64,000 bases of DNA from Phycisphaerales bacterium (GTDB lineage: Bacteria; Planctomycetota; Phycisphaerae; Phycisphaerales; UBA1924), in contig DASPKU010000019.1 of assembly GCA_035627955.1 (NCBI GenBank), positions 186,001 to 250,000 on the forward strand, read 5' to 3'. A program made the translations under genes and the position numbers. Shown here in pieces: positions 1 through 64,000 of the stretch. The stretch's first letter is position 1; every line of letters begins with the position of its first letter. The notes under the pieces were generated by a model. The model saw nothing but the letters and a program-made list of their open reading frames with translations, did no database searches and was not told the DNA's origin.

Positions 1-900
1 CTCGCCCGCATCGTCGAGCAGACGCGCAAGGTCGCGCCCGCGGTGCTGATCATCGACTCCATCCAGATGATCTATAACCCCACGCTCCCCGCCGGCCCCG
101 GCAGCGTGACGCAGCTGCGCCGCTGCTGCTCGGAGCTGGTGTACCTCGCCAAGCTCAGCGGCATCGCCGTGGTGCTCGTCGGGCACGTCACCAAGGATGG
201 CCAGCTCGCGGGGCCACGGTTGCTCGAGCACCTGGTTGACGCCGTGCTCTCCTTTGACGGCGACCGCCACCACAGCCACCGCATCGTGCGGGCGGTCAAG
301 AACCGCTTCGGCGCCACCTTGGAGCTGGGCCTCTTCGAGATGACCGGCAGCGGCCTGCGCGAGGTGCCCGAGGGCGGGCACGTGTCCGCCATGGCCAACG
401 CCGAGCCCCGCCCGGGCTCCGCGGTGTGCCCCGTGATTACCGGCACCCGCTGCCTCATGGTCGAGGTGCAGGCCCTCACCGCGACCGGCTTCCTGGGCGC
501 CGCCAAGCGCAAGTCCTCGGGCCTGGACGGCAACCGCCTCGCGATGCTCATCGCCGTGCTCGAGCAGCACGCGGGCCTCCGGCTGGCGGACCGCGACGTG
601 TTCGCCAGCAGCGTGGGCGGCGTCAAGGTTGTGGAACCCGCGAGCGACCTGGCCGTGCTGCTGGCGATCGCCGGCGCCCACTACCGCCGTTCGCTCCCCG
701 GCGCCACCGCGGCGGTTGGGGAGGTGGGCCTGGGCGGGGAGATCCGGGCAGTCACCCAGCTCGAGCAGCGCATCCGCGAAGCGGCGCGCCTCGGGTACAA
801 GCAGCTACTGGTCCCCGCGGGGGTGAAAGTGCCAAAGGTCGCCGGAATCGAGCTGGTGGCGGTGAAGAACGTCGACGATGCCATTCAACAGCTCGCGTGA
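1..900 (+). CDS. radA: DNA repair protein RadA, 3' part (5' end outside window)
   Basis: The reading frame is open from the first base, so the gene starts upstream; the Met encoded at 43 is not supported as the true start. The visible part begins inside the RecA-like ATPase core, with a Walker B-like LIIDSIQ stretch, the GSVTQLR segment, GHVTKDG and the RadA signature KNRFG. It continues into the C-terminal Lon-protease-like domain (from about base 430, VQALTATG to the end). RadA is a cytosolic ATPase that helps process recombination intermediates and branch migration. The zinc finger and Walker A must lie upstream of the window. The family assignment is firm from KNRFG and the domain order. 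The downstream gene is on the opposite strand, so radA ends its transcription unit here. Confidence 0.95.
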   Translation, partial: LARIVEQTRKVAPAVLIIDSIQMIYNPTLPAGPGSVTQLRRCCSELVYLAKLSGIAVVLVGHVTKDGQLAGPRLLEHLVDAVLSFDGDRHHSHRIVRAVKNRFGATLELGLFEMTGSGLREVPEGGHVSAMANAEPRPGSAVCPVITGTRCLMVEVQALTATGFLGAAKRKSSGLDGNRLAMLIAVLEQHAGLRLADRDVFASSVGGVKVVEPASDLAVLLAIAGAHYRRSLPGATAAVGEVGLGGEIRAVTQLEQRIREAARLGYKQLLVPAGVKVPKVAGIELVAVKNVDDAIQQLA

Positions 901-910
901 AACCTGTGAC

Positions 911-994
911 GTTCGTAACGAGCCCGGAATGCAGTGACGGGTCCCGCCGAAGCCGCGTCTGGTCCACTCACTTCGTTCGGGGCTCGTCCCGAAC
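911..994. repeat. Dispersed imperfect palindrome, copy 1
   Basis: The left arm (911-943, GTTCGTAACGAGCCCGGAA and on) pairs with the right arm (966-994) to give a long imperfect hairpin. It lies between the convergent ends of radA and the thioesterase gene. The same arms recur at 10131-10230. The position suggests a bidirectional terminator or a REP-like element. Confidence 0.6.
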
Positions 995-1003
995 GGCCGC
1001 TGA

Positions 1004-1465
1004 TCACCCGGTCACCAGCCACTCCGGCAGCACCCGCACCCTGCCTTCACCGTCCACGCACGCCAGTGTCGTGCTCGCTGCGCCCGCCAGCTCCTCGCAG
1101 GCCTGCCCGCCGCGCTCGACCACGACCACCTCGTATTCGTGCTCGACCTTCACCTTGCTCCCACCCTTCCAGTACGTGCGGACCTCCACAAGGTCGTCGT
1201 AGCGAACAGGGCGGCGGTAGCGGACGTCGAGCCTGACCACGACCAGGAACGTGCCGGCCTTCTCAAGGTCCGCGTACGACACGCCGCAGTCGCGGAGCAG
1301 CTCGGTCCGCCCGATCTCCAGCCACGCCACGTACGACGAGTGGTGGGCGACGCCCATCGGGTCGCACTCGCAGTACCGGACCCGCAGCCGGTGGGCGGCG
1401 TCGCGGAGAATGCGCGTGGGCGTCAGGGCGTTGTCGTTCGGGCGGGTGTCTGGCGCGTTCCTCAT
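1004..1465 (-). CDS. Acyl-CoA thioesterase, 4HBT/YbgC-like hotdog protein
   Basis: A 153-aa protein of the single-hotdog 4-hydroxybenzoyl-CoA thioesterase family. The family signature is visible at residues 31-50: YCECDPMGVAHHSSYVAWLE, where D35 is the expected catalytic Asp and the following small/His residues lie at the active-site helix. The remainder has the alternating beta pattern of the hotdog fold (VVRLDVRYRRPVRYDDLVEV). Family members hydrolyse short or medium acyl-CoA thioesters in the cytosol; the substrate cannot be read from sequence. The length is normal for the family. It is convergent with radA and divergent from the sigma factor gene, with 126 bp between the two starts. The start ATG at 1465 is the only convincing one. 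Confidence 0.85.
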   Translation of the reverse strand: MRNAPDTRPNDNALTPTRILRDAAHRLRVRYCECDPMGVAHHSSYVAWLEIGRTELLRDCGVSYADLEKAGTFLVVVRLDVRYRRPVRYDDLVEVRTYWKGGSKVKVEHEYEVVVVERGGQACEELAGAASTTLACVDGEGRVRVLPEWLVTG

Positions 1466-1576
1466 GGCGGCATTCTTGCGGGCGTGGCCGGGCCTTGCTG
1501 CCCCCGCAAGCCTGCCTCTCGCGAGACATCCACCTCCAAGTCAGAGACTCCAGCGCCCTTCCGCTCCGATATCCCC

Positions 1577-1592
1577 TAAACTCCGGGCACCG
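1577..1592 (+). promoter_or_regulatory. Putative -10 box of a leaderless transcript (sigma factor gene)
   Basis: TAAACT at 1577-1582 fits a bacterial -10 element and ends 9 nt before the GTG at 1592. Transcription would begin at or within a few bases of the start codon, and no Shine-Dalgarno sequence lies between. The same spacing occurs before livH and the gene at 20744. No clear -35 element is seen. Confidence 0.35.
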
Positions 1593-2200
1593 TGGACCCC
1601 CTCCTCTCCCGCGCTCTCGAGGGCGATCAGAAGGCTCTCGCCGACGTCCTCACCCGAGACGGCGTGTTCGCACGGCGCGCCCTCCACGACGCCATCCCCG
1701 CCAAGTACCAGTCCCTTCTCTCCCTGGACGACGTCATGCAGCAGGCCTACGCCGAGGCCGTGGTCGCCCTTCCGCGCTTCGAGGACCGCGGCCAGGGCTC
1801 CTTTGCCGCGTGGCTCACCCAACTCGCCCGCTGCACCCTCCTGGACGCCGTGCGCATGCTGGACGCGGACAAACGCGGCGGCGGGCGCGTCCGCGTCGAG
1901 GTACACTCGCGCGAGAACTCCTGCGCCAACCTGTTCGACATGCTCTCGCAGACCTTCGCCACCCCCAGCCGGCACGCGGCCCGGCACGAAGCTGTCAACG
2001 CCGTGCTTGCCGCCATCGATCAGCTCCCCGATGCCCAGCGTCAGGTCGTCGAGATGTACGACCTCCAGGGCAAGCCGGCGTCAGAGGTCGCCGCCGCGCT
2101 CAACCGCAGCGAAGGCGCCGTCTACCTCCTCCGCGTCCGCGCCCACCGGCGGCTGGCGGAGACCATGGGGGCACCCGCGAACTACCTCACCCGCCAGTAG
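1592..2200 (+). CDS. ECF-like RNA polymerase sigma factor
   Basis: A 202-aa sigma-70 family protein with two recognisable domains. Region 2 spans about residues 10-90 (SLDDVMQQAYAEAV, then GSFAAWLTQLARCTLLDAVR). Region 4 spans about 125-190 (LPDAQRQVVEMYDLQG, SEVAAALNRSEGAVYLLRVRAHRRL), with the helix-turn-helix in the last part. Regions 1 and 3 are lacking, as in ECF sigma factors. It would direct RNA polymerase to a specific promoter set in the cytosol. No anti-sigma gene adjoins it; the downstream neighbour is convergent. The GTG start at 1592 is chosen because homology begins almost at once and a -10-like box lies just upstream. Target genes are unknown. Confidence 0.85.
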   Translation: MDPLLSRALEGDQKALADVLTRDGVFARRALHDAIPAKYQSLLSLDDVMQQAYAEAVVALPRFEDRGQGSFAAWLTQLARCTLLDAVRMLDADKRGGGRVRVEVHSRENSCANLFDMLSQTFATPSRHAARHEAVNAVLAAIDQLPDAQRQVVEMYDLQGKPASEVAAALNRSEGAVYLLRVRAHRRLAETMGAPANYLTRQ

Positions 2201-2262
2201 CGCGGCAGAATGCCAGCGTGATGTCCTCATCTCGGCGCTCCCTCACCGCGGGCAAAAACAAA

Positions 2263-2290
2263 GCCACCGAGATGTAGACATCTCGGTGGC
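2263..2290. terminator. Perfect hairpin between convergent genes, shared sequence family
   Basis: Arms GCCACCGAGATG and CATCTCGGTGGC (12 bp, perfect) with a tetranucleotide loop. It lies between the sigma factor stop and the stop of the opposite-strand secreted protein, so it could terminate both. A second GC hairpin (GGCCGCG aag CGCGGCC) follows at about 2305-2322. A near-identical CACCGAGATG/CATCTCGGTG hairpin occurs at 8227-8250. No strong T-tract is seen. Confidence 0.5.
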
Positions 2291-2354
2291 ACGGTCGGGG
2301 TGAGCACGGCCGCGAAGCGCGGCCGTATCGCTCGCTACGGTCGCGGTTCTTACC

Positions 2355-5300
2355 TCAGCAGGCGCCGCCGCCCAGGACGCGGAAGAAGGCTTCGATATCC
2401 TGGTCGGTGCCGATGTCGCCGTCGTGGTTGAAGTCGGCGTCGCCGCACTCCTTGCAGCAGTGGCCGCCCAGGCAGGCGAAGAAGGCCTCGATGTCAGCGT
2501 CGGTGCCGACGTCCTCGTCGCCGTTAAAGTCGGCGGAGCAGTAAACGGTGGCCTCTTCAGCGGGGTTGCCGCCGCCCATGAGCGGGGCGGGCGTGGTGAT
2601 GAGGGCGGTCGTGGAGTACTCCGCTCCTGTCAGGGCGGCGCTGCCGGCGATGCCCCTGGTGGTGAGGTCGTGCTCCATGGCGAAGGAGCCCGCGGTGGCG
2701 CCGCCGGTGCTGGTGGGCGTGAAGCGGAGGAGGTCCTCGTCGGCCCCGCTCACGCCGGTCACCGCGAAGTTCCCGGTGGTCGAGAGCACCATGCCGCCCG
2801 CGGGACGCACGGCCATGGCGTCGAGGTTCTCCGCGTTGCCCGAAAGGGCGACGTCGCTGCCGTCCACGTACAGGGCGAAGGTGCCGGCGGTGTTGGCGCC
2901 GGTCGCTGTGGGGGTGAAGATGATGAGGTCCTCGCCCGCGCCCGAGACGTTGCCGCTGGCGTTGGCGGTGAAGGAGCCCGAGCAGGAGACGATCACCTGG
3001 CCGTTGCTCGCGATCTCGATGGCGTCCACGTCCTCGTTGTTGGTGGTGAGGCCGACGTCGCTGGCGTCAAAGAAGAACTGGAAGGTGCCGGAGGTGGTCG
3101 CGCCCAGCGAGGTGGGCGTGAACTTCACGATATCCGAGTCATCGAGGGTGGTGCCGCTGGGGCCGCCGGTCATGCCGGGAATGGTGGCCGCGTCGGTGAA
3201 AGAGAGCAGCAGCTCGCCTGTCGAGAGCTGGGCCAGGCCGTCGATGGTGAGGGCGGAGAGGCCCACATCGCTGCCGTCAAAGACCATGGACCAGGTGTTG
3301 GAGCCGGGGTTGTATGCGACGACGTCCTCATCGGCGACGGTGCCTACGCCGGGCACGGCGGTGCTGCCGCCGAAGGTCATAAGCACGACCTCGGCCGCGG
3401 GCGGCGGGGCGGTGGCGATGGCAACGTTGAGCGTGCCCGTGCCGGAAGCGCCGCTGCGCCCGCCGACGCGGACCGTGTAGTTGCGGCCCGCGGTGACGGG
3501 GATGGAGATCGAGGATTGGAGCCCGTTCCCGCCGGGGCAGGCGGCGTCGTCGTTGCAGGAGAGCAGGCGCGCCTCGAAGTTGTCGCAGCCGCCGTTGTCG
3601 TACACCGCGATGAAGGTGTCGAAGGTGGCCCCGCAGGTGGAGAAGGTCGCGGTGCCGGTCTGCTGCGCGGGGAGGTTGAACCAGACGTCGTTCTCGATCA
3701 GGCCGCAGGCGTGCGAAGGACCGTCGGTGAAGGAGCCGCGGGTGTCGAAGGTGGTGGCGCCGGTGCCGATGCCCGCGCGGTTGGCGCACGCATCGTTGAA
3801 GGGCACGGGCGGCAGGCCGCCGCCGGAGGCCTTGACGGTGAAGGTGCCGGTGGCGTTGTTGTAGCCGGTGACGCGGATGAGGTAGCGCTGCCCGCCTGTC
3901 ATGGGCACGGTGATGGTGGAGGTGAGGCCGGTGCAGCCGGTGGTGTCGTCGTTGCACGCCAGCTGCGAGCCGCCGCACGCGGAGTAGGCCGCGAGCACGG
4001 TGTCGTACGCGGCGGTGCCGCAGGTGGTGATGGTGACGGTGGCGGAGACGTCGGGCGTGTAGGCGTACCAGACGTCGGGGCTCGTGGTGCTGCTGCCGCA
4101 GTTGCTGGTGCCATCATTGGTGCTGCCCACGGTGGTGCCGCTCATGGGGACGCCGTCGGTGAGGGTGATGGCGTTGGCGCACAGGTCGTTGGCGGGGCCG
4201 GCGGGGGCGCAGCTGGGGCCGCTGATGGTGAGCGTGCCGGCGCCCATCGCGCCGGTGTTGCTGCCAACGCGGATGAGGTACTCGCCGCCGCTGGTGACCG
4301 AGAGCGTGACCGAAGACTGCTGGCCGCAGGAATCGTCGTTGCAGGCGATCGCGCCGGGCGCGCCGGGGCAGGCGTTATAAACGCCGACGGCGGAGTCAAA
4401 GCCGCTGCCGCAGGTGGCGAAGGTGGCCGTGCCGCTGCATGGCGCGGTGTAGCGGAACCACACGTCGTTGCCCAGGGTGCCGCAGGATTCAGCGGGGCCG
4501 TCGGTTGTGGCGTGGGTGGTGAAGAAGCTGGTACTGCCGCTGCCCACGGCGGTGGCGTTGGCGCAGGCATCGTTGGCGGGGGGCGTGGGCGGGGGCGGGG
4601 TGCCGCCCGCGGGCACGGTGACGTTGGCGGTGGCGACGGTGGGGATGCCGGGCTTGAAGAGGGCGAGCGTGGCGGCGCCCGCGGCGGGGGCGCTGGGGGC
4701 CTGGTCGCAGTCGAAGCGGAAGTTGTAGATGGTGTCCCAGCGGAGGGCGTTGGCGTTCGGATTGTCCATGTGGAACTGCGTGGACCACTGGATGTGGCTG
4801 GACTGGATGTTGATGGTCCAGTCCGTGCCGCTGTAGGGCTCGCCGGAGTGGTAATCGATGTCCTTGAAGGCGGCGTTGGTCACCGTCGCGCCCTCGGGCA
4901 GCGGGATGCTGAAGGACTGGCCGCTGCGGTCGGAGTTGAGGTTCTGCACGGCGTACTCGTAGCGCCAGGTGCCGTTGCCGTTGTCGGTGACCTTGCTGGC
5001 GACGACGTAGCGCCCGTCGTTCTCGACGTCCACGTTGGTGATGGTGACGGACGGGTCGTTGTCCTGCCACGCCTGCAGCGCGGGCTTGGTGCGTTGAGTG
5101 GTGTCGGCAAGGGACATGGCGTAGTTGGGGGCCGCTGAGAAGGTCACGCGCCGGTAGGACTGGTTGTTGTTGTCGTTGCCGCGGGCGGCGTCCTCGGGCT
5201 GGATGTACGAGCTGCTCACGAAGTAGAGGGCGCCGGGCAGGGCGAGGTCGGTGTCGGCGGCGTGCAGGCGCTTGAAGAGCACGGCGTCGGTGCTGGTGCC

Positions 5301-5783
5301 GTTGTTGTTCCAGGGGTAGGGGAACGCGCCGGTGGCGGCATTGACTTCGCTCTTGGGCCCCAGGCCCGACTGCGTGCCGTTGAGGCTTGAGGAGTACGGG
5401 TCGGAGCAGCCGGGGAAGAGGGCATCGCAGCTGCCGCCCGGCGTGCACGTCTGGCACACGTTGCCCTGCAGGGCGCAGAAGCCGTGCTTGAGCCACGCCT
5501 GGCCGATCTGCTCGAAGCGGCCATTGTGCAGGCGGTAGAGGTTCTGGCTGATGACGGGGTGGACGTTGCCGCCGGGGCCGTTGTGGTCCTCCCACGTGAG
5601 CGGCTCGTTGCCCAGGTTGCAGGAAATGGTGCCAACTGCGTAGGCGTGGCGGCCGTTGCTGCCGCCGTAGTTGGAGACCTGGTAGAGGTCGCCGACGATG
5701 ACGTCGGGGCCGTTCTGGGCGAGGGCGGGGGCGGCGCAGGCGAGGATGGCGAGCACCGCGGCGGAGGAGAGGCGGATCTTCAT
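2355..5783 (-). CDS. Large secreted protein with PPC-like repeats and duplicated Asp-rich C-terminal tag
   Basis: The ATG at 5783 is chosen because a clear signal peptide starts there (MKIRLSSAAVLAILACAAPALAQ region), giving 1142 aa; the longer frame adds 33 non-signal residues. The first 360 residues or so are Cys-containing with no family I recognise. Then come three repeats of about 120 residues, each starting near DACANA or DLCANA and holding DVWF/DVWYAY, CNDD and RYLIRV-like motifs. These resemble bacterial pre-peptidase C-terminal (PPC) beta-sandwich domains. A fourth region of about 250 residues carries DEDVV/DEDLLRF-type repeats. The C-terminus has two tandem 25-residue Asp-rich motifs (DFNGDEDVGTDADIEAFF type) and ends exactly in GGGAC. 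It is likely exported and cell-surface or extracellular, with function unknown. Neighbouring minus-strand genes carry the same tag. Confidence 0.75.
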   Translation of the reverse strand: MKIRLSSAAVLAILACAAPALAQNGPDVIVGDLYQVSNYGGSNGRHAYAVGTISCNLGNEPLTWEDHNGPGGNVHPVISQNLYRLHNGRFEQIGQAWLKHGFCALQGNVCQTCTPGGSCDALFPGCSDPYSSSLNGTQSGLGPKSEVNAATGAFPYPWNNNGTSTDAVLFKRLHAADTDLALPGALYFVSSSYIQPEDAARGNDNNNQSYRRVTFSAAPNYAMSLADTTQRTKPALQAWQDNDPSVTITNVDVENDGRYVVASKVTDNGNGTWRYEYAVQNLNSDRSGQSFSIPLPEGATVTNAAFKDIDYHSGEPYSGTDWTINIQSSHIQWSTQFHMDNPNANALRWDTIYNFRFDCDQAPSAPAAGAATLALFKPGIPTVATANVTVPAGGTPPPPTPPANDACANATAVGSGSTSFFTTHATTDGPAESCGTLGNDVWFRYTAPCSGTATFATCGSGFDSAVGVYNACPGAPGAIACNDDSCGQQSSVTLSVTSGGEYLIRVGSNTGAMGAGTLTISGPSCAPAGPANDLCANAITLTDGVPMSGTTVGSTNDGTSNCGSSTTSPDVWYAYTPDVSATVTITTCGTAAYDTVLAAYSACGGSQLACNDDTTGCTGLTSTITVPMTGGQRYLIRVTGYNNATGTFTVKASGGGLPPVPFNDACANRAGIGTGATTFDTRGSFTDGPSHACGLIENDVWFNLPAQQTGTATFSTCGATFDTFIAVYDNGGCDNFEARLLSCNDDAACPGGNGLQSSISIPVTAGRNYTVRVGGRSGASGTGTLNVAIATAPPPAAEVVLMTFGGSTAVPGVGTVADEDVVAYNPGSNTWSMVFDGSDVGLSALTIDGLAQLSTGELLLSFTDAATIPGMTGGPSGTTLDDSDIVKFTPTSLGATTSGTFQFFFDASDVGLTTNNEDVDAIEIASNGQVIVSCSGSFTANASGNVSGAGEDLIIFTPTATGANTAGTFALYVDGSDVALSGNAENLDAMAVRPAGGMVLSTTGNFAVTGVSGADEDLLRFTPTSTGGATAGSFAMEHDLTTRGIAGSAALTGAEYSTTALITTPAPLMGGGNPAEEATVYCSADFNGDEDVGTDADIEAFFACLGGHCCKECGDADFNHDGDIGTDQDIEAFFRVLGGGAC

Positions 5784-5924
5784 CGTTTGGGACCCCACGA
5801 GAGTAATGAGCCGAGGTCGGAATGGCGCGCAGCGTACCGAGGGTGTCAATGCCCCGGCCCGTACAGACGGTGTGATCGGCACAACTCGTCGAGTGGTTGA
5901 GGTCGCCGCTGCGAGTTTTGGGCT

Positions 5925-8189
5925 TCAGCAGGCGGCGCCCCCGAGGACGCGGAAGAAGGCCTCGATGTCGGCGTCGGTGCCGGCGTCGCCGTCATCGTTG
6001 AAGTCAGAGCCAAGGAAGAAGCAGGTGGGGCAGCAGGAGCCGCCGAGGCAGGCGAAGAACGCTTCGATGTCCTGGTCGGTGCCGAAGTCACCGTCGCCGT
6101 TGAAGTCCTGCGTGCCGCAGACGGGGCCGCAGGCGTGGTGGATGGTGGCGGTGGCGGGCGGGTAGCCCGAGAGCACGAGCAGGTCGTCGGCGCGGGGCAG
6201 GGCGTCGACGGCGGTGGTCCAGAGGGGGAAGGCGCTGGCGGGCAGGTCGGTCCAGGCCTGGCCGTCCCAGACGCGGGCGACGAGGCCGGTGAGGTCGGAG
6301 CGGCCGAAGGCGAAGAGGCGGTGGTCGTGCACGGCGAGGGTGTCGACGGTGCCGGGGAAGCCTTCGCCGAGGGACTGCCAGGTCTCGCCGTCCCAGCGGG
6401 CGATGCGGTTGAGGGGCGTGAGGCCCGAGGCGCTGAAGGAGCCCGCGGCGATGAGTTGGCCGCGGTAGAGGGCGAGGGCGTTAGCGGCCGTGTCGAAGCC
6501 GAGGCCGAGGGTCTGCCAGGATGTGCCGTCCCAGGCCTGCACGGCGCCGGGAAAGGCGCCGGCGGCGATGAGGCGGTCCTCGTGCAGCTTGAGGTCGTTG
6601 ACGGGGCCGTTGAGGCCGCCGGCGAGGGGAAGCCAGTTGGCGCCGTCCCAGCGGACGATGGAGCGGCGGTCGGGCGGCGGAGAGCCGTACTGAAAGTTGC
6701 CGCTGGCGATGAGCTGGCCGTTGTAGAACGCGAGGGCGTTGACCTGCTCGTTGCCGTAGTAAGGGCCGGTGCCGAAGGCGGTCCAGGCCGAGCCGTTCCA
6801 GCGGCGGACGGGGAGGCCTGTGGTATCGCGGCTCCTGTTGACGCCGCCGATGTAGAGCTCGCCGTTGTGCACGAGGGAGCAGACGGGCGGGATGTCGATG
6901 GCGGCGCCGGGCGCGAAGGGGGCCCAGGCGTGCGGAGTGTCACCGGTGATGGTGGCGAGGCCCTGGAGGTGCACGCCGCTGCGGGCGGTGAACTGGCCGC
7001 CGACGAGGGTGGCGCCGTTGAAGGTGCAGGCCATGTTCACGGGGCCGTCGGGGCCGGCGGTGACGCCGGAGAGGTGAGCGCCGTCGTGGGCGGCGATTCC
7101 GGGGCGACTGCCGAAGACGTTGTAGTAGCCAGAGCCGAAGATGAGCTTGCCCTGGAACTCGGCGAGGCTGTAGACAGTGCCGTACCAGCCCCCGCCGAAG
7201 CACAGGCCTTCGTAATCGAGCATCTGCCAGCCGTCCGCGGCTTTGCGGGCCATGCCATTGGTCTCAAGGCCGTTGGTATTACCCCAGAAGGCGCCGCCGG
7301 CGTAGAGAACGCCGTTCACGCTTCGGAGGGCGTGGACGTCGAGGCGGTCGTAGGACCAGAAGCCGTACTCGTAGTTCCAGGCTGTGCCGTTGTGGCGGAA
7401 GATGCTGCCCGAGGCGGTGCCGGCGTAGAGGTCGCCGTTGTGCATGGCCAGGGCGCGGACGCCGTCGCCGAAGGCCGGGTCGATGGTGTCGGGGTAAAAC
7501 ACATGCCCGGCGGAGGAGTACGCGAAGAGGGCGCGCGATGCGCCCACGCTGCCCCCGGGCGTGATCCCATAGGTGAAGTTGGTGCCGCCGATGAGGAGTC
7601 GGTCGCTCGTCGCCTGGAGGGTGTGGACTGCGCCGGAAGATCGGAGGGCGGTAACGCTGGCCCAGGTGGTGCCGTTCAGGCGTGCCAGGTGGCGAGCGCC
7701 CAGGGAGCTGGGCACGATGCCCGTCCCGCCGGCGTAGAGCTGGTCGTTCAACACGGCGAGCGCCTTGATGGGTACGTTGTTGAGGCCCGTTCCCAGCGGC
7801 TGCCATGTGTTGCTCGCAGCGTCGTAGCGGACGACGGGCGCGGGGGTGGGCGGGGCGGCGTTGATTGAGGGCGGCGCGGCGACGAGTTCGCCGTTGTGAA
7901 ATGCGAGGGCGGTCGCGTTCGCGAGGGGCGCGGGGAACGGCTGCCACTGCTGACCGTCCCAGGTCGCCATGCCCGCGGCGGCGACCGCGCCGGCCTGCGT
8001 GAAGTCACCGGAGACGACGAGCACGGGCGCTTGGGGGCCCGCGCCGTCGGGGTCCCACTGGAGCATGGCCGTGATCTTCGAGCCGTTGACGCCGGGGAGT
8101 GCGGCGGTGGTGGCGGAGATGTTGGGGGGGCACTGGGCGTGGGCGGCGCTGGTGAGGGCGAGGGCGGCGAACAGCAGGTGACGGTGCAT
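5925..8189 (-). CDS. Secreted propeller-like repeat protein with duplicated Asp-rich C-terminal tag
   Basis: A signal peptide (MHRHLLFAALALTSAAHA) fixes the start at 8189; upstream in-frame codons have shadow-frame composition. The mature part is a chain of about 40-50-residue units of the type W-D-G-x-x-W-x-x-L-G, then V-x-A-L, then GQLIAAGSF or GELYIGG. This is the pattern of Kelch-like or delta-60-like beta-propeller blades and would give two propellers or one superhelix. No catalytic motif is seen. The last 65 residues are two copies of the DFNGDGDFGTDQDIEAFF-type motif, the first ending in CC-x-x-C and the second ending the protein at GGAAC. The protein is 754 aa. It lies between two genes with the same tag, all on the minus strand, but 100-140 bp gaps and a hairpin suggest separate transcripts. 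Confidence 0.75.
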   Translation of the reverse strand: MHRHLLFAALALTSAAHAQCPPNISATTAALPGVNGSKITAMLQWDPDGAGPQAPVLVVSGDFTQAGAVAAAGMATWDGQQWQPFPAPLANATALAFHNGELVAAPPSINAAPPTPAPVVRYDAASNTWQPLGTGLNNVPIKALAVLNDQLYAGGTGIVPSSLGARHLARLNGTTWASVTALRSSGAVHTLQATSDRLLIGGTNFTYGITPGGSVGASRALFAYSSAGHVFYPDTIDPAFGDGVRALAMHNGDLYAGTASGSIFRHNGTAWNYEYGFWSYDRLDVHALRSVNGVLYAGGAFWGNTNGLETNGMARKAADGWQMLDYEGLCFGGGWYGTVYSLAEFQGKLIFGSGYYNVFGSRPGIAAHDGAHLSGVTAGPDGPVNMACTFNGATLVGGQFTARSGVHLQGLATITGDTPHAWAPFAPGAAIDIPPVCSLVHNGELYIGGVNRSRDTTGLPVRRWNGSAWTAFGTGPYYGNEQVNALAFYNGQLIASGNFQYGSPPPDRRSIVRWDGANWLPLAGGLNGPVNDLKLHEDRLIAAGAFPGAVQAWDGTSWQTLGLGFDTAANALALYRGQLIAAGSFSASGLTPLNRIARWDGETWQSLGEGFPGTVDTLAVHDHRLFAFGRSDLTGLVARVWDGQAWTDLPASAFPLWTTAVDALPRADDLLVLSGYPPATATIHHACGPVCGTQDFNGDGDFGTDQDIEAFFACLGGSCCPTCFFLGSDFNDDGDAGTDADIEAFFRVLGGAAC

Positions 8190-8226
8190 GGTGGGGCTCC
8201 GGTCCGTCCAGCCTAACGGGGGGGAG

Positions 8227-8250
8227 CACCGAGATGATGACATCTCGGTG
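8227..8250. terminator. Hairpin related to 2263-2290
   Basis: CACCGAGATG atga CATCTCGGTG, a perfect 10-bp stem. It lies just downstream of the stop of the minus-strand S8 protease gene (8293) and upstream of the start at 8189, so it probably ends the protease transcript. Its stem is the same as that of the hairpin after the tagged gene at 2355. Confidence 0.5.
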
Positions 8251-8292
8251 GCACGTGGGGCGACACCGGGCGGAAGCCCGGGGCCACGGCGG

Positions 8293-10062
8293 CTAGCAGG
8301 GGCCGCCGCCGATGACGCGGAAAAATGACTCGATGTCCTGGTCGGTGGCGGTGTCGCCGTCGTTGTTGAAGTCGGGGCTGGCGCAGGTGGGGCAGCAGTG
8401 GCCGCCGATGCAGGCGAAGAAGGCCTCGATGTCCTGGTCGGTGGCGGTGTCGCCGTCACCGTTGAAGTCGGGGTCGCAGGTGCGGAGCGGTTCGCAGGTG
8501 TCGGGGATGTTGTTGGCGTTGGCGTCGGGGGCGCCCATGGCGATGTCGATTCGGTCGGGGCGGTTGTTGGCGTTGCAGTCGGGCCCGAGGGCGAGCATGA
8601 GGGCGGCGCGGACGTCGGGCTGGGGGCCGATGTTCTGGGAGACCGGGTACGTGCCGGCCTGCTGCGGCGTGGCGGTGGCCCGGAGGAGGTCCTTGACCTG
8701 CGCGGGCGTGAGCCACTGGCCGGTGACGGCGCGGTGCACGCCCTGGAGCTGCGCGGCCGCGGCGCTGACGATGGGCGTGGCGCTGGAGGTGCCGCTGAAG
8801 GAGTTGGTGTAGCGGAGGTTCACGCCCTCGACGCTGTAGAAGTTGCCGTAGCCGATGGTGAAGACCTGCTCGCCCCAGCCCTGGAGGTCGACGGTGGCGC
8901 CGTAGTTGGAGAACTGCAGGCGCGAGCGGGCGGTGGTGGTGCCCCCGAAGCCCGCGGCCCCGGCGCCGACCATGATCGCGCCCGAGTCGTTGGCGGACTG
9001 GAAGGGGTAGTGCCCGCCGTTGCCGGTCTGGTAGATGGCGGCGTCCAGGTTCTGGTTGCCGTTCCCCGCGGCCTCGCACACGACGATGCCGTTGCCCACG
9101 GCGGTGCGGATGGCGTTGTAGCAGTCGAGGCGCCACTCCATGGGGACGTAGTTGGAGGCGGGGCCGATCATGTGCTGCTCGATGAGGATCACGCCGCCGG
9201 GGCCGGTGACGGCGGCGGCGTTGGTGATCGCCGCGGCAACGTCGTAAAGGCCGGCGATGTAGACGTGGGCGTAGTAGGGCGTGGCGTCGGGCACGGCGCC
9301 GGTGGTGCCCCACGTGCTGCTATCGGAGACGAGCACGCCCATGACGGCGGTGCCGTGGTCGTTGCTGGAGGCGCTGGGGTCGCCGCTGGTGGGCGGGCCG
9401 GCGCGGAGGAGGCGGCCGGTGAACTCGGCGTGGTTCACATTCCACTGGCGCTCGACGTCGACGACGGTGACGCCCTGGCCACGCCCGCCGGGCCAGGTGT
9501 GCAGGTCGGTGTTGTTGATGCCCATGGGAGCGGGGTTGAAGTAGCGCTGGTTGGCGGTGTAGCTGGGCGGGAGGGGGTCGTTGTTGATGCCGGTCAGGTG
9601 GGGCTCGGCGCGGCGCACGGCGGTGAAGGACTCGAGCTGCTTGCAGATGTCGGCGAGGTTCAGGCCCTTGGCCGCGTGATCGGCGGGGAGGAAGAGGTTG
9701 AACTGGTTGTTGAGATTGGCGATTGGGCGCTGCCAATACGCCTCGGCACGGGCGTGCATGTGGTCGAGCTGGTCCTCGGTGAGGTGGGCGTAGGCGCGCT
9801 CCCATCGGACGCCTTTGGCGTGGAGCTCGTCGAGGAGGTTGTGGAGGATGGCGAGGGCGCCGGTGCCGAGGTCGTCGGGGCGGCTGTTGCGGAGGCGGAT
9901 GGTGAGGTCAGCGCGGAAGGTGACGGCGGCGGCGTCGGGGCGGTGGACCTGAGCGGCCGCGTCGACGGCGGGCGGAGCGTCATCCAGCAGCTGCGCGGGA
10001 GCAGTCGCGGAAAGCGCTGCAACCGTGAACGCAGGGACGAGCAGGGTTACAGGCGTGGGCAT
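8293..10062 (-). CDS. Secreted S8 (subtilisin-like) serine protease with duplicated Asp-rich C-terminal tag
   Basis: A 589-aa protein. Residues 1-24 are a signal peptide ending APAQ. A prodomain-like region runs to about 175. The subtilase catalytic triad is complete: D202 in VTVVDVE, H236 in NDHGTAVMG and S426 in SGTSSATP, with the oxyanion Asn N334 in AAGNGNQN. After the catalytic domain, at about 500-530, come segments with DCNANNRPDRID and DANANNIPDTCE, which look like calcium-binding loops. Two tandem DFNGDGDTATDQDIEAFF-type motifs follow, ending at GGGPC. It would act outside the cytoplasm; the substrate is unknown. The tag is shared with the next two genes, so the three products probably go to the same place. 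Confidence 0.9.
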   Translation of the reverse strand: MPTPVTLLVPAFTVAALSATAPAQLLDDAPPAVDAAAQVHRPDAAAVTFRADLTIRLRNSRPDDLGTGALAILHNLLDELHAKGVRWERAYAHLTEDQLDHMHARAEAYWQRPIANLNNQFNLFLPADHAAKGLNLADICKQLESFTAVRRAEPHLTGINNDPLPPSYTANQRYFNPAPMGINNTDLHTWPGGRGQGVTVVDVERQWNVNHAEFTGRLLRAGPPTSGDPSASSNDHGTAVMGVLVSDSSTWGTTGAVPDATPYYAHVYIAGLYDVAAAITNAAAVTGPGGVILIEQHMIGPASNYVPMEWRLDCYNAIRTAVGNGIVVCEAAGNGNQNLDAAIYQTGNGGHYPFQSANDSGAIMVGAGAAGFGGTTTARSRLQFSNYGATVDLQGWGEQVFTIGYGNFYSVEGVNLRYTNSFSGTSSATPIVSAAAAQLQGVHRAVTGQWLTPAQVKDLLRATATPQQAGTYPVSQNIGPQPDVRAALMLALGPDCNANNRPDRIDIAMGAPDANANNIPDTCEPLRTCDPDFNGDGDTATDQDIEAFFACIGGHCCPTCASPDFNNDGDTATDQDIESFFRVIGGGPC

Positions 10063-10130
10063 GCGAACAGCCTACCAGCCGCCATGAGCGCATCACACAA
10101 AAACTCGTCAAGCAAGTCGACGCGGAGAAC

Positions 10131-10230
10131 GTCCATACGAGCCCGGAACGAAGTGACGGGTCTTCAGCTGACCTTGCCCACTGGGCATCATTGAGGGCCC
10201 GCTCACTTCGTTCGGGGCTCGTTACGAACG
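10131..10230. repeat. Dispersed imperfect palindrome, copy 2
   Basis: CGAGCCCGGAACGAAGTGA (10139-10157) faces TCACTTCGTTCGGGGCTCG (10203-10221), 19 bp with one mismatch, around a 45-nt loop. It matches the element at 911-994 in both arms. It lies between the divergently oriented start of the protease gene and the stop of the GH57 gene. Confidence 0.6.
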
Positions 10231-10250
10231 TTGCATGGCGACGCGGGTCG

Positions 10251-11552
10251 TCACCGCGCCATCGCCGGCGACTTCGGGCCCGTAGCGGTCAGGTTCGCCA
10301 GCCGCGTGCGGACGTTGTCCAGCACGTTCATGAAGTTGATGTAGCTGTCGTACGGCGAGTCGTAGGGGTTGAAGTACTTGTGCACGTCCCCGTCGGCGAA
10401 GTACTTGGTGCACATGTAGTAGAAGTGATCGGAGGTGGTGAGCTTGCGCCAGTCGTTAAGGAGGTGGGCGGCGTCGGTGGTGCGCTGGGGGTCGCCGCTG
10501 CGCTGGGCCTGCTCGTACGCGTGCTTGATGGGGGCCTCGAGCTTGAAGGTCTCTTCGAGGGCGTTGTTCTGCATGGCGTTGCCGCGCCAGGCGGTGAGGT
10601 CGCGCTCGGTGTCGGCCCAGGAGATGAAGTCGTGGACGTCGTACTCGCCAACGGGCTTGAACTGGTCCAGGGCCATGCTGGGGGTGATAAAGTGGTTCTG
10701 CCCGGGGGCGACGTCGAAGACCTTCTCGGGGAGGGCGGAGAGGAACTGGAAGATGCCGGTGTCGGCCCACTGGTGCTCGCCGAAGGTCTCGTAGTCCATG
10801 AAGAGGTTGCAGAGGAAGCCGTCGCCGTTGATGTGGTTGACCCACGTGGCGAACTTCTCGGCCGAGAGCGGCCACTCGGCCCAGCCGCGGTTACTGAAGC
10901 GGAAGGCGATGTCGTCGGAGAGGCGGTAGTTTTTCAGGAGCAGGCCGAAGGGCTTGTTGTCCTTGCCCACGGCCCCGCCGGGGGGCGTGTAGACGTAGTT
11001 GGGCGAGCGGTAGCCCAGGTGGCGGTCGACACCCTCGCAGATCTGGCCCTTGAAGCGCCGCTCGCCCTTCTCGTCCTGCATCTGCGAGACGTGCCAGGCG
11101 AGGTCGTTGTTGTAGATGAGCTCGGTGTTGCGGAAGACCTGCGGCGTCTGGCCGAAGAGCTGCTGGATGCGGCGGGTGTGCATCAGCACCTGCTCGTCGA
11201 ACTCGCGCTTGGAGTAGAGGTAAGAAAGCGAGTGGAAGTAGGTCTCGCCCACGAACTCGCAGCAGCCGGTGGCGGCGAGGTCCTGGAAGACCTTGATGAC
11301 GTCGGGCGCCCACTGCTCCAGCTGGTCCAGCACCGTCCCCGTGATCGCATAGCTGACCCGAAAGTTCCCCTTGTGCCGACGCACCAGGTCGAGGATGAGC
11401 TGGGTGGTCGGCCGGTAGCACTTGTCGGCCACCTTTCGGCAGATCTGCGCGTTCTTGGCGTCGTCGAAGTAGAAGGGGTCGTTGTCGAAGACCGAGTAGC
11501 GGCGGAGGCGGTGGGGCTGGTGGACCTGAAAGTAGAAGCAGACGCTGGTCAT
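10251..11552 (-). CDS. Glycoside hydrolase family 57 protein (alpha-amylase/glucanotransferase type)
   Basis: A 433-aa protein starting MTSVCFYFQVHQPHRLRRY, with the HQP motif typical of GH57 conserved region 1 about ten residues in. RNTELIYNND fits the region with the nucleophile Glu, and FMDYETFGEHQW fits the region with the acid/base Asp. The start at 11552 is preferred over an ATG 27 bp upstream that lies inside a repeat element. GH57 enzymes act on alpha-1,4 or alpha-1,6 glucans (amylases, branching enzymes, glucanotransferases). There is no signal peptide, so intracellular glycogen metabolism is likely. The length is short, at the size of single-domain GH57 amylases. The neighbours do not give a pathway. 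Confidence 0.85.
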   Translation of the reverse strand: MTSVCFYFQVHQPHRLRRYSVFDNDPFYFDDAKNAQICRKVADKCYRPTTQLILDLVRRHKGNFRVSYAITGTVLDQLEQWAPDVIKVFQDLAATGCCEFVGETYFHSLSYLYSKREFDEQVLMHTRRIQQLFGQTPQVFRNTELIYNNDLAWHVSQMQDEKGERRFKGQICEGVDRHLGYRSPNYVYTPPGGAVGKDNKPFGLLLKNYRLSDDIAFRFSNRGWAEWPLSAEKFATWVNHINGDGFLCNLFMDYETFGEHQWADTGIFQFLSALPEKVFDVAPGQNHFITPSMALDQFKPVGEYDVHDFISWADTERDLTAWRGNAMQNNALEETFKLEAPIKHAYEQAQRSGDPQRTTDAAHLLNDWRKLTTSDHFYYMCTKYFADGDVHKYFNPYDSPYDSYINFMNVLDNVRTRLANLTATGPKSPAMAR

Positions 11553-11562
11553 GGACCAAGCA

Positions 11563-11677
11563 TAGTGGCAAAGTTGCAAAGTGGCGGAGTGTCAAAGTGG
11601 GAAGCGAAAGGAGGGTCGGGCTCAGTGGCTTTTCACTCTGCCACTTTGCCACTTGGCCACTCTGCCACTTCGCCACA
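11563..11677. repeat. Inverted repeat made of short AGTGGCAAAGTGG-type units, copy 1
   Basis: The left side (11563-11600) has units like AGTGGCAAAGTTGCAAAGTGG. The right side (11633-11677) has the complement, CACTCTGCCACTTTGCCACTTGG and so on. Each side is itself a chain of roughly 9-10-bp direct units, and the whole can fold into a long hairpin around about 30 nt. It sits between two minus-strand genes. A sister element is at 30195-30322. Confidence 0.65.
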
Positions 11678-11683
11678 TCTGCC

Positions 11684-12763
11684 TCAGCGTCGCTGCTTCA
11701 GGTCCTCCAGCGTCAGCAGCGTGTAGCTACCCTCGCCGTCGCCGTGCACGGCCGCGATGGCGCGGAGCAGGCCCGTCGGATCCTCGTCGATGAACTGGAT
11801 CGCCTTGATCACCGCCGGGCGGTCGCCGGTGTGGACGCTGACAGGGTTGAGCTCATCGAGCCGGTCCATGGTCGCCTTGCTCCCCGCGCCCCAGTCCGTG
11901 TTGCTGCCGGTGCGGCGGATGGACTTGGTGAGCAGGAAAACGAGGTCGGGCCTGAGCTCCAGCGCGGCCGTGAGACCCGCGAGCGGGTCGCTGCGGCCGC
12001 TGGGCGTGAGCGACGCGAGCCACGTGGACGCCTGAATCTTGGCGTCGTCCGTCGCGGGGGTGAGCGACGTGCTGCGGTTGTACGAGAACAGCGTTGCCCG
12101 CGGCGCGTCCTCGTCCTCGGGGTTCTCACGCATCACCACGACCTGGAAGGACTGCGACGCGTCCAGCCGACCGATGGAGCGTGAGAGCTCCTCGAGCACC
12201 AGCTTCAGGCTGCTGGTCATGGCGCCCGAGGCGTCCACCACGTAGACGACCTTCTTGGCACGGGTGCCCTGCACGCCCGCGAAGGTGACCGGCTGCGGCT
12301 GCGCCGGCGCGGGCTGCGGGACCACGATGGGCGCGGTGGCGCGGGGGAGCGTCGGCACGCCGGGCGCGGCGGGCTGCGGCGCGGGCAGAGGGTCGATCGG
12401 CGCGGGCTCGCTGGGTTCGGCGAGGACGTCGGTGCTGGTGGGCGCGGGGGGCGGCTCGGGCTCAGGCTCTGGTTCCGGCTCGGGCTGCGGCTCGGGCTCC
12501 GGTTGCGGCGGCGGGGCCATCGGCGGGGGCGGCGCGGGCGGAGCCGGCGGTGGCGGCTCGGCGGCCAGTGTCAGCACCGTCGCGGTCTCGACCGGCCCCT
12601 CGGTCACACGTCCCTGGCGGGGCTGGCGCCCGATCTGGAAGAGCACCACCGTCGCCACGATCGTCAGGTGCACCAGCACCGACACGGCGATCGGCAGCAC
12701 CAGCGCCGACCGCGGCAGCGTGCTGATGGGGGCCTTGCGGAACTGTTCCCAGGTCAGGGCCAC
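11684..12763 (-). CDS. Membrane-anchored VWA-domain protein with TonB-like Pro/Glu-rich linker
   Basis: A 359-aa protein. One transmembrane helix lies near residues 20-44 (LVLPIAVSVLVHLTIVATVV). It is followed by a 75-residue linker rich in Pro, Glu and Ala (repeated PEPEP and PAPP units), as in TonB or energy-transducer linkers. From about residue 170 comes a von Willebrand factor A domain: VVYVVDASGAM is the MIDAS loop, with Ala where the third MIDAS Ser usually stands, and SGRSDPLAGL contains the later Ser/Asp. The GTG start is the only one giving the N-terminal membrane helix. The protein is probably inner-membrane anchored with a periplasmic VWA domain that binds a protein partner. Despite the linker it lacks a TonB C-terminal domain. 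The partner is unknown. Confidence 0.75.
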   Translation of the reverse strand: MALTWEQFRKAPISTLPRSALVLPIAVSVLVHLTIVATVVLFQIGRQPRQGRVTEGPVETATVLTLAAEPPPPAPPAPPPPMAPPPQPEPEPQPEPEPEPEPEPPPAPTSTDVLAEPSEPAPIDPLPAPQPAAPGVPTLPRATAPIVVPQPAPAQPQPVTFAGVQGTRAKKVVYVVDASGAMTSSLKLVLEELSRSIGRLDASQSFQVVVMRENPEDEDAPRATLFSYNRSTSLTPATDDAKIQASTWLASLTPSGRSDPLAGLTAALELRPDLVFLLTKSIRRTGSNTDWGAGSKATMDRLDELNPVSVHTGDRPAVIKAIQFIDEDPTGLLRAIAAVHGDGEGSYTLLTLEDLKQRR

Positions 12764-12812
12764 GCTGAACCATACCCCATGCCGCCCCCGTCGATCTGAT
12801 CAAATCAAGAGC

Positions 12813-12879
12813 TCACGCAGAGGCGCAGAGGCGCAGAGGAAGCCAGTTCCGAGTGCGTTCTTTGCGCCTCTGCGTGAGA
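12813..12879. repeat. Inverted repeat with CGCAGAGG direct units
   Basis: CTCACGCAGAGGCGC (12813-12827) pairs perfectly with GCGCCTCTGCGTGAG (12865-12879). The left arm continues with two more GCAGAGGC units. It lies between two minus-strand genes, just past the DoxX-like gene stop (12883), and may end that transcript. Its build, short direct units facing their complement, is like the elements at 11563, 16563 and 30195. Confidence 0.6.
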
Positions 12880-12882
12880 TGC

Positions 12883-13563
12883 TTATTCCTCCGCCGGCGC
12901 CGCCGGCTTGGGCTTGGAGGGCTTCTTGCCGCGCCCGAAGAGGGCGTTGTCCAGGCCCAGGGCGCCGCAGCCGAGGAAAACGAGGGCCCACGCGGCCAGG
13001 CACAGCGTGAACTGGAACTGGACCATCATGAAGTTGCCCCCCAGCAGCGGCTCGGTGTCAGGCAGGAAGCCCAGGTGCGTCTTGCCGCTGGCGATTGCCG
13101 GGCCGATCACGGTCAGCCACATCGCGGTCATCATGGTGGTGGCGATTCCGAAGGCCGCCAGGCGGGTGAGGCCACCGATCAGCAGCAGGGCCCCGCCCAC
13201 GAGCTCGGTAAACGTGCACGCGTACGCGGCCCACACCGGCCAGCGGTCCTGCGTCAGGGCCTTGGGCCACAGCGTGATCTGCTGCTCACCCTGCGGCTGC
13301 TCGAGTTTCCGCAGGTGCAGGGCGAGGGTGTAGGCGAGCGAGACCTCGAGCTTGTCCGAGGACGCCGCGGCGGGCGTGCCGGTGACGCCGTCAACGGTCG
13401 CGGTCTTAGGAGTGACGCCCATCTCCTTGAGCAGGGTGACGTCCTTGCCGGTGACCTCGGTGGTAGCGAGGACCTTGGTCAGGCCCGCCCAGATAAAGAC
13501 CACGGCGAGGGCGGTGCGGAGGATGAGGGGGCCGAGGGAGGCGCTGGTGCACTTGCAGGCCAT
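12883..13563 (-). CDS. DoxX-like integral membrane protein
   Basis: A 226-aa protein with four predicted membrane helices. The first is near the N-terminus (PLILRTALAVVFIWAGLTKVLA), a typical DoxX/DoxD opening. The others are near AACTFTELVGGALLLIGGLTRL, GIATTMMTAMWLTVIGPAIA and FTLCLAAWALVFLGCGALGL. Between helices 1 and 2 there is an extra soluble loop of about 60 residues. The tail is Lys/Pro-rich. DoxX family proteins have been linked to thiol or sulfur redox reactions in membranes, but most are of unknown function. The first Cys residues (MACKC) are notable and could be functional. The start ATG at 13563 has an AGGA motif at suitable distance. It is divergent from the tRNA gene. Confidence 0.65.
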   Translation of the reverse strand: MACKCTSASLGPLILRTALAVVFIWAGLTKVLATTEVTGKDVTLLKEMGVTPKTATVDGVTGTPAAASSDKLEVSLAYTLALHLRKLEQPQGEQQITLWPKALTQDRWPVWAAYACTFTELVGGALLLIGGLTRLAAFGIATTMMTAMWLTVIGPAIASGKTHLGFLPDTEPLLGGNFMMVQFQFTLCLAAWALVFLGCGALGLDNALFGRGKKPSKPKPAAPAEE

Positions 13564-13604
13564 GGGGGGTCCTGAGGGGTGGGTGGGTGAGCGGGTGGGG
13601 GGGT

Positions 13605-13653
13605 GAGGAGTGGAGGAGTGGAGGAGTGGAGGAGTGGAGGAGTGGAGGAGTGG
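13605..13653. repeat. 8-bp tandem repeat (GAGGAGTG), about six copies
   Basis: About six direct copies of GAGGAGTG, preceded by a G-rich stretch (13570-13604, runs of GGGTGGGTGGG). It lies between the DoxX-like start and the tRNA gene. Such a short-unit array is expected to vary in copy number by slippage. No coding role is seen. Confidence 0.8.
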
Positions 13654-13766
13654 TCAGGTCACGGGACCATCCTGTTTCGGAAAGGTGGTGGACCGGTGGT
13701 GATAAAAGGCAGGGGAGCCGCCGCGGAGCGGCTGGCCACCCAGGATGGGTTAAGATGTGGATCGCC

Positions 13767-13850
13767 GCGGGCGTGGCGGAACTGGCAGACGCGCGGGATT
13801 TAGGTTCCCGTGGCCGCAAGGCTTTGCAGGTTCGATTCCTGTCGCCCGCA
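13767..13850 (+). tRNA. tRNA-Leu (anticodon UAG)
   Basis: The acceptor stem GCGGGCG (13767-13773) pairs with CGCCCGC (13843-13849), with A at 13850 as discriminator base. The anticodon stem CGGGA/TCCCG encloses the loop TTTAGGT, with anticodon TAG at 13801-13803, reading CUA and possibly other CUN codons. A long variable arm (GGCCGCAAGGCTT region) marks it as class II, and the T arm has GCAGG TTCGATT CCTGT. CCA is not encoded. A TAAGAT box at 13751-13756 may be its -10 element. Confidence 0.95.
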
Positions 13851-13860
13851 TTGGGGGAGG

Positions 13861-14262
13861 TTGAACGCGAAGGCCGCGAAGGGGGAGCGAAGGCGCGAAG
13901 AGCGAAAGGGGACGGGGTGCGCAGAACTTGCCTGCTGTGGGCCGTTCCACAGCGGGTGTGGGGCGTCCCACAACGATTGTGGGACGGTGCACAACGGCAG
14001 TTGGGCCTTGAGAAACGATTTCTCGGCCATGAACAAGAGCAGTTGGGGCATGAACAAGAGCAGTTGGGGCATGAACAAGGGCAGTTGGGGCATGAACAAG
14101 GCCAGTTGGGGCATGCACAGGAGCTGTTGAGCCTCGAGAAATGATTGTTCAAGACCCCGAGACCCACCAAACGGGCAAGTTCTGCGCCGTCCGCCCCCCT
14201 CTCGCGGTTTCCCGGCCCCCCTTCGCGTGTTCGGGCTCCCCCTTCGCGCCCTTCGCGTTCAA
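13861..14262. repeat. Long inverted repeat enclosing hairpins and a minisatellite, downstream of tRNA-Leu
   Basis: The left arm 13861-13932 (TTGAACGCGAAGGCCGCGAA to GCAGAACTTGCC) is the imperfect reverse complement of 14174-14262 (GGCAAGTTCTGCGC to CTTCGCGTTCAA). Inside are short perfect hairpins (CCACA-GCGGG-TGTGG near 13948; TCCCACAA-CGA-TTGTGGGA near 13966) and the 21-bp array at 14029. No gene is supported between the tRNA and 14499. The stretch 14263-14498 shows nothing else beyond the likely promoter of the next gene. Confidence 0.7.
14029..14132. repeat. 21-bp tandem repeat, four full copies plus a degenerate one
   Basis: The unit ATGAACAAGAGCAGTTGGGGC recurs at 14029, 14050, 14071 and 14092 with single-base changes; a decayed copy starts at 14113 and another resembling it is near 13988. 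Because 21 is a multiple of three, every frame gives a heptapeptide repeat (for example MNKSSWG), but no start signal or conserved frame makes this a gene. The units are contiguous with no spacers, so this is not a CRISPR array. Confidence 0.85.
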
Positions 14263-14498
14263 TCCGGCCCCCAAAAACGCCACGACCGCCAGGGGTGGCG
14301 GCGGTCGCAGCGGGGTTTCCCCAGAATGGAGACTGTTGGCGGCGTTCTCACGCGGCCATCCATAAGGATGCGGGCGGGGGGCGGGTCCGTCGCGGGCGGG
14401 TGCGATTTCTTGCGGTGATCGGGGCACCACTTGGGGTTGCCTTGGGGATCGGGTCTGGTAGGCTGGCCCCCTCGGCGAGGGGATCGAGGAGAGAGAAC

Positions 14499-15254
14499 AT
14501 GAGCATGCGTGCGTGTGTCGTTGGTGCCCTGGTCGCGGGCGCGTTCCCTGTGGTCGCCCTGGGGCAGTTTGCGCCCACGGGGCAGGAGCGCTCCACGGTC
14601 GCGAGCGCGGTCCTGGGGAACGGGGCCGAGGGGTTCGATGGGTCGAGCGCGCCGGGGATGGGGCCGTGGAGCCACACGGCTGCGGCCAGCCGTTCGGAAG
14701 TCAATGGCGGCGGGGCCGAGGGCAGCGCCGGGCACAACACCACGGTGTCGTCGAGCCTGATCTCGGGGTCGCTGACGGCCTCGACGCTGGTGCGGACGGG
14801 CAGCACGTTCATCACGGGTGAGGCGCAGGGGCACAGCAGCTTCCTGGCCCTGTTCAGCGTGGCGGCGCCGACGCCGGTGTCATTTACCGGCGGCGGGTCG
14901 GTGGTGCTCAACGGGCTCAACCCCGACGGCGAGCCCTCGGACCTGTACGGGCGGGCGCGGGTGCAGCTGATCAACGCCGACACCGACGAGCCGGTGGCGG
15001 GCTTCCTGATCTTCCCGGGGCCGGGCAGCGACGGGTTCACGTTCAGCGGCACGCTGCCGGCGGGCAACTACGCCCTGATGGCCAACGCGTTCAGCTACGC
15101 GTTCAGCGCTGACCTGCTGGGCCCCCCGGCGCGGTCCGGCGGCGGGGAGACGAGCGTGAACTTCGCCCTGACGGTGGTGCCGACGCCCTCGGCGGCGGCC
15201 CTGCTGGGTCTCGCGGGGGTGGTGGGAGTCGCCGGGGGGCGGCGTCGCCGGTGA
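14499..15254 (+). CDS. Exported protein with PEP-CTERM-like C-terminal anchor
   Basis: A 251-aa protein. The ATG at 14499 follows a GAGGAGAGAG ribosome-binding stretch and begins a signal peptide (MSMRACVVGALVAGAFPVVALGQ). The body is Gly/Ser/Thr-rich with beta character and contains no domain I recognise. The C-terminus is VVPTPSAAALLGLAGVVGVA followed by GGRRRR: a VPTP motif, one membrane helix and a basic tail. This matches the architecture of PEP-CTERM sorting signals, which are cut and anchored by exosortase-type enzymes in bacteria with extracellular matrix. The protein is probably a surface or matrix component. A GC hairpin follows the stop but is more likely in the leader of the next gene. 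Confidence 0.7.
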   Translation: MSMRACVVGALVAGAFPVVALGQFAPTGQERSTVASAVLGNGAEGFDGSSAPGMGPWSHTAAASRSEVNGGGAEGSAGHNTTVSSSLISGSLTASTLVRTGSTFITGEAQGHSSFLALFSVAAPTPVSFTGGGSVVLNGLNPDGEPSDLYGRARVQLINADTDEPVAGFLIFPGPGSDGFTFSGTLPAGNYALMANAFSYAFSADLLGPPARSGGGETSVNFALTVVPTPSAAALLGLAGVVGVAGGRRRR

Positions 15255-15287
15255 AGTCACTGGTGGCGGTGCACCCCTGAGATCGGG

Positions 15288-15340
15288 TACCCTGTGAACG
15301 CGCGGCCCCGGCGGGACTGCCCCCGGGGCCGCGGTCTTTC
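15288..15340 (+). promoter_or_regulatory. -10-like box followed by 5'-leader hairpin (livJ)
   Basis: TACCCT at 15288-15293 is followed 9 nt later by a perfect 10-bp stem, GCGGCCCCGG (15302-15311) with CCGGGGCCGC (15323-15332), then GGTCTTTCT. It could be the terminator of the preceding gene or the start of the livJ transcript. The same order of -10 box, hairpin, T-rich stretch, Shine-Dalgarno and start is seen before 23473 and 57328. Confidence 0.4.
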
Positions 15341-15353
15341 TATGGAGTTGCCC

Positions 15354-16565
15354 ATGAAGCGTGCGGCGAGCGTGGCGAAGGTGCTTGGTCTGGCGGCCCT
15401 GATGGGTCTGGCGGGCGTGGTGGGGTGCAAGGACAAGTCCGGGACAGGCGGCGGCACGGCTGGAGGGGGCAACGCCGGGGGTAGTGGGAACAAGTCCGGC
15501 GAGGTGCTGATCGGGCACTTCGGGTCACTGACGGGGTCCGAGGCGACCTTCGGGCAGTCGACGGACAACGGGATCAAGCTGGCGATCGAGGAAGTGAACG
15601 CCGCGGGCGGCGTGGACATCGGCGGCACCAAGCGCAAGGTGCGGCTGGTGAGCGAGGACACCGAGGGCAAGCCGGAGAAGGCGGGGCCCGTGGTGACCAA
15701 GCTGATCACCAAGGATGAGGTGGTGGCGGTGCTGGGGGAGGTGGCGAGCAGCGTGTCGCTGGCGGGTGCGCCGATCTGCCAGCAGTACGGCGTGCCGATG
15801 ATCACGCCGAGCTCGACCAACCCGGACGTGACCAAGAAGGGCGACATGATCTTCCGGGTGTGCTTCATCGACCCGTTCCAGGGGCTGGCGTGCGCGAAGT
15901 TCGCGCGCAACGACCTCAAGGCGAACAAGGTGGCGGTGCTGTTCGATCAGGCGTCGGCGTACTCGGTGGGGCTGAAGGACGAGTTCGCCAAGGCGTTCAA
16001 GGCCGCGGGCGGCGAGGTGGTGAGCGAGCAGGCGTACACCAAGGGGGCGAGCGACTTCAACGCGCAGCTGGCGCGGATCCGGGAGAGCAGCCCGGACGTG
16101 ATCTTCGTGCCGGGGTACTACACCGACGTGGCGAACGTGGCGATCCAGGCCCGCAAGCTGGGGATGACGATGCCGCTGCTGGGCGGGGACGGCTGGGACA
16201 GCGAGAACCTGGCGAAGAACGCGGGGCAGGCGATCGAGGGCAGCTTCTACAGCAACCACTACGCCCCCGACCAGCCCACGCCCGAGATCCAGGAGTTCGT
16301 GACCAAGTACAAGAGCAAGTTCGGCGGCACGCCGGACGGGCTCGCGGCCCTGGGGTACGACGCGGCCCGGCTGCTGTTCCAGGCGATGGACCAGGCCGAT
16401 AGCGTGGACGGCAGCAAGCTGCGCGACGCGATCGCCTCAACCAAGGGGTTCAAGGGCGTGACGGGCGTGATCTCGATCAACGCCGAGCGTGATGCGGTGA
16501 AGCCCGCGGTGATCGTGGAGATGAAGGGCGGGGTGCCGGTGTGGCGGGCGACGGTCGAACCGTAA
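15354..16565 (+). CDS. livJ: Branched-chain amino acid ABC transporter, substrate-binding lipoprotein
   Basis: A 403-aa protein. The start at 15354 is chosen because GGAG lies 6 nt upstream and a lipoprotein signal starts there (MKRAASVAKVLGLAALMGLAGVVGC, shown here to the lipobox Cys at about residue 25). A Gly/Ser-rich linker precedes the mature domain, which opens VLIGHFGSLTGSEATFGQS, a typical type 1 periplasmic binding fold of the LivJ family. Later motifs are EDTEGKPEKA, GEVASSVSLAGAPIC and GVPMITPSSTNPDVT. It captures Leu/Ile/Val or related amino acids outside the inner membrane and delivers them to LivHM. The ligand in this organism is not certain. The order livJ-H-M-G-F is complete. 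Confidence 0.92.
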   Translation: MKRAASVAKVLGLAALMGLAGVVGCKDKSGTGGGTAGGGNAGGSGNKSGEVLIGHFGSLTGSEATFGQSTDNGIKLAIEEVNAAGGVDIGGTKRKVRLVSEDTEGKPEKAGPVVTKLITKDEVVAVLGEVASSVSLAGAPICQQYGVPMITPSSTNPDVTKKGDMIFRVCFIDPFQGLACAKFARNDLKANKVAVLFDQASAYSVGLKDEFAKAFKAAGGEVVSEQAYTKGASDFNAQLARIRESSPDVIFVPGYYTDVANVAIQARKLGMTMPLLGGDGWDSENLAKNAGQAIEGSFYSNHYAPDQPTPEIQEFVTKYKSKFGGTPDGLAALGYDAARLLFQAMDQADSVDGSKLRDAIASTKGFKGVTGVISINAERDAVKPAVIVEMKGGVPVWRATVEP

Positions 16566-16678
16566 AGGGCAAAGGGCAAATAGCAAAGGGCAAAGGGCAA
16601 AGGGCAAATTCGGATGGGGAGTTCCGGGGTAACCGGCGCGCTCTCTCCGGATTTGCCCTTTGAACATTTGCCCTTTGA
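16563..16678. repeat. Inverted repeat made of AAAGGGCAAA units
   Basis: The left side (16563-16609) is a chain of AAAGGGCAAA units starting at the livJ stop. The right side (16650-16678) holds the complement, ATTTGCCCTTTGAACATTTG and so on. Its architecture is the same as that of the elements at 11563 and 30195, but the unit differs. It lies between livJ and livH. Confidence 0.65.
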
Positions 16679-16684
16679 CGATTT

Positions 16685-16712
16685 CCGGGCCGCTTTCGGC
16701 CCGGCGTCTTTT
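16685..16712 (+). terminator. Intrinsic terminator between livJ and livH
   Basis: CCGGGCCG cttt CGGCCCGG, a perfect 8-bp stem, is followed by CGTCTTTT. It would end the livJ transcript or let only part of it continue into livHMGF. This fits the usual need for excess binding protein over permease. Confidence 0.6.
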
Positions 16713-16715
16713 CGC

Positions 16716-16731
16716 TAGAATCCGCCCCCCG
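16716..16731 (+). promoter_or_regulatory. -10 box for livHMGF, candidate leaderless start
   Basis: TAGAAT at 16716-16721 ends 9 nt before the GTG of livH and lies just after the terminator. Transcription would start at or next to the start codon. No Shine-Dalgarno sequence precedes livH. Confidence 0.4.
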
Positions 16732-17660
16732 TGGATCAACTGCTCCAGACTTTGAAGGACGGCGTCTCCCTCGGCAGCCTGTACGCGCTGATTGCGCTGG
16801 GCTACACGATGGTGTACGGCATCCTCAAGTTCATCAACTTCGCGCACAGCGACGTGGTGGTGCTGGGTGCGTGGCTGTCGCTGGTGATCGCGACCAAGCT
16901 CGAGCCGATGGTGAGTGGCGCGGATGGAACGCCGTGGTGGCTGGGCGGGGTGGTGCTGGTGCTGGCGATGGCGGCGTGCGGGGCGATCGGGTTCACGATC
17001 GAGCGGCTGGCGTACAAACCTTTGCGTAACGCGCCGCGCCTGAACGTGCTGATCACGGCCATCGGTGTGTCGCTGTTCCTGCAGAACCTGGGGCAGCTGC
17101 CGCAGGTTTTCGGGACGAGCCCGCGGGCGTTCCCGCGCCTGATCGAGGACTCCGCGCTGGTGTCGATCGGGAATGTGAATATTAACGTGCTGGACGTGGT
17201 GGGCGTGGGCACGGCCGTGGCGCTGATGTTCGGCTTGGACTGGCTGATCTTCCACACCAAGTTCGGGCGGGCGATGCGGGCGGTGAGCTTCGACGTGCGG
17301 AACGCGGCGTTGATGGGGATCCCGGTGAACCGCGTCATCAGCATTACGTTCGTGGCGGGGGCGATGCTGGCCGCGGCGGGTGGGTTTATCTGGGCGCTCA
17401 AGTACGCGAACATCAAGCAGACGGCGGACACGAGCTGGACGCTGCTGGGGCTGAAGGCGTTCGTGGCGGCGGTGGTGGGGGGGATCGGGAATATCCGCGG
17501 CGCGATGCTGGGGGGGCTGGCGATCGGGCTCCTGGAGAACTTCGGGAGCGCGTACCTGTCGTCGAGCATGACGGACGTGTACGTGTTTGCGCTCTTGATC
17601 CTGGTGCTGCTGGTGCGCCCGGGCGGGATTCTGGGAGTGGCCGCGGTGGAGAAGGTGTGA
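16731..17660 (+). CDS. livH: Branched-chain amino acid ABC transporter permease LivH
   Basis: A 309-aa integral membrane protein with about eight predicted helices. The opening LGSLYALIALGYTMVYGILKFINFAH is diagnostic of LivH family permeases. The later GIPVNRVISITFVAGAMLAAAGG segment is the cytoplasmic loop region that contacts the ATPases, and AVVGGIGNIRGAMLGGLAIG is the other conserved family motif. It forms the translocation path together with LivM in the inner membrane. The GTG start at 16731 lies directly after a -10-like box and a terminator, so livHMGF probably has its own promoter. The stop abuts the start of livM. Length and motifs are normal. Confidence 0.95.
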   Translation: MDQLLQTLKDGVSLGSLYALIALGYTMVYGILKFINFAHSDVVVLGAWLSLVIATKLEPMVSGADGTPWWLGGVVLVLAMAACGAIGFTIERLAYKPLRNAPRLNVLITAIGVSLFLQNLGQLPQVFGTSPRAFPRLIEDSALVSIGNVNINVLDVVGVGTAVALMFGLDWLIFHTKFGRAMRAVSFDVRNAALMGIPVNRVISITFVAGAMLAAAGGFIWALKYANIKQTADTSWTLLGLKAFVAAVVGGIGNIRGAMLGGLAIGLLENFGSAYLSSSMTDVYVFALLILVLLVRPGGILGVAAVEKV

Positions 17661-19012
17661 GTGAGCACGCTGAGCGCCCAGGCTGATGCCTTGAGACCCT
17701 CCGCGGCGGCGAGCGCGGCGAAGGGGCTGTGGCCGTACGTGGCGGCGGTGGGGGTGGCGCTGCTGGTGCAGGCGGTGCTGAAGCCGGCGCTGGGGGCGTA
17801 CGACGCGATCCTGATGCTGAACGTGGGGATCGCGGTGATCCTGGCCGTGTCGCTGAACATCGTGAACGGGTTCACGGGGCAGTTCAGCATCGGGCACGCG
17901 GGGTTCCTGGCGGTGGGCGGGTACGTGTCGGGGGCGGTGACGTACTACGGGTCGATGCTGGCGTGGGGGAACGCGGATGCGCGCGGCGGTGTGCTGAGCG
18001 GGATGCCGCGGAGCATCGAGGGGCTGCCGCTGCTGACAGGCGCGGAGCTGATGTTCTTCGCGGCGGTGGTGGTGGGTGGGCTGGCGGCGGGGCTGGTGGG
18101 GTTCCTGGTGGGGCTGCCGAGTTTGAGATTGAAGGGCGACTACCTCGCGATCGTGACGCTGGGGTTCGGCGAGATCGTGCGGGTGATGATCCAGAACACG
18201 CAGCCGGTGATCAAGACGGCCGCGGCGGTGCGGGAGGCGCCGTTCTATCTGCTGCCGGTGTCGGTGGGGCAGAGCCTGGGGTTCGGGGACATCCCCAAGT
18301 ACAACAGCTTGTTCTGGGTGTACCTGGTCGTGTGCGTGACGCTGATCGTGGCGTTCCGGCTGAAGACGAGCACGTTCGGGCGGGCGTTTCTGTCGATCCG
18401 CGAGAACGAGATCGCTGCGGAGGCGATGGGCGTCAACACGACACGGTTCAAGGTGTGGGCGTTCGTGATCGCGGCGTTCTTCGCGGGGATGGCGGGCGGG
18501 CTGTACGCGCACACGCTGGGCGTGTCGCTGTCCCCGGTGGACGCGGGGTTCCAGAAGAGCTTCGACATCATCATCATGGTGGTGCTGGGTGGGCTGGGGT
18601 CGATCTCGGGGGCGACGCTGGCGGCGGTGATCGTGACGCTGCTGCCGGAGTACCTGCGCGGGTTCATCGTGGAGCTGGGGACGGTGCTGTGGGTGGTGGG
18701 CGCGGTGATGGCGGTGTCGAGCGTGGCGAAGCTCGGGTACCTCAAGAAGAACGCGCGGCCGCTGCCGGGGCGGACGATCGGCGTGGCGGTGGTGGGGGGG
18801 CTGCTGGTAGTTGCGGGGTTGGGAGGCCCGGCGGTGCTGCCTAAGAGCATCGGGTCGGAGGTCAACCTGGGTGACTTCCGGATGATCATCTACGCGCTGA
18901 TGCTGATCCTGATGATGATCTTCCGGCCGCAGGGGCTGTTCGGCGTGCACGAGGTGTGGGAGCGGTCAACGTGGGGGTGGCTGACGCGCCGGTTCGGGAA
19001 GCGGGGTGGCGC

Positions 19013-19016
<4 letters not shown>
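17661..19016 (+). CDS. livM: Branched-chain amino acid ABC transporter permease LivM
   Basis: A 451-aa permease. It starts with GTG immediately after the livH stop, with GGAGAAGG 5 nt upstream. The family motifs NIVNGFTGQFSIGHAGFLAVGG and LRLKGDYLAIVTLGFGEIVR are present, followed by FLSIRENEIAAEAMGVN, the coupling region facing the ATPases. About ten membrane helices are seen. Residues from about 350 to 400 include an extra helix pair (AVVGGLLVVAGLGGPAVLPKS) before the C-terminus; this makes it longer than the enterobacterial protein. It acts as partner of LivH. Its end overlaps the livG start by 4 bp (GTGA), a sign of translational coupling. Confidence 0.95.
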
Positions 19017-19929
<913 letters not shown>

Positions 19930-19930
<1 letters not shown>

Positions 19931-20637
19931 TGCTCGCGGTGAAGGACCTGCGGGTGAACTACGGGGCGATCCGGGCGCTGCACGGGGTGACGCTGCGGGT
20001 GGAGCGTGGCGAGATCGTGACGCTGATCGGCTGCAACGGGGCGGGCAAGAGCACGACGCTGCGGGCGATCTCGGGGCTGGTGAAGCCGTCGGGCGGCGAG
20101 GTGGAGTACGAAGGGCGGTCCCTTGCGCGCCTGGCGCCGCACGAGATCGTCCGGCTGGGGATCGCGCAGTCGCCCGAGGGGCGCGGCATCTTCGCGAACA
20201 TGACGGTGGAGGAGAACCTGGAGCTGGGGGCGTTCGCGCGGAAGGACACGGCCAACATCGCCAAGGACCGTGAGCACGCGCTGTCGCTGTTCCCCCGTCT
20301 CAAGGAGCGGTACAAGCAGAGCGCGGGGACGCTCAGCGGTGGCGAGCAGCAGATGCTCGCGATGGCGCGGGCGCTGCTCGCCCGCCCCAAGCTGCTGCTG
20401 CTGGACGAGCCGAGCCTGGGGCTGGCGCCGCAGGTGGTGCAGACGATCTTCCGGATCATCCGCGAGATCAACAAGGAAGGCACGACGATCCTGCTGGTGG
20501 AGCAGAACGCCAACCAGGCGCTGAAGGTGGCCCACCGGGCGTACGTGCTGGAGGTGGGGAAGATCGCGATGGAGGGCAAGGCGGCGGAGCTGGCGGCGAG
20601 CGACGCGGTGCGGAAGGCGTACCTGGGGCACGCGTGA
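19930..20637 (+). CDS. livF: Branched-chain amino acid ABC transporter ATP-binding protein LivF
   Basis: A 235-aa ATPase. It has Walker A GCNGAGKST, Q-loop IAQSPEGRGIFANMTVEENL (characteristic of LivF, with Gln in the loop), signature LSGGEQQMLAMARAL, Walker B LLLLDEPSLGLAP and the conserved VEQNA in place of the usual H-loop context. It pairs with LivG. The start ATG shares its first base with the livG stop and GGGGAGGGG lies upstream. It is the last gene of the transporter, and a perfect 15-bp inverted repeat follows the stop. Confidence 0.95.
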
Positions 20638-20655
20638 GATATCGCGGCAAGGGGG

Positions 20656-20691
20656 CACGATCATGACCGTCAGAGCACGGTCATGATCGTG
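20656..20691. terminator. Perfect 15-bp inverted repeat after livF
   Basis: CACGATCATGACCGT (20656-20670) faces ACGGTCATGATCGTG (20677-20691) with a 6-nt loop. It lacks a T-tract. It could be the liv operon terminator or a protein-binding site, since its right arm merges with the direct repeats at 20683. Confidence 0.45.
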
Positions 20692-20735
20692 GCACGTGAT
20701 GATCGTGGCACGCGATGGTGACAGGCCGGTACACT
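20683..20735 (+). promoter_or_regulatory. Direct repeats plus -10 box before the T6SS locus
   Basis: Two tandem 16-bp units, ATGATCGTGGCACGTG and ATGATCGTGGCACGCG (20683-20698 and 20699-20714), are followed by TACACT at 20730-20735, 8 nt before the ATG at 20744. The second unit covers the position of a -35 element (TGGCAC, spacer 18). It is therefore a candidate operator controlling the first gene of the T6SS locus. Confidence 0.4.
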
Positions 20736-20743
20736 GTGCCCCC

Positions 20744-22723
20744 ATGACACCGACTTCTGCCGTGCCGTTCGTGTTCGCGTCGCTGCCGCGTTCGATGCCG
20801 CAGGGGTATGGGGCGGCGCCGCTGACGGAGGCGGAGCAGCAGGCGCGGGTGCGGCTGTGCGCGGTCGTCAAGAGCGGGGCGAAGGCGGGGGAGAGCCCGC
20901 TGGTGACGCTGCGGGACACGCTGGATGCCCGGGTGTACCTCGGGTGCCTGTGCGATAGCGCGGGGATCGTGCACGAGTGGCTGGAGCTGTGGGTGCAGGA
21001 CACGGCCGGGCTAGCCAGCGCGCTCCCCGGGTACCGGCAGGCGCTGAGCAACGCGCAGCTGGACCACCGGTGGGCGGTGCGGGCCGAGGGGTTCGCCAAG
21101 GTCGAGGGGGCGGGGGTGATCGCGACGGGCTGGGAGACGGAGAACCCTGCGCCGATGTTCGTGGATGTGAAGCGGCTGGCGCCGGTCGCAGCGAAGGATC
21201 GGCGCGCGGGGGCGTCGTGGCAGCTGTGCCGTGATGAGGGGCTGCTGACCCGCAAGGGCGTGCCGGCGTACGGCGCGACGCTGTCGCGACACCTGTACCA
21301 GCCTGAGTTGGGGGAGGAGACGCCGCTGCTGCCGCTGGATGTGGTGGGGGCGGATGTGTCAGCGATGGGCGTGGGTGCGACGGGTGAGGTCGCGGCGGTG
21401 AACGGGGGCGGGGGAAGGATGATAGTGCGGCCGTACGCGCCGCTGGCGTACGAGCAGTTCATCGATGCCCTGACGGGCGTCGAGGGCGAGTCCGGCGCGG
21501 CGGACAAGCTGCTGAAGCTCATCGCGGAGAGTGCCATCGGAGGCCCGGCGGGGGCGGTGGGCGGGATGGGGAAGGTGGGGGGGTGGCTGAACCTGTCGGC
21601 GGCGGGGACGCCGGCGCGGGTGGTGGAGGCGCTGCACCTGAAGCTGATGGTGCTGGCCGGGGCGGCGGCAGCGGTGCGGTCGACGCTGGCGGGGACGCAG
21701 ATGCCTCTGCTGAACCTGACGGGGCAGAGTTTCAGGGTGCGGCTCTCGCCGGGGGCGGGAGCGCTGCCTTTGTGGTGGACGGCGCGGGTCGAGCTGAGCG
21801 AGCCGGGGGAGGGCGTCGAGCTGCCCATCGAGGGGACGCAGGCGAAGTACTTCCTGGCGGCGAGCGGTCAGCGGATGAGCGTGTACACGCCCGAGGCGGT
21901 GGGGCGCACCGCGAGCGGCAAGGGGTGGCTGCGGCTGCGGAACGTGATCAGCGAGAGCAACGGCGTGATCCTGGAGGGGACGCTCTCGACGCAGGACCGG
22001 CTCGCGCCTGGGAAGAACGACCTGGTGTGGCTGCGGTTCGCGGTGGGGAACACGCGGGTAGACCTGTACGCGACGGTCGATGGGCGCGAGGCGATGGCGG
22101 GCGGGGAGCTGAAGGTGCGGACGGTGCCGCACGCCCTGAGCGAGGATGTGACGGCACGCCTGAAGAGCGCGATGGGCGTGCCCATCCAGGATGTGGCGTT
22201 CGAGCTGGTCCCGATGATGAGCTCGCCGTGCGACCTGTACGCGGTGGGGGTGCTGGGGGCGCGGACGCTGCTGACTGGGCCGGGGCGCGCGCTGCCGGCG
22301 GTGCTGGATGATCTGTTCAGCCTGGCTGCCGAGGCGGCGAAGCTGGCGGAGACGGGCGAGGACCTGCCGGGGCGGCTGATGCGGGTCTTTGAGAGCGACA
22401 AGAAGTGGGCGGCGGCGCTGGGGCCGCAGCGGGTTCTGGCCGGGGTGAGCGACGCGGACGAAGCATTCCTGGCGGTGCCGCCGCGCCTGTGGTTTGGGAC
22501 GCTGGCGGCGGTGATCCGGATGTTCACGGGGCTGAGCGCCGACAGCCGGTGCAAGGACCTGGGCGATGCGCCGGTGGGCGGTATCCACAGGGTCTTTGAC
22601 GGTGTTCTGGACGACCTGTACGCTCTGCTGACGAGCTGCCGCAGCCTGATCGTGTCGGACCCCGGGCTGAGCGCGGACATCCGCGAGGTGGTCAAGGGGT
22701 GCATCGCGGCGGCGAAGCGGTAA
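20744..22723 (+). CDS. Unknown protein at the head of the T6SS locus
   Basis: A 659-aa protein. I do not recognise a family. The ATG at 20744 is chosen because a -10-like box ends 8 nt before it and the preceding 16 in-frame residues are of shadow character. No signal peptide or membrane helix is seen. The N-terminal 200 residues contain Trp-rich segments (VHEWLELWVQD, DHRWAVRAEG). A Gly-rich stretch lies near residue 225. The middle part (about 330-480) has beta-rich segments, and the C-terminal third is helical with an ARVLAGVSDADEAF-like region. It is codirectional with the lipoprotein gene 52 bp downstream, and that context is the only hint of function: a cytosolic T6SS accessory or baseplate-associated protein, or a cargo. 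No catalytic motif could be identified. Confidence 0.6.
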   Translation: MTPTSAVPFVFASLPRSMPQGYGAAPLTEAEQQARVRLCAVVKSGAKAGESPLVTLRDTLDARVYLGCLCDSAGIVHEWLELWVQDTAGLASALPGYRQALSNAQLDHRWAVRAEGFAKVEGAGVIATGWETENPAPMFVDVKRLAPVAAKDRRAGASWQLCRDEGLLTRKGVPAYGATLSRHLYQPELGEETPLLPLDVVGADVSAMGVGATGEVAAVNGGGGRMIVRPYAPLAYEQFIDALTGVEGESGAADKLLKLIAESAIGGPAGAVGGMGKVGGWLNLSAAGTPARVVEALHLKLMVLAGAAAAVRSTLAGTQMPLLNLTGQSFRVRLSPGAGALPLWWTARVELSEPGEGVELPIEGTQAKYFLAASGQRMSVYTPEAVGRTASGKGWLRLRNVISESNGVILEGTLSTQDRLAPGKNDLVWLRFAVGNTRVDLYATVDGREAMAGGELKVRTVPHALSEDVTARLKSAMGVPIQDVAFELVPMMSSPCDLYAVGVLGARTLLTGPGRALPAVLDDLFSLAAEAAKLAETGEDLPGRLMRVFESDKKWAAALGPQRVLAGVSDADEAFLAVPPRLWFGTLAAVIRMFTGLSADSRCKDLGDAPVGGIHRVFDGVLDDLYALLTSCRSLIVSDPGLSADIREVVKGCIAAAKR

Positions 22724-22775
22724 GTGCGGCGGAGCGGTAAGGGTTCGTGTTCCTCGATTCGAAGGAAGTCTGACC

Positions 22776-23309
22776 ATGTCGAAGCTGAGCGTGTGGGCGG
22801 TGTTGGTGGCGGTGGTGATGATGAGCTTCACCCTGGGCGGGTGCTCGACGCCGACGCTGAAGGTGGCGAACGTGACCTTCACCCCCGAGCAGAGCCTGCG
22901 GGACCCCAACGGCAAGCTGCCGCTGGTGGAGGTGGCGGTGATCGGCGTGAGCGAGAACGACGCGCGGGAGTGGAACGAGTACAAGGTTGACTCGTTCTTC
23001 GCGGGGAACGACCCCCGGCGTGCGGCGGCCAAGCCCTTCACCAAGGACCTGGTGTTCACCAACGACGACGCGGCGGCGAAGACCATCGCGGCCAACGACC
23101 CGATCTGGCAGGTGTGGAAGGAGCGGGGGGCGACCCGCCTGTTCATCTTCGCCAACAGCAAGAACCTCCGCTCGGGGGAGGGCGGGCTGGAGCTGCGGCG
23201 GAAGGAGCTGCCCTTCACGAGCGACCGCTGGAAGACCAACCAGATCGATATCGCCGTGACGAGCGGGGGCATCGACGTGCGGACAAAGATGGAGCCGCTG
23301 AAGAAGTGA
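22776..23309 (+). CDS. Lipoprotein, candidate TssJ of the T6SS membrane complex
   Basis: A 177-aa protein with AAGGAAG before the ATG. The signal peptide is of lipoprotein type: the lipobox LGGC places the lipidated Cys at residue 23. The mature part has alternating beta strands (LPLVEVAVIGVSEND, RLFIFANSKNL) with one helix-like region between, and ends in a short basic tail. TssJ is an outer-membrane lipoprotein of about this length with a transthyretin-like fold that binds the TssM periplasmic domain. No specific TssJ sequence motif can be claimed, so the call rests on length, lipobox, beta content and position in a locus that otherwise lacks tssJ. +2 is Ser, which favours outer-membrane sorting under the enterobacterial rule. 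Confidence 0.55.
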   Translation: MSKLSVWAVLVAVVMMSFTLGGCSTPTLKVANVTFTPEQSLRDPNGKLPLVEVAVIGVSENDAREWNEYKVDSFFAGNDPRRAAAKPFTKDLVFTNDDAAAKTIAANDPIWQVWKERGATRLFIFANSKNLRSGEGGLELRRKELPFTSDRWKTNQIDIAVTSGGIDVRTKMEPLKK

Positions 23310-23374
23310 CGCCCAGGGGCGCGTGCCCCCGGAGCAGGGTTGGGGCGGTTTTGGGGCGGTGGCCCCGACGCGTG

Positions 23375-23421
23375 TATTCTGTGGACCCCGTTGCGGCACC
23401 GGGCTCTATCGCCCGGTGCCG
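23375..23421 (+). promoter_or_regulatory. -10 box with 5'-leader hairpin before the pseudokinase-FGE gene
   Basis: TATTCT at 23375-23380, with TTGGGG 18 nt upstream as a possible -35. A perfect 11-bp stem, CGGCACCGGGC (23394-23404) and GCCCGGTGCCG (23411-23421), starts 13 nt after the box and is followed by TTGTTT. It matches the layout before livJ and tagJ. The start codon is 52 nt further on. Confidence 0.45.
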
Positions 23422-23472
23422 TTGTTTGGAAGCGGCTCGCGGGCGGGGCGCGGGCGGTGAAGGCGCGCGGCC

Positions 23473-26400
23473 ATGCCAACGTACGGGGCGTTTGAGACGG
23501 TCGAGGAGCTGGCATCGGCGGGTCCGTTCGCGGTGTACGCCGCGCGGAAGGCGGGGCAGACAGGGGCGCCCGCGTACGCGGTGAAGGTGTACAAGACGGC
23601 GGACGTGTTCGCCGACGCCGAGGTAGTGGAGCGGGAGAGCGCGGCGTTTCTGGAGGCGGCGGAGGTGCAGCGGTCGCTGCCGGCGGGGCCCGCGGGCGGG
23701 GGCGGCGCGGGGCATTGGGCCCCGGTGCACGATGCGGGGCGGGCGAGCGACGCGGTGTACTACGTCACCGACCTCTACCCGGTGAGCGTGCAGCGGATGG
23801 TGGACAGCCGGCGGGAGCTGGATGCGCGGTCGATCGCGCACGTGATCGAGGGCGTGGTCGCGGGGCTCGAGGAGCTCGAGAAGACGCACAAGCGTGGTCA
23901 CGGCGGGCTGCAGGCGAGCAACGTGCTGCTGGGGTCGGTGGAGGTGGAAGAGGCGGCGATCGCGCTGACGGACCCGGAGGCCGGCTCGCGACTTGAGGCC
24001 AACGCGCCGGTGCAGGACCAGCGGGGGATGGCGGCGCTGCTGTACCAGATGGTCGTGCACCGGATGCCGCCGCGGGCGGGGGCGGTGGCGGGCGGGCCCG
24101 AGTGGCAGCGGATGGGAGCGGCGGGAGAACTGCTGCGGGGACTGTGCGAGACGCTGCTGAACGTGCAGGCGGGGCAGCTGGTGCCGCTGGAGCAGGTGCG
24201 GGCGAAGCTGGCGGAGGTCTTGAAGGCGAAGCCGCCGGCGAAGGCCGGGATGTCGGTGGGAGCGAAGCTGGGGATCGCGGCGGCGGTGCTGCTGGCGGTG
24301 GGCGGCGGGGTGTTCGTCGCGATGCGCGAGCCGCCGAAGGTGGAGATCGTGTACGAGGACGCCCGCAGGGCGTGGACGCCAGGGGATGTGGGGAGCCTCG
24401 ATACGCGGCTGGCGAAAGTGCGGAAGCTGATCAAGGACGACCCGGTGGACGCGGAGGAGGCGGGGAAGCTGGCGGCCCAGCTGAAGGAGCTGAGCGAGTC
24501 GATCGCGTGGCTGAAGAACCAGCCGCCGCCCGCCAGCGAGGAGCAGAGCGCGTTCATCAAGAGCGAGATCGCAAACCGCGACGAGCGGTACACGAAGGCG
24601 ACAGCGGCGCTCGTGAGCCTGGAGGAGCGGTGGTTTGAGGACCAGGCCGACCCGACGCAGGACCCGCGGAAGCCCAGCCCGGACCGGTGGCTGGCGGCAT
24701 GGATGAGCGAGATCGCCGAGCACGTGACGGTGGCGGACCGGCTGCTGAGCTCGGACGCGGCGGTGCGGGCGGAGTTTGAGCAGCTGCGGACCGACGCCGA
24801 GGCGCTCAAGAAGCTGGTGGAGGAGACGCGGGGGAAAGCGTGGGGGACGGAACCGGCGGCGCAGGCGGAGATTGTCAAGATCGCGGGCGAGGCGAAGGCG
24901 TCGGCGTTGGCCCTACGGCCGAAGCTGAAAGCGGTGCGTGTGGGGGCGCGGGATCAGCTGATCGAGTATGTAAAGAAGGCGGGCGACGGGGCCGCGTCGC
25001 TGCGGTCGGCGCAGCTGCAGGACCGCATGACGGCGTCGCTGCGGAAGCTGCGTGAGGACCTGGAGGAGAGCGAGACGCGCGGGTGGCAGGAAGTCACCGG
25101 GCAGGTCGCGAAGCTGGATGAGCTGCTGAAGTCTATCGACGGGGCGTTCGCGGCGACGCTGGGGCTGGAGGCGCCCGCGGCGGGCTCGGAGGTGGTGTAC
25201 GCGGGGGCGGAGAAGCACCTTGTTGATCTGCGCGAGTCGCTGATTTCCAAGCTGCCCGAGGCGACAGACGCGGCGGACGCAGGGCTGCGGGCGAAGGTGG
25301 AGCAGGCGGCGGGGACCTACAACGCGCGGGTGGCGGATCTGCGCGCGATGTACACCGCGGCACAGAAGGTCGAGACGCTGCTGGCCGCGGGGTATGGGCT
25401 GGATGAGAGCGTGGAAGGGGCTTCGATCGCGGCGCTCGATGCTGCGGTGCGGGGAGCACAGGGCTTCGAGCCGCTGAAGGCGGGCCTGGACAAGGTGCTG
25501 GCGCGGGTCGATGCCCTCAAGGAGGTAAAGGCGATGAGCAGCGCGCCGGCGCTGGTGGGCGTGATCAACGACGCTGGGAGCGGACTGTCGAGCGTGCTGA
25601 CGGCGTGGCGGGCGCTCCGGGCGACGGGTTACCCCGCGAGCGCGTCGGACCTGAGCGCGGCCATTGATGTGCAGGCGAAGGTTGTGGCGGCGGTGCGGAA
25701 GAGCGCGGGGGCACGGGCGGCCGGACTCACCTCCGAGGTCGAGGGACAGCTGCGTGCCCTGTGGCTGAGGTTCATCGAGAACGCCAAGGGCGACGTGCCG
25801 CAGGTGAACGCGGCCTTCGAGCTCACGACGCGGGTGCCGGGCGGGGCCGAGGCCATCGCCGGCGGGCCTGCGTGGCTGAAGTACAACCGCGAGAGGTGGG
25901 AGCTGCTCAAGGCCGTCGAGGGCGTCGGCGAAGCACCGGCGAAGGAGCAGATCGAGCAGCTGCACACGCCCGTGATGGCCTTCGTGAACGACGCCAAGGG
26001 CCTCAACCTGAACAGGCCGGAGGTGGCGCAGTTCGACAAGGACCTCAACCCCTTCGTGATCAAGAAGGTCGTCACGATGGACGAGATGGGGCCGGGCAGG
26101 GTGAAGTGGGCGTTTGAGGAGGACAAGGCGCGGGGCCTGGTGCGCTACCGGTGGACGGGCAAGCGCGGCGAGCACGTGCTGGAGTTCCGGCCCATGGTGA
26201 TGGGCGAGGACCAGGTCACGTACCTGTGCACGACCGAGATGCCGGTGGGGCTGTTCATCGACGCCGTGGAGGCGTTCGGGAAGTGGGATGATGTGCGGGG
26301 CGTGGGCGGTCAGGGCAAGAAGCTGCTGGACGGCAGCAACCTCGAGACCCGCGCGGGCGTGCGGACCGTGCGGTGGGTGGGCAGCGGCGACAAGATGAAG

Positions 26401-27228
26401 ATGGACAAGAGCGTGCCGGCCAACACGCAGCCGCACGACAAGAACGGCATGGGCTGGCACGCGACGAACATGGCAGACACGATGGCGCGGAACCCGTACT
26501 ACCCCGAGGGCGGTGGCCCGGGCCGGCCGCCGAGCGATCTGGATCCCGTGGACTGGGTGTCGCCGGAGGCGAGCCTGTACGTGGCGCGGGTGCTGGGGTG
26601 CCGGCTGCCGAGCTCGGCGGAGTGGAAGGCCGCGGCCGCGACGGGCGCGAACGCGACGCCCAACCTGCGCGATGAGTCCTACGCGCGGCAGTACCAGCAC
26701 GTCGCGGACAACATCGGCGACGACAAGTTCCAGGCCAAGAACATCATGAATTACCCGGGCAGCGGGATCATGGTGCTGCAGAACGGCGCGCCGGTCGCGG
26801 CGGAGCTGGACGGCTCGGCACTAACGGTGAACGACGGGTACCTGTACTTCGCGCCGGTGAACGAGCGGAGGCAAGGTGCGGAGGAGCCGAAGTTCCATCA
26901 CCTGATCGGGAATGTGTGGGAGTTCACGCACGAAGCGCCGCTGGCGGCGGAGGCGCTGCCGCAGGCGACGTACGACTCGGTGATGGGGCTGATGGGGCAG
27001 GGCTACGCGAACATGCGGGTGATCGGCGGGTCGGCGCTGTCGAATCCGCAGGTGGGCACGACCGAGCCGCAGGAGTTCAAGCGGACCACGGCCCGGCAGG
27101 GCTGGGCGGACGTGGGCTTCCGCTTGGCGTTCTCCACCGGCGCGGGCGCGGGGGGCGGGGGCTCGCCCAAGCAGCGGCTGCTGGGGATGCTGCAGAAGAC
27201 GCCGTACCTGTCGGCGGGGGCGAACTGA
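23473..27228 (+). CDS. Pseudokinase - TM - stalk - FGE/SUMF1-like membrane protein of the T6SS locus
   Basis: A 1251-aa protein. Residues 1 to about 235 look like a protein kinase fold with broken catalysis. The AVK lysine is present (K38), but the HRD motif reads HGGLQASNVLL (143-153), with Gly in place of the catalytic Asp, and DFG reads DPE (167-169). One membrane helix lies at about 262-282 (GAKLGIAAAVLLAVGGGVFVAM). A helical stalk of about 600 residues follows. From about residue 910 there is an FGE/SUMF1-like domain: TTEMPVGLFIDAV, VLGCRLPSSAEWKA, LIGNVWEFTH, VIGGSALS and ADVGFRLAFS. The catalytic Cys pair of true FGE is not seen near the end. The likely topology is kinase-like domain in the cytosol and FGE domain in the periplasm. 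Kinase plus FGE recalls the PpkA regulators of T6SS, but here kinase activity is doubtful. The region after the membrane helix is paralogous to that of the TagF fusion at 35556. Confidence 0.75.
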   Translation: MPTYGAFETVEELASAGPFAVYAARKAGQTGAPAYAVKVYKTADVFADAEVVERESAAFLEAAEVQRSLPAGPAGGGGAGHWAPVHDAGRASDAVYYVTDLYPVSVQRMVDSRRELDARSIAHVIEGVVAGLEELEKTHKRGHGGLQASNVLLGSVEVEEAAIALTDPEAGSRLEANAPVQDQRGMAALLYQMVVHRMPPRAGAVAGGPEWQRMGAAGELLRGLCETLLNVQAGQLVPLEQVRAKLAEVLKAKPPAKAGMSVGAKLGIAAAVLLAVGGGVFVAMREPPKVEIVYEDARRAWTPGDVGSLDTRLAKVRKLIKDDPVDAEEAGKLAAQLKELSESIAWLKNQPPPASEEQSAFIKSEIANRDERYTKATAALVSLEERWFEDQADPTQDPRKPSPDRWLAAWMSEIAEHVTVADRLLSSDAAVRAEFEQLRTDAEALKKLVEETRGKAWGTEPAAQAEIVKIAGEAKASALALRPKLKAVRVGARDQLIEYVKKAGDGAASLRSAQLQDRMTASLRKLREDLEESETRGWQEVTGQVAKLDELLKSIDGAFAATLGLEAPAAGSEVVYAGAEKHLVDLRESLISKLPEATDAADAGLRAKVEQAAGTYNARVADLRAMYTAAQKVETLLAAGYGLDESVEGASIAALDAAVRGAQGFEPLKAGLDKVLARVDALKEVKAMSSAPALVGVINDAGSGLSSVLTAWRALRATGYPASASDLSAAIDVQAKVVAAVRKSAGARAAGLTSEVEGQLRALWLRFIENAKGDVPQVNAAFELTTRVPGGAEAIAGGPAWLKYNRERWELLKAVEGVGEAPAKEQIEQLHTPVMAFVNDAKGLNLNRPEVAQFDKDLNPFVIKKVVTMDEMGPGRVKWAFEEDKARGLVRYRWTGKRGEHVLEFRPMVMGEDQVTYLCTTEMPVGLFIDAVEAFGKWDDVRGVGGQGKKLLDGSNLETRAGVRTVRWVGSGDKMKMDKSVPANTQPHDKNGMGWHATNMADTMARNPYYPEGGGPGRPPSDLDPVDWVSPEASLYVARVLGCRLPSSAEWKAAAATGANATPNLRDESYARQYQHVADNIGDDKFQAKNIMNYPGSGIMVLQNGAPVAAELDGSALTVNDGYLYFAPVNERRQGAEEPKFHHLIGNVWEFTHEAPLAAEALPQATYDSVMGLMGQGYANMRVIGGSALSNPQVGTTEPQEFKRTTARQGWADVGFRLAFSTGAGAGGGGSPKQRLLGMLQKTPYLSAGAN

Positions 27229-27244
27229 GGTCTGGTGGGGGCGG

Positions 27245-27433
27245 TCACTCGCCGGGGACGAAGGCGGTCTGCACGTTGGGCTGCTGGAAGAGCGAGGCGC
27301 CGATGCCGTCGCTGGCAGTGACGTTGCCGGCCTGGTGGCGCTGGAAGGTGTAAACGCGCCCGCCCGAGGACGAGCAGCCGAGGCACACGAACAGGGCAGC
27401 GAATACGGAGGCGAGGGTGAGGATGCGACGCAT
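27245..27433 (-). CDS. Small lipoprotein, opposite strand within T6SS locus
   Basis: A 62-aa protein. The ATG at 27433 has GGAG upstream and starts a lipoprotein signal (MRRILTLASVFAALFVCLGC), with Cys at residue 20. The mature part is only about 43 residues (starts SSSGGRVYTFQRHQ) and matches no family I know. It is the only minus-strand gene between 20.7 and 64 kb. It lies tail-to-tail with the pseudokinase-FGE gene, 16 bp apart. It may be an independent envelope protein or a regulator of the surrounding system, and nothing in the sequence decides between these. Confidence 0.6.
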   Translation of the reverse strand: MRRILTLASVFAALFVCLGCSSSGGRVYTFQRHQAGNVTASDGIGASLFQQPNVQTAFVPGE

Positions 27434-27787
27434 GGGGGTCTCCGGAACGGCAACGCCGCACGCGCGTGTGCCGTGGGATGGATCGGAGACAACCAGGGGC
27501 GGATTGACGGTTGGTGTGCAAAGTCCGTCGGTTGGCGGGGGGCTGTCGGGGGTGGGTGGGGTGTGGGGGGTGTGGGGAAGGTGCGGGTTCGCGCAGGTTT
27601 GGCGCGGAAGTGGGGGGAAGGGGCAAACCCGGTCGTGGGGGGCGGTTGTGTCCAGAGGACGGCCCGATATCATGGGGCCCTCGTGACAGAGGCGTGAGCG
27701 CCGGTTTATCGGGTTGGGTGTTGCGGCGGGCGTTTGGGTTCGCTTTGGGATGTGCGTTGGGATTGGGTGCGCAAGGAGCGTGGGCGC
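27434..27787. other. 354-bp intergenic region: G-rich tract and divergent promoters
   Basis: It holds the upstream region of the small lipoprotein gene (minus) and of the gene at 27788 (plus). A very G-rich tract at 27537-27577 has six runs of three or more G separated by 1-5 nt and could form a G-quadruplex on the plus strand. No small gene is supported. Confidence 0.55.
27646..27673 (+). promoter_or_regulatory. Candidate promoter for the 27788-tssK-tssLM transcript
   Basis: TTGTGT (27646-27651), spacer 16 nt, TATCAT (27668-27673). This is a fair match to a sigma-70 promoter, placed 114 nt before the GTG at 27788. It would drive the unknown gene and the tssK, tssL and tssM genes that follow in the same direction. 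Confidence 0.4.
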
Positions 27788-28723
27788 GTGATCGAACCGA
27801 CCTCAGAGCGTGGCAAGCGGCTCAGCGCGTTATCGGCCCGTCTGCGGGTGCTGCACAGCGAGCTGGCGGATCAGGACAAGGAGCTGCGGTCCGAGCAGCT
27901 TCAGGATGAGGTGAAGAGGGCGATTTCGGGGTTGGCGCCCAATGAGCGGGAGCCGTTCCTGCTGGCGCTGATGGAGCAGTTCCCGAGCTTTACGGACGGG
28001 GCGCGGTCCGCACCGCCGCCGCCGCCGGTCGTGGCCGCGGCGCCCGCGGCGGAGGTCAAGGACCCCAAGGTCTTGTGCGACAAGCTGATCGAGCACTCCC
28101 GCTTCCTGAGCGACGCGGACCGGGCGGCGATCACGCAGAAGCTGGCCGGTGCGGGCTTCGCGGTGGTGCAGGTGAAGGAGGCGCCCGCAGGGGCGGGGGG
28201 GCTGCCCGCGGCGCAGCTGGCGGAGTTCAAGAAGACCCTGCAGATGTCGCCGGAGCAGGAGGTCAGCGCGGCCCGGGTGGTTGAGACCGCGTCGGTGCTG
28301 GCGGAGTTCGTGCTGAAGCTGGAGCCGTGGGCGTGCACGTACTGGCGCGACCTGGCGCCCGACGCCAAGAACTCGGTGTTCCAGGTGCTGAACAAGGAAC
28401 TGCCCAAGTTCGTGGCGGGGGACGAGAAGGTGACCAAGGAGGTCATCCACAAGAGCGCGTACCGGCTGCGGAGCCTGGTGTCGCTGCTGATGAAGGGTGT
28501 GATCGAGGCGGGGCGGCAGTTTGCACGCGACCACATGGCGAAGTACTCGCTGGACGCGATCAGGCAGGCGGCGCCGCGGGAGATGTTCAAGGCGGACGAG
28601 TACCGGTACTGGAAGCAGTACGAGCGGCTGATGGACGGCGTCGATGGGTCGAGCATCGAGCTGCGGATGAAGCAGGTGATCGCGAAGGATGTGGATGCGG
28701 GCCTGAGCCAGGTCATCCGCTAG
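27788..28723 (+). CDS. Unknown T6SS-associated cytosolic protein upstream of tssK
   Basis: A 311-aa protein. The GTG at 27788 has AAGGAG about 9 nt upstream; the frame continues further 5' with no support. The N-terminal 60 residues are helical and charged (GKRLSALSARLRVLHSELAD). A Pro/Ala-rich linker with a run of prolines lies near residue 80. A helical C-terminal domain follows, ending with RDHMAKYSLDAIRQ and YRYWKQYERLMDG. That ending is vaguely like the C-terminal domain of T6SS Fha/TagH proteins, which often ends with a Tyr-Trp-x-x-Tyr stretch, but no FHA domain is present, so this is weak. It has no signal peptide. It lies 47 bp before tssK and is likely cotranscribed with it. The role may be in assembly or baseplate contact. 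Confidence 0.6.
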   Translation: MIEPTSERGKRLSALSARLRVLHSELADQDKELRSEQLQDEVKRAISGLAPNEREPFLLALMEQFPSFTDGARSAPPPPPVVAAAPAAEVKDPKVLCDKLIEHSRFLSDADRAAITQKLAGAGFAVVQVKEAPAGAGGLPAAQLAEFKKTLQMSPEQEVSAARVVETASVLAEFVLKLEPWACTYWRDLAPDAKNSVFQVLNKELPKFVAGDEKVTKEVIHKSAYRLRSLVSLLMKGVIEAGRQFARDHMAKYSLDAIRQAAPREMFKADEYRYWKQYERLMDGVDGSSIELRMKQVIAKDVDAGLSQVIR

Positions 28724-28770
28724 TTGTTGTGGTTTGAGCACCTTTAGCACTGCGCAGGCAGGGGGCACGA

Positions 28771-30186
28771 ATGTCTCAGGTCGGACAAGTTCACTGGCAC
28801 GAGGGTCTGTTCCTCAAGCCGCACCACCTCCAGACGATGCAGCGGGACCTGGCGGAGGCCGGGATGCGGGAGCGGCGGCTCTCGATGGCGTTCCCCTACG
28901 GCGTGATCGACCTGCGGCTGTCGACCGATGCGCTGGAGAACATGCTGGTGCGGATCGACCGGCTGCGGGCGATCATGCCCAGTGGGCTGGAGATCGACCT
29001 GCCGGGGAACGCGGATATCCCGGCGCTGGACATCAAGCGGGTGTTCCAGGCGAGCAGCGGGGCGTTCACGGTGAGCCTGGCGGTGCCGCTGTGGCAGGCG
29101 GCGCGGGCGAACACGGTGGACCCCATCCCCGCGGGCGGGGCGGGCGGCGCAGCGCGCCGGGCGGTAGCGGAGGATGCGCGCGTCAAGCGGCTGTACCGCG
29201 TGTCGGAGATCACCCGCAGCGATGAGAACACCGGGGAGGCGGCGGAGCCGGTGATGGTGCGGCGGTACAACGCCCGCCTGGTGGTGGAGGGTGAGGACAC
29301 CAGCGACATGGAAGTGCTGCCGCTGCTGCGGATCGTGCACACGGCGGAGGAGAGCACGCTGCCGCGGCCTGATACGGGGTTCGTGCCGCCGTGCCTGGTG
29401 ATCAACGGCTCGCCGCTGCTGCGGAACACGCTGAGGGACCTGGGGGCGGCGGTGGAGGCCTCGCGGAAGGAGCTGGTGAATCAGCTGACGCGGGGCGGGT
29501 TCGTGGTGGAGAACCTGCGCGGGCCGCAGCTGCTGCAGATGCTGCGGCTGCAGGTCCTCAACAAGTACGCGGCCAGCCTGCCGGTGATGGTGCAGGGGGG
29601 CGTGGGCGGTGCGGGGGCGATGACGCCCTTCGCGGCGTACCTGACGCTGCGGGAGCTGCAGGGGGAGCTGGCGGCGCTGTCGCCGGACCGTGACCCCTTC
29701 GAGGCGCCCAAGTATGACCACGACAACCCCGGCCCGGTGTTCCAGGAGCTGGACCGCAAGATCCGGCCGCTGCTGCGCGGCGACATCCAGAAGAAGTTTC
29801 TGCAGAGCGCGTTCGTCAAGGACCAGGGCCTGCTGACCGCGACCCTGACCGACGAGCAGATCAGCCAGCCCAACGGGTACTACATCGGGATTAGGACGAA
29901 GGCGCCGGCGGCGGTGCTGGGGAAGCTGGTGGAGGACCAGGACCGGTTCAAGTTGATGCCCAAGAGCATGGCGAAGCTGCACCTGTTCGGCGTGAAGCTG
30001 GTGGAGGACCGCCACCCGCCGATGGAGCTGCCCAGCGCGGTGGACCTGCACTACTTCCGCGTGGACATGGGCGAGAGCAAGAAGATGTGGGACCGGATCG
30101 TCGCGGAGAAGGCCATGTGCGTGCGGTGGGCCGAGACGGACGACTTCGAGTACCAGGATGTTTCGATGTACATGACGGTGCCGTGA
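28771..30186 (+). CDS. tssK: T6SS baseplate protein TssK
   Basis: A 471-aa protein that opens VHWHEGLFLKPHHLQ, the TssK/ImpJ signature (usually VxWxEGMFLxPQHFQ). Family features later are the SGLEIDLP-type segment, LVINGSPLL, ELVNQLTRGGFV, the NQ/helix region and ISQPNGYYIGI near the C-terminus. TssK is a cytosolic baseplate component that links TssF/TssG/TssE wedges to the membrane proteins TssL and TssM. The length matches the family (about 440-470). AGGGGGC lies before the ATG. tssL follows after 151 bp containing a repeat element, so the tssK and tssLM messages may be separated or processed there. Confidence 0.93.
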   Translation: MSQVGQVHWHEGLFLKPHHLQTMQRDLAEAGMRERRLSMAFPYGVIDLRLSTDALENMLVRIDRLRAIMPSGLEIDLPGNADIPALDIKRVFQASSGAFTVSLAVPLWQAARANTVDPIPAGGAGGAARRAVAEDARVKRLYRVSEITRSDENTGEAAEPVMVRRYNARLVVEGEDTSDMEVLPLLRIVHTAEESTLPRPDTGFVPPCLVINGSPLLRNTLRDLGAAVEASRKELVNQLTRGGFVVENLRGPQLLQMLRLQVLNKYAASLPVMVQGGVGGAGAMTPFAAYLTLRELQGELAALSPDRDPFEAPKYDHDNPGPVFQELDRKIRPLLRGDIQKKFLQSAFVKDQGLLTATLTDEQISQPNGYYIGIRTKAPAAVLGKLVEDQDRFKLMPKSMAKLHLFGVKLVEDRHPPMELPSAVDLHYFRVDMGESKKMWDRIVAEKAMCVRWAETDDFEYQDVSMYMTVP

Positions 30187-30194
30187 GGCACTGG

Positions 30195-30322
30195 GGCAAG
30201 TGGCAGAGTGGCCAAGTGGCAAAGTGGCAGAGTGGCAAAGTGAGGTGAGTTGGGTGCGGGATGGAGAGGTCGCGGTGCGTTTCAGCACTTTGCCACTTCG
30301 CCACTTTGCCACTTAGCCACTT
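30195..30322. repeat. Inverted repeat made of short AGTGGCAAAGTGG-type units, copy 2
   Basis: The left side (30195-30243) is a chain of AAGTGGCAGAGTGGCCAAGT-type units. The right side (30284-30322) holds CACTTTGCCACTTCGCCAC and on. The two sides are reverse complements around about 40 nt. It is the same family as 11563-11677 and sits inside the T6SS locus, between tssK and tssL. Confidence 0.7.
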
Positions 30323-30337
30323 CCGCCGGAGCGAGCG

Positions 30338-31030
30338 ATGAACCTTGTCGAGATATGTGAGCCCCTGTTCCAGTACGTATGCCGGCTCAACCGGCTGGCG
30401 CGCAAGGGCGGGCGGGCGGACTTTGGCGTGGTGCGCGGTGAGGTCAAGGGCCTGCTGGCGGAGATGCGCGCGAAGGCGGAGCAGACCCCGGCGATGATCG
30501 GCGCGTACAACCAGATCGAGCTGGTGCTGATCTTCTTCGTCGACTCGATGATCCTCAACAGCAACCTCGGCGGGGGGTGGAAGCCCCTGAGCGGCGAGCG
30601 GGGCGAGCTCGCCTTTGAGGAGAAGTTCTGGGATCTGCTGGAGGACGCGCTGCGCGACCCCAGCGACACGGCGACGCAGCGGCTGGCGGTGTTCTACGTG
30701 TGCATCGGCCTGGGCTTCACCGGCCTGTACACGGGGCAGCCCGATTACATCCGGCGGAAGATGCTGGAGATCTCGGCGCGCCTGCGGGGGATGATCGACG
30801 CCAACCAGGCGGCGCGGATCTGCAACGACGCGTACGACGGGGTCGACACGCGGAACCTGACGCAGCCGCCCAACCGGAGCCTGACGGGCGTGGTGATCGC
30901 GCTGGTGGCGCTGACGGTGGTGCTGCTGGTGGCGTACGTGCAGCTGTTCCGATACGCGGGGCAGCAGCTGGACGCGTCGTTCACGAACATTCAGAAGAGC
31001 CACAACGAGAGCGGCAAGCCGTCGGCCTGA
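30338..31030 (+). CDS. tssL: T6SS membrane complex protein TssL (DotU/IcmH family)
   Basis: A 230-aa protein. The DotU core is visible: LVEICEPLFQYVCRL at the start, AYNQIELVLIFFVDSMIL in the middle, FWDLLEDALRDPSD and a Tyr-rich LGFTGLYTGQ segment (usual family text is L-G-F-x-G-x-Y). One C-terminal membrane helix at about residues 185-207 (GVVIALVALTVVLLVAYVQLF) and a short periplasmic tail complete it. It lacks the OmpA-like peptidoglycan-binding extension found in some TssL. It forms the inner-membrane complex with TssM and contacts TssK. The start follows GGAGCGAGCG. tssM begins 22 bp downstream, so the two are an operon. Confidence 0.92.
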   Translation: MNLVEICEPLFQYVCRLNRLARKGGRADFGVVRGEVKGLLAEMRAKAEQTPAMIGAYNQIELVLIFFVDSMILNSNLGGGWKPLSGERGELAFEEKFWDLLEDALRDPSDTATQRLAVFYVCIGLGFTGLYTGQPDYIRRKMLEISARLRGMIDANQAARICNDAYDGVDTRNLTQPPNRSLTGVVIALVALTVVLLVAYVQLFRYAGQQLDASFTNIQKSHNESGKPSA

Positions 31031-31051
31031 GCGGCGGAAGAGAGGTTTTAC

Positions 31052-34000
31052 ATGTTTTCGGCATTCGCGAATCTTCCGCGTCCAATGCAGGGCGCGACGA
31101 TCCTGGGCGTGGGCGTGGGCGGGCTGGCCGCGGTCATGGCCGTGCTCAAGGACAACCCGTTCTGGAAGTGGCTGGCGATCGGCATCCTGGCGGTCGCGGT
31201 CATCATCGTGCTGTACATCCTGGTCCTGAAGCTCAAGGACAAGGCCAAGAGCGGGCCCTTCGCGTCCTTGATCGCCAAGGCGGGGAGCGGGCGGGGTGCG
31301 GTTGATCCGGCGGCCAAGGCCCGCATGGACGACCTGCGGAAGAAGTTCGAGGAGGGCGTGAGCACCTTCAAGAGTGCGGGCAAGGACCTGTACAGCCTGC
31401 CGTGGTTCCTGCTGGTGGGGCCTTCGGGCAGCGGCAAGACGGAGGCAATGCGTCACTGCAACGTCGGCTTCCCGCCGGGGCTGCAGGACTGCCTGCAGGG
31501 GACGGGCGGCACGATGAACATGCACTGGTGGTTCACCAACCACGCGGTGGTGCTCGATACCGCGGGCCGCATGTTCATGGAGGAGGGCACCGACGGGCAG
31601 GCGACGGAGTGGAAGGAGTTCATGAAGCTCCTGAAGCAGTGCCGGCCCAACGCCCCGATCAACGGCATGCTGCTGGTGATCAGCGCCGAGAGCCTGCTCA
31701 AGGACAGCGCGGAGAAGATCGAGCAGACCGCGGGCGCCATCGCGCGACAGCTGGACGTGGTGCAGCGGACGCTCGAGGTGCGCTTCCCGGTGTTCGTCGT
31801 GGTGACCAAGTGCGACAAGATCGTGGGCTTCCGCGACTTCTTCGAGACCATCAACGACCCCAACCTGCAGCACCAGATCCTGGGCTGGAGCAACCCGGCG
31901 CCCTTGGACGACGCGTTCAAGCCCGATCAGGTCGACAAGCACCTCGACGGCGTGCGGCAGAAGCTGCTGTCGCGCCGGATGGGCCTGCTGCAGAACCCGA
32001 TCCACACCATGGACCCCTCGGCCCGGCGCACGGACCAGGTCGACGAGATGTTCGAGCTGCCGGACAACCTCGTGCGCATCGCGCCGCGTCTGCGCCGCTA
32101 CCTCGAGATGATCTTCGTCGCGGGCGAGTGGAGCCCCAAGCCGCTGTTCCTCCGCGGCATCTACTTCACGAGCTCGATGCGCGAGGGCCAGGCCCTGGAT
32201 GTGGGCCTCGCGGAGGCGCTGGGCATCGATGTCGAGTCCATTCCCGGCGGCAAGGAGTGGGACAAGGACAAGGCCTACTTCCTGCGCGACGTGTTCATGA
32301 GCAAGGTGTTCAAGGAGCGCGGGCTGGTCACGCGGGCCGCGAACGTGAGCAAGGCGCTCGCGAAGCAGCGGCGGATGGTGGTGGGGCTGTCCGCGGCGGC
32401 GGTGATCGTCCTGGCGGGCGTCGCGGCGATGGGCTACTTCGGGTTCAAGGGCTCGCTGGACCGGCCGAGCCGGTTCTGGTCGACGGTGAACGCGGCGTAC
32501 GCGGGGATCGAGGAGGGCGAGAACGAGTTCGACGCGCTCGAGGTGCGGCTCATCGACCCCAAGACCCTGGCGTACCGCGGCAACGTGCAGTTCGAGAAGG
32601 TGCCGGGTGACGCGAACTTCCGCACGCCGCTGGAGCTGGTGCTGGCCTCGGCCAAGCAGCGCAAAGACGAGATCAAGCCGCCCTTCATCGCGGCCCCGGT
32701 GGTGGGGTTCAAGAGCGAGTGGACGGAGAAGCAGGTCAACGCGCACCGGGCGATCGTCGAGCGGGCCATCGTGGTGCCGCTGGTGAACGCGACGCGAAGC
32801 AAGCTGCAGACGGAGACGGCGTGGGGCGACGCGGCCGTGGGGTCGCTGGCGCAGCTGATGCGGCTGCAGACGTACGCGCTCGGCGCGGCCCCCGCGGCGA
32901 CGGACGCCAAGAAGCCGGTCGCGATCAACGTGGATGTGATGTTCCGCTACCTGCTGGGCGAGGACGACCAGCGGGTGTACGAGTCCTCGCGCAGCGACAT
33001 CGCCGAGGCGGTCGCGCTCGCGTACCCGGAGGGCTGGAATAGCAAGAACCTGCCGGCGGAGGTGCTGGGCGGGAAGGACGAGTGGTCGATCCGCACGGTC
33101 GAAGGCGCGGTGGACAGCCTCGTTAAGCATCTGGAGCAGCTGGGCAAGGACCGGCCGGACAGCCGGATGGCGTCGCTGATCAAGCTGCGCGACGGGCTGC
33201 TGACGATCGCGGGCGAGCACGCGAACGTGCAGGGGATGGAGGCGATCAAGACGGCCGAAGGGCTGCCGCAGACGCTGCGGCAGTACGAGAGCTTCGAGAC
33301 ACAGTTCCTGGCGAGCGCGGACAAGATCCTCAAGGGGCGGGCGGACATCGACCTGGCGGTCAAGAAGCTGGGCGACAAGGAGGTCTCGGTGCTGGTGACC
33401 GAGGCGGGCGACGAGCTGCAGAAGCAGCTGACCGCTTACTTCAACGACCTGCAGGGTCAGCTGCCGACCATCCCCGAGGATGAGAAGGCGGCGGAGAAGA
33501 TCGACCGCAGCCTGGTGAGCCTGCGCGGGAAGCTCGAGGAGAGCGCGCGGCGCGTGGACGCCACGGTGAAGCAGCAGCTGACGGCGATGTCGGCCGCGAT
33601 GGAGAACGTGAAGTGGCTGCTGACCCCCGGGTCGATCATCGACCGCGGCGATATGCGGGCGTACGGCGCGATCGCCAAGGCGTACGAGTTCGGGGCTCGG
33701 GAGCTGCGCGCTGCGGACGCCCAGGCGAGCAAGGCGGCGGAGCCGAGCGATACCGGGGAGGCCAGGCCGACGCTGGTGGCGCAGATCGCGGAGGTGAATG
33801 AGAATGCGAAGAAGGTGCGGGGCGACGTGGACGCCCTGACGGGCTGGTCGCCCGAGCCGGGGCGCGTGGCGCCGCAGGCGCTGACCGCCATGCGCGACCA
33901 GACGGTGGCGGCCCTGCGGACGGTGACGACCATCGCGGCGTCGCGCCGGGTGCACGAGCTGGTGAAGGTTGCGATCGGCGAGTGGCGGGGCGATGCCGAC

Positions 34001-35503
34001 GGGCTGCGGGCGCACGTAGAGGACGTGGCGAACGCGCGCCTGGCCGAGGGCACGTTCGACGCGCGGAAGCTCAAGCGTCCGCGGCTGCCGCTGACGGCGA
34101 TGGAGCGGCCCAGCGAGTTCGCCAAGCCGTACCACTGGGAGGCCGCGGGCCAGGTGCTGAAGGACTGGGCCGAGGTGCGGGCGTTCGTCGAGGGCACGGA
34201 CAAGAAGGTGGTGCTCGGTCGTGACGAGCTGCGGAACGACCCCAAGGTGAACTACACGGCCAAGGCGAACGCCACTGTGGAGTACATGCGCGACTACATC
34301 GCGTACTGGCGGAAGCAGGCCAATGAGGAGTGCCGCCCGGCTGCGAGCAGCTGGATGGCCTACGGCCAGACGCTGAAGGCGACGAACTTCGACAAGCTGT
34401 GCGAAGACCTGGAGGCGCTGGAGAAGATCGTGCGCGAGGCGTTCAAGGTGGCGCCCGCGGATATGGCCAAGGACGCGCTCGCGGAAACCGACGGCGCGTA
34501 CGCGAAGCTGGCGGACGCCAAGTTCCTGCGGCGTGCGAAGGCGGTGGTGGCCCTGTGGGGCACGCTGTCGGAGAACGACGCGGACGGGGCGCGGCGCGAG
34601 CTGCTCAGCGCAATGCGCGAGGGGCGGATCGGGGATGAGTACTTCGGCGTGTACTCGGCGGACGGGCTGCGGTTCGTCAACGAGCTCATCCACGCGGGGC
34701 TGAGCTGCCTGGTGAAGGAGACGCGTCGCGACCTCGAGAGCGCGATGGACCGGCTGATGACCGACGCCAAGGCGGTGCCGCTGGCGTTCGTGCCGTCGTG
34801 CGACCCTGTCCGTACCAAGCCGCTGACGGCGGCGCAGGTGAAGGACATCCTGGGCGCGGCGGACAAGCTCGAGCAGGCCGCGGGCAGCGACCGCGGCGCG
34901 AGCACCGCGGCCATCCCGGAGGAGCTGCGTCCGCTGATGAAGTCACTGACGGGCGGGGACATCATGCCCGCGGGCAGCGCGGTGTGGTTCGCCAATCTGA
35001 AGGCGATGGCGGGGCTGTTCAGCCAGCAGAAGGAGCTGAGCTTTACCGTGACGTTCTCGCCGGTGAACAAACTGCCGGCGCGGTCGGGCGTGACCGACGA
35101 CGCCCGGGGCAACCTGTACGGCTACGCCAAGCTGGTGGTGGGCGGGCAGGCGGCGGGAGAGGTGTTCAGCCTCACGATTCCCTCGCTGCCGGAGAAGCTG
35201 AAGGAGCGGAGCGTGAAGCTGCCGCTGGTCGATGGTCAGGCGACCGAGCTGTGGCTGTACGCGAGCGAGCCGCAGGGGAACCAGGAGCCGGCGGAGAAGA
35301 TCATCCTGCCTGGCAACTGGAGCCTGCTGCAGCAGATGATGAGCGCGTGCGGCGAGGCGGAGCAGGACGACAAGGACCCGCAGAGCTGGCGCGTGATGGT
35401 GACGACCAAGGACAACAAGTACCTGTGGCTGCACCTGACGTTCAACCAGAAGCTGCCGGCAAAGGACGCCTGGCCGAGCACGGACCGTTGGCCGGCGCGG
35501 TGA
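31052..35503 (+). CDS. tssM: T6SS membrane complex protein TssM (IcmF family)
   Basis: A 1483-aa protein, somewhat longer than typical TssM (about 1100-1300). Two N-terminal membrane segments are seen, about 13-31 and 38-61. A cytoplasmic GTPase-like domain follows with an intact Walker A, GPSGSGKT at 123-130, the conserved HWWFTNHAVVLDTAGR segment, and VVVTKCDKI, which fits an NKxD-like base motif (TKCD). A third membrane helix lies at about 441-463 (VVGLSAAAVIVLAGVAAMGYF). The remaining 1000 residues would be periplasmic and mainly helical, ending in a beta-rich domain. TssM spans the inner membrane and reaches the outer-membrane lipoprotein. Its 5' neighbour is tssL. The TagF-FGE gene follows about 50 bp later. 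Confidence 0.93.
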   Translation: MFSAFANLPRPMQGATILGVGVGGLAAVMAVLKDNPFWKWLAIGILAVAVIIVLYILVLKLKDKAKSGPFASLIAKAGSGRGAVDPAAKARMDDLRKKFEEGVSTFKSAGKDLYSLPWFLLVGPSGSGKTEAMRHCNVGFPPGLQDCLQGTGGTMNMHWWFTNHAVVLDTAGRMFMEEGTDGQATEWKEFMKLLKQCRPNAPINGMLLVISAESLLKDSAEKIEQTAGAIARQLDVVQRTLEVRFPVFVVVTKCDKIVGFRDFFETINDPNLQHQILGWSNPAPLDDAFKPDQVDKHLDGVRQKLLSRRMGLLQNPIHTMDPSARRTDQVDEMFELPDNLVRIAPRLRRYLEMIFVAGEWSPKPLFLRGIYFTSSMREGQALDVGLAEALGIDVESIPGGKEWDKDKAYFLRDVFMSKVFKERGLVTRAANVSKALAKQRRMVVGLSAAAVIVLAGVAAMGYFGFKGSLDRPSRFWSTVNAAYAGIEEGENEFDALEVRLIDPKTLAYRGNVQFEKVPGDANFRTPLELVLASAKQRKDEIKPPFIAAPVVGFKSEWTEKQVNAHRAIVERAIVVPLVNATRSKLQTETAWGDAAVGSLAQLMRLQTYALGAAPAATDAKKPVAINVDVMFRYLLGEDDQRVYESSRSDIAEAVALAYPEGWNSKNLPAEVLGGKDEWSIRTVEGAVDSLVKHLEQLGKDRPDSRMASLIKLRDGLLTIAGEHANVQGMEAIKTAEGLPQTLRQYESFETQFLASADKILKGRADIDLAVKKLGDKEVSVLVTEAGDELQKQLTAYFNDLQGQLPTIPEDEKAAEKIDRSLVSLRGKLEESARRVDATVKQQLTAMSAAMENVKWLLTPGSIIDRGDMRAYGAIAKAYEFGARELRAADAQASKAAEPSDTGEARPTLVAQIAEVNENAKKVRGDVDALTGWSPEPGRVAPQALTAMRDQTVAALRTVTTIAASRRVHELVKVAIGEWRGDADGLRAHVEDVANARLAEGTFDARKLKRPRLPLTAMERPSEFAKPYHWEAAGQVLKDWAEVRAFVEGTDKKVVLGRDELRNDPKVNYTAKANATVEYMRDYIAYWRKQANEECRPAASSWMAYGQTLKATNFDKLCEDLEALEKIVREAFKVAPADMAKDALAETDGAYAKLADAKFLRRAKAVVALWGTLSENDADGARRELLSAMREGRIGDEYFGVYSADGLRFVNELIHAGLSCLVKETRRDLESAMDRLMTDAKAVPLAFVPSCDPVRTKPLTAAQVKDILGAADKLEQAAGSDRGASTAAIPEELRPLMKSLTGGDIMPAGSAVWFANLKAMAGLFSQQKELSFTVTFSPVNKLPARSGVTDDARGNLYGYAKLVVGGQAAGEVFSLTIPSLPEKLKERSVKLPLVDGQATELWLYASEPQGNQEPAEKIILPGNWSLLQQMMSACGEAEQDDKDPQSWRVMVTTKDNKYLWLHLTFNQKLPAKDAWPSTDRWPAR

Positions 35504-35555
35504 GTTCCGGAAGGCGTGAGGGGGAGTGGCCGCGCGTGGAAGGAAGGACTCTGGC

Positions 35556-38500
35556 TTGAAGAACGGAACTCGACACAGCGGCCGGCCGGTGAAGGTGCAC
35601 GTTGCGGCCTTCGGGAAGCACCCGGGGTGGGACGACCACATCGAGGAGATCGGTCTGGACTGCCCGCAGCTGGTGAAGGCCAAGCGGGTGCTCTATACCG
35701 AGTGCATCGGCGGGAACATCGACTCGGGCGAGTGGGAGAAGCTGGAAGAGGGCAAGCGAATCCCCTTCCGGCACGAGTTTGTGTGGAGCCTGCCCGACGG
35801 GGTGATGGTCGGCCGGCTTTGGGCGAGCCGCGACGGCAAGGGGCGGACGAAATACCCGATGGTGGTGTGCGCGTTCCTGGAGAACGCGCCGCTGGACTGG
35901 GCCTGCGCGCAGGTGCTGCCGCGCCTGGCGCAGGTGGAGACGGACTGCACGCAGACGAACTCGGCGGAGTTGGTACGGTTCGCGGTGGGGGGCTGCCAGA
36001 GCGAGCTGGAGAAGGCCGCGGAGGCGTACAACGCGGCACCCGCGCCCGAGGAGGTGGTTGGAGACCTGGTCGCGCGCCTGGTGGGCACGCCCGAGCTGTC
36101 CGGCAACGGGCGCGAGGGCATGGTGCGCGTGCTGTACGAGATGGGGCGCGAGCTGCAGGAGTTCACGCGGACGTCATCTGGTACGACGATCAAGAGCAAG
36201 GATTATGAGCCCGCGTGCGCGCACCTGCGCGTGCCCCGGGGGCTGCGCGGCCCCGGCGAAGGGGCGCGGGCGTGGGTGAGGGTCATGGAGCAGGACATCC
36301 TCCAGGGCCTGCCCGTGATGGTGCTCTCGCCGGTGGCGGAGCGGTTCGTCGATGTGATCGTCGGCGAGCCGAAGGTGAAGGCGTTCTTCTGCGCCCGCGC
36401 GGGCGAGGGGGCGCTGGGGCTGACAACGGATGTGCCGTACACGATGGACGACGCCGAGGCCTCGCGGCATCGCCAGCGGGCGGAGTCGTGGGCGGGGGGT
36501 GGGGCGAGCAGCAGGAAGAGTGGCGGGGTGGTCGCGGCGGGCGGCGGGTTATCACGCGAGGCGCGCCTGAAGGTGGGGCTGCTGGCGCTCGCCGGTGTGC
36601 TGGTATTGGCGATCGTGATCGCGGTAGTGGCGCGGAAGAAAGGGACGCCGGCCGAGGCCGAGGCAGGGGAAGCGGCATCGAACTCCTCGGCGGCGCCCGA
36701 GCCCAGGCCGGAGGTGCGCGATGCGAGTGGGCCGAGCACGGCCGGTTCTGGAGCTACAACGTCGGCGACCGGGGATGGTGATCCTCGGAGTGCGTGGGGC
36801 GTTGCGGACGCGTTGTCGCGGGTGAAATTCGATCTCGATCGGCTGGACGCTGAACTGAAAGCGGACGGGAAGGTTCTGGATCCGTCGCACCGCGAGAAGC
36901 TGGCGGACGTCGAGCGACGCGTCGGGCTGGTGAAGGCGATGCCGTGGCGGGCCTCGTCGCGGGACCAGATCGCGCGGGATGTGCAGACGCTGGATGAGGA
37001 GCTGGCGGTGCTCGGCCGGGCTTTGAAAGCCGAGTCTGAGGGAGCAGCGGCGGGTTTGTCATCGGTGCTGCAGGAGCGGGCGCGGACGGCCCCTGTGAAG
37101 CACCGCGTGCTGGTCGCGGCGTGGGGGACGGGGATCGCCGCGCTGGACCCGAAGGCCGGGCGCGAGGTGGCGCTGGCCAAGGTCGCGGCGCTCGAGCAGA
37201 GCCTCAGCAGCGTCGAGCAGCAGCTGGGCGATGTGCAGGCGGTGGCGGCGCCCGAGGCGAAGCTCATTGATGGCGCCAAGTGGAGCAAGGCCGCGGAGGC
37301 GCGGCTGGAGCGTGGGCTGCGGGAGGCCGCGGACGCGGCGGTCGCGGGCAACGCGGGCAGGGTGGCGGGGGCGGTCGAACAGCTCAGGTCGTGGAACCAC
37401 GGCGCGGACGTTGTCGCGGCGAAGGCGGTGGCCCTGGAGCAGATGCTCGCCGCCGGCAAGGTGCTGAGTGCGGAGGCGAAGCCCACGGCCCGGGAGCTGG
37501 AAGCGGCGATGCAGGCCAGCCCAGCGTACACCGAGCTGGGGCCGGCGGTGCGGCCGCTGCTGGATCAGGTGGAGGCGGTGCGGTCGGTGGCGAGCCTGAC
37601 GAGCCACGAGGCGCTGATCTCGGCGGTGAAGGGCGCGGTGAACGACGGGACGCGGACGCCCGGAGCGGTGGCGGCGTGGTCGCGGTTGGCGGAGCTTGGG
37701 TGGCCGGGCATCCCGGCGGACATGCTGGAGGCATCTCGCCTGGCGACCTCGGATCTCGAGGCTGCGATCAACGGTGTGGCCGACGCGGGGCAGCGGGCGG
37801 CGCTGAAAGCGCAGGCCGCGGGAGCCACGCGGGCGATGTGGACGGGTTTTGTGGGCAAGGCCGCGATGAACGAGGCCGGGGCGGAGGCGGCGTACTCGAC
37901 GATGGGTGTACTGGGTATCGGCGACTCGGAGCTGGTCAAGCTGCCGGACTGGGCGCGGTACAACCTGCTGCTGGCGCAGTTCCGTGCCGCTGCGGTGGGC
38001 AAGGGGGAGGGGGCGACGCTGGACGGAGCCACGCGGGAGAGCGTGGCTCGGTTCGTGGCGGGCGTGGAGGCACTCGGCGCGACGACGCAGCAGCGGCCGG
38101 AGATCGACGCCTTGCTGAAAGGGCTGCGGCCGCTGAAGGATCCGGGCGCGGGGCTGGAGTTCTCGAAGCTGGGGCCGGGCGTGCTGGGGTGGACGGCCGG
38201 TGCGCCCGATGCCGAGGGTGGCGTGACGTACACGATGAAGGGCTCGGAGAGGTCGGTGCACTTCCGGCGGCTGCCGGTCACGCCTTCGAGCGGGGGCGAG
38301 AGCGTCGCGTTCATGAGCACGACCGAAGTGTCGGTCGGGATGTTCATCGAGGTGGTGAAGAGCGTTGGCAAGTGGGACGACATCAAGCCGCTGCTGGCGA
38401 CCTACCCCGCGACCGGTGACACACGGCGCGGCGTGCGGGTGTGGGAGTGGTCCAGCAGCGCGGGCGAAGTGATGCGGGTGATCAAGCCCGGCAAGGACGA

Positions 38501-39242
38501 CTTCAGCAGGGGGTGGCTGCGGCCAAAGGCCTCGATGGCGGGCAAGGAGTTCTACGCGTCGGGCGTAACGGTGGGCGCCCCGACGGCGGACATGCCCATG
38601 CAGTACGTGTCGCCCATGGCGGCCGTGGTGTTCGCACGAGTGATGGGCTGCCGCCTGCCCACGCCCGAGGAGTGGAAGGCCGTGGCTCCCGCGGAGGGAA
38701 CGCCCAATCTGCGCGACGGCACATGGGCGAAGCAGTACGAGCAGACGAAGACGCTGGTGGGTCAGGATGAGGTCAAGCGTGACCCCCCGGACTTCCCCGG
38801 TGCAGGGGCGTTCTGGCCGGCTGGCGTGACCAAGCCTCAGCCGCAGGCGGATGGGGCCGCCGCGGTGGAAGCGGACGATGGCGTGCTGTGGTTCGCGCCG
38901 GTGGGGTCGGGCCGGCAGTTCCAGCACCTGGTGGGCAACGTGTCGGAGTACGTGTGGGGGGACCCGGAGGGGATGGGGTCGCTGGAGGCGTCGCCGCTGA
39001 AGGTGCGGACCTACCTGGGCGAGAAGAACGCGATGGGGGTCATCGGCGGGTCGGCCCTGTCGTCGAAAGAGGTGCCGGTACGGGAGGCGTCGCCGGTGAA
39101 CCTGATGCAGGCGCGGGAGGGGTACGCGGATGTGGGCTTCCGACTGGCATTTTCTGCGCCCCGCGGCGCCGGGAGCGCGGCGGGGCCCTCGCTGTCGTCG
39201 CTGTTGAAGTCGGCGGCGTACATGGCGCCGGAGAAGCGATGA
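35556..39242 (+). CDS. TagF-like domain - TM - stalk - FGE/SUMF1-like fusion protein
   Basis: A 1228-aa protein. The start is taken as TTG at 35556 because AGGAAGGA lies 7 nt upstream; a GTG at 35526 in the same frame adds ten residues but has no properly spaced ribosome site. The first 200 residues resemble the TagF N-terminal domain: VAAFGKHPGWDDHIEEIG, then VWSLPDGVMVGRLW and GRTKYPMVVCAF. A membrane helix lies at about 337-360 (VGLLALAGVLVLAIVIAVVA). A helical stalk of about 550 residues follows and then an FGE/SUMF1-like domain (TTEVSVGMFIEVV, VMGCRLPTPEEWKA, LVGNVSEYVWG, VIGGSALS, ADVGFRLAFS). No catalytic Cys pair is seen. TagF normally is a small soluble post-translational repressor of T6SS, so this membrane fusion is unusual. 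Stalk and FGE match the protein at 23473. Confidence 0.72.
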   Translation: MKNGTRHSGRPVKVHVAAFGKHPGWDDHIEEIGLDCPQLVKAKRVLYTECIGGNIDSGEWEKLEEGKRIPFRHEFVWSLPDGVMVGRLWASRDGKGRTKYPMVVCAFLENAPLDWACAQVLPRLAQVETDCTQTNSAELVRFAVGGCQSELEKAAEAYNAAPAPEEVVGDLVARLVGTPELSGNGREGMVRVLYEMGRELQEFTRTSSGTTIKSKDYEPACAHLRVPRGLRGPGEGARAWVRVMEQDILQGLPVMVLSPVAERFVDVIVGEPKVKAFFCARAGEGALGLTTDVPYTMDDAEASRHRQRAESWAGGGASSRKSGGVVAAGGGLSREARLKVGLLALAGVLVLAIVIAVVARKKGTPAEAEAGEAASNSSAAPEPRPEVRDASGPSTAGSGATTSATGDGDPRSAWGVADALSRVKFDLDRLDAELKADGKVLDPSHREKLADVERRVGLVKAMPWRASSRDQIARDVQTLDEELAVLGRALKAESEGAAAGLSSVLQERARTAPVKHRVLVAAWGTGIAALDPKAGREVALAKVAALEQSLSSVEQQLGDVQAVAAPEAKLIDGAKWSKAAEARLERGLREAADAAVAGNAGRVAGAVEQLRSWNHGADVVAAKAVALEQMLAAGKVLSAEAKPTARELEAAMQASPAYTELGPAVRPLLDQVEAVRSVASLTSHEALISAVKGAVNDGTRTPGAVAAWSRLAELGWPGIPADMLEASRLATSDLEAAINGVADAGQRAALKAQAAGATRAMWTGFVGKAAMNEAGAEAAYSTMGVLGIGDSELVKLPDWARYNLLLAQFRAAAVGKGEGATLDGATRESVARFVAGVEALGATTQQRPEIDALLKGLRPLKDPGAGLEFSKLGPGVLGWTAGAPDAEGGVTYTMKGSERSVHFRRLPVTPSSGGESVAFMSTTEVSVGMFIEVVKSVGKWDDIKPLLATYPATGDTRRGVRVWEWSSSAGEVMRVIKPGKDDFSRGWLRPKASMAGKEFYASGVTVGAPTADMPMQYVSPMAAVVFARVMGCRLPTPEEWKAVAPAEGTPNLRDGTWAKQYEQTKTLVGQDEVKRDPPDFPGAGAFWPAGVTKPQPQADGAAAVEADDGVLWFAPVGSGRQFQHLVGNVSEYVWGDPEGMGSLEASPLKVRTYLGEKNAMGVIGGSALSSKEVPVREASPVNLMQAREGYADVGFRLAFSAPRGAGSAAGPSLSSLLKSAAYMAPEKR

Positions 39243-39246
39243 AGGG

Positions 39247-39267
39247 GCGCGGGGCGAGCCCCCGCGC
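39247..39267 (+). terminator. Hairpin after the TagF-FGE gene
   Basis: GCGCGGGG (39247-39254) pairs with CCCCGCGC (39260-39267) around a 5-nt loop, just past the stop. No T-tract follows. It is a likely end of the tssK-tssL-tssM-tagF unit before the two-partner secretion genes. Confidence 0.4.
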
Positions 39268-39292
39268 TGACAGGTCCCGCACACAACAACTT

Positions 39293-39330
39293 GCGTCAAC
39301 TTGACGCCGCCGCCTACGGGGTTTAGCTTC
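39293..39330 (+). promoter_or_regulatory. Palindrome overlapping a -35-like box before tpsB
   Basis: GCGTCAA C TTGACGC (39293-39307) is a perfect 15-bp palindrome whose right half contains TTGACG, a good -35. TTAGCT follows after 16 nt as a weak -10. A repressor or activator binding the palindrome would control tpsB and possibly tpsA. Confidence 0.4.
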
Positions 39331-39451
39331 TGCCCCCATTGAGGCGATTGTTGCCGCCGGCGGTCATGGTGCGCTGTGAGTGGAGGCGTACGGATCGCCG
39401 GTTCAAGTGCTGGGGGTCGGCCCTTTGGGCCCGGTCAGAAAAGGAAGAACG

Positions 39452-41575
39452 ATGAGGCTGTCACTGTTGTCCGTGCCGCGCCTGAACCAGACGCCCCGTA
39501 GCAGCCGCGGACTGCAAGAGATGGCGCGGGTGACGGCGCTGGGGCTGGCGGCGGCGCTCGCGGCGTCGGCGATGGCGCAGCCGGAGCCCAAGCCGCCGAT
39601 CGACATCAACGCGGTGCAGCCGGGCGGGGCTCCCCGCCCCGTGCAGCCGGCGCAGCCCGCGGGCGAGCCCGGTACGACGACGGCCCCGACCACTCCAACG
39701 CCGGCGCCCACGGGCGCGGCGCAGGGCCCGATCGCAGAGGATGGCGACCGCTACCAGGTGACGCGCTTCATCGTGACCTACCAGGGCGAGCGCACCGACC
39801 TGCCGGCCATCGAGGATGTGCTGCGTTCCACGGCCGAGCTGGGCGTAACGCCCGAGGGGTACGTCGCGCCGCGGGCCGGCCTTCCAACCACGCGCGTGAC
39901 GGTGGGGGATGTGGCCGACCCGGCCGGTGGGTACTTCTACCGCTCGGCCATCACCGCGGTGTGCGCGTCGATCGTGGAGACGCTGGCGCGCCAGGGGATC
40001 GCCGGCGTGTTCGTGCAGCTGCACCCCGAGGACATCGACGAGACCAACGGCCAGGACCTGCGCGAGGGGCGCAAGGACCTGCGGCTGGTGGTATGGACGG
40101 GCGTGGTCGGCGGGATCCAGACCATCGCGTCGGGCGACCGCCTGGAGGGAAAGATCAAGGCGGGCACGATCTCCCGCGTGAACCCCGACGACCCGGTGCA
40201 CAACCGCATCCGCACCCAGTCGCCGCTGGACGCGGGCAGCCTGCTGCACAAGGAGGAGCTGGACGAGTTCCTGTTCAGGCTGAACCGGCACCCGGGCCGG
40301 CGCGTGGACGTGGCGGTGGCGCCGGGCGACAAGCCGGGCGAGGTGCTGGTGGATTACCTCGTAGCGGAGAGCCGGCCGTGGTCTGTGTACGCGCAGATCT
40401 CAAACACGGGCACGCGTGCCACGAACACGTGGCGCGAGCGGTTCGGATTTGTGCACAACCAGCTGACGAACCACGACGACATCCTGCGGGTGGACTACAT
40501 CACCGGCGGGTTCACCGATGCGCACTCCTTGTCCTTGAACTACGAGTTCCCGATCCTGTCGGACCAGGTGCGGGTGCGGTTGTACGGCACGTACTCGACC
40601 TTCGAGGCGTCGGACGTGGGCTTCAACGCCGAGCGGTTCAGCGGGACGACGTGGGCGGGCGGGGCGGAGCTCTCGACGCTGCTGTTCCAGCGGCGTGAGC
40701 TGTTCATCGACGGCCTGGCGGGCATCCGCGTGTCGAACGTGCAGGTTGAGAACACAGTCACCAACCTCGAGGGTTCGGAGACGTTCGCGCTGCCGTACGT
40801 GGGCCTGCGGCTGGACCGCACGACCGAGTCGATGGGCACCTACGGCGGGGTGACCTTTGAGTACCAGGTGCCGGAACTCGCCGGGACCGACGAGGAGGAG
40901 ATCTCCAACCTCGGTCGGCGCGACGCCGACGTCGAGTGGCCGATGCTCAAGTGGTCGCTGGAGCACTCCTTCTATCTGGAGCCGCTGCTGAACCCGTCCG
41001 GCTACGCGGGCACGAGCGACAGCGGGCCGCTCACGCTGGCGCACGAGATCTCGGCGTCGGTCCGCGGCCAGTACGCCTTCGGCCAGCGCGTGATCGCCAA
41101 CGAGGAAGAGGTCGCGGGCGGCTTCTATTCGGTCCGCGGGTACCCCGAATCGGCGGTGGCGGGCGACTCGGCCGTGATCGGCACGCTGGAGTACCGCTTC
41201 CACCTGCCGCGGATCCTGCCGATCTCCGACGCCGGCCGCTGGCGGTGGTGGGGCGAGTCGCCGGAATCCGCCCGGGCGACGCCGTCGTGGCTGGGGGAGA
41301 ACTTCCGGATGGCCCCGCAGCAGGCGTTCGGGCGGCCGGACTGGGACCTGATCTTCCGGGCGTTCGTGGACGGGGCGGTGGTGCGGAGCAGCCAGCCCCG
41401 CCCGCCGGGCGAGGAGAACGACACCCTGCTTGGCGCGGGAGTCGGAATTGAGTATCAGTTCAAGCGCAATGTCAGCGCGCGTCTGGACTTGGGCGTGCCG
41501 CTGGATGAGACCAAGGACGGCGTGACCAGCCCGGGCGATGCGAGACTGCACTTCTCGTTGACCCTGCTGTACTAA
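39452..41575 (+). CDS. Two-partner secretion outer-membrane transporter (TpsB, ShlB/FhaC type)
   Basis: A 707-aa protein. The ATG at 39452 follows AAAGGAAG. The N-terminus is a signal peptide whose hydrophobic part is ALGLAAALAASAMAQ near residue 35-45. A Pro/Thr-rich linker (about 50-90) precedes two POTRA-like domains (about 95-310: YQVTRFIVTYQ, GEVLVDYLVAE). The C-terminal half is a 16-strand-type barrel with alternating aromatic residues, containing the family hallmark VRGYPES at 561-567 and ending in LHFSLTLLY with a terminal Tyr. It secretes the large TpsA encoded next to it across the outer membrane. The intergenic distance is 113 bp. The locus interrupts the T6SS genes, which is unusual. 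Confidence 0.88.
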   Translation: MRLSLLSVPRLNQTPRSSRGLQEMARVTALGLAAALAASAMAQPEPKPPIDINAVQPGGAPRPVQPAQPAGEPGTTTAPTTPTPAPTGAAQGPIAEDGDRYQVTRFIVTYQGERTDLPAIEDVLRSTAELGVTPEGYVAPRAGLPTTRVTVGDVADPAGGYFYRSAITAVCASIVETLARQGIAGVFVQLHPEDIDETNGQDLREGRKDLRLVVWTGVVGGIQTIASGDRLEGKIKAGTISRVNPDDPVHNRIRTQSPLDAGSLLHKEELDEFLFRLNRHPGRRVDVAVAPGDKPGEVLVDYLVAESRPWSVYAQISNTGTRATNTWRERFGFVHNQLTNHDDILRVDYITGGFTDAHSLSLNYEFPILSDQVRVRLYGTYSTFEASDVGFNAERFSGTTWAGGAELSTLLFQRRELFIDGLAGIRVSNVQVENTVTNLEGSETFALPYVGLRLDRTTESMGTYGGVTFEYQVPELAGTDEEEISNLGRRDADVEWPMLKWSLEHSFYLEPLLNPSGYAGTSDSGPLTLAHEISASVRGQYAFGQRVIANEEEVAGGFYSVRGYPESAVAGDSAVIGTLEYRFHLPRILPISDAGRWRWWGESPESARATPSWLGENFRMAPQQAFGRPDWDLIFRAFVDGAVVRSSQPRPPGEENDTLLGAGVGIEYQFKRNVSARLDLGVPLDETKDGVTSPGDARLHFSLTLLY

Positions 41576-41688
41576 GTCCCTGGGTGGTGTTATCGGGCGT
41601 AAGTGGGGGCGAGTTCAGGACTTGTGGTGTTTGCAATCGCTGGTTATCGGAGCGTGCTCCGGGGCCGGCGCGATACGAGGGGTTCGTC

Positions 41689-44600
41689 ATGGCGCAGGTG
41701 AATGGTCGTCGTCAGGGTGGTACGCAGCAGGCCGCGGCTCTGGTGAGGGCGGCGGAGTGGGTGAGCGGCGGCAACCTCCTCGGGGTGGGGAAATTTGCAG
41801 GCTGGACGCGGGCGCTAGGCGGAATTCTCGTTGCCGCCGCATGCACCCCTGCGCTGGCGGGGCCCGAGGGGGCCCAGGTTGTCCGCGGGCAGGTGGACAT
41901 CACCCGCAACGGCGCTGAGACGCTGATCCGCGCCGGCAACAACAGCATCATCAACTACAAGAGCTTCAACATCGGGGCCAACGAGTCGGTGCGGTTCATC
42001 CAGCCGAGCTCGACCTCGCGGGTGCTGAACCGGATCACCACGGCCGCGCCGACGCGGATCGACGGCTCGATCACCGCCAATGGGCGGGTGTACATCGTGA
42101 ACCCCGCGGGCGTGATCTTCGGCAACGGGGCGCGGGTGGATGTGAACGCGCTGTACGCGGCGGGCGGCAAGCTGAGCAACGCCGACTTCCTGGCCGGGCG
42201 CGACAACTTCACGAACCTGACGGGCCGGGTGGAGAACCAGGGCACGATCACGGTGCAGAAGTTCGCCGGGCTGGTGGGTGAGCAGGTGTTCAACTCGGGG
42301 ACGATCAACGCCCCGCGCGGGACGGTGGTCATGGCGTCGGGCAGCGACGTGATGATCGGCGAGCGCACGGGCAACGTGTACGTGAAGATCAAGGCGCCGA
42401 CGGGGGATGTGAAGGCGGGCACGGGCACGGCCAACACGGGCGTGGTGAACGCGGCGGGCGGGCGCGTGATCATGGGCGCGGGCGATATTTACTCCATCGC
42501 GGTGCGAGCGGCGGGGTCGGTGAAGGCCAACGACATCAGCGTGCAGGCCAGCGGCGGCAATGTGGAGGTCGCCGGCACGCTGGACGCGTCGAACGCGCGC
42601 GGCAACGGCGGCAGCATCGAGGTGCTGGGCGAACGGGTCTCGCTGGTCAACGCGAAGCTCAACGCGACGGGCCAGACCGGCGGCGGCCAGGTGCATGTCG
42701 GCGGCGACTACCAGGGCCTTGGAGACCGCGAGCGGGCCAAGGTTGTAACCGTTGACGCGGGCAGCACGATCGACGTGAGCGCGACCGAGAAGGGCAACGG
42801 CGGAACGGCCATCGTCTGGTCGGACAACTACACGCAGTTCCACGGCACGGGCCTGGCTCGCGGCGGCGCGATGGGCGGCGATGGCGGCCTGATCGAGACC
42901 TCGAGCAAGGACGTCGTGAGCCTCGACCCCGCGAAGATCGACGCGGGGAGCATCGATGGCAACGGCGGCACGTGGCTGATCGACCCGCGGAACGTGACCA
43001 TCAGCAGCGGCGCGACGACGGAGATGACGCCTTCGGGCGGCAGCCCGAACACGTTCACGCCGACCACGACCGGCGCCTCGTCCAACGTAAACGTCGCGGA
43101 CATCCAGACGAGCCTGAATGGCGGCACGAGCGTGATCGTCACCACCGCGCAGGCGGGCGTGGCGGACGCGGGCAACATCACGGTCCAGAACAGCATCACT
43201 AAGAGCGCGGGCGGCAACGCCACCCTGACGCTGCGGGCGCAGAACGACATTACGATCGACGCGGGCGTGACGATCTCGGCGACGGCGGGCCAGCTTGGCG
43301 TGACGCTGGAGGCCAACTCGGCCACCGGTGACACCGCGAGCGGCACGGGCTCGGTGTTCCTCAACGGCACCATCAATACCAACGGCGGGGCGTTCAGCTC
43401 CAGCGGCGTCGGGTTCACGCAGTCGGGCACGGGCGTGATCACCGCGGGCGGCGGCGTGACGATCAACCACACCGGCGCCGTGGCGCTGGGCGGGGCGATC
43501 ACCGGCGGCGCGGTGGACGTGAACGCGGGGGCGGGCGGCATCAGCCTCGCGGGGAACGTCATCACCAGCGGCGACAGCGTGCGCTTCCAGGACGCGGTCA
43601 CGCTGACGGGGTCGGCGAGCATCGACACCACCGGCAGCAGCAGCGCGGCCGGCGCGAACATCACGTTCGACTCAACCATCGAGGGCACCACCGCGGGCGC
43701 TGAGAACCTGACGCTGAACGCGGGTACGGGCGGGGACATTACCCTGACCGGCGCTGCGGGTGGCACGACTCGCCTGGGCGCGGTGGCGATCACGAACGCG
43801 GATGACGTGACCGCGGCGGGGCTGCGCTCGACCACGCTGACGCAGACGGCCGGCGGCGGGACGACGACGCTGGGCGGCGCGGTGGACACCGCCGGCGCGA
43901 TCGGCCTGACGGCGACGAACATCACGGTGAACGGGGACGTGACGTCGGCGGCTGGCGGCATCAGCCTGGTCGCGGGCACGGCGCTCAACATCACCAATAA
44001 AGTGACGGCGACCACCGGCGACATCACGGCCACGGCGACGACGGGCACGCTGACGGTGAACAGCACCGGCGCGGAGACGGGCGAGCTGGACGCGGCTGCG
44101 GGCGACACGACTCTCGTCACCAACACGCTGACGATGACCGGCGAGGGCGGTGAGTTCCAAGTCTCGGGCGGCGGCGATGTGAACATCCGCAGCGCGGATA
44201 ACCGTGGCATCCGGATCGGCGGGGGCGGCGGCGGGTTCATGAACATCGCGGCCGCGACGCTGGAGAACCGGATCGAGACCGTCGGCGGGCGCGTGATCAC
44301 GCTGGGCAACAACTCGACGAGCGCGATCGAGGTGGACGAGGACCTCTCGATCGGCAACGGGCTGGCGCTGCGTTCGGCCGGCGACATCACCTGGAAGGAC
44401 GGAGGCCCCGACGCCCCGACCGTGCAGGCACTGTCACTGGACGTCCGCTCGGGCATGGACGGCACGGGCAACATCGTGTTCGAGGATGACGCCGATGTGC
44501 TGACCGACAGTGCGAGCTTCCAGGCGGGCTCGCTGAACGGGACGAACAACGCCGCGACGTTTACGGGCGTGAACTTCCTGGCCCTGCGGCGGATCGCGAA

Positions 44601-47600
44601 CACCGATGCGCCCGCGAGCGTGGTGTGGGCCTCCGACGCGGCGATCACGGCGACGCAGCTGCCCGTGCTCACGGTGCCCGCGGGCGGGATCACCTACTCG
44701 ATCCGCTCCTTCGGCAGCACGGTGACGATCGGCACCGCGGCACGGATCAACGGCACGGACCTGACCATCCAGGGCGCGGGCGCCGGCACCGATATCACCA
44801 CCGACGTGAGCCTGCGGTCGTTGACGCTGAACGGCACGGGTGTGTTTGACGCGGTCACGACGACGAGCGGCGGGATCAATGCCGCGGGCAACGCGACGTT
44901 CTCGGGCGCGGTGAGCGCGGCCGGGGCGATCGCGGTGTCGGGTTCCTTCGACGCGGTGTTCTCCAGCACGGTGACGACCACCGGCGGTGGGATCAGCATC
45001 GGCGACGACGTGAACTTCGGTGGGGCGGTGTCGATCACCGGCGGCAACTTCCAGTCGGGCGGCGACGCGTCGATCGCGGCGGGCCTGACCACCGATGGCA
45101 CAGCGACCGTGGGCGGGTCGATCACCCGCCTGACCGGCACGCTGCGGACCGACAGCGGTGCGGTAAGCGTGACGGGCAGCGTGGCAGTCAACGGCACGGG
45201 CGCCATCGACACCACCAACGCGGGCGGCTCGGCGGGCGCGAACGTGCAGCTGGGCAGCACGCTCGACGGCACCGCCGGCGGCGCGGCCGACCACCTGACC
45301 GTCACCGCGGGCACGGGCAACTTCACCGTCACGGGCGCTTCGGGCGCGGGCCAGGTGCTGGGCGACGTGCTTATTGAGAGCGCCAACGACGTGTCGATGG
45401 GCACCGTCAACGCGGCATCGCTCATCCAGAACAACTCGGGCGGCCAGACCACGATCGGCAACATCACGACCACGGGCGCGGTGCGGTTCGGCACCGTCGG
45501 CACGCCGCTGAACGACGTCACGCTGGGCTCGGTGAATGCGTCCAGTCTGCAGGCGATCGTGGGCAACCTCAACACGGTCAACCTCGGCGGGCCGGTGACG
45601 CTGACGGGCTCGTTCATCCACTCCGGCGGCCAGCTCAACCTGAGCGGGAACATCAGCACCACCACCGGGTTCATCCAGTCGACGAATCTGCGGCTGATCG
45701 GCGGCTCGGCGATCACGCTGACGGCCAGCAGCAACAGCACGGGCATCGTGCTTTCCGCGGCGGACCTCAACGGCCAGAACCTCACGCTCGTGGGCGACCG
45801 CGTGCACTTCAACGGCGCGGCCAACAGCATCGGCGGCGCGGGCATCCTGACGATGCGACCGGTCCTGAACACCGACGGCATCACCATCGGCGCCGACGAC
45901 GGCACAGCCAACATCCTGTTCGTCACTGGTCTCGCGCCGCTGGCGGCGACCCTCACCGAGGTGCACTTCGGCAACTCCACGGGCGGGGCGCACACGATCA
46001 ACGTGCCCGCCTCGACCTTCCTGCCAGACGTCACGTTCTTCGGCAACACGGTGAATGTGAACGGCGACCTTTCCACGGCGGGCCAGGCGATCACGATCGA
46101 TGCGGATGTATCGCTGGCGAGCGGCGTGACGATCGCGACGGATGTGGGCGACGCCGCGGGCGCGGCGATCAATATCACGGGCGACATCACCCGCACCAAC
46201 GTAGCGGGCGGGCTGACGCTGTCCGCAGGCACTGACGGCGACATCGATCTGGATGGTGACGCCGGCACCTCCGGCGCGGCGCTGGCCAACTTCACGGTGA
46301 CCACGGCGGACGTTGTGAGCGCGAACGACGTGTTCGCGACCACCATCAGCCAGGCCGCGGCGAACACCGCGACCTACGGCTCGCTCACGGGCGGGGCCGG
46401 CGGCATCACGCTGGTGGGCGGCGCCATGAACCTGGGCGGCGCGGCCACCAGCGGCGGCGGCGCGATGCAGGTGACCAACAGCGGCCTGCTCACGGTGAGC
46501 GGGAGCATCGCTCTGGATGGGGCGTTCCTGCAGGATGGCGCGGGGGCGACGAGCCTCACCAGCGCCGGGGCGTTCACGGTCAGCACGACCGACGACGCGA
46601 TCACCTTCACCTCGGGCGTGAGCGTGAATGGCACGAGCGTGGCGTTTGACGCCGGCTCGGGGACGGTGACGGTGGGCAGCACGCTCACGGTGGGTGGCGG
46701 CGCATCGTTCACGGTGAGCGCGGACGAGATCGACTTCAATGGCGGCGCGAACTCGGTGAGCGGCACGGGCCGCCTCGTGCTCCAGCCCGGCACCGATGGC
46801 ATTGACGTGGAGGTCGGCTCGGCACTGGACCAGGCCGGCCGCCTGGACCTCTCCCTCGCGGACCTGGATGCGCTGGACAACCAGTTCACCTCGGGCGTCG
46901 GCGCGGCGAACACCGCCATCATCATCGGGCGGGCCACCGGCACGCAGAACATCAACGTCAACGCGGGCACGTTCGACAATGACGTGTTCTTCCGCGGCAG
47001 CGGCACGGGCAGCGTGGCGTTCCTGGGCCCGGTGACCGGCGCAGGCAGCCTGCGGGCCGATGCCGGCGACATCACCCTGGGCGGGGACCTGGCCGCGAAC
47101 GGCACGCTGGCCCTGGTGGGCGATGTGCTGCTGACCGGCAACTCCACTCTGACCACCAGCAACGACCTGATCGTGCTGACTGGCGCGGTCGACGCGCAGA
47201 CCGCGGGCGTGCAGGGCCTGGACATCGACGCGGGCTCCGCGGATGTGGAACTGAACGCGGACGTGGGCGCGACGACGCGACTGGGCCTCTTCCGCGTGCT
47301 GGGCGGGCACACCAAGTACGGCCAGTCGATCACGGTGAACGCCGAGGGCGTGCTGTTCGACGGACTGATCACGGCGACCGGCTCGTCGGGGAACCGCGAC
47401 CTCACGATCGACAGCGGCGCTGGCAACCTGACCCTGCTGCAGAACGTGAACGCGGTGAACGGCGCGGTGGACCTGACCGGCGCGGTGATCACCACCGTGG
47501 GCAGCATCACCGGCGGGGACATCAACGCCACGGGCACGACCCTGAACATCGGGGCGCTGGTCGCCTCGGGCCATGTGACGCTCACGGGCGATGTGGTCAA

Positions 47601-50600
47601 TCAGGACGGCGCGGTCACGAGCGACAGCTACGTCGCCAGCAGCCAGGGCGCGATCGTCGTCAGCGACGACATCACGGCCACGGCTGTGGACGGCATCCGC
47701 ATCCTCTCGGGCCTGGGCGGCGCGGGCGACCTCAGCTTCGGGGCTACGGGCGTGACGCTGACGTCCAACACGATCGAGCTCGCGGCCGGCGATGGCACGG
47801 GCGCCGCGGTGGTGAACGTGCGCGGCAACTCCCCGACCTTCGCCGGCAACAGCGGCTCGGTGAGCAGCTTCGAGGTGCGGCAGGACGGCTCCATCTCGGG
47901 CACGGACCTGGCGGAGATCACACAGTTCACCGGCGGCATCGCCGGCATGAGCTACATCCTGAACGCGGTCAACGGCTCGCTGGTGATCGCGGACTCGGGC
48001 AGCGCGGCCAACGTCGCGGGCTCGCGACTGGACCTCAGCGCACTGGACAACGTCGTCACCGGGGGCATCGGCATCAGCACCGACCTCACCCTCGAGGCGC
48101 TGCAGCTGCGGAGCGTGGTGACCTACGGCGGCGCAACGGTCGCGGCCTCCGACACCATCGTGCACGACGGCGATGTGATCATCGATGGGGGCGTGGTGTT
48201 CCGCGCGGGCGACCTGGACTTCACCGGCGCGGTGACAGGCCTGGGCGCGAACAGCACGCTGGACATCGAGACGTTCGCCGCGGGACGGGACATCTTCCTG
48301 GGCGGCGACGGCACCGAGACGGGCAGCGGCGGCACGCAGGCCCTGCATCTCACGGCCAGCGAGATCGACCTGTTCGCCGATGGGCTGACGGGCATCCGCA
48401 TCGGCGGGGCGTCCAACAACGGGACGATCACCGTCAAGAGCGACGTCACCTTCAAGGACGCGCTGACGCTGCGGGCCAGTGCCGCGGGCGGATCGGTAGA
48501 GATCGAGCAGACGCTGAAGAACACCACGAGCGACGGGTCGGTGACGATTCTGGGCTCGGGGAGCACGACGACCATCAGCGGCAGCATCGTGACGCAGGGC
48601 CAGGCGATCACCATCAACGACCGCGTGGTGGTGGACGGCAGCGCCCTGCTGGACACGACCGATGCCGGGGCCTTCGCGACGGGCGCGGACGTATCGGTGG
48701 GCTTCGACGCGGGCACCGGCGACGCGATCGCCGACGCGATCAACGGCCAGGCCGCGGGCGCGGACCTGGCGGTGCGTGCGGGCACGTCGGGCGTCGTGCG
48801 TCTGGCGCGGGTGGGCGACACCCAGCACCTGGATGACCTGAGCATCAACGGCGCGCAGATACACCTGAGCTCCGTCGCTACCGACGGCGACCAGGCGTAC
48901 ACCGGCGAGGTGCACCTCTCCGAGCTGCTGCGGTCGCACGTCGCCGGTTCGATCGTGATTACGGGCGATCTGGTGGTTGCCGGCAACTCCACCATCCGCA
49001 CCGCCGGCGATAACGCCACCGACGACATCACCATCACCGGAACGGTCAACGCCGATGACGCGGCGAGCAACCGAGACCTGACCATCGCTGTGGGCGCGGT
49101 GAACCAGGACAATGTGCAGGGCCAGGTGAGCATCGGCGGGGCCATCGGCGGCGTGCAGGCGCTCAACGATCTGGTGGTCTCGGGCGACGGCACGACGCTG
49201 CTGCGGGCCACGACCACCGGCGTGCAGACCTACTTCGGCGCGACGCAGATCGCTGGCAACATGAGCGGTTCGCGCATCGACTTCAACGACGCGTTGACGC
49301 TCGCGGCCAACGTGGTGCTGACCGCCAGCAACACCGACTCCGACGCCGAGCAGGTGGAGATCGAGACGGTCAACTCCTTCGGCGGGGCGCGCACCCTGAC
49401 GATCAACGCCCTCAACACCCGCATCAACGGCGACGTGGGCGCGGTGAGCAAGCTCGCGAGCCTGACGACGGACTCGAGCGGGCGGACCCGCATCGGCAGC
49501 GCCCAGGTGCGGACGACGGGGGCTCAGGCCTACCTCGACGCGGTGCAGCTGAACAACAACGTCACCATGACCACGGACGCCGGCTCGGTGCGGTTCGCGT
49601 CGACCATCGTGTCCTTCGGCGAGAACCGCGATCTGACGGTGAACACCGGCGGCACCAGCGCGACCCAGTTCGAGGGTCTCATCGGCGGCACCACCGACGG
49701 CGAGAAGCTCCGCAACCTGACCACGAACGCCGACGGCAGCGTGGCGTTCTCGGCCAATGTGCGGACCACGGGTGCGCAGACCTACGACGATGCCACCCTG
49801 CTCAACGCCAACGTGAGCATGAGCGGCGCCAGCTTCGAGTTCGCCAGCATCAACTCCGAGGCGCTGGGGGCCCGCAGCCTCTCCATCACCAGCACCGGCA
49901 GCGTGATCGTGAACGGGGCGATCGGCCAGGGCGCCCCGGACACGGCCCTGGGCAGCCTCACGATCAACGGCGGAAACATGAGCTTCGGCGGTGTCACCGT
50001 GAACAACGCGGTGGCCCTGACCAGCACCGGCAACATCGCCCACAACGGCGACGTGCACGCCAGCACCTACACCGCGAGCGCCACTACCCTCGACCTGCTC
50101 AAGATCATCACCAGCGGCAACCAGACCATCACGGGCGGCGTGACGCTGAACGACGACCTCACCGCGACGGGCGCCGGCAGCATCACGCTCAATGGCGCGG
50201 TGACGCTCGATGACGACGTCGTCATCACCACCAACAACCAGGCCCTCAGCGTGTCGGGCGCGGTGAACGGTGCCAAGGCCCTGACGGTGAACGTCGGGAC
50301 TTCCACCGCCAACTTCGCCGCGGACATCGGCGGGACCACGGCCCTCACCAGCCTGAACGTGACGGCAAGCAGCACCACCACCCGCGCGGTGGGCACGGTG
50401 GGGGCGCAGTCCTACAGCGGCGGGCTGACCACCGGGTTCAACCACACGACGACGGGCGCGGGCGACATCACCATCACCGGCGTGCTCACGCTCACCGGCG
50501 ATGCGGTGTTCACCACCGCCAACGGCAACCTGCTGTACAACGGCGGGGTGTCCGGTGGCGAGTCGCTCACCAGCCACGCGGGCGGCGCGGGCAAGTTCTC

Positions 50601-52317
50601 CCGGTTCAGCGGGGCCAACGCGTTCCAGAAGCTGATCACCGAGGGCCAGGCCCGGATCGCCACGACCGCGATCTCCGCCAGCGAGGAGATGGACTTCAAG
50701 AACGGCGTAGTGCTCGAGACCTCCACGACCCTCACGGCGCCCAAGGCCACGTTCCGCAGCGTCATCGACGGCGCCGGCATGAACCTCACGATGAACGTCA
50801 GTGGCCTGACGGACTTCCAGGGGGTGGTCGGCGGGGCCGGGGCGCTGGGCTCGATCACGACCGACGCCTCGGGCAGCACGCGCCTGGCGGCGAACGCCAC
50901 CACGGCCAGCGGCATGGTGTTCAATGACGCCGTGACGGTGGGGGCGGATATCGAGCTCCGCGGCGGCACGGGCTCACTGCGGTTCGGCAAGACCATCGAC
51001 TCCACCTCTGGCACGCCCTTCTCGCTCGCCCTGTTCAGTGACGCGAGCGCCAACGGCACGCTGGCGAACACGCCCTTCGTGTTCGGCGGCAGCATCGGCA
51101 ATGCCAGCGCCAGCACCCGCCTCAAGAGCCTGACCCTGTCGTTCCAGACCGACGGCAACAACGTGAACAAGGGCGCCCCGCTGGGCGCCACCGCGTTCTT
51201 TGCCACGCTCAATGGCGACGGCACGGTGGCCAAGGGTACTGACTTCCGCATCAACACCACGCAGGGCTTCACCATGAAGCCCGGCCAGAAGCTCACCAGC
51301 TTGGGCAACCTCTTCATCAACGCCACCAACACGGGCACCGTCACCCTGGGCGATCTGACCGCCCTGGGCAACATCACGGTCACGGCGGGCACGGTGAACA
51401 TCCAGCTCCGCGGCGGGTCGGCGGTCAAGAACAACCCCAATGACCTCGGCGTGGACCTCGTCGCCACCGGCGACATCTCCTTTGGCGGCGTGATCCCCAC
51501 GCTGCTCAACCGCTCGGGCCTCACCGAGAAGGAACGCGTCTCCTTCGCCAACAACAGCGGCGTGTTCAACATCCTCACCGGCGCGGCCACCGACCAGTTC
51601 CTGTTCCTCAAGAAGGCCAACCCGGTCGTCGAGAACAGCTTCAAGGACGGCGGCTCCTTCGCACCGCTGGACCTGACCGCCACCGGCGTGTCGGGCGTGA
51701 ACGCCGCGACCATCATCGCCGGGGCGATCCCGCGCGACACCGAGACCCGCGAGGTCGCGACCCCCGTCACCGTGAGCGCCGCCCTCCGCAAGGACCTGGA
51801 GCTCATGGGCATGGGCATCAAGGACCTCGAGATCGAGGACCTCGTCGAGTTCCTCGTCGGACGTGCGTTCTACCGTGACGTGCCGCTGACGGCCCGCCCC
51901 GAGCCCAAGGACTACCGCGTGACCGTGAACCGCCTCTCGACCCCGTCGGTGCAGGCGGCGGTGGACGCGTACAAGAAGCTGGTGTTCCTGCCCGGGGACA
52001 TCAACCGCACCGAGGCTATCCGCGACAGCATCGCCCTGGCGTGGGACGCTTACACGCAGCAGGCCCAGAACCCCGATGGCCTGGGCTTCCGCGAGTACCT
52101 GGAGACCAAGGCCGCCAGCGGCGGCACCGGCGAGGCCGAGGCGCTCCAGTTCCTCAACGACACCCGCATGGTGTTCGAGAAGCTGGACGAGCTGGGCCTG
52201 TCGCCGGCCGAGTCCAACATCCCCAAGATGAAGCTGCTGGGCGACATTCGCCCGCCGGCGATGGACGAGGGCCAGATTTCCACGGCGGTGCTGGGGATGC
52301 AGTTGTCCAGCCGATAA
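41689..52317 (+). CDS. Giant two-partner secretion exoprotein (TpsA, filamentous-haemagglutinin-like)
   Basis: A 3542-aa protein. The ATG at 41689 is chosen over the longer frame because an extended signal peptide follows (long N-region with VRAAEWVSGG, then GGILVAAACTPALA at about 48-61). The TPS domain is next: VVRGQVDITRNG, IINYKSFNIG, and the diagnostic NPAGVIFG at 138-145, then VVMASGSDVMIG. From about 320 to 3300 it is a right-handed beta-helix type repeat protein rich in Gly, Thr, Ala, Asn and Ile-Thr-V motifs, with phrases like GAITLTG and TTTGAQTY recurring. The last 180 residues are different: charged and helical, ending GMQLSSR. It would be exported by TpsB and serve as adhesin or filament at the surface. 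There is no CdiA-type toxin motif at the C-terminus that I can see. Confidence 0.85.
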   Translation: MAQVNGRRQGGTQQAAALVRAAEWVSGGNLLGVGKFAGWTRALGGILVAAACTPALAGPEGAQVVRGQVDITRNGAETLIRAGNNSIINYKSFNIGANESVRFIQPSSTSRVLNRITTAAPTRIDGSITANGRVYIVNPAGVIFGNGARVDVNALYAAGGKLSNADFLAGRDNFTNLTGRVENQGTITVQKFAGLVGEQVFNSGTINAPRGTVVMASGSDVMIGERTGNVYVKIKAPTGDVKAGTGTANTGVVNAAGGRVIMGAGDIYSIAVRAAGSVKANDISVQASGGNVEVAGTLDASNARGNGGSIEVLGERVSLVNAKLNATGQTGGGQVHVGGDYQGLGDRERAKVVTVDAGSTIDVSATEKGNGGTAIVWSDNYTQFHGTGLARGGAMGGDGGLIETSSKDVVSLDPAKIDAGSIDGNGGTWLIDPRNVTISSGATTEMTPSGGSPNTFTPTTTGASSNVNVADIQTSLNGGTSVIVTTAQAGVADAGNITVQNSITKSAGGNATLTLRAQNDITIDAGVTISATAGQLGVTLEANSATGDTASGTGSVFLNGTINTNGGAFSSSGVGFTQSGTGVITAGGGVTINHTGAVALGGAITGGAVDVNAGAGGISLAGNVITSGDSVRFQDAVTLTGSASIDTTGSSSAAGANITFDSTIEGTTAGAENLTLNAGTGGDITLTGAAGGTTRLGAVAITNADDVTAAGLRSTTLTQTAGGGTTTLGGAVDTAGAIGLTATNITVNGDVTSAAGGISLVAGTALNITNKVTATTGDITATATTGTLTVNSTGAETGELDAAAGDTTLVTNTLTMTGEGGEFQVSGGGDVNIRSADNRGIRIGGGGGGFMNIAAATLENRIETVGGRVITLGNNSTSAIEVDEDLSIGNGLALRSAGDITWKDGGPDAPTVQALSLDVRSGMDGTGNIVFEDDADVLTDSASFQAGSLNGTNNAATFTGVNFLALRRIANTDAPASVVWASDAAITATQLPVLTVPAGGITYSIRSFGSTVTIGTAARINGTDLTIQGAGAGTDITTDVSLRSLTLNGTGVFDAVTTTSGGINAAGNATFSGAVSAAGAIAVSGSFDAVFSSTVTTTGGGISIGDDVNFGGAVSITGGNFQSGGDASIAAGLTTDGTATVGGSITRLTGTLRTDSGAVSVTGSVAVNGTGAIDTTNAGGSAGANVQLGSTLDGTAGGAADHLTVTAGTGNFTVTGASGAGQVLGDVLIESANDVSMGTVNAASLIQNNSGGQTTIGNITTTGAVRFGTVGTPLNDVTLGSVNASSLQAIVGNLNTVNLGGPVTLTGSFIHSGGQLNLSGNISTTTGFIQSTNLRLIGGSAITLTASSNSTGIVLSAADLNGQNLTLVGDRVHFNGAANSIGGAGILTMRPVLNTDGITIGADDGTANILFVTGLAPLAATLTEVHFGNSTGGAHTINVPASTFLPDVTFFGNTVNVNGDLSTAGQAITIDADVSLASGVTIATDVGDAAGAAINITGDITRTNVAGGLTLSAGTDGDIDLDGDAGTSGAALANFTVTTADVVSANDVFATTISQAAANTATYGSLTGGAGGITLVGGAMNLGGAATSGGGAMQVTNSGLLTVSGSIALDGAFLQDGAGATSLTSAGAFTVSTTDDAITFTSGVSVNGTSVAFDAGSGTVTVGSTLTVGGGASFTVSADEIDFNGGANSVSGTGRLVLQPGTDGIDVEVGSALDQAGRLDLSLADLDALDNQFTSGVGAANTAIIIGRATGTQNINVNAGTFDNDVFFRGSGTGSVAFLGPVTGAGSLRADAGDITLGGDLAANGTLALVGDVLLTGNSTLTTSNDLIVLTGAVDAQTAGVQGLDIDAGSADVELNADVGATTRLGLFRVLGGHTKYGQSITVNAEGVLFDGLITATGSSGNRDLTIDSGAGNLTLLQNVNAVNGAVDLTGAVITTVGSITGGDINATGTTLNIGALVASGHVTLTGDVVNQDGAVTSDSYVASSQGAIVVSDDITATAVDGIRILSGLGGAGDLSFGATGVTLTSNTIELAAGDGTGAAVVNVRGNSPTFAGNSGSVSSFEVRQDGSISGTDLAEITQFTGGIAGMSYILNAVNGSLVIADSGSAANVAGSRLDLSALDNVVTGGIGISTDLTLEALQLRSVVTYGGATVAASDTIVHDGDVIIDGGVVFRAGDLDFTGAVTGLGANSTLDIETFAAGRDIFLGGDGTETGSGGTQALHLTASEIDLFADGLTGIRIGGASNNGTITVKSDVTFKDALTLRASAAGGSVEIEQTLKNTTSDGSVTILGSGSTTTISGSIVTQGQAITINDRVVVDGSALLDTTDAGAFATGADVSVGFDAGTGDAIADAINGQAAGADLAVRAGTSGVVRLARVGDTQHLDDLSINGAQIHLSSVATDGDQAYTGEVHLSELLRSHVAGSIVITGDLVVAGNSTIRTAGDNATDDITITGTVNADDAASNRDLTIAVGAVNQDNVQGQVSIGGAIGGVQALNDLVVSGDGTTLLRATTTGVQTYFGATQIAGNMSGSRIDFNDALTLAANVVLTASNTDSDAEQVEIETVNSFGGARTLTINALNTRINGDVGAVSKLASLTTDSSGRTRIGSAQVRTTGAQAYLDAVQLNNNVTMTTDAGSVRFASTIVSFGENRDLTVNTGGTSATQFEGLIGGTTDGEKLRNLTTNADGSVAFSANVRTTGAQTYDDATLLNANVSMSGASFEFASINSEALGARSLSITSTGSVIVNGAIGQGAPDTALGSLTINGGNMSFGGVTVNNAVALTSTGNIAHNGDVHASTYTASATTLDLLKIITSGNQTITGGVTLNDDLTATGAGSITLNGAVTLDDDVVITTNNQALSVSGAVNGAKALTVNVGTSTANFAADIGGTTALTSLNVTASSTTTRAVGTVGAQSYSGGLTTGFNHTTTGAGDITITGVLTLTGDAVFTTANGNLLYNGGVSGGESLTSHAGGAGKFSRFSGANAFQKLITEGQARIATTAISASEEMDFKNGVVLETSTTLTAPKATFRSVIDGAGMNLTMNVSGLTDFQGVVGGAGALGSITTDASGSTRLAANATTASGMVFNDAVTVGADIELRGGTGSLRFGKTIDSTSGTPFSLALFSDASANGTLANTPFVFGGSIGNASASTRLKSLTLSFQTDGNNVNKGAPLGATAFFATLNGDGTVAKGTDFRINTTQGFTMKPGQKLTSLGNLFINATNTGTVTLGDLTALGNITVTAGTVNIQLRGGSAVKNNPNDLGVDLVATGDISFGGVIPTLLNRSGLTEKERVSFANNSGVFNILTGAATDQFLFLKKANPVVENSFKDGGSFAPLDLTATGVSGVNAATIIAGAIPRDTETREVATPVTVSAALRKDLELMGMGIKDLEIEDLVEFLVGRAFYRDVPLTARPEPKDYRVTVNRLSTPSVQAAVDAYKKLVFLPGDINRTEAIRDSIALAWDAYTQQAQNPDGLGFREYLETKAASGGTGEAEALQFLNDTRMVFEKLDELGLSPAESNIPKMKLLGDIRPPAMDEGQISTAVLGMQLSSR

Positions 52318-52376
52318 GGACGTTCCAAAACGCGGCCGGGCGTTTCCGGCATCCCAGAAGCGCAAGCTGGGGGTGA

Positions 52377-53444
52377 GTGGTGGCGGTAGTCAACGTCGAG
52401 AGTCTGCTCAAGCCTCTGTCGGAGGAGAACCCCGCGGGTGAGAACCTGCGCTGGGACCGCCGGTACCTGGAAATCGAGCGGCTGGCCGAGGGCAAGGAGG
52501 AGACGCAGTTCTCCGCGCCCGAGGAGCCGGATTGGCGCGAGGTGCGCGACGGGTGCGTGGAGCTCTTTGCCCGCGGCAAGCACCTGCGCGTCGCGGTGCT
52601 GCTGACCCTGGCGGCCGTGCGGCTGGAGGGGTACCCCGGCCTGCGGGACGGCCTTAAGCTCATCCACAGCCTGCTCAACGACTACTGGGATCAGGTCTTC
52701 CCGCAGCTGGACGCCGAGGACAACAACGATCCGACCGAGCGGGTCAACGCCCTGTCGGCTTTCGTGACGCCCCTGGCGACCTACGGCGACAAGATCAAGT
52801 TCCTTGACCGGGTGTTCGAGGCGCCGATCTGCCAGTCGCGGCAGCTCGGCTCGTTCTCGATGCGGGACGTGGCGATCGCGGGCGGCACGCTCGAGGTCCC
52901 CGATGATCCTGACAAACAAAAACCGACCCTGCAGGTCATCCAAGCCGCGTTCGAGGAGACCGACGCGAGCACGCTTGAAGAGATTGCGAACGCCATTGAC
53001 GAGGCGTCGGGGTGCCTGGAGGGCATCGAGGCGATCTTCGACGAGAAGTGCGGCCCGGGGGTGGGGCCGAGTCCCGAGGGGTTCAAGACGCTGCTGCGGG
53101 ATGCCAGCATCCAGGTGCGGCGGCACCTGGGTGGGGAGGTTCCCGCGGAGGAGAGTGCTGACGGGGGCGGCGAGGACGTCAGCAGCGGCGGTGGGGGGGG
53201 TGGTCGGCGCGGTGCCTCGCTGGATGGTGAGGTGAACTCCCCCCAGGACGCACTCTTGGCATTTGAGAAGGTTTCCCGTTACTATGCGGCCCACGAACCA
53301 TCGAGCCCCGTGGCACTTATCGTCGCCGCGGCTCAGCAGATGGTGGGCAAGAGCTTTGTCGATATCTCAAAGGTTCTGACCCCCGACGTCGTGAGCATGC
53401 TGGTGACGATCAGCACGCCGCCGGAGGCGCAGTCGAGCGAGTAA
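52377..53444 (+). CDS. tssA: T6SS cap/assembly protein TssA
   Basis: A 355-aa protein. The ImpA N-terminal domain is clear: LLKPLSEENPAGENLRWDRR at the start and YPGLRDGLKLIHSLLNDYW plus DVFPQLD-like text (DQVFPQLDAEDNNDP). A Gly-rich linker lies near residue 265-285. The C-terminal domain has SPQDALLAFEKVSRYYAAHE followed by PSSPVALIVAAAQQMVGKSF, which fits the C-terminal part of short TssA proteins. TssA organises tail-tube and sheath growth and caps the distal end in some systems. GTG is used as start, with GTG again as second possible start three bases on. It restarts the T6SS series after tpsA, 59 bp away. tssB follows after 48 bp. Confidence 0.88.
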   Translation: MVAVVNVESLLKPLSEENPAGENLRWDRRYLEIERLAEGKEETQFSAPEEPDWREVRDGCVELFARGKHLRVAVLLTLAAVRLEGYPGLRDGLKLIHSLLNDYWDQVFPQLDAEDNNDPTERVNALSAFVTPLATYGDKIKFLDRVFEAPICQSRQLGSFSMRDVAIAGGTLEVPDDPDKQKPTLQVIQAAFEETDASTLEEIANAIDEASGCLEGIEAIFDEKCGPGVGPSPEGFKTLLRDASIQVRRHLGGEVPAEESADGGGEDVSSGGGGGGRRGASLDGEVNSPQDALLAFEKVSRYYAAHEPSSPVALIVAAAQQMVGKSFVDISKVLTPDVVSMLVTISTPPEAQSSE

Positions 53445-53492
53445 ACGCCCGCAGTTTGCGGAGAAGAGTGTCAGAGAAGCAAGGAGACAGGG

Positions 53493-53990
53493 ATGGCAAA
53501 GGCCAGCAGCCAGAAGTTCATTGCACGCAACCGGGCCCCGCGCGTACAGATCGAGTACGACTTGGAGCTGTACGGCGCGGAGAAGAAGGTCAACCTGCCG
53601 TTCGTGATGGGCGTGATGGCTGACCTGTCGGGCAAGCCGGCCGACCCGCTGCCCGCAGTGGCGGACCGCAAGTTCCTCGAGATCGACGTCGACAACTTCG
53701 ACGAGCGCCTCAAGAGCATGAAGCCGCGCGTGGCGTTCCAGGTTCCCAACACCCTCACGGGCGAGGGCAACCTGCCGGTGGACATCACCTTCGAGAGCAT
53801 GGCGGACTTCTCGCCGGGCGCGATCGCGAAGAAGGTGGAGCCGCTGGCGAAGCTGCTGGAGGCGCGGACGCAGCTGGCCAACCTGCTGACCTACATGGAC
53901 GGCAAGGGCGGCGCCGAGCAGCTCATGACCAAGATCCTGTCTGACCAGGAGCTCCTCAAGAGCCTGGCCTCGGCGCCCAAGCCGAGCTGA
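53493..53990 (+). CDS. tssB: T6SS contractile sheath small subunit TssB (VipA)
   Basis: A 165-aa protein with the family text RVQIEYDLELYGAEKKVNLP followed by FVMGVMADLSG, then RKFLEIDVDNFDERLKSMKP and FSPGAIAKKVEPLAKLLEAR, all typical of TssB. It forms the contractile sheath with TssC in the cytosol. AAGGAGAC precedes the ATG at normal distance. A strong GC hairpin follows the stop, before tssC. Length is normal. Confidence 0.95.
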   Translation: MAKASSQKFIARNRAPRVQIEYDLELYGAEKKVNLPFVMGVMADLSGKPADPLPAVADRKFLEIDVDNFDERLKSMKPRVAFQVPNTLTGEGNLPVDITFESMADFSPGAIAKKVEPLAKLLEARTQLANLLTYMDGKGGAEQLMTKILSDQELLKSLASAPKPS

Positions 53991-54003
53991 GTGTGAAGAA
54001 GTG

Positions 54004-54031
54004 ACGGGCCGGCGACCTGCCGGCCCGTTTC
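54004..54031 (+). terminator. Hairpin with short T-tract between tssB and tssC
   Basis: ACGGGCCGGC (54004-54013) and GCCGGCCCGT (54019-54028), a perfect 10-bp stem with a 5-nt loop, followed by TTCG. It may act as a partial terminator or as an RNA processing or stability element that sets the TssB to TssC ratio. Confidence 0.5.
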
Positions 54032-54100
54032 GGTGAAAAGACGTTTCAGAGCAAGACCCCGGGCCGTCTACGGATGGTGCCCGGCGCGGAGGGATGGCAG

Positions 54101-55594
54101 ATGGCCGAAGCACAAGCACAATCACAGGTCTCAGGCCTTCAGCTCGAGGGCAACGACCTGGAGTCGCTCCTCAAGAAAGAGTTCAAGCCCAAGACCAGCA
54201 ACGCCAAGGAGGCGATCGAGTCGGCGGTGAAGACGCTGGCCTCGCAGGCGCTGGAGGGCGTCAGCCTCATCAGCGATGATGCGGTCAAGAGCATCGAGGC
54301 CATCATCGCGGCCATCGACCAGAAGCTCTCCGAGCAGATCAACCACATCCTGCACCACGCCGACTTCCAGGCACTGGAAGGCGCCTGGCGCGGTCTGGCG
54401 CACCTGGTCAACAACACCGAGACCGACGAGACGCTGAAGATCCGCGTGCTCAACATCTCCAAGAAGGAGCTTGGCAAGACCATCGCCAAGTTCAAGGGCA
54501 CGGCCTGGGACCAGAGCCCCCTCTTCAAGAAGCTGTACGAGGAAGAGTTCGGCATGCCCGGCGGGCAGCCCTACGGCGCCCTCATCGGCGACTACTACTT
54601 CGACCACACCCCGCCGGACGTCGAGATCCTCAGCGGCATGGCCCAGATCGCGGCCGCGGCGCACGCGCCGTTCATCACCAGCCCCAAGCCCAGCCTGTTC
54701 AACATGGAGAGCTGGCAGGAGCTGAGCAACCCCCGCGACCTGACCAAGATCTTCCAGTCCGCCGAGTACGCCCCCTGGCGGAGCCTGCGCGAGAGCGAGG
54801 ATTCGCGGTACATCGGCATGGCCATGCCCCGCGTGCTCTCCCGCATCCCCTACGGCGCCAAGACCGCGCCCGTGGAGGAGTTCTCCTTCGAGGAGGACAC
54901 GGGCGCGGCCGATCACAGCAAGTACGCCTGGATGAACGCCGCCTACGCCATGGGCACGAACATCACCCGCGCGTTCAAGCTCTACGGCTGGTGCAGCCGC
55001 ATCCGCGGCGTTGAGTCGGGCGGCATGGTGGAGGGCCTGCCGGTCCACACCTTCCCCACCGACGACGGCGGCGTGGACATGAAGTGCCCCACCGAAATCG
55101 CGATCACCGACCGGCGCGAGGCCGAGCTGGCGAAGAACGGCTTCATGCCGCTCTCCCACTGGAAGAACACCGACTACTCGGTGTTCGTCGGCGCCCAGAG
55201 CCTGCACAAGCCGGCCGAGTACAGCGACCCGGACGCGACGGCGAACGCCAACCTCGGCGCCCGCCTGCCCTACCTGTTCGCGACGTGCCGCTTCGCCCAC
55301 TTCCTCAAGTGCATGGTGCGTGACAAGATCGGCTCCTTCAAGGAGCGCGACGCCATGTCCAAGTGGCTGAACAACTGGATCCTCCAGTACGTCGACGGCG
55401 ACCCCACCAACTCCTCGGAAGAAACCAAGGCCCGCCTGCCGCTCGCTGCGGCGGAGGTCGTGGTCGAGGAGATCCCCGGCAACCCAGGCTACTACTCGAG
55501 CAAGTTCTTCCTTCGCCCGCACTACCAGCTGGAAGGCCTCACCGTGTCCCTGCGTCTCGTGTCCAAGCTGCCCTCGGCCAAGAGCGGCGGTTGA
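54101..55594 (+). CDS. tssC: T6SS contractile sheath large subunit TssC (VipB)
   Basis: A 497-aa protein from the ATG at 54101, which has GGAGGG 7 nt upstream; the longer frame adds nine unsupported residues. Family motifs are IDQKLSEQINHILHHADFQ, LEGAWRGLAHLVNNTETDE, YGALIGDYYFDH, FITSPKPSLFNM, YIGMAMPRVLSRIPYG and the C-terminal handshake region QLEGLTVSLRLVSKLPS. It polymerises with TssB into the contractile sheath. Length and motifs are normal. It is followed by hcp1 50 bp downstream. Confidence 0.96.
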   Translation: MAEAQAQSQVSGLQLEGNDLESLLKKEFKPKTSNAKEAIESAVKTLASQALEGVSLISDDAVKSIEAIIAAIDQKLSEQINHILHHADFQALEGAWRGLAHLVNNTETDETLKIRVLNISKKELGKTIAKFKGTAWDQSPLFKKLYEEEFGMPGGQPYGALIGDYYFDHTPPDVEILSGMAQIAAAAHAPFITSPKPSLFNMESWQELSNPRDLTKIFQSAEYAPWRSLRESEDSRYIGMAMPRVLSRIPYGAKTAPVEEFSFEEDTGAADHSKYAWMNAAYAMGTNITRAFKLYGWCSRIRGVESGGMVEGLPVHTFPTDDGGVDMKCPTEIAITDRREAELAKNGFMPLSHWKNTDYSVFVGAQSLHKPAEYSDPDATANANLGARLPYLFATCRFAHFLKCMVRDKIGSFKERDAMSKWLNNWILQYVDGDPTNSSEETKARLPLAAAEVVVEEIPGNPGYYSSKFFLRPHYQLEGLTVSLRLVSKLPSAKSGG

Positions 55595-55644
55595 TTCTCT
55601 CGCGTCTCACAGCCGCCACAACGGCAAACCAGGAGTGACTAGGC

Positions 55645-56148
55645 ATGGCATTCGACGGATTCCTTTACGTAGAGGGGCAGAAGGGCGCCATCAAGGGCGA
55701 GTGCAAGGACAAGGACCACGCGGAGTGGATCGACATCATGTCGTTCAGCTACTCCGTGAACCAGTCCAACTCCGTTGACACCGGCGGCGGCCTCAGCGCC
55801 GGCAAGGCGCAGCTGGGCGACTTCACCTTCACCCAGAAGTACCACAAGGGCTCCCCCGCCCTGTGGGGCCTGTGCGCCTCGGGCGAGCACCTCAAGAAGG
55901 TCGAGTTCAACGCCCGCAAGTCGGCCGGCGACAACCAGTTCATGTACCTCAAGATCCTCTTCACCGACTGCATCGTGAGCAGCGTCTCCACCAGCGGCGG
56001 CTCGGACAACGAGATCCCCGACGAGACCGTCACCATCGCCTACACCGAGGTGGCCTTCAGCTACTGGGAGCAGAACGAGAAGACCGGCGGCATGAAGGGC
56101 GGCGTCGTCACCGCCAGCTACAACCGCAAGACCAACAAGCGCGGCTGA
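55645..56148 (+). CDS. hcp: T6SS tube protein Hcp, paralogue 1
   Basis: A 167-aa Hcp family protein (TssD). Typical features are the N-terminal AFDGFLYVEG, EWIDIMSFSYSVNQS, FTFTQKYHKGSPALW, LKILFTDCIVSSV and the YTEVAFSYWEQ end strand. Six subunits form rings stacked into the inner tube that the sheath drives out of the cell. GGAG lies about 10 nt before the ATG. It sits right after tssC, which fits a structural tube protein. A hairpin with T-tract follows, perhaps to limit transcription of the next hcp genes. Confidence 0.92.
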   Translation: MAFDGFLYVEGQKGAIKGECKDKDHAEWIDIMSFSYSVNQSNSVDTGGGLSAGKAQLGDFTFTQKYHKGSPALWGLCASGEHLKKVEFNARKSAGDNQFMYLKILFTDCIVSSVSTSGGSDNEIPDETVTIAYTEVAFSYWEQNEKTGGMKGGVVTASYNRKTNKRG

Positions 56149-56188
56149 TCCAGACGCCTGTTCTGGGCTTCGCATCGATCCATCACGG

Positions 56189-56220
56189 CGCAGGGGCGGG
56201 CACGCCCCTGCGGCCGTTTT
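56189..56220 (+). terminator. Intrinsic terminator between hcp1 and hcp2
   Basis: CGCAGGGGCG (56189-56198) and CGCCCCTGCG (56203-56212), a perfect 10-bp stem with a 4-nt loop, followed by GCCGTTTT. It would make hcp1 the most abundant of the three, as expected for the main tube subunit. Confidence 0.6.
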
Positions 56221-56248
56221 CTGAAGGCCACGCACCCGAGAGCCGCCA

Positions 56249-56740
56249 ATGCCCGACAACTTCGACGGCTTCCTCAAGATCACCGACGTCTCCAGCGAGT
56301 CCAAGGACCCCAAGCACGAGGGGTGGATCGACGTCGAGGCGTTCACGTACTCGGCCAAGGTCAGCGACTACACCATCGGCCAGGACGGCAAGCTGGTCGC
56401 CGACGACGCCCGCGCCGGGGCCTTCACCTTCACGCAGGGCATGCACAAGGGCTCGCCCACGCTGTTCCAGTTCTGCGTGACGCGCCGGCAGATCCCCACG
56501 GTTGAGTTCCACGCCCGCAAGGCTTCGGGGTCGTACAACTTCATCTACTTCAAGGCGATCCTGACCGACTGCCTGATCACAGACGTGGCCGTGGGCGCGG
56601 GCAGCACGCCGCTGCCCACCGAGACCATCACGATCGCGTACCGCAAGGTGCAGCTCGTGTATCGCGAGCAGGACACCCACCGCGGCACGGGGACGGGCGG
56701 CGACGTGACCATCACCTTCGACGCCGCGGCCAATCAGTAG
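56249..56740 (+). CDS. T6SS tube protein Hcp, paralogue 2
   Basis: A 163-aa protein of the Hcp family, clearly divergent from paralogue 1. It opens NFDGFLKITDVSSESKD and keeps HEGWIDVEAFTYSAKV, AFTFTQGMHKGSPTLFQF, YFKAILTDCLITDV and ITIAYRKVQLVYREQ. An N-terminal DVSSESKDPKHEG loop is longer than in paralogue 1. It may form mixed or tip-proximal rings or carry cargo. It follows paralogue 1 past a terminator-like hairpin and precedes paralogue 3 by 12 bp. Confidence 0.85.
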   Translation: MPDNFDGFLKITDVSSESKDPKHEGWIDVEAFTYSAKVSDYTIGQDGKLVADDARAGAFTFTQGMHKGSPTLFQFCVTRRQIPTVEFHARKASGSYNFIYFKAILTDCLITDVAVGAGSTPLPTETITIAYRKVQLVYREQDTHRGTGTGGDVTITFDAAANQ

Positions 56741-56752
56741 CGGGGGCGTCGC

Positions 56753-57196
56753 ATGTCGCTGGACGGCTACTTGTGGCTGGGCGGGGCCCAGGGGATCCGG
56801 GGGGAGGCCAAGCACTACCTCTACTCGGACTGGCTGGGCGTGCGCGGGCTGACATGGGGCGTGCGGCAGGACGCGGCCGTCAACCCGACGGGCTCGCAGA
56901 CCCTGCCGACGGCCGACGTCGACGCGTTCTCGTTCACCCACGAGCTCGACCGGGCCTCCCCAGGCATTTTCCAGGCGTGTCTGCAGGGGCGGAACATCCC
57001 CGAGGTGCGGTTCGTGGTGCTCCAGCCCGACACCCGGGGCGAGACCTACGAGCGGCTGCGGATCACCTTCCGCAACTGCCTGATCACGGGGGTCGAGGTG
57101 ACGGCGGAGGGGGCGAGCGTGTCGGAGACGGTGGCGATCGTTTTTGGGGAGATCGACATCCAGGCCCGCCCGCGTCCGATCGATGCCGGGCAGTAG
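56753..57196 (+). CDS. T6SS tube protein Hcp, paralogue 3
   Basis: A 147-aa Hcp-like protein, the most divergent of the three: SLDGYLWLGGAQGIRGEAKH at the start, LGVRGLTWGVRQDA, AFSFTHELDRASPGIFQ, LRITFRNCLITGVEV and SETVAIVFGEIDIQARP. The DGYLxL start and the RNCLITGVEV strand keep the Hcp pattern. Its Lys-Gly-Ser-Pro motif has become DRASPG, which would change the ring surface. It starts 12 bp after the paralogue 2 stop and is probably cotranslated with it. Confidence 0.78.
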   Translation: MSLDGYLWLGGAQGIRGEAKHYLYSDWLGVRGLTWGVRQDAAVNPTGSQTLPTADVDAFSFTHELDRASPGIFQACLQGRNIPEVRFVVLQPDTRGETYERLRITFRNCLITGVEVTAEGASVSETVAIVFGEIDIQARPRPIDAGQ

Positions 57197-57280
57197 GGCC
57201 CGGCGTAAGGGTGGGCGGCCAACGGCGTTGACAACCCGTCGGCCGCTCGCGGGCGAGTTTCGGGAGAGGTCTGAATCCTG

Positions 57281-57313
57281 TATTCTGCGGTCCCTGGCAC
57301 GGTCGTGCCGTTT
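57281..57313 (+). promoter_or_regulatory. -10 box with 5'-leader hairpin before tagJ
   Basis: TATTCT at 57281-57286 (possible -35 TTTCGG 17 nt upstream), then GGCAC ggtc GTGCC (57296-57309) and GTTTC. The GGGGAGAGG ribosome site and ATG at 57328 follow. It has the same layout as before 15354 and 23473. It would start the tagJ-tssE-tssF-tssG-tssH transcript. Confidence 0.45.
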
Positions 57314-57327
57314 CATTGGGGAGAGGC

Positions 57328-58224
57328 ATGACACCGGAAGAACTGCTGCGTCAAGGGAAGCTGGATGAGTGCCTCAAGGCGGTTGAGGCCCAGGTGCGGG
57401 CCAACCCCGCCGAAGCCAAGCTGCGGGTCATGCTCTTCCAGGTCCTGAGCGTCATGGGCCAGTGGGACCGGGCGCAGACGCAGCTGCAGACCTGCGCGCA
57501 GATGAACCCCGGCAACATGCTGATGGCCCAAGTCTGCAAGCAGGCGATCCTGTGCGAGCACCTGCGCAATGAGGTGTGGTCGGGCAAGCGGACGCCGCTG
57601 GTGCTGGGCGAGCCCGAGGAGTGGGTGAGCTGGGTGATCCAGGCCGCGGGGATGTCGGCCAATGGGCAGCATGACGCGGCCGCGGAGCTGCGCGGGCGTG
57701 CGTTCGACGCGGCGCCGGCGGTCGCGGGCGCGATCACGATCGGTGACGACGCGGCCCCCACACCCTTCGAGTGGATCGCCGATGCCGACGAGCGGCTGGG
57801 GCCGATGCTCGAGGCGATTGTGGACGGCAAGTACTACTGGATTCCCTGGCAGCGGATCGCGCAGGTGAAGATCGACAAGCCGACCGACCTGCGGGACACG
57901 GTGTGGCTGCCGGCCACCTTCATCTGGAGCGCGGGCGGCTCGTCGGTGGGGCTGATCCCGGTGCGCTACCCGGGCTCGGAGCAGCCGACCAACGACCCGC
58001 TCATCCGAATGGCCCGCAAGACCGAGTTCGTTGAGCGCGGCGGGGTGCAGGTGCCGCTGGGGCAGCGGCTGCTGGCAACCGACACGGGCGAATACTCGCT
58101 GCTGGAAGTGCGGGTGGTGCGCGTGGGCGATGCGCCGCTGAACCCCGAGGCGGCGGTGGCGGGGGCGAATACCGCGGGGCTGGCGATGGACAGCAGCCTG
58201 AAACCGGGGGCGGGGCATGGCTGA
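57328..58224 (+). CDS. tagJ: T6SS accessory protein TagJ (ImpE family)
   Basis: A 298-aa protein. The ATG at 57328 directly follows GGGGAGAGG. The N-terminal 60 residues are TPR-like helices (EELLRQGKLDECLKAVEAQV, DRAQTQLQTCAQMNP). The ImpE core has PFEWIADADERLGPMLEAIV, GKYYWIPWQRI and WLPATFIWSAGGSSVGLIPV. In other bacteria TagJ binds the N-terminus of TssB and affects sheath recycling by ClpV. The C-terminal region after about 225 (RVVRVGDAPLNPEAA) is less conserved. It overlaps tssE by 8 bp, so the two are translationally coupled. Confidence 0.88.
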   Translation: MTPEELLRQGKLDECLKAVEAQVRANPAEAKLRVMLFQVLSVMGQWDRAQTQLQTCAQMNPGNMLMAQVCKQAILCEHLRNEVWSGKRTPLVLGEPEEWVSWVIQAAGMSANGQHDAAAELRGRAFDAAPAVAGAITIGDDAAPTPFEWIADADERLGPMLEAIVDGKYYWIPWQRIAQVKIDKPTDLRDTVWLPATFIWSAGGSSVGLIPVRYPGSEQPTNDPLIRMARKTEFVERGGVQVPLGQRLLATDTGEYSLLEVRVVRVGDAPLNPEAAVAGANTAGLAMDSSLKPGAGHG

Positions 58225-58732
58225 GCTCACGACCGCCGACAAGCTGCAGCCCAGCCTGCTCGACCGCCTGCGGGACGACGCGCCCAAGGAGCGGCAGGAG
58301 AGCCGCGACCGGCGCGTGATGTCGATGCGGCAGCTGCGCGAGGCGGTGCTGCGCGACCTCTCGTGGCTGCTCAACTCCGGGTGCCACCCGCTGGATGATG
58401 AGATCTACGAGTTCCCGCTGGTGGCGCGGAGCACGGTGAACTACGGGATGCCCGACCTCACCGGCCGCACGGCCTCCAACGTCACCCCCGACAAGCTCGA
58501 GCAGATGGTGCTGGAGGCGGTCGCCGCGTTCGAGCCGCGCATCATGCGGCGGACGCTGGCGGTGAAGGCGGTGTCGATCGAGGGGCGGCGCGGCGACTCG
58601 ACCGGGAACACGGTGGGATTTGAGATCAGCGGCGAGCTCTGTCCGCTGCCGATGCCCGAGCCCCTGTACCTGCGAACGGCGCTGGACCTGGAGACCGGGC
58701 GGTGTGAGATCAAGACGGGCACGAAGGCATGA
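58217..58732 (+). CDS. tssE: T6SS baseplate protein TssE (gp25-like)
   Basis: A 171-aa protein. Family features: LQPSLLDRLRDDAP at the start, RQLREAVLRDLSWLLNSGCH, VARSTVNYGMPDLTG (the conserved S-V-x-N-Y-G-x-P-D motif) and EPRIMRRTLAVKAV (the IxxxE/EPR region of gp25-like proteins). It is the sheath-initiating wedge subunit at the baseplate. The start overlaps the tagJ stop. tssF follows 20 bp later. Confidence 0.93.
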   Translation: MAELTTADKLQPSLLDRLRDDAPKERQESRDRRVMSMRQLREAVLRDLSWLLNSGCHPLDDEIYEFPLVARSTVNYGMPDLTGRTASNVTPDKLEQMVLEAVAAFEPRIMRRTLAVKAVSIEGRRGDSTGNTVGFEISGELCPLPMPEPLYLRTALDLETGRCEIKTGTKA

Positions 58733-58752
58733 GAGACTGATACAGGACGACC

Positions 58753-60696
58753 ATGGACCGGCGACTGCTCCGATACTACGACCGCGAGCTGAGGCACCTG
58801 CAATCAGGGGCGCGGGAGTTCGCGCGCGAGTTCCCCAAGATCGCCGGCCGCCTGGCGATCGAGGACTTCCCCTGCGTCGACCCGTACGTCGAGCGGCTGC
58901 TGGAGGGCTTCGCCTTCCTCACCGCCCGCGTGCAGCTGAAGCTCGACAGCGAGTTCCCCCGCTTCACGCAGAACCTGCTGGAGACGGTCTACCCCAGCTA
59001 CCTGGCGCCCACACCCAGCATGTGCGTGGTGCAGTTCAACCAGGACCCCGCCGAGCCCAGCCTGGCCGACGGGTACCTCGTGCCCCGCGGCACCATCCTC
59101 CGCAGCCCCTCGACGCGCGAGCTGGGCTCGTGCGAGTTCCGCACCGCCCACGACACTCGCCTGTGGGCGGTGAAGGTGGAGGATGCGCAGTACTACACGC
59201 GGAACGTGGGCGTGCTCGACCTGACGCACCCTTGGGGCGGCCCGGGCGCGGTGGGCCAGCTGAGTGTCGGGCGCGGGCCGCTGCGGGCGGCGGTGCGCAT
59301 CCGCCTGCGGACCACCGGCGGCGTGCCCTTTGAGAAGATCGGGCTTGATGACCTGCGGCTGTACCTGCGCGGCGGCGACGCGACCCCCGGCAAGCTCTAC
59401 GAGCAGCTCTTCGCGCACGCCCGCTCGGTGATCGTGCGCCCGGCGATGGCCGGCAACGCGGTGGGGGAGTGGCAGGAGACCTTCGCCCCCGGTGTCATCC
59501 ACCGCGCCGGGTATGGCGCGAGCGAGGCGCTGCTGCCCTACGACGCCCGCGGCTTCCAGGGCTACCGCCTGCTGCACGAGTACTTCGCGTTCCCGCAGCG
59601 GTTCATGTTCGTGGACCTCAAGGGCGTGGGCGACGCGTTCCGCCGGTGCGACGGCATGGCCCTGGACGTGATCATCACGTTCACGCAGGAGATCCCCGAA
59701 CTCGAGGGCGCGGTGGACGGCTCGTCGTTCGCGCTGCACTGCACGCCCGCGGTGAACCTGTTCCCCAAGCGGGCCGACCGCATCTTCGTGAACGACCGCG
59801 CCAGCGAGTTCCAGGTGATCCCCGACCGCACGCGCCCGCTGGACTTTGAGGTCTACAAGATCACGCGGGTCGTGGGCTTCGGCGCGGGCACCAACGACGA
59901 AACGACGTTCCGGCCCTTCTACTCGGCCACCGACGCCGACATGAGCACGCCCGCGTACTACGCGACCAACCGCGTGCCGCGGGCCCTGTCGGAGCGCGAG
60001 CGCCGCAACGGCCAGCGCAGCAGCTACGCGGGCAGCGAGGTGTACCTGGGCCTGGTGGACGCGGCCAACGCGCCCTACGCCACCGACCTCAAGCAGCTCT
60101 CGATCGAGACGCTGTGCACCAACCGCGACCTGCCGCTGCAGATGCCGGTGGGCAAGGGCCGCACGGACTTCACGATGGAGATCGGCGCCCCGGTGGAGTC
60201 GGTGCGGGTGATCGCCGGGCCCACCCCGCCCCGCCCAAGCCACGCCGAGGGCGAGACGAGCTGGCGGCTCATCAGCCACCTCAAGCTCAACTACCTGTCG
60301 CTCATCGACGAGGATGTGGACGGCGACGGCACGATCACGCCCGAGGAGCGGCAGGGGGCCGCGGCCCTGCGCGACCTGCTGCGGCTGTACGGCAGCACCG
60401 CCGACGCCGCGACGCGCAAGCAGGTGGAGGGGCTCAAGAGCATCAACACCACGCCCATCACGCGACGCGTGCCCATCCCCGGGATGATCAGCTTCGCGCG
60501 GGGGCTGGAGGTCAACGTCACGTTCGAGGAGGGGCTGTTCGAGGGCACGGGCGTGTTCGTGCTGGGGGCGGTGCTCGAGCAGTTCTTCGCCAGGTACGTT
60601 TCCATGAACTCGTTCACCGAGACTGTCATCAGCTCGGTGGAGCGAGGGGAGATCATGCGGTGGACGGCAAAGGTCGGACAACGCCCAGTGCTGTAG
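58753..60696 (+). CDS. tssF: T6SS baseplate protein TssF
   Basis: A 647-aa protein, slightly longer than usual. It opens MDRRLLRYYDRELRHLQSGA, followed by REFAREFPKIAGRL, the standard TssF start. Other family text: DPYVERLLEGFAFLTARVQL, FTQNLLETVYPSYLAPTPS, GYRLLHEYFAFPQRFMF, FPKRADRIF and SWRLISHLKLNYLSL. The region after this has an uncommon acidic loop, DVDGDGTITPEE at 521-532, a perfect EF-hand-type calcium-binding consensus in a place where TssF usually has a short loop. It ends with FARYVSMNSFTE. TssF with TssG forms the baseplate wedge. It overlaps tssG by 37 bp. Confidence 0.94.
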   Translation: MDRRLLRYYDRELRHLQSGAREFAREFPKIAGRLAIEDFPCVDPYVERLLEGFAFLTARVQLKLDSEFPRFTQNLLETVYPSYLAPTPSMCVVQFNQDPAEPSLADGYLVPRGTILRSPSTRELGSCEFRTAHDTRLWAVKVEDAQYYTRNVGVLDLTHPWGGPGAVGQLSVGRGPLRAAVRIRLRTTGGVPFEKIGLDDLRLYLRGGDATPGKLYEQLFAHARSVIVRPAMAGNAVGEWQETFAPGVIHRAGYGASEALLPYDARGFQGYRLLHEYFAFPQRFMFVDLKGVGDAFRRCDGMALDVIITFTQEIPELEGAVDGSSFALHCTPAVNLFPKRADRIFVNDRASEFQVIPDRTRPLDFEVYKITRVVGFGAGTNDETTFRPFYSATDADMSTPAYYATNRVPRALSERERRNGQRSSYAGSEVYLGLVDAANAPYATDLKQLSIETLCTNRDLPLQMPVGKGRTDFTMEIGAPVESVRVIAGPTPPRPSHAEGETSWRLISHLKLNYLSLIDEDVDGDGTITPEERQGAAALRDLLRLYGSTADAATRKQVEGLKSINTTPITRRVPIPGMISFARGLEVNVTFEEGLFEGTGVFVLGAVLEQFFARYVSMNSFTETVISSVERGEIMRWTAKVGQRPVL

Positions 60697-61967
60697 GGCC
60701 CAGTGCTGTAGGCCCGGGCGCGAGTATCGCGCCAACGCCGATCGCCGACCTCGACCCGCTCGAGGCGATGATGTCGGCCGCGCCGAATGGGCACAACGGC
60801 GTCAACGGCCACAAGGAAGCCCCCAAGGAAGCGAAGGCCGGCGAGCCCAAGGTGCGCAAGATCACCAGCCGCGTCGCCAACAAGCAGACGCGCGAGGACT
60901 TCCTCAGCGACCTCGCGTACGAGACCTGGAACTACAACTTCTACCAGGTGGTCCGCCGGCTGGACGCGATGTTCCCCGACCTGCAGGGCGTGGGGCTGTC
61001 CGACAAGGTCGATGAGGACCCTATCCGCTTCTGCCAGCAGCCCACGCTCGCCTTCCCGCCCAACACGCTGACGCGCTACGACCCGCCCACCAACACCGCG
61101 CCCGGGCGGCTGTTCGTGGCGTTCATGGGCATGCTCGGACCGCACGGCCCGCTGCCGCTGCACCTGGCCGAGTACGCCCTTGAGCGCGAGATCCACCACA
61201 AGGACCGCACGTTCTCGCGGTTCCTGGACGTCTTCAACCACCGGCTGGTGAGCCTGTTCTACCGGGCGTGGTCGGTCAATCAGATGCCCGCGAGCTACGA
61301 CCGCTCGTTCGCCGCGGCGGGCATGGACCCGGGCAACCTCAAGCCCGAGCAGCGCCAGAGGGCGCTGCTGGAGGATGACGACCCGTACTCGGTGTACATC
61401 GGCTCGCTGCTGGGCATCGGCATGGACTCGCTGCGGCTGCGGGACATCGTGCCCGACACCGCCAAGCTGCACTTCGCGGGGCGCATGAGCGCGGCGTCCC
61501 CCGGCCCCGAGGGCCTGCGGGCGATCCTGCAGGACTTCTTCGGCGTGCCCGTGCTCATCGACGAGTTTGCGGGGCAGTGGCTGGAGCTGCCGCAGAACCA
61601 GTACTGCCGGCTGGGCGGCGACCCCGTGGACCGCACGCCCTCGTCGCTCGGCGGGCCGCTGGGCGGGGCGGTCGCGGGCTCGCGCGTGTGGGACTGCCAG
61701 GGCAAGTTCCGCATCCGCCTTGGGCCGATGGGCTTTGACGACTACCAGCGCTTCCTGCCGCACACGCGCACCGCGTCCCGCCTTGAGGCGTGGATCCGCA
61801 ACTTCGTGGGCGACGAGTTCGCGTGGGAGGCGGAGGTCGTCCTCCGCCAGGACGAGGTCCCGAAGACGCAGCTGGGCAAGGGCGCGGCCCTGGGCTGGAC
61901 GACGTGGATGTACAGCGGCAGCGCCGAGGAAGACCGCGGCGACCTGACGATCAGGAGCCGCAACTAG
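60660..61967 (+). CDS. tssG: T6SS baseplate protein TssG
   Basis: A 435-aa protein, longer than usual TssG (about 330-350) owing to a 75-residue N-terminal extension rich in Ala, Pro and Lys. GTG at 60660 is preferred: AGGGGAG lies 8 nt upstream and the overlap with tssF suits coupling. An ATG near 60768 would give a shorter protein and cannot be excluded. The family core begins YETWNYNFYQVVRRLDAMFP. It continues with RFCQQPTLAFPPNTLTRYD, FVAFMGMLGPHGPLPLHLAEY, FLDVFNHRLVSLFYRAW and FRIRLGPMGFDDYQRFLP. The direct repeat GCCCAGTGCTGTAGG at the tssF end lies within the extension. tssH follows 51 bp downstream. Confidence 0.92.
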   Translation: MDGKGRTTPSAVGPSAVGPGASIAPTPIADLDPLEAMMSAAPNGHNGVNGHKEAPKEAKAGEPKVRKITSRVANKQTREDFLSDLAYETWNYNFYQVVRRLDAMFPDLQGVGLSDKVDEDPIRFCQQPTLAFPPNTLTRYDPPTNTAPGRLFVAFMGMLGPHGPLPLHLAEYALEREIHHKDRTFSRFLDVFNHRLVSLFYRAWSVNQMPASYDRSFAAAGMDPGNLKPEQRQRALLEDDDPYSVYIGSLLGIGMDSLRLRDIVPDTAKLHFAGRMSAASPGPEGLRAILQDFFGVPVLIDEFAGQWLELPQNQYCRLGGDPVDRTPSSLGGPLGGAVAGSRVWDCQGKFRIRLGPMGFDDYQRFLPHTRTASRLEAWIRNFVGDEFAWEAEVVLRQDEVPKTQLGKGAALGWTTWMYSGSAEEDRGDLTIRSRN

Positions 61968-62018
61968 ATCGGTTTGAGCAAGTGCATTGACCCGCCGCGA
62001 GCGGGAGGAGTTTGAGAG

Positions 62019-64000
62019 ATGGGCGAGGGGATTTCACGTTCGGCGCTGTTCGGCAAGCTCAACAGCATCGGCTACAAGGCCCTGGAGGGCGCGACGGTCT
62101 TCTGCAAGCTGCGGGGCAACCCGTACGTCGAGCTGGTGCACTGGCTGCACCAGATCATGCAGACGCAGGACAGCGACCTGCACCGCATCATCAAGGCGTG
62201 CGGCCTCGATGTCTCGCAGCTGGTGGCCGACACGCAGAACGCCCTGGAGAAGCTGCCCAAGGGCGCCAACTCCATCTCCGACATCTCCATGTCGCTGAGC
62301 GACGCGGTGGAGCGGGCGTGGGTGTACTCGAGCCTCAAGTGGGGCGAGAGCAGCATCCGCAGCGGGCACGTGATCTACGCGCTGGTCAACGAGACCAACC
62401 TCAAGCCGCACCTCCAGCGCATCAGCCACCAGTTCACCAAGATCACCCCCGAGCAGCTGGGCAGCCAGTTCCTCAAGATCACCGACGGCAGCCCCGAGGC
62501 CGTGCTCGCGGCCGCGGATCAGCGCGGCATCAGCGGCGCCCCCGGCGAGGCCAGCGGCGCCATGGCCCCCGCGCAGCTCGGCAAGCAGGAGGCGATCACC
62601 AAGTACTGCAATGACTTGACCGAGAACGCCAAGGGCGGCAAGATGGACCCGATCGTCGGGCGCGACGAGGAGATCCGCCAGTGCATTGACATCCTGATGC
62701 GCCGCCGCCAGAACAACCCCATCCTCACCGGTGAGGCGGGCGTGGGCAAGACCGCGGTGGTCGAGGGCTTCGCCCAGCGCATCGTGAAGGGCGACGTGCC
62801 CCCGCAGCTCAAGGACGTGCGGGTGCTGGAGCTCGATATGGGCCTGCTTCAGGCGGGCGCCAGCATGAAGGGCGAGTTCGAGAACCGCCTTCGGCAGGTC
62901 ATCGACGAGGTGCAGGCCTCGCCCCGCCCCATCATCTTGTTCATCGACGAGGCCCACACCCTCATGGGCGCCGGCGGCGCCGCCGGCACCGGCGACGCGG
63001 CCCAGCTGCTCAAGCCCGCCCTCGCCCGCGGCACCCTCCGCACCATCGCCGCCACCACCCAGAGCGAGTACAAGCAGCACTTCGAGAAGGACCCGGCGAT
63101 GACCCGCCGCTTCCAGGTCGTCAAGGTCGATGAGCCCGACGAGAAGAAGTGCCTGCTCATGATCCGCGGCCTCGCCAGCGTCATGGAGAAGCACTTCAAG
63201 GTGCAGGTGCTGGACGAGGCCCTCGAATCCGCCGTCAAGCTCAGCAAGCGCTACATCCAGGGCCGCCAGCTGCCCGACAAGGCCGTGAGCCTGATCGACA
63301 CCGCGTGCGCCCGCGTGGCGGTCAGCCTGCACGCCGTGCCCGCCGCTATCGACGACACCCGCAAGCGGATCGATGGCCTGAACACCGAGCTGGCGATCAT
63401 CGACCGCGAGATCACCACCGGCAGCGACCACACCCGCCGCCGCGGCGACATCGTGGCCGACCTCAAGGCCGCGGATGATCGACTCAAGGAGCTGGAAGGC
63501 CACTACAACAAGGAAAAGGCGGTGGTCGAGAAGATCCTCGACCTCCGCGGCAAGCTCCGGCGCGGCACCGACCAGCCCATCGATGACGGCAAGAAGGCCG
63601 GGGCCGCCACGCCCGCGCCCGCGGCGGCCGGCGACAAGCCCGCGGCCCAGATGGAGCCCAAGCTCAGCGAGGATGAGCGGCTCAAGTGCATGGAGGAGCT
63701 CAAGAAGCTCCAGGGCCAGCTCGCGGAGATGCAGGGCGAGAACCCGCTGATCCTGCCGAGCGTCGATGCCCAGGCCGTGAGTGCCGTGGTATCGGACTGG
63801 ACCGGCATCCCGCTGGGCCGCATGGTCAAGAACGAGATCGAGGGCGTGCTCAAGCTCGCCGACACACTCGAGAGGCGGGTGATCGGCCAGCGGCACGCGC
63901 TCGAAGCGATCGCCCAGCGCATCCAGCTCAGCCGCGCCAAGCTCGACAACCCCGGCCGCCCCGTCGGCGTGTTCATGCTCGTCGGCCCCTCGGGCGTGGG
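62019..64000 (+). CDS. tssH: T6SS AAA+ ATPase TssH/ClpV, 5' part (3' end outside window)
   Basis: About 660 codons are visible and the frame is open at the window edge. The ATG at 62019 has GGGAGGAG 8 nt upstream. The N-terminal Clp-N domain reads LNSIGYKALEGATVFCKLRG, then NPYVELVHWLHQIMQ, the ClpV-type form. The first AAA+ domain has Walker A GEAGVGKT at 238-245 and Walker B LFIDEAH near 308, with GAGGAAGTGDAAQLLKPALA and ATTQSEYKQHFEKD. A helical middle domain (about 450-580) contains an Ala/Pro-rich insert near 530. The second AAA+ domain starts at about 620 (VIGQRHALEAIAQRIQ) and is cut just inside its Walker A (VGPSGVG). It disassembles contracted TssBC sheath in the cytosol. Confidence 0.95.
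   Translation, partial: MGEGISRSALFGKLNSIGYKALEGATVFCKLRGNPYVELVHWLHQIMQTQDSDLHRIIKACGLDVSQLVADTQNALEKLPKGANSISDISMSLSDAVERAWVYSSLKWGESSIRSGHVIYALVNETNLKPHLQRISHQFTKITPEQLGSQFLKITDGSPEAVLAAADQRGISGAPGEASGAMAPAQLGKQEAITKYCNDLTENAKGGKMDPIVGRDEEIRQCIDILMRRRQNNPILTGEAGVGKTAVVEGFAQRIVKGDVPPQLKDVRVLELDMGLLQAGASMKGEFENRLRQVIDEVQASPRPIILFIDEAHTLMGAGGAAGTGDAAQLLKPALARGTLRTIAATTQSEYKQHFEKDPAMTRRFQVVKVDEPDEKKCLLMIRGLASVMEKHFKVQVLDEALESAVKLSKRYIQGRQLPDKAVSLIDTACARVAVSLHAVPAAIDDTRKRIDGLNTELAIIDREITTGSDHTRRRGDIVADLKAADDRLKELEGHYNKEKAVVEKILDLRGKLRRGTDQPIDDGKKAGAATPAPAAAGDKPAAQMEPKLSEDERLKCMEELKKLQGQLAEMQGENPLILPSVDAQAVSAVVSDWTGIPLGRMVKNEIEGVLKLADTLERRVIGQRHALEAIAQRIQLSRAKLDNPGRPVGVFMLVGPSGV

Follow-up and report, generated by a model that had tools for sequence, protein, structure and literature searches.

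A Pseudokinase and a TagF-type Head on Homologous Membrane-Anchored Bodies in a Planctomycete Type VI Secretion Locus

Introduction

The 64,000-nucleotide stretch of planctomycete DNA analyzed here (the window) contains a type VI secretion system (T6SS) locus that encodes two large proteins, A and B, each of which has an N-terminal head, a transmembrane (TM) segment, a helical stalk, and a C-terminal domain of the FGE/SUMF1 type (Table 1). TagF and PpkA are known as a cytoplasmic brake and a membrane kinase, respectively, of the proteobacterial T6SS, and here heads of both kinds are carried on one receptor body. The original prediction was that a duplicated sensor body had been joined to an activator-type kinase head and a repressor-type TagF head, and that the pair may gate T6SS firing. 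What the two heads might do, and what they might control, is the question that we address.

Table 1. Features of the T6SS locus in the window
Feature	Positions	Strand	Size or basis
Lipoprotein, lipobox LGGC, TssJ-like by position only	22776..23309	+	
Protein A (pseudokinase, TM, helical stalk, FGE)	23473..27228	+	1251 aa
Protein A, kinase-like head, residues 4-234	23482..24174	+	profile match to StkP
Protein A, TM segment, residues 266-284	24268..24324	+	hydropathy and flanking charge
Protein A, helical stalk, probably periplasmic	24325..26169	+	homology to protein B stalk
Protein A, FGE/SUMF1-like domain without catalytic Cys	26170..27210	+	Pfam E 5e-9
Putative Fha C-terminal-domain-like protein without FHA domain	27734..28723	+	PF20232 in relatives, hhalign
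TssK	28771..30186	+	
TssL/DotU	30338..31030	+	
TssM/IcmF	31052..35503	+	
Protein B (TagF, TM, helical stalk, FGE)	35556..39242	+	1228 aa from TTG at 35556
Protein B, TagF-fold head	35592..36458	+	AF2, Foldseek, VIA, TIGR03373
Protein B, TM segment	36573..36629	+	hydropathy and flanking charge
Protein B, helical stalk, probably periplasmic	36630..38249	+	AF2 model
Protein B, FGE/SUMF1-like domain without catalytic Cys	38250..39224	+	Pfam E 2e-10, VIA
TpsB, ShlB/FhaC-type outer-membrane transporter	39380..41575	+	ShlB (PF03865) E 1e-9
TpsA, giant exoprotein with N-terminal TPS domain	41584..52317	+	3577 aa; PF05860 E 5e-24
Contractile tail/baseplate: TssA, TssB, TssC, three Hcp, ImpE/TagJ, TssE, TssF, TssG, ClpV-like	52377..63998	+	cut off by window end

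Results

Proteins A and B Have Homologous Bodies

The locus has the core T6SS genes for sheath, tube, baseplate, and membrane proteins, and the gene order (protein A, Fha-C-like protein, TssK in some loci, TssL, TssM, TagF with or without FGE, TpsB, TpsA) is kept across loci. The product of the lipoprotein gene ahead of protein A gave no match in a Pfam search. Both of the predicted architectures correspond to real open reading frames, and the Pfam FGE-sulfatase model matches both products. The frame of protein B is open from 35526, and the TTG codon at 35556 has GGAAGG ahead of it.

The stalk and FGE motifs originally put forward as common to A and B are all present in the two translations. 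The bodies are paralogous, as proposed, with 32% identity over 634 columns (E 3e-65), and within the window's own genome they are each other's only match. Profile–profile comparison shows that the stalks are homologous (hhalign 100%, E 1.4e-51, 528 columns; reversed and column-shuffled controls gave E 0.007 or worse). The C-terminal regions are homologous, as the original prediction required. The stalk comprises 616 aa in protein A and 541 aa in protein B (in the frame from 35526), and its length ranges from 120 to over 900 residues across relatives. An AF2 model of the protein B stalk and FGE domain (mean pLDDT 86.6) contains long helical rods. Similarity of the stalk to the periplasmic region of TssM was no better than that of reversed controls, and comparison with known folds gave weak helical matches only, such as EzrA (Z 9.5 at rmsd 12.6), which are not meaningful.

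One TM segment follows each head. In most relatives the net charge is higher ahead of this segment than behind it, which probably places the heads in the cytoplasm and the stalk and FGE domain in the periplasm (N-in/C-out), as judged by hydropathy and charge alone.

Among solved structures, the FGE domain of protein B resembles both FGE (5nyy, VIA Z 14.8) and PorK, which is also among its nearest matches (Z 13.9). The enzyme uses two active-site cysteines, Cys336 and Cys341 of human FGE. Across 37 aligned domains, the residue equivalent to Cys336 is never Cys (Ser in 34, and Gly, Ala, and Thr in the others), and only one row has a Cys in the 20 columns that follow. These substitutions make it unlikely that the domains produce formylglycine. 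In Pseudomonas, TagR1 (PA0071) carries an FGE-sulfatase-domain annotation, and TagR activates PpkA, probably via the periplasmic domain of PpkA (PMC6082577; PMC6657622). By analogy, the simplest reading is that a TagR-like sensor has been fused onto each head.

The Head of Protein A Resembles a Kinase That Has Lost Its HRD Aspartate

The head of protein A matches bacterial StkP by profile (E 3.7e-10), and Pfam Pkinase matches 3 of 12 A heads from relatives (best 1.1e-6). Catalytic residues were read from alignment columns. In the window's protein, the HRD aspartate is replaced (HGG), and the DFG aspartate and β3 lysine are kept. The HRD aspartate is absent from all 12 aligned heads, in which the position is occupied by Asn (five), Ala (two), Arg (two), Gly, Glu, or Met; all 12 keep the DFG aspartate, and four have lost the β3 lysine. 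For comparison, the planctomycete kinase encoded near a canonical TagF (locus L116) has an HRD motif. Since the substitution is found in every head aligned, the pseudokinase state, as read from these columns, is a trait of the family and not of one genome. Such a call from sequence is compatible with atypical activity or nucleotide binding.

Other components of the threonine phosphorylation pathway were sought in the window's genome. A genome-wide search for the phosphatase family PP2C_2 (PF13672) gave no match, and of four FHA-domain genes, none lies on the window's contig. The protein encoded at 27734 gave no FHA-domain match. PF20232 (the Fha C-terminal domain) matches 7 of 21 relatives of this protein (best 6.5e-4), and alignment of the family with planctomycete Fha C-domains by hhalign gave 88% and E 2.9e-6 (reversed control, 0.2). 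Its gene sits immediately ahead of TssK or TssL in the loci. We regard the protein as putatively Fha C-terminal-domain-like, on a similarity that is weak but specific and has a core of ~70 residues. If this assignment is right, the phosphopeptide-binding domain would have been lost along with the kinase. Given the dead kinase, the lack of a PP2C_2 match, and a putative Fha protein that lacks the FHA domain, the phosphorylation pathway seems to have been taken apart. The kinase fold of the predicted activator head holds up, and its role as an activator kinase is weakened.

The Head of Protein B Has a TagF Fold

The head of protein B was modeled with high confidence (AF2, pLDDT 92.6), and the top Foldseek matches of the model are all TagF (9t0n, E 3e-8). 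Structural comparison by VIA gave Z 16.6 with TagF 9t0n (271 residues, rmsd 4.2) and Z 13.7 and 13.6 with TagF 2qnu and 6iz8; the closest non-TagF structure is a longin domain (Z 7.7). The TagF model TIGR03373 matches 18 of 31 relatives (best 9e-5) and protein B itself at 0.059, all of these being E values taken without comparison to the model's cut-off. Pfam TagF_N gave no match in protein B at E up to 1, and its sole match in the whole genome lies elsewhere (E 0.3); a profile search of PDB sequences with the head found no significant identity. Structure and the NCBIfam profile together bear out the proposed TagF-like nature of this head.

Long frames of other planctomycete families (1434–1435 aa, in G206 and G235) also contain TagF_N. 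We did not count these as fusions, because their sole match was TagF_N, close to the C terminus, with no FGE domain found. Our search of the open-access literature turned up no described TagF–TM–FGE fusion, and the original prediction likewise knew of none.

The Pseudokinase and TagF Proteins Co-occur, and Their Fusion History Is Complex

We surveyed 61 related genomes, counting a pseudokinase match as strong at E below 1e-35 (the next matches were near 1e-14). TagF heads were found in 22 genomes, and strong pseudokinase matches in 19, all of which are among those 22; none of the 39 genomes without TagF has one (Fisher p 5e-13, uncorrected for phylogeny). The pair expected to recur in planctomycete T6SS loci is thus present in most genomes that have TagF. 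As for the three exceptions, the contig of G005 ends inside the upstream FGE protein, the locus of G027 lies on a contig of 6 kb, and G011 is a divergent case.

TagF is fused to the body in about two thirds of loci and stands alone in the others (~ten relatives), indicating that tethering of TagF is not required. G019 contains both arrangements: its T6SS locus has a stand-alone TagF, and elsewhere genes for a pseudokinase-FGE protein and a TagF-FGE protein lie back to back, isolated and divergently oriented; no counterpart of the window's T6SS genes was found within about 20 kb of them.

A single duplication of the body, as the original prediction implied, was not supported by phylogenetic analysis. 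Fused and stand-alone TagF heads interleave in the tree, and both a single fused clade (AU p 0.0017) and a single clade of TagF-type bodies (AU p 0.00018) were rejected. The window's TagF bodies group with the pseudokinase bodies of their own subclade (a clade of ten, support 99/97). From these trees, there was either more than one joining of the body to TagF or gene conversion between bodies together with repeated loss of the fusion; the branching details are uncertain, given the long branches. Repeated fusion of TagF to a receptor body suggests an advantage in having the brake at the envelope.

The Module Is Retained in Genomes without TssC and TssK

TssC and TssK are both present in 16 of the 22 TagF genomes and both absent from the other six (G006, G011, G018, G024, G029, and G035), an absence that covers these two proteins genome-wide in drafts that are 90–97% complete (G035 is one contig). 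Five of the six tail-less genomes keep pseudokinase-FGE, Fha-C-like protein, TssL, TssM, TagF (fused or not), TpsB, and TpsA as long frames, and in these five no TssK lies between the Fha-C-like gene and TssL. The TssM frame of G024 is shorter (885 aa), and the modules of G018 and G035 are split over two places or contigs. The tail-less loci are spread over three separate lineages of the TssM tree. Retention of the module without the tail suggests that the target of control is more basic than firing.

A conventional firing gate, in which A acts as activator and B as repressor of tail assembly and the two pair via their stalks or FGE domains, is consistent with the presence of TssC and TssK in most TagF genomes and with the actions of TagF and PpkA in Proteobacteria. 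However, the five tail-less genomes retain both proteins, which weakens gating of firing as their sole function, and the kinase is dead in all aligned heads. We therefore consider this explanation unlikely.

Two-Partner Secretion Genes Adjoin the Module

In the window, a TPS-domain TpsA adjoins a ShlB-type TpsB, as in two-partner secretion systems. TpsB lies directly 3′ of TagF in most loci, and a TPS domain is present in 25 loci, among them all five of the tail-less ones that keep the module. The TpsA C terminus carries recognizable motifs that are common across lineages, unlike a variable toxin tip. These observations raise the prospect that the module serves two-partner secretion, with TssL, TssM, TagF, and the pseudokinase-FGE protein controlling export of the giant TpsA, its anchoring, or its triggered release via TpsB, and with the T6SS tail as an option. 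We judge this improbable: type Vb export is not known to depend on an inner-membrane complex; G010, G011, and G021 have TagF without an adjoining TpsB in the DNA examined; and the TpsB–TpsA genes, which begin 137 bp from protein B, may have their own promoter. The open-access literature that we searched contains no coupling of TssM to TPS proteins and no linkage of TPS genes to TssL, TssM, and TagF.

That the FGE-stalk proteins are instead structural parts or anchors of an envelope complex, as GldK/PorK are in type IX secretion, with heads that merely dock them, fits the similarity of the FGE domain to PorK and the rod-like stalk of the model, but two regulatory-type heads would be odd for a scaffold and the stalk varies widely in length, which makes this very unlikely.

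Discussion

The reading that we prefer, to which we give about an even chance, is that A and B are phosphorylation-free envelope receptors that act on the TssL–TssM complex and not only on tail firing. They would form an inner-membrane receptor pair with a common outside part and different inside parts. The catalytically dead FGE domain, held on a long periplasmic stalk, would take in an envelope signal, as TagR does for PpkA in Pseudomonas, and the cytoplasmic heads would relay it without phosphorylation. The TagF head, acting by way of the Fha-C-like protein, would keep the TssL–TssM membrane complex switched off, and the pseudokinase would counteract TagF or scaffold it. In Agrobacterium and Pseudomonas, TagF binds to Fha, and its repression does not depend on phosphorylation (PMC5995506); a kinase-free TagF/Fha switch is therefore mechanistically possible. 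The object of control would be the TssL–TssM envelope complex together with its TpsB–TpsA neighbor; the complex would dock the contractile tail in most genomes, and in some the tail would have been lost.

Since the kinase is dead and the phosphorylation components look to be missing, this lineage may show how a brake and its antagonist can operate in a phosphorylation-free way. As a natural experiment, the tail-less loci bear on what TssL, TssM, and TagF do once no tail is left to fire; they also raise the question of a second job for T6SS membrane complexes, one that involves surface-exposed two-partner proteins. It is conceivable, though on the doubtful side, that TssL, TssM, the FHA-less Fha-like protein, TagF, the pseudokinase-FGE receptor, and the giant TPS protein constitute a contact-sensing or surface-export machine in their own right, to which the T6SS tail is a removable attachment.

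Each part of this module resembles a known system and differs from it. The head of protein B is like TagF of Pseudomonas, Acinetobacter, and Agrobacterium (TagF-PppA) in its fold, its FGK.P..D motif, and its TssL, TssM, and Fha-like neighbors, but it is anchored through a TM segment to a stalk and an FGE domain. The known TagF fusion, TagF-PppA, is a predicted cytoplasmic protein (PMC5995506). Protein A shares with PpkA of the Pseudomonas H1-T6SS an N-terminal kinase fold, one TM segment, and an external input, and TagR1 is itself an FGE-domain protein; it differs in its dead kinase and its covalently attached FGE domain, and in that PP2C_2 and FHA-domain genes were not found in the genome and on the contig, respectively. 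Pkn1 of Chlamydia is a kinase-FGE fusion with both domains in one chain. By description, protein A is set apart from it by its linkage to a T6SS, its transmembrane architecture, and its stalk. GldK/PorK likewise brings an FGE-fold domain into a secretion machine of the envelope, but the machine is a different one and, unlike A and B, GldK/PorK has no cytoplasmic head. Finally, TpsB and TPS-domain TpsA are adjacent here as in FhaC/FHA and CdiB/CdiA, and the planctomycete pair differs from these in its linkage to TssL, TssM, and TagF.

Neighboring Genes and Related Loci

The 675-aa protein encoded ahead of the pseudokinase-FGE gene is found at the same side of that gene in many relatives that carry the contractile T6SS tail genes; none was seen in the loci retrieved for comparison from relatives without TssC and TssK.

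Features of the T6SS locus and its upstream flank
Feature	Position	Remarks
ABC transporter genes of the branched-chain amino acid type	15294-20637	Immediately ahead of the T6SS locus
675-aa protein	20696-22723	No Pfam match
Lipoprotein	22776-23309	LGGC lipobox; TssJ position; no Pfam match
Palindrome	39293-39307	GCGTCAACTTGACGC
TpsB and TpsA (3577 aa)	39380-52317	Two-partner secretion pair within T6SS locus
Three consecutive Hcp genes	55645-57193	At 55645, 56249, and 56753

At locus L053 (G019:C42, in a related genome), the pseudokinase-FGE and TagF-FGE genes form an isolated divergent pair, and a search of the surroundings for the T6SS genes of the window found none nearby. Another locus, L032 (QWIH01000005.1), is nearly identical to L036 of Phycisphaerales SJ502; its record, named Leptolyngbya sp. 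PLA1, is probably a mislabelled MAG.

A region of approximately 200 residues at the C terminus of TpsA retains recognizable motifs across lineages. The palindrome, which is perfect, is flanked by TagF-FGE on one side and TpsB on the other, and it may be an operator or mark the beginning of a separate TpsBA unit.
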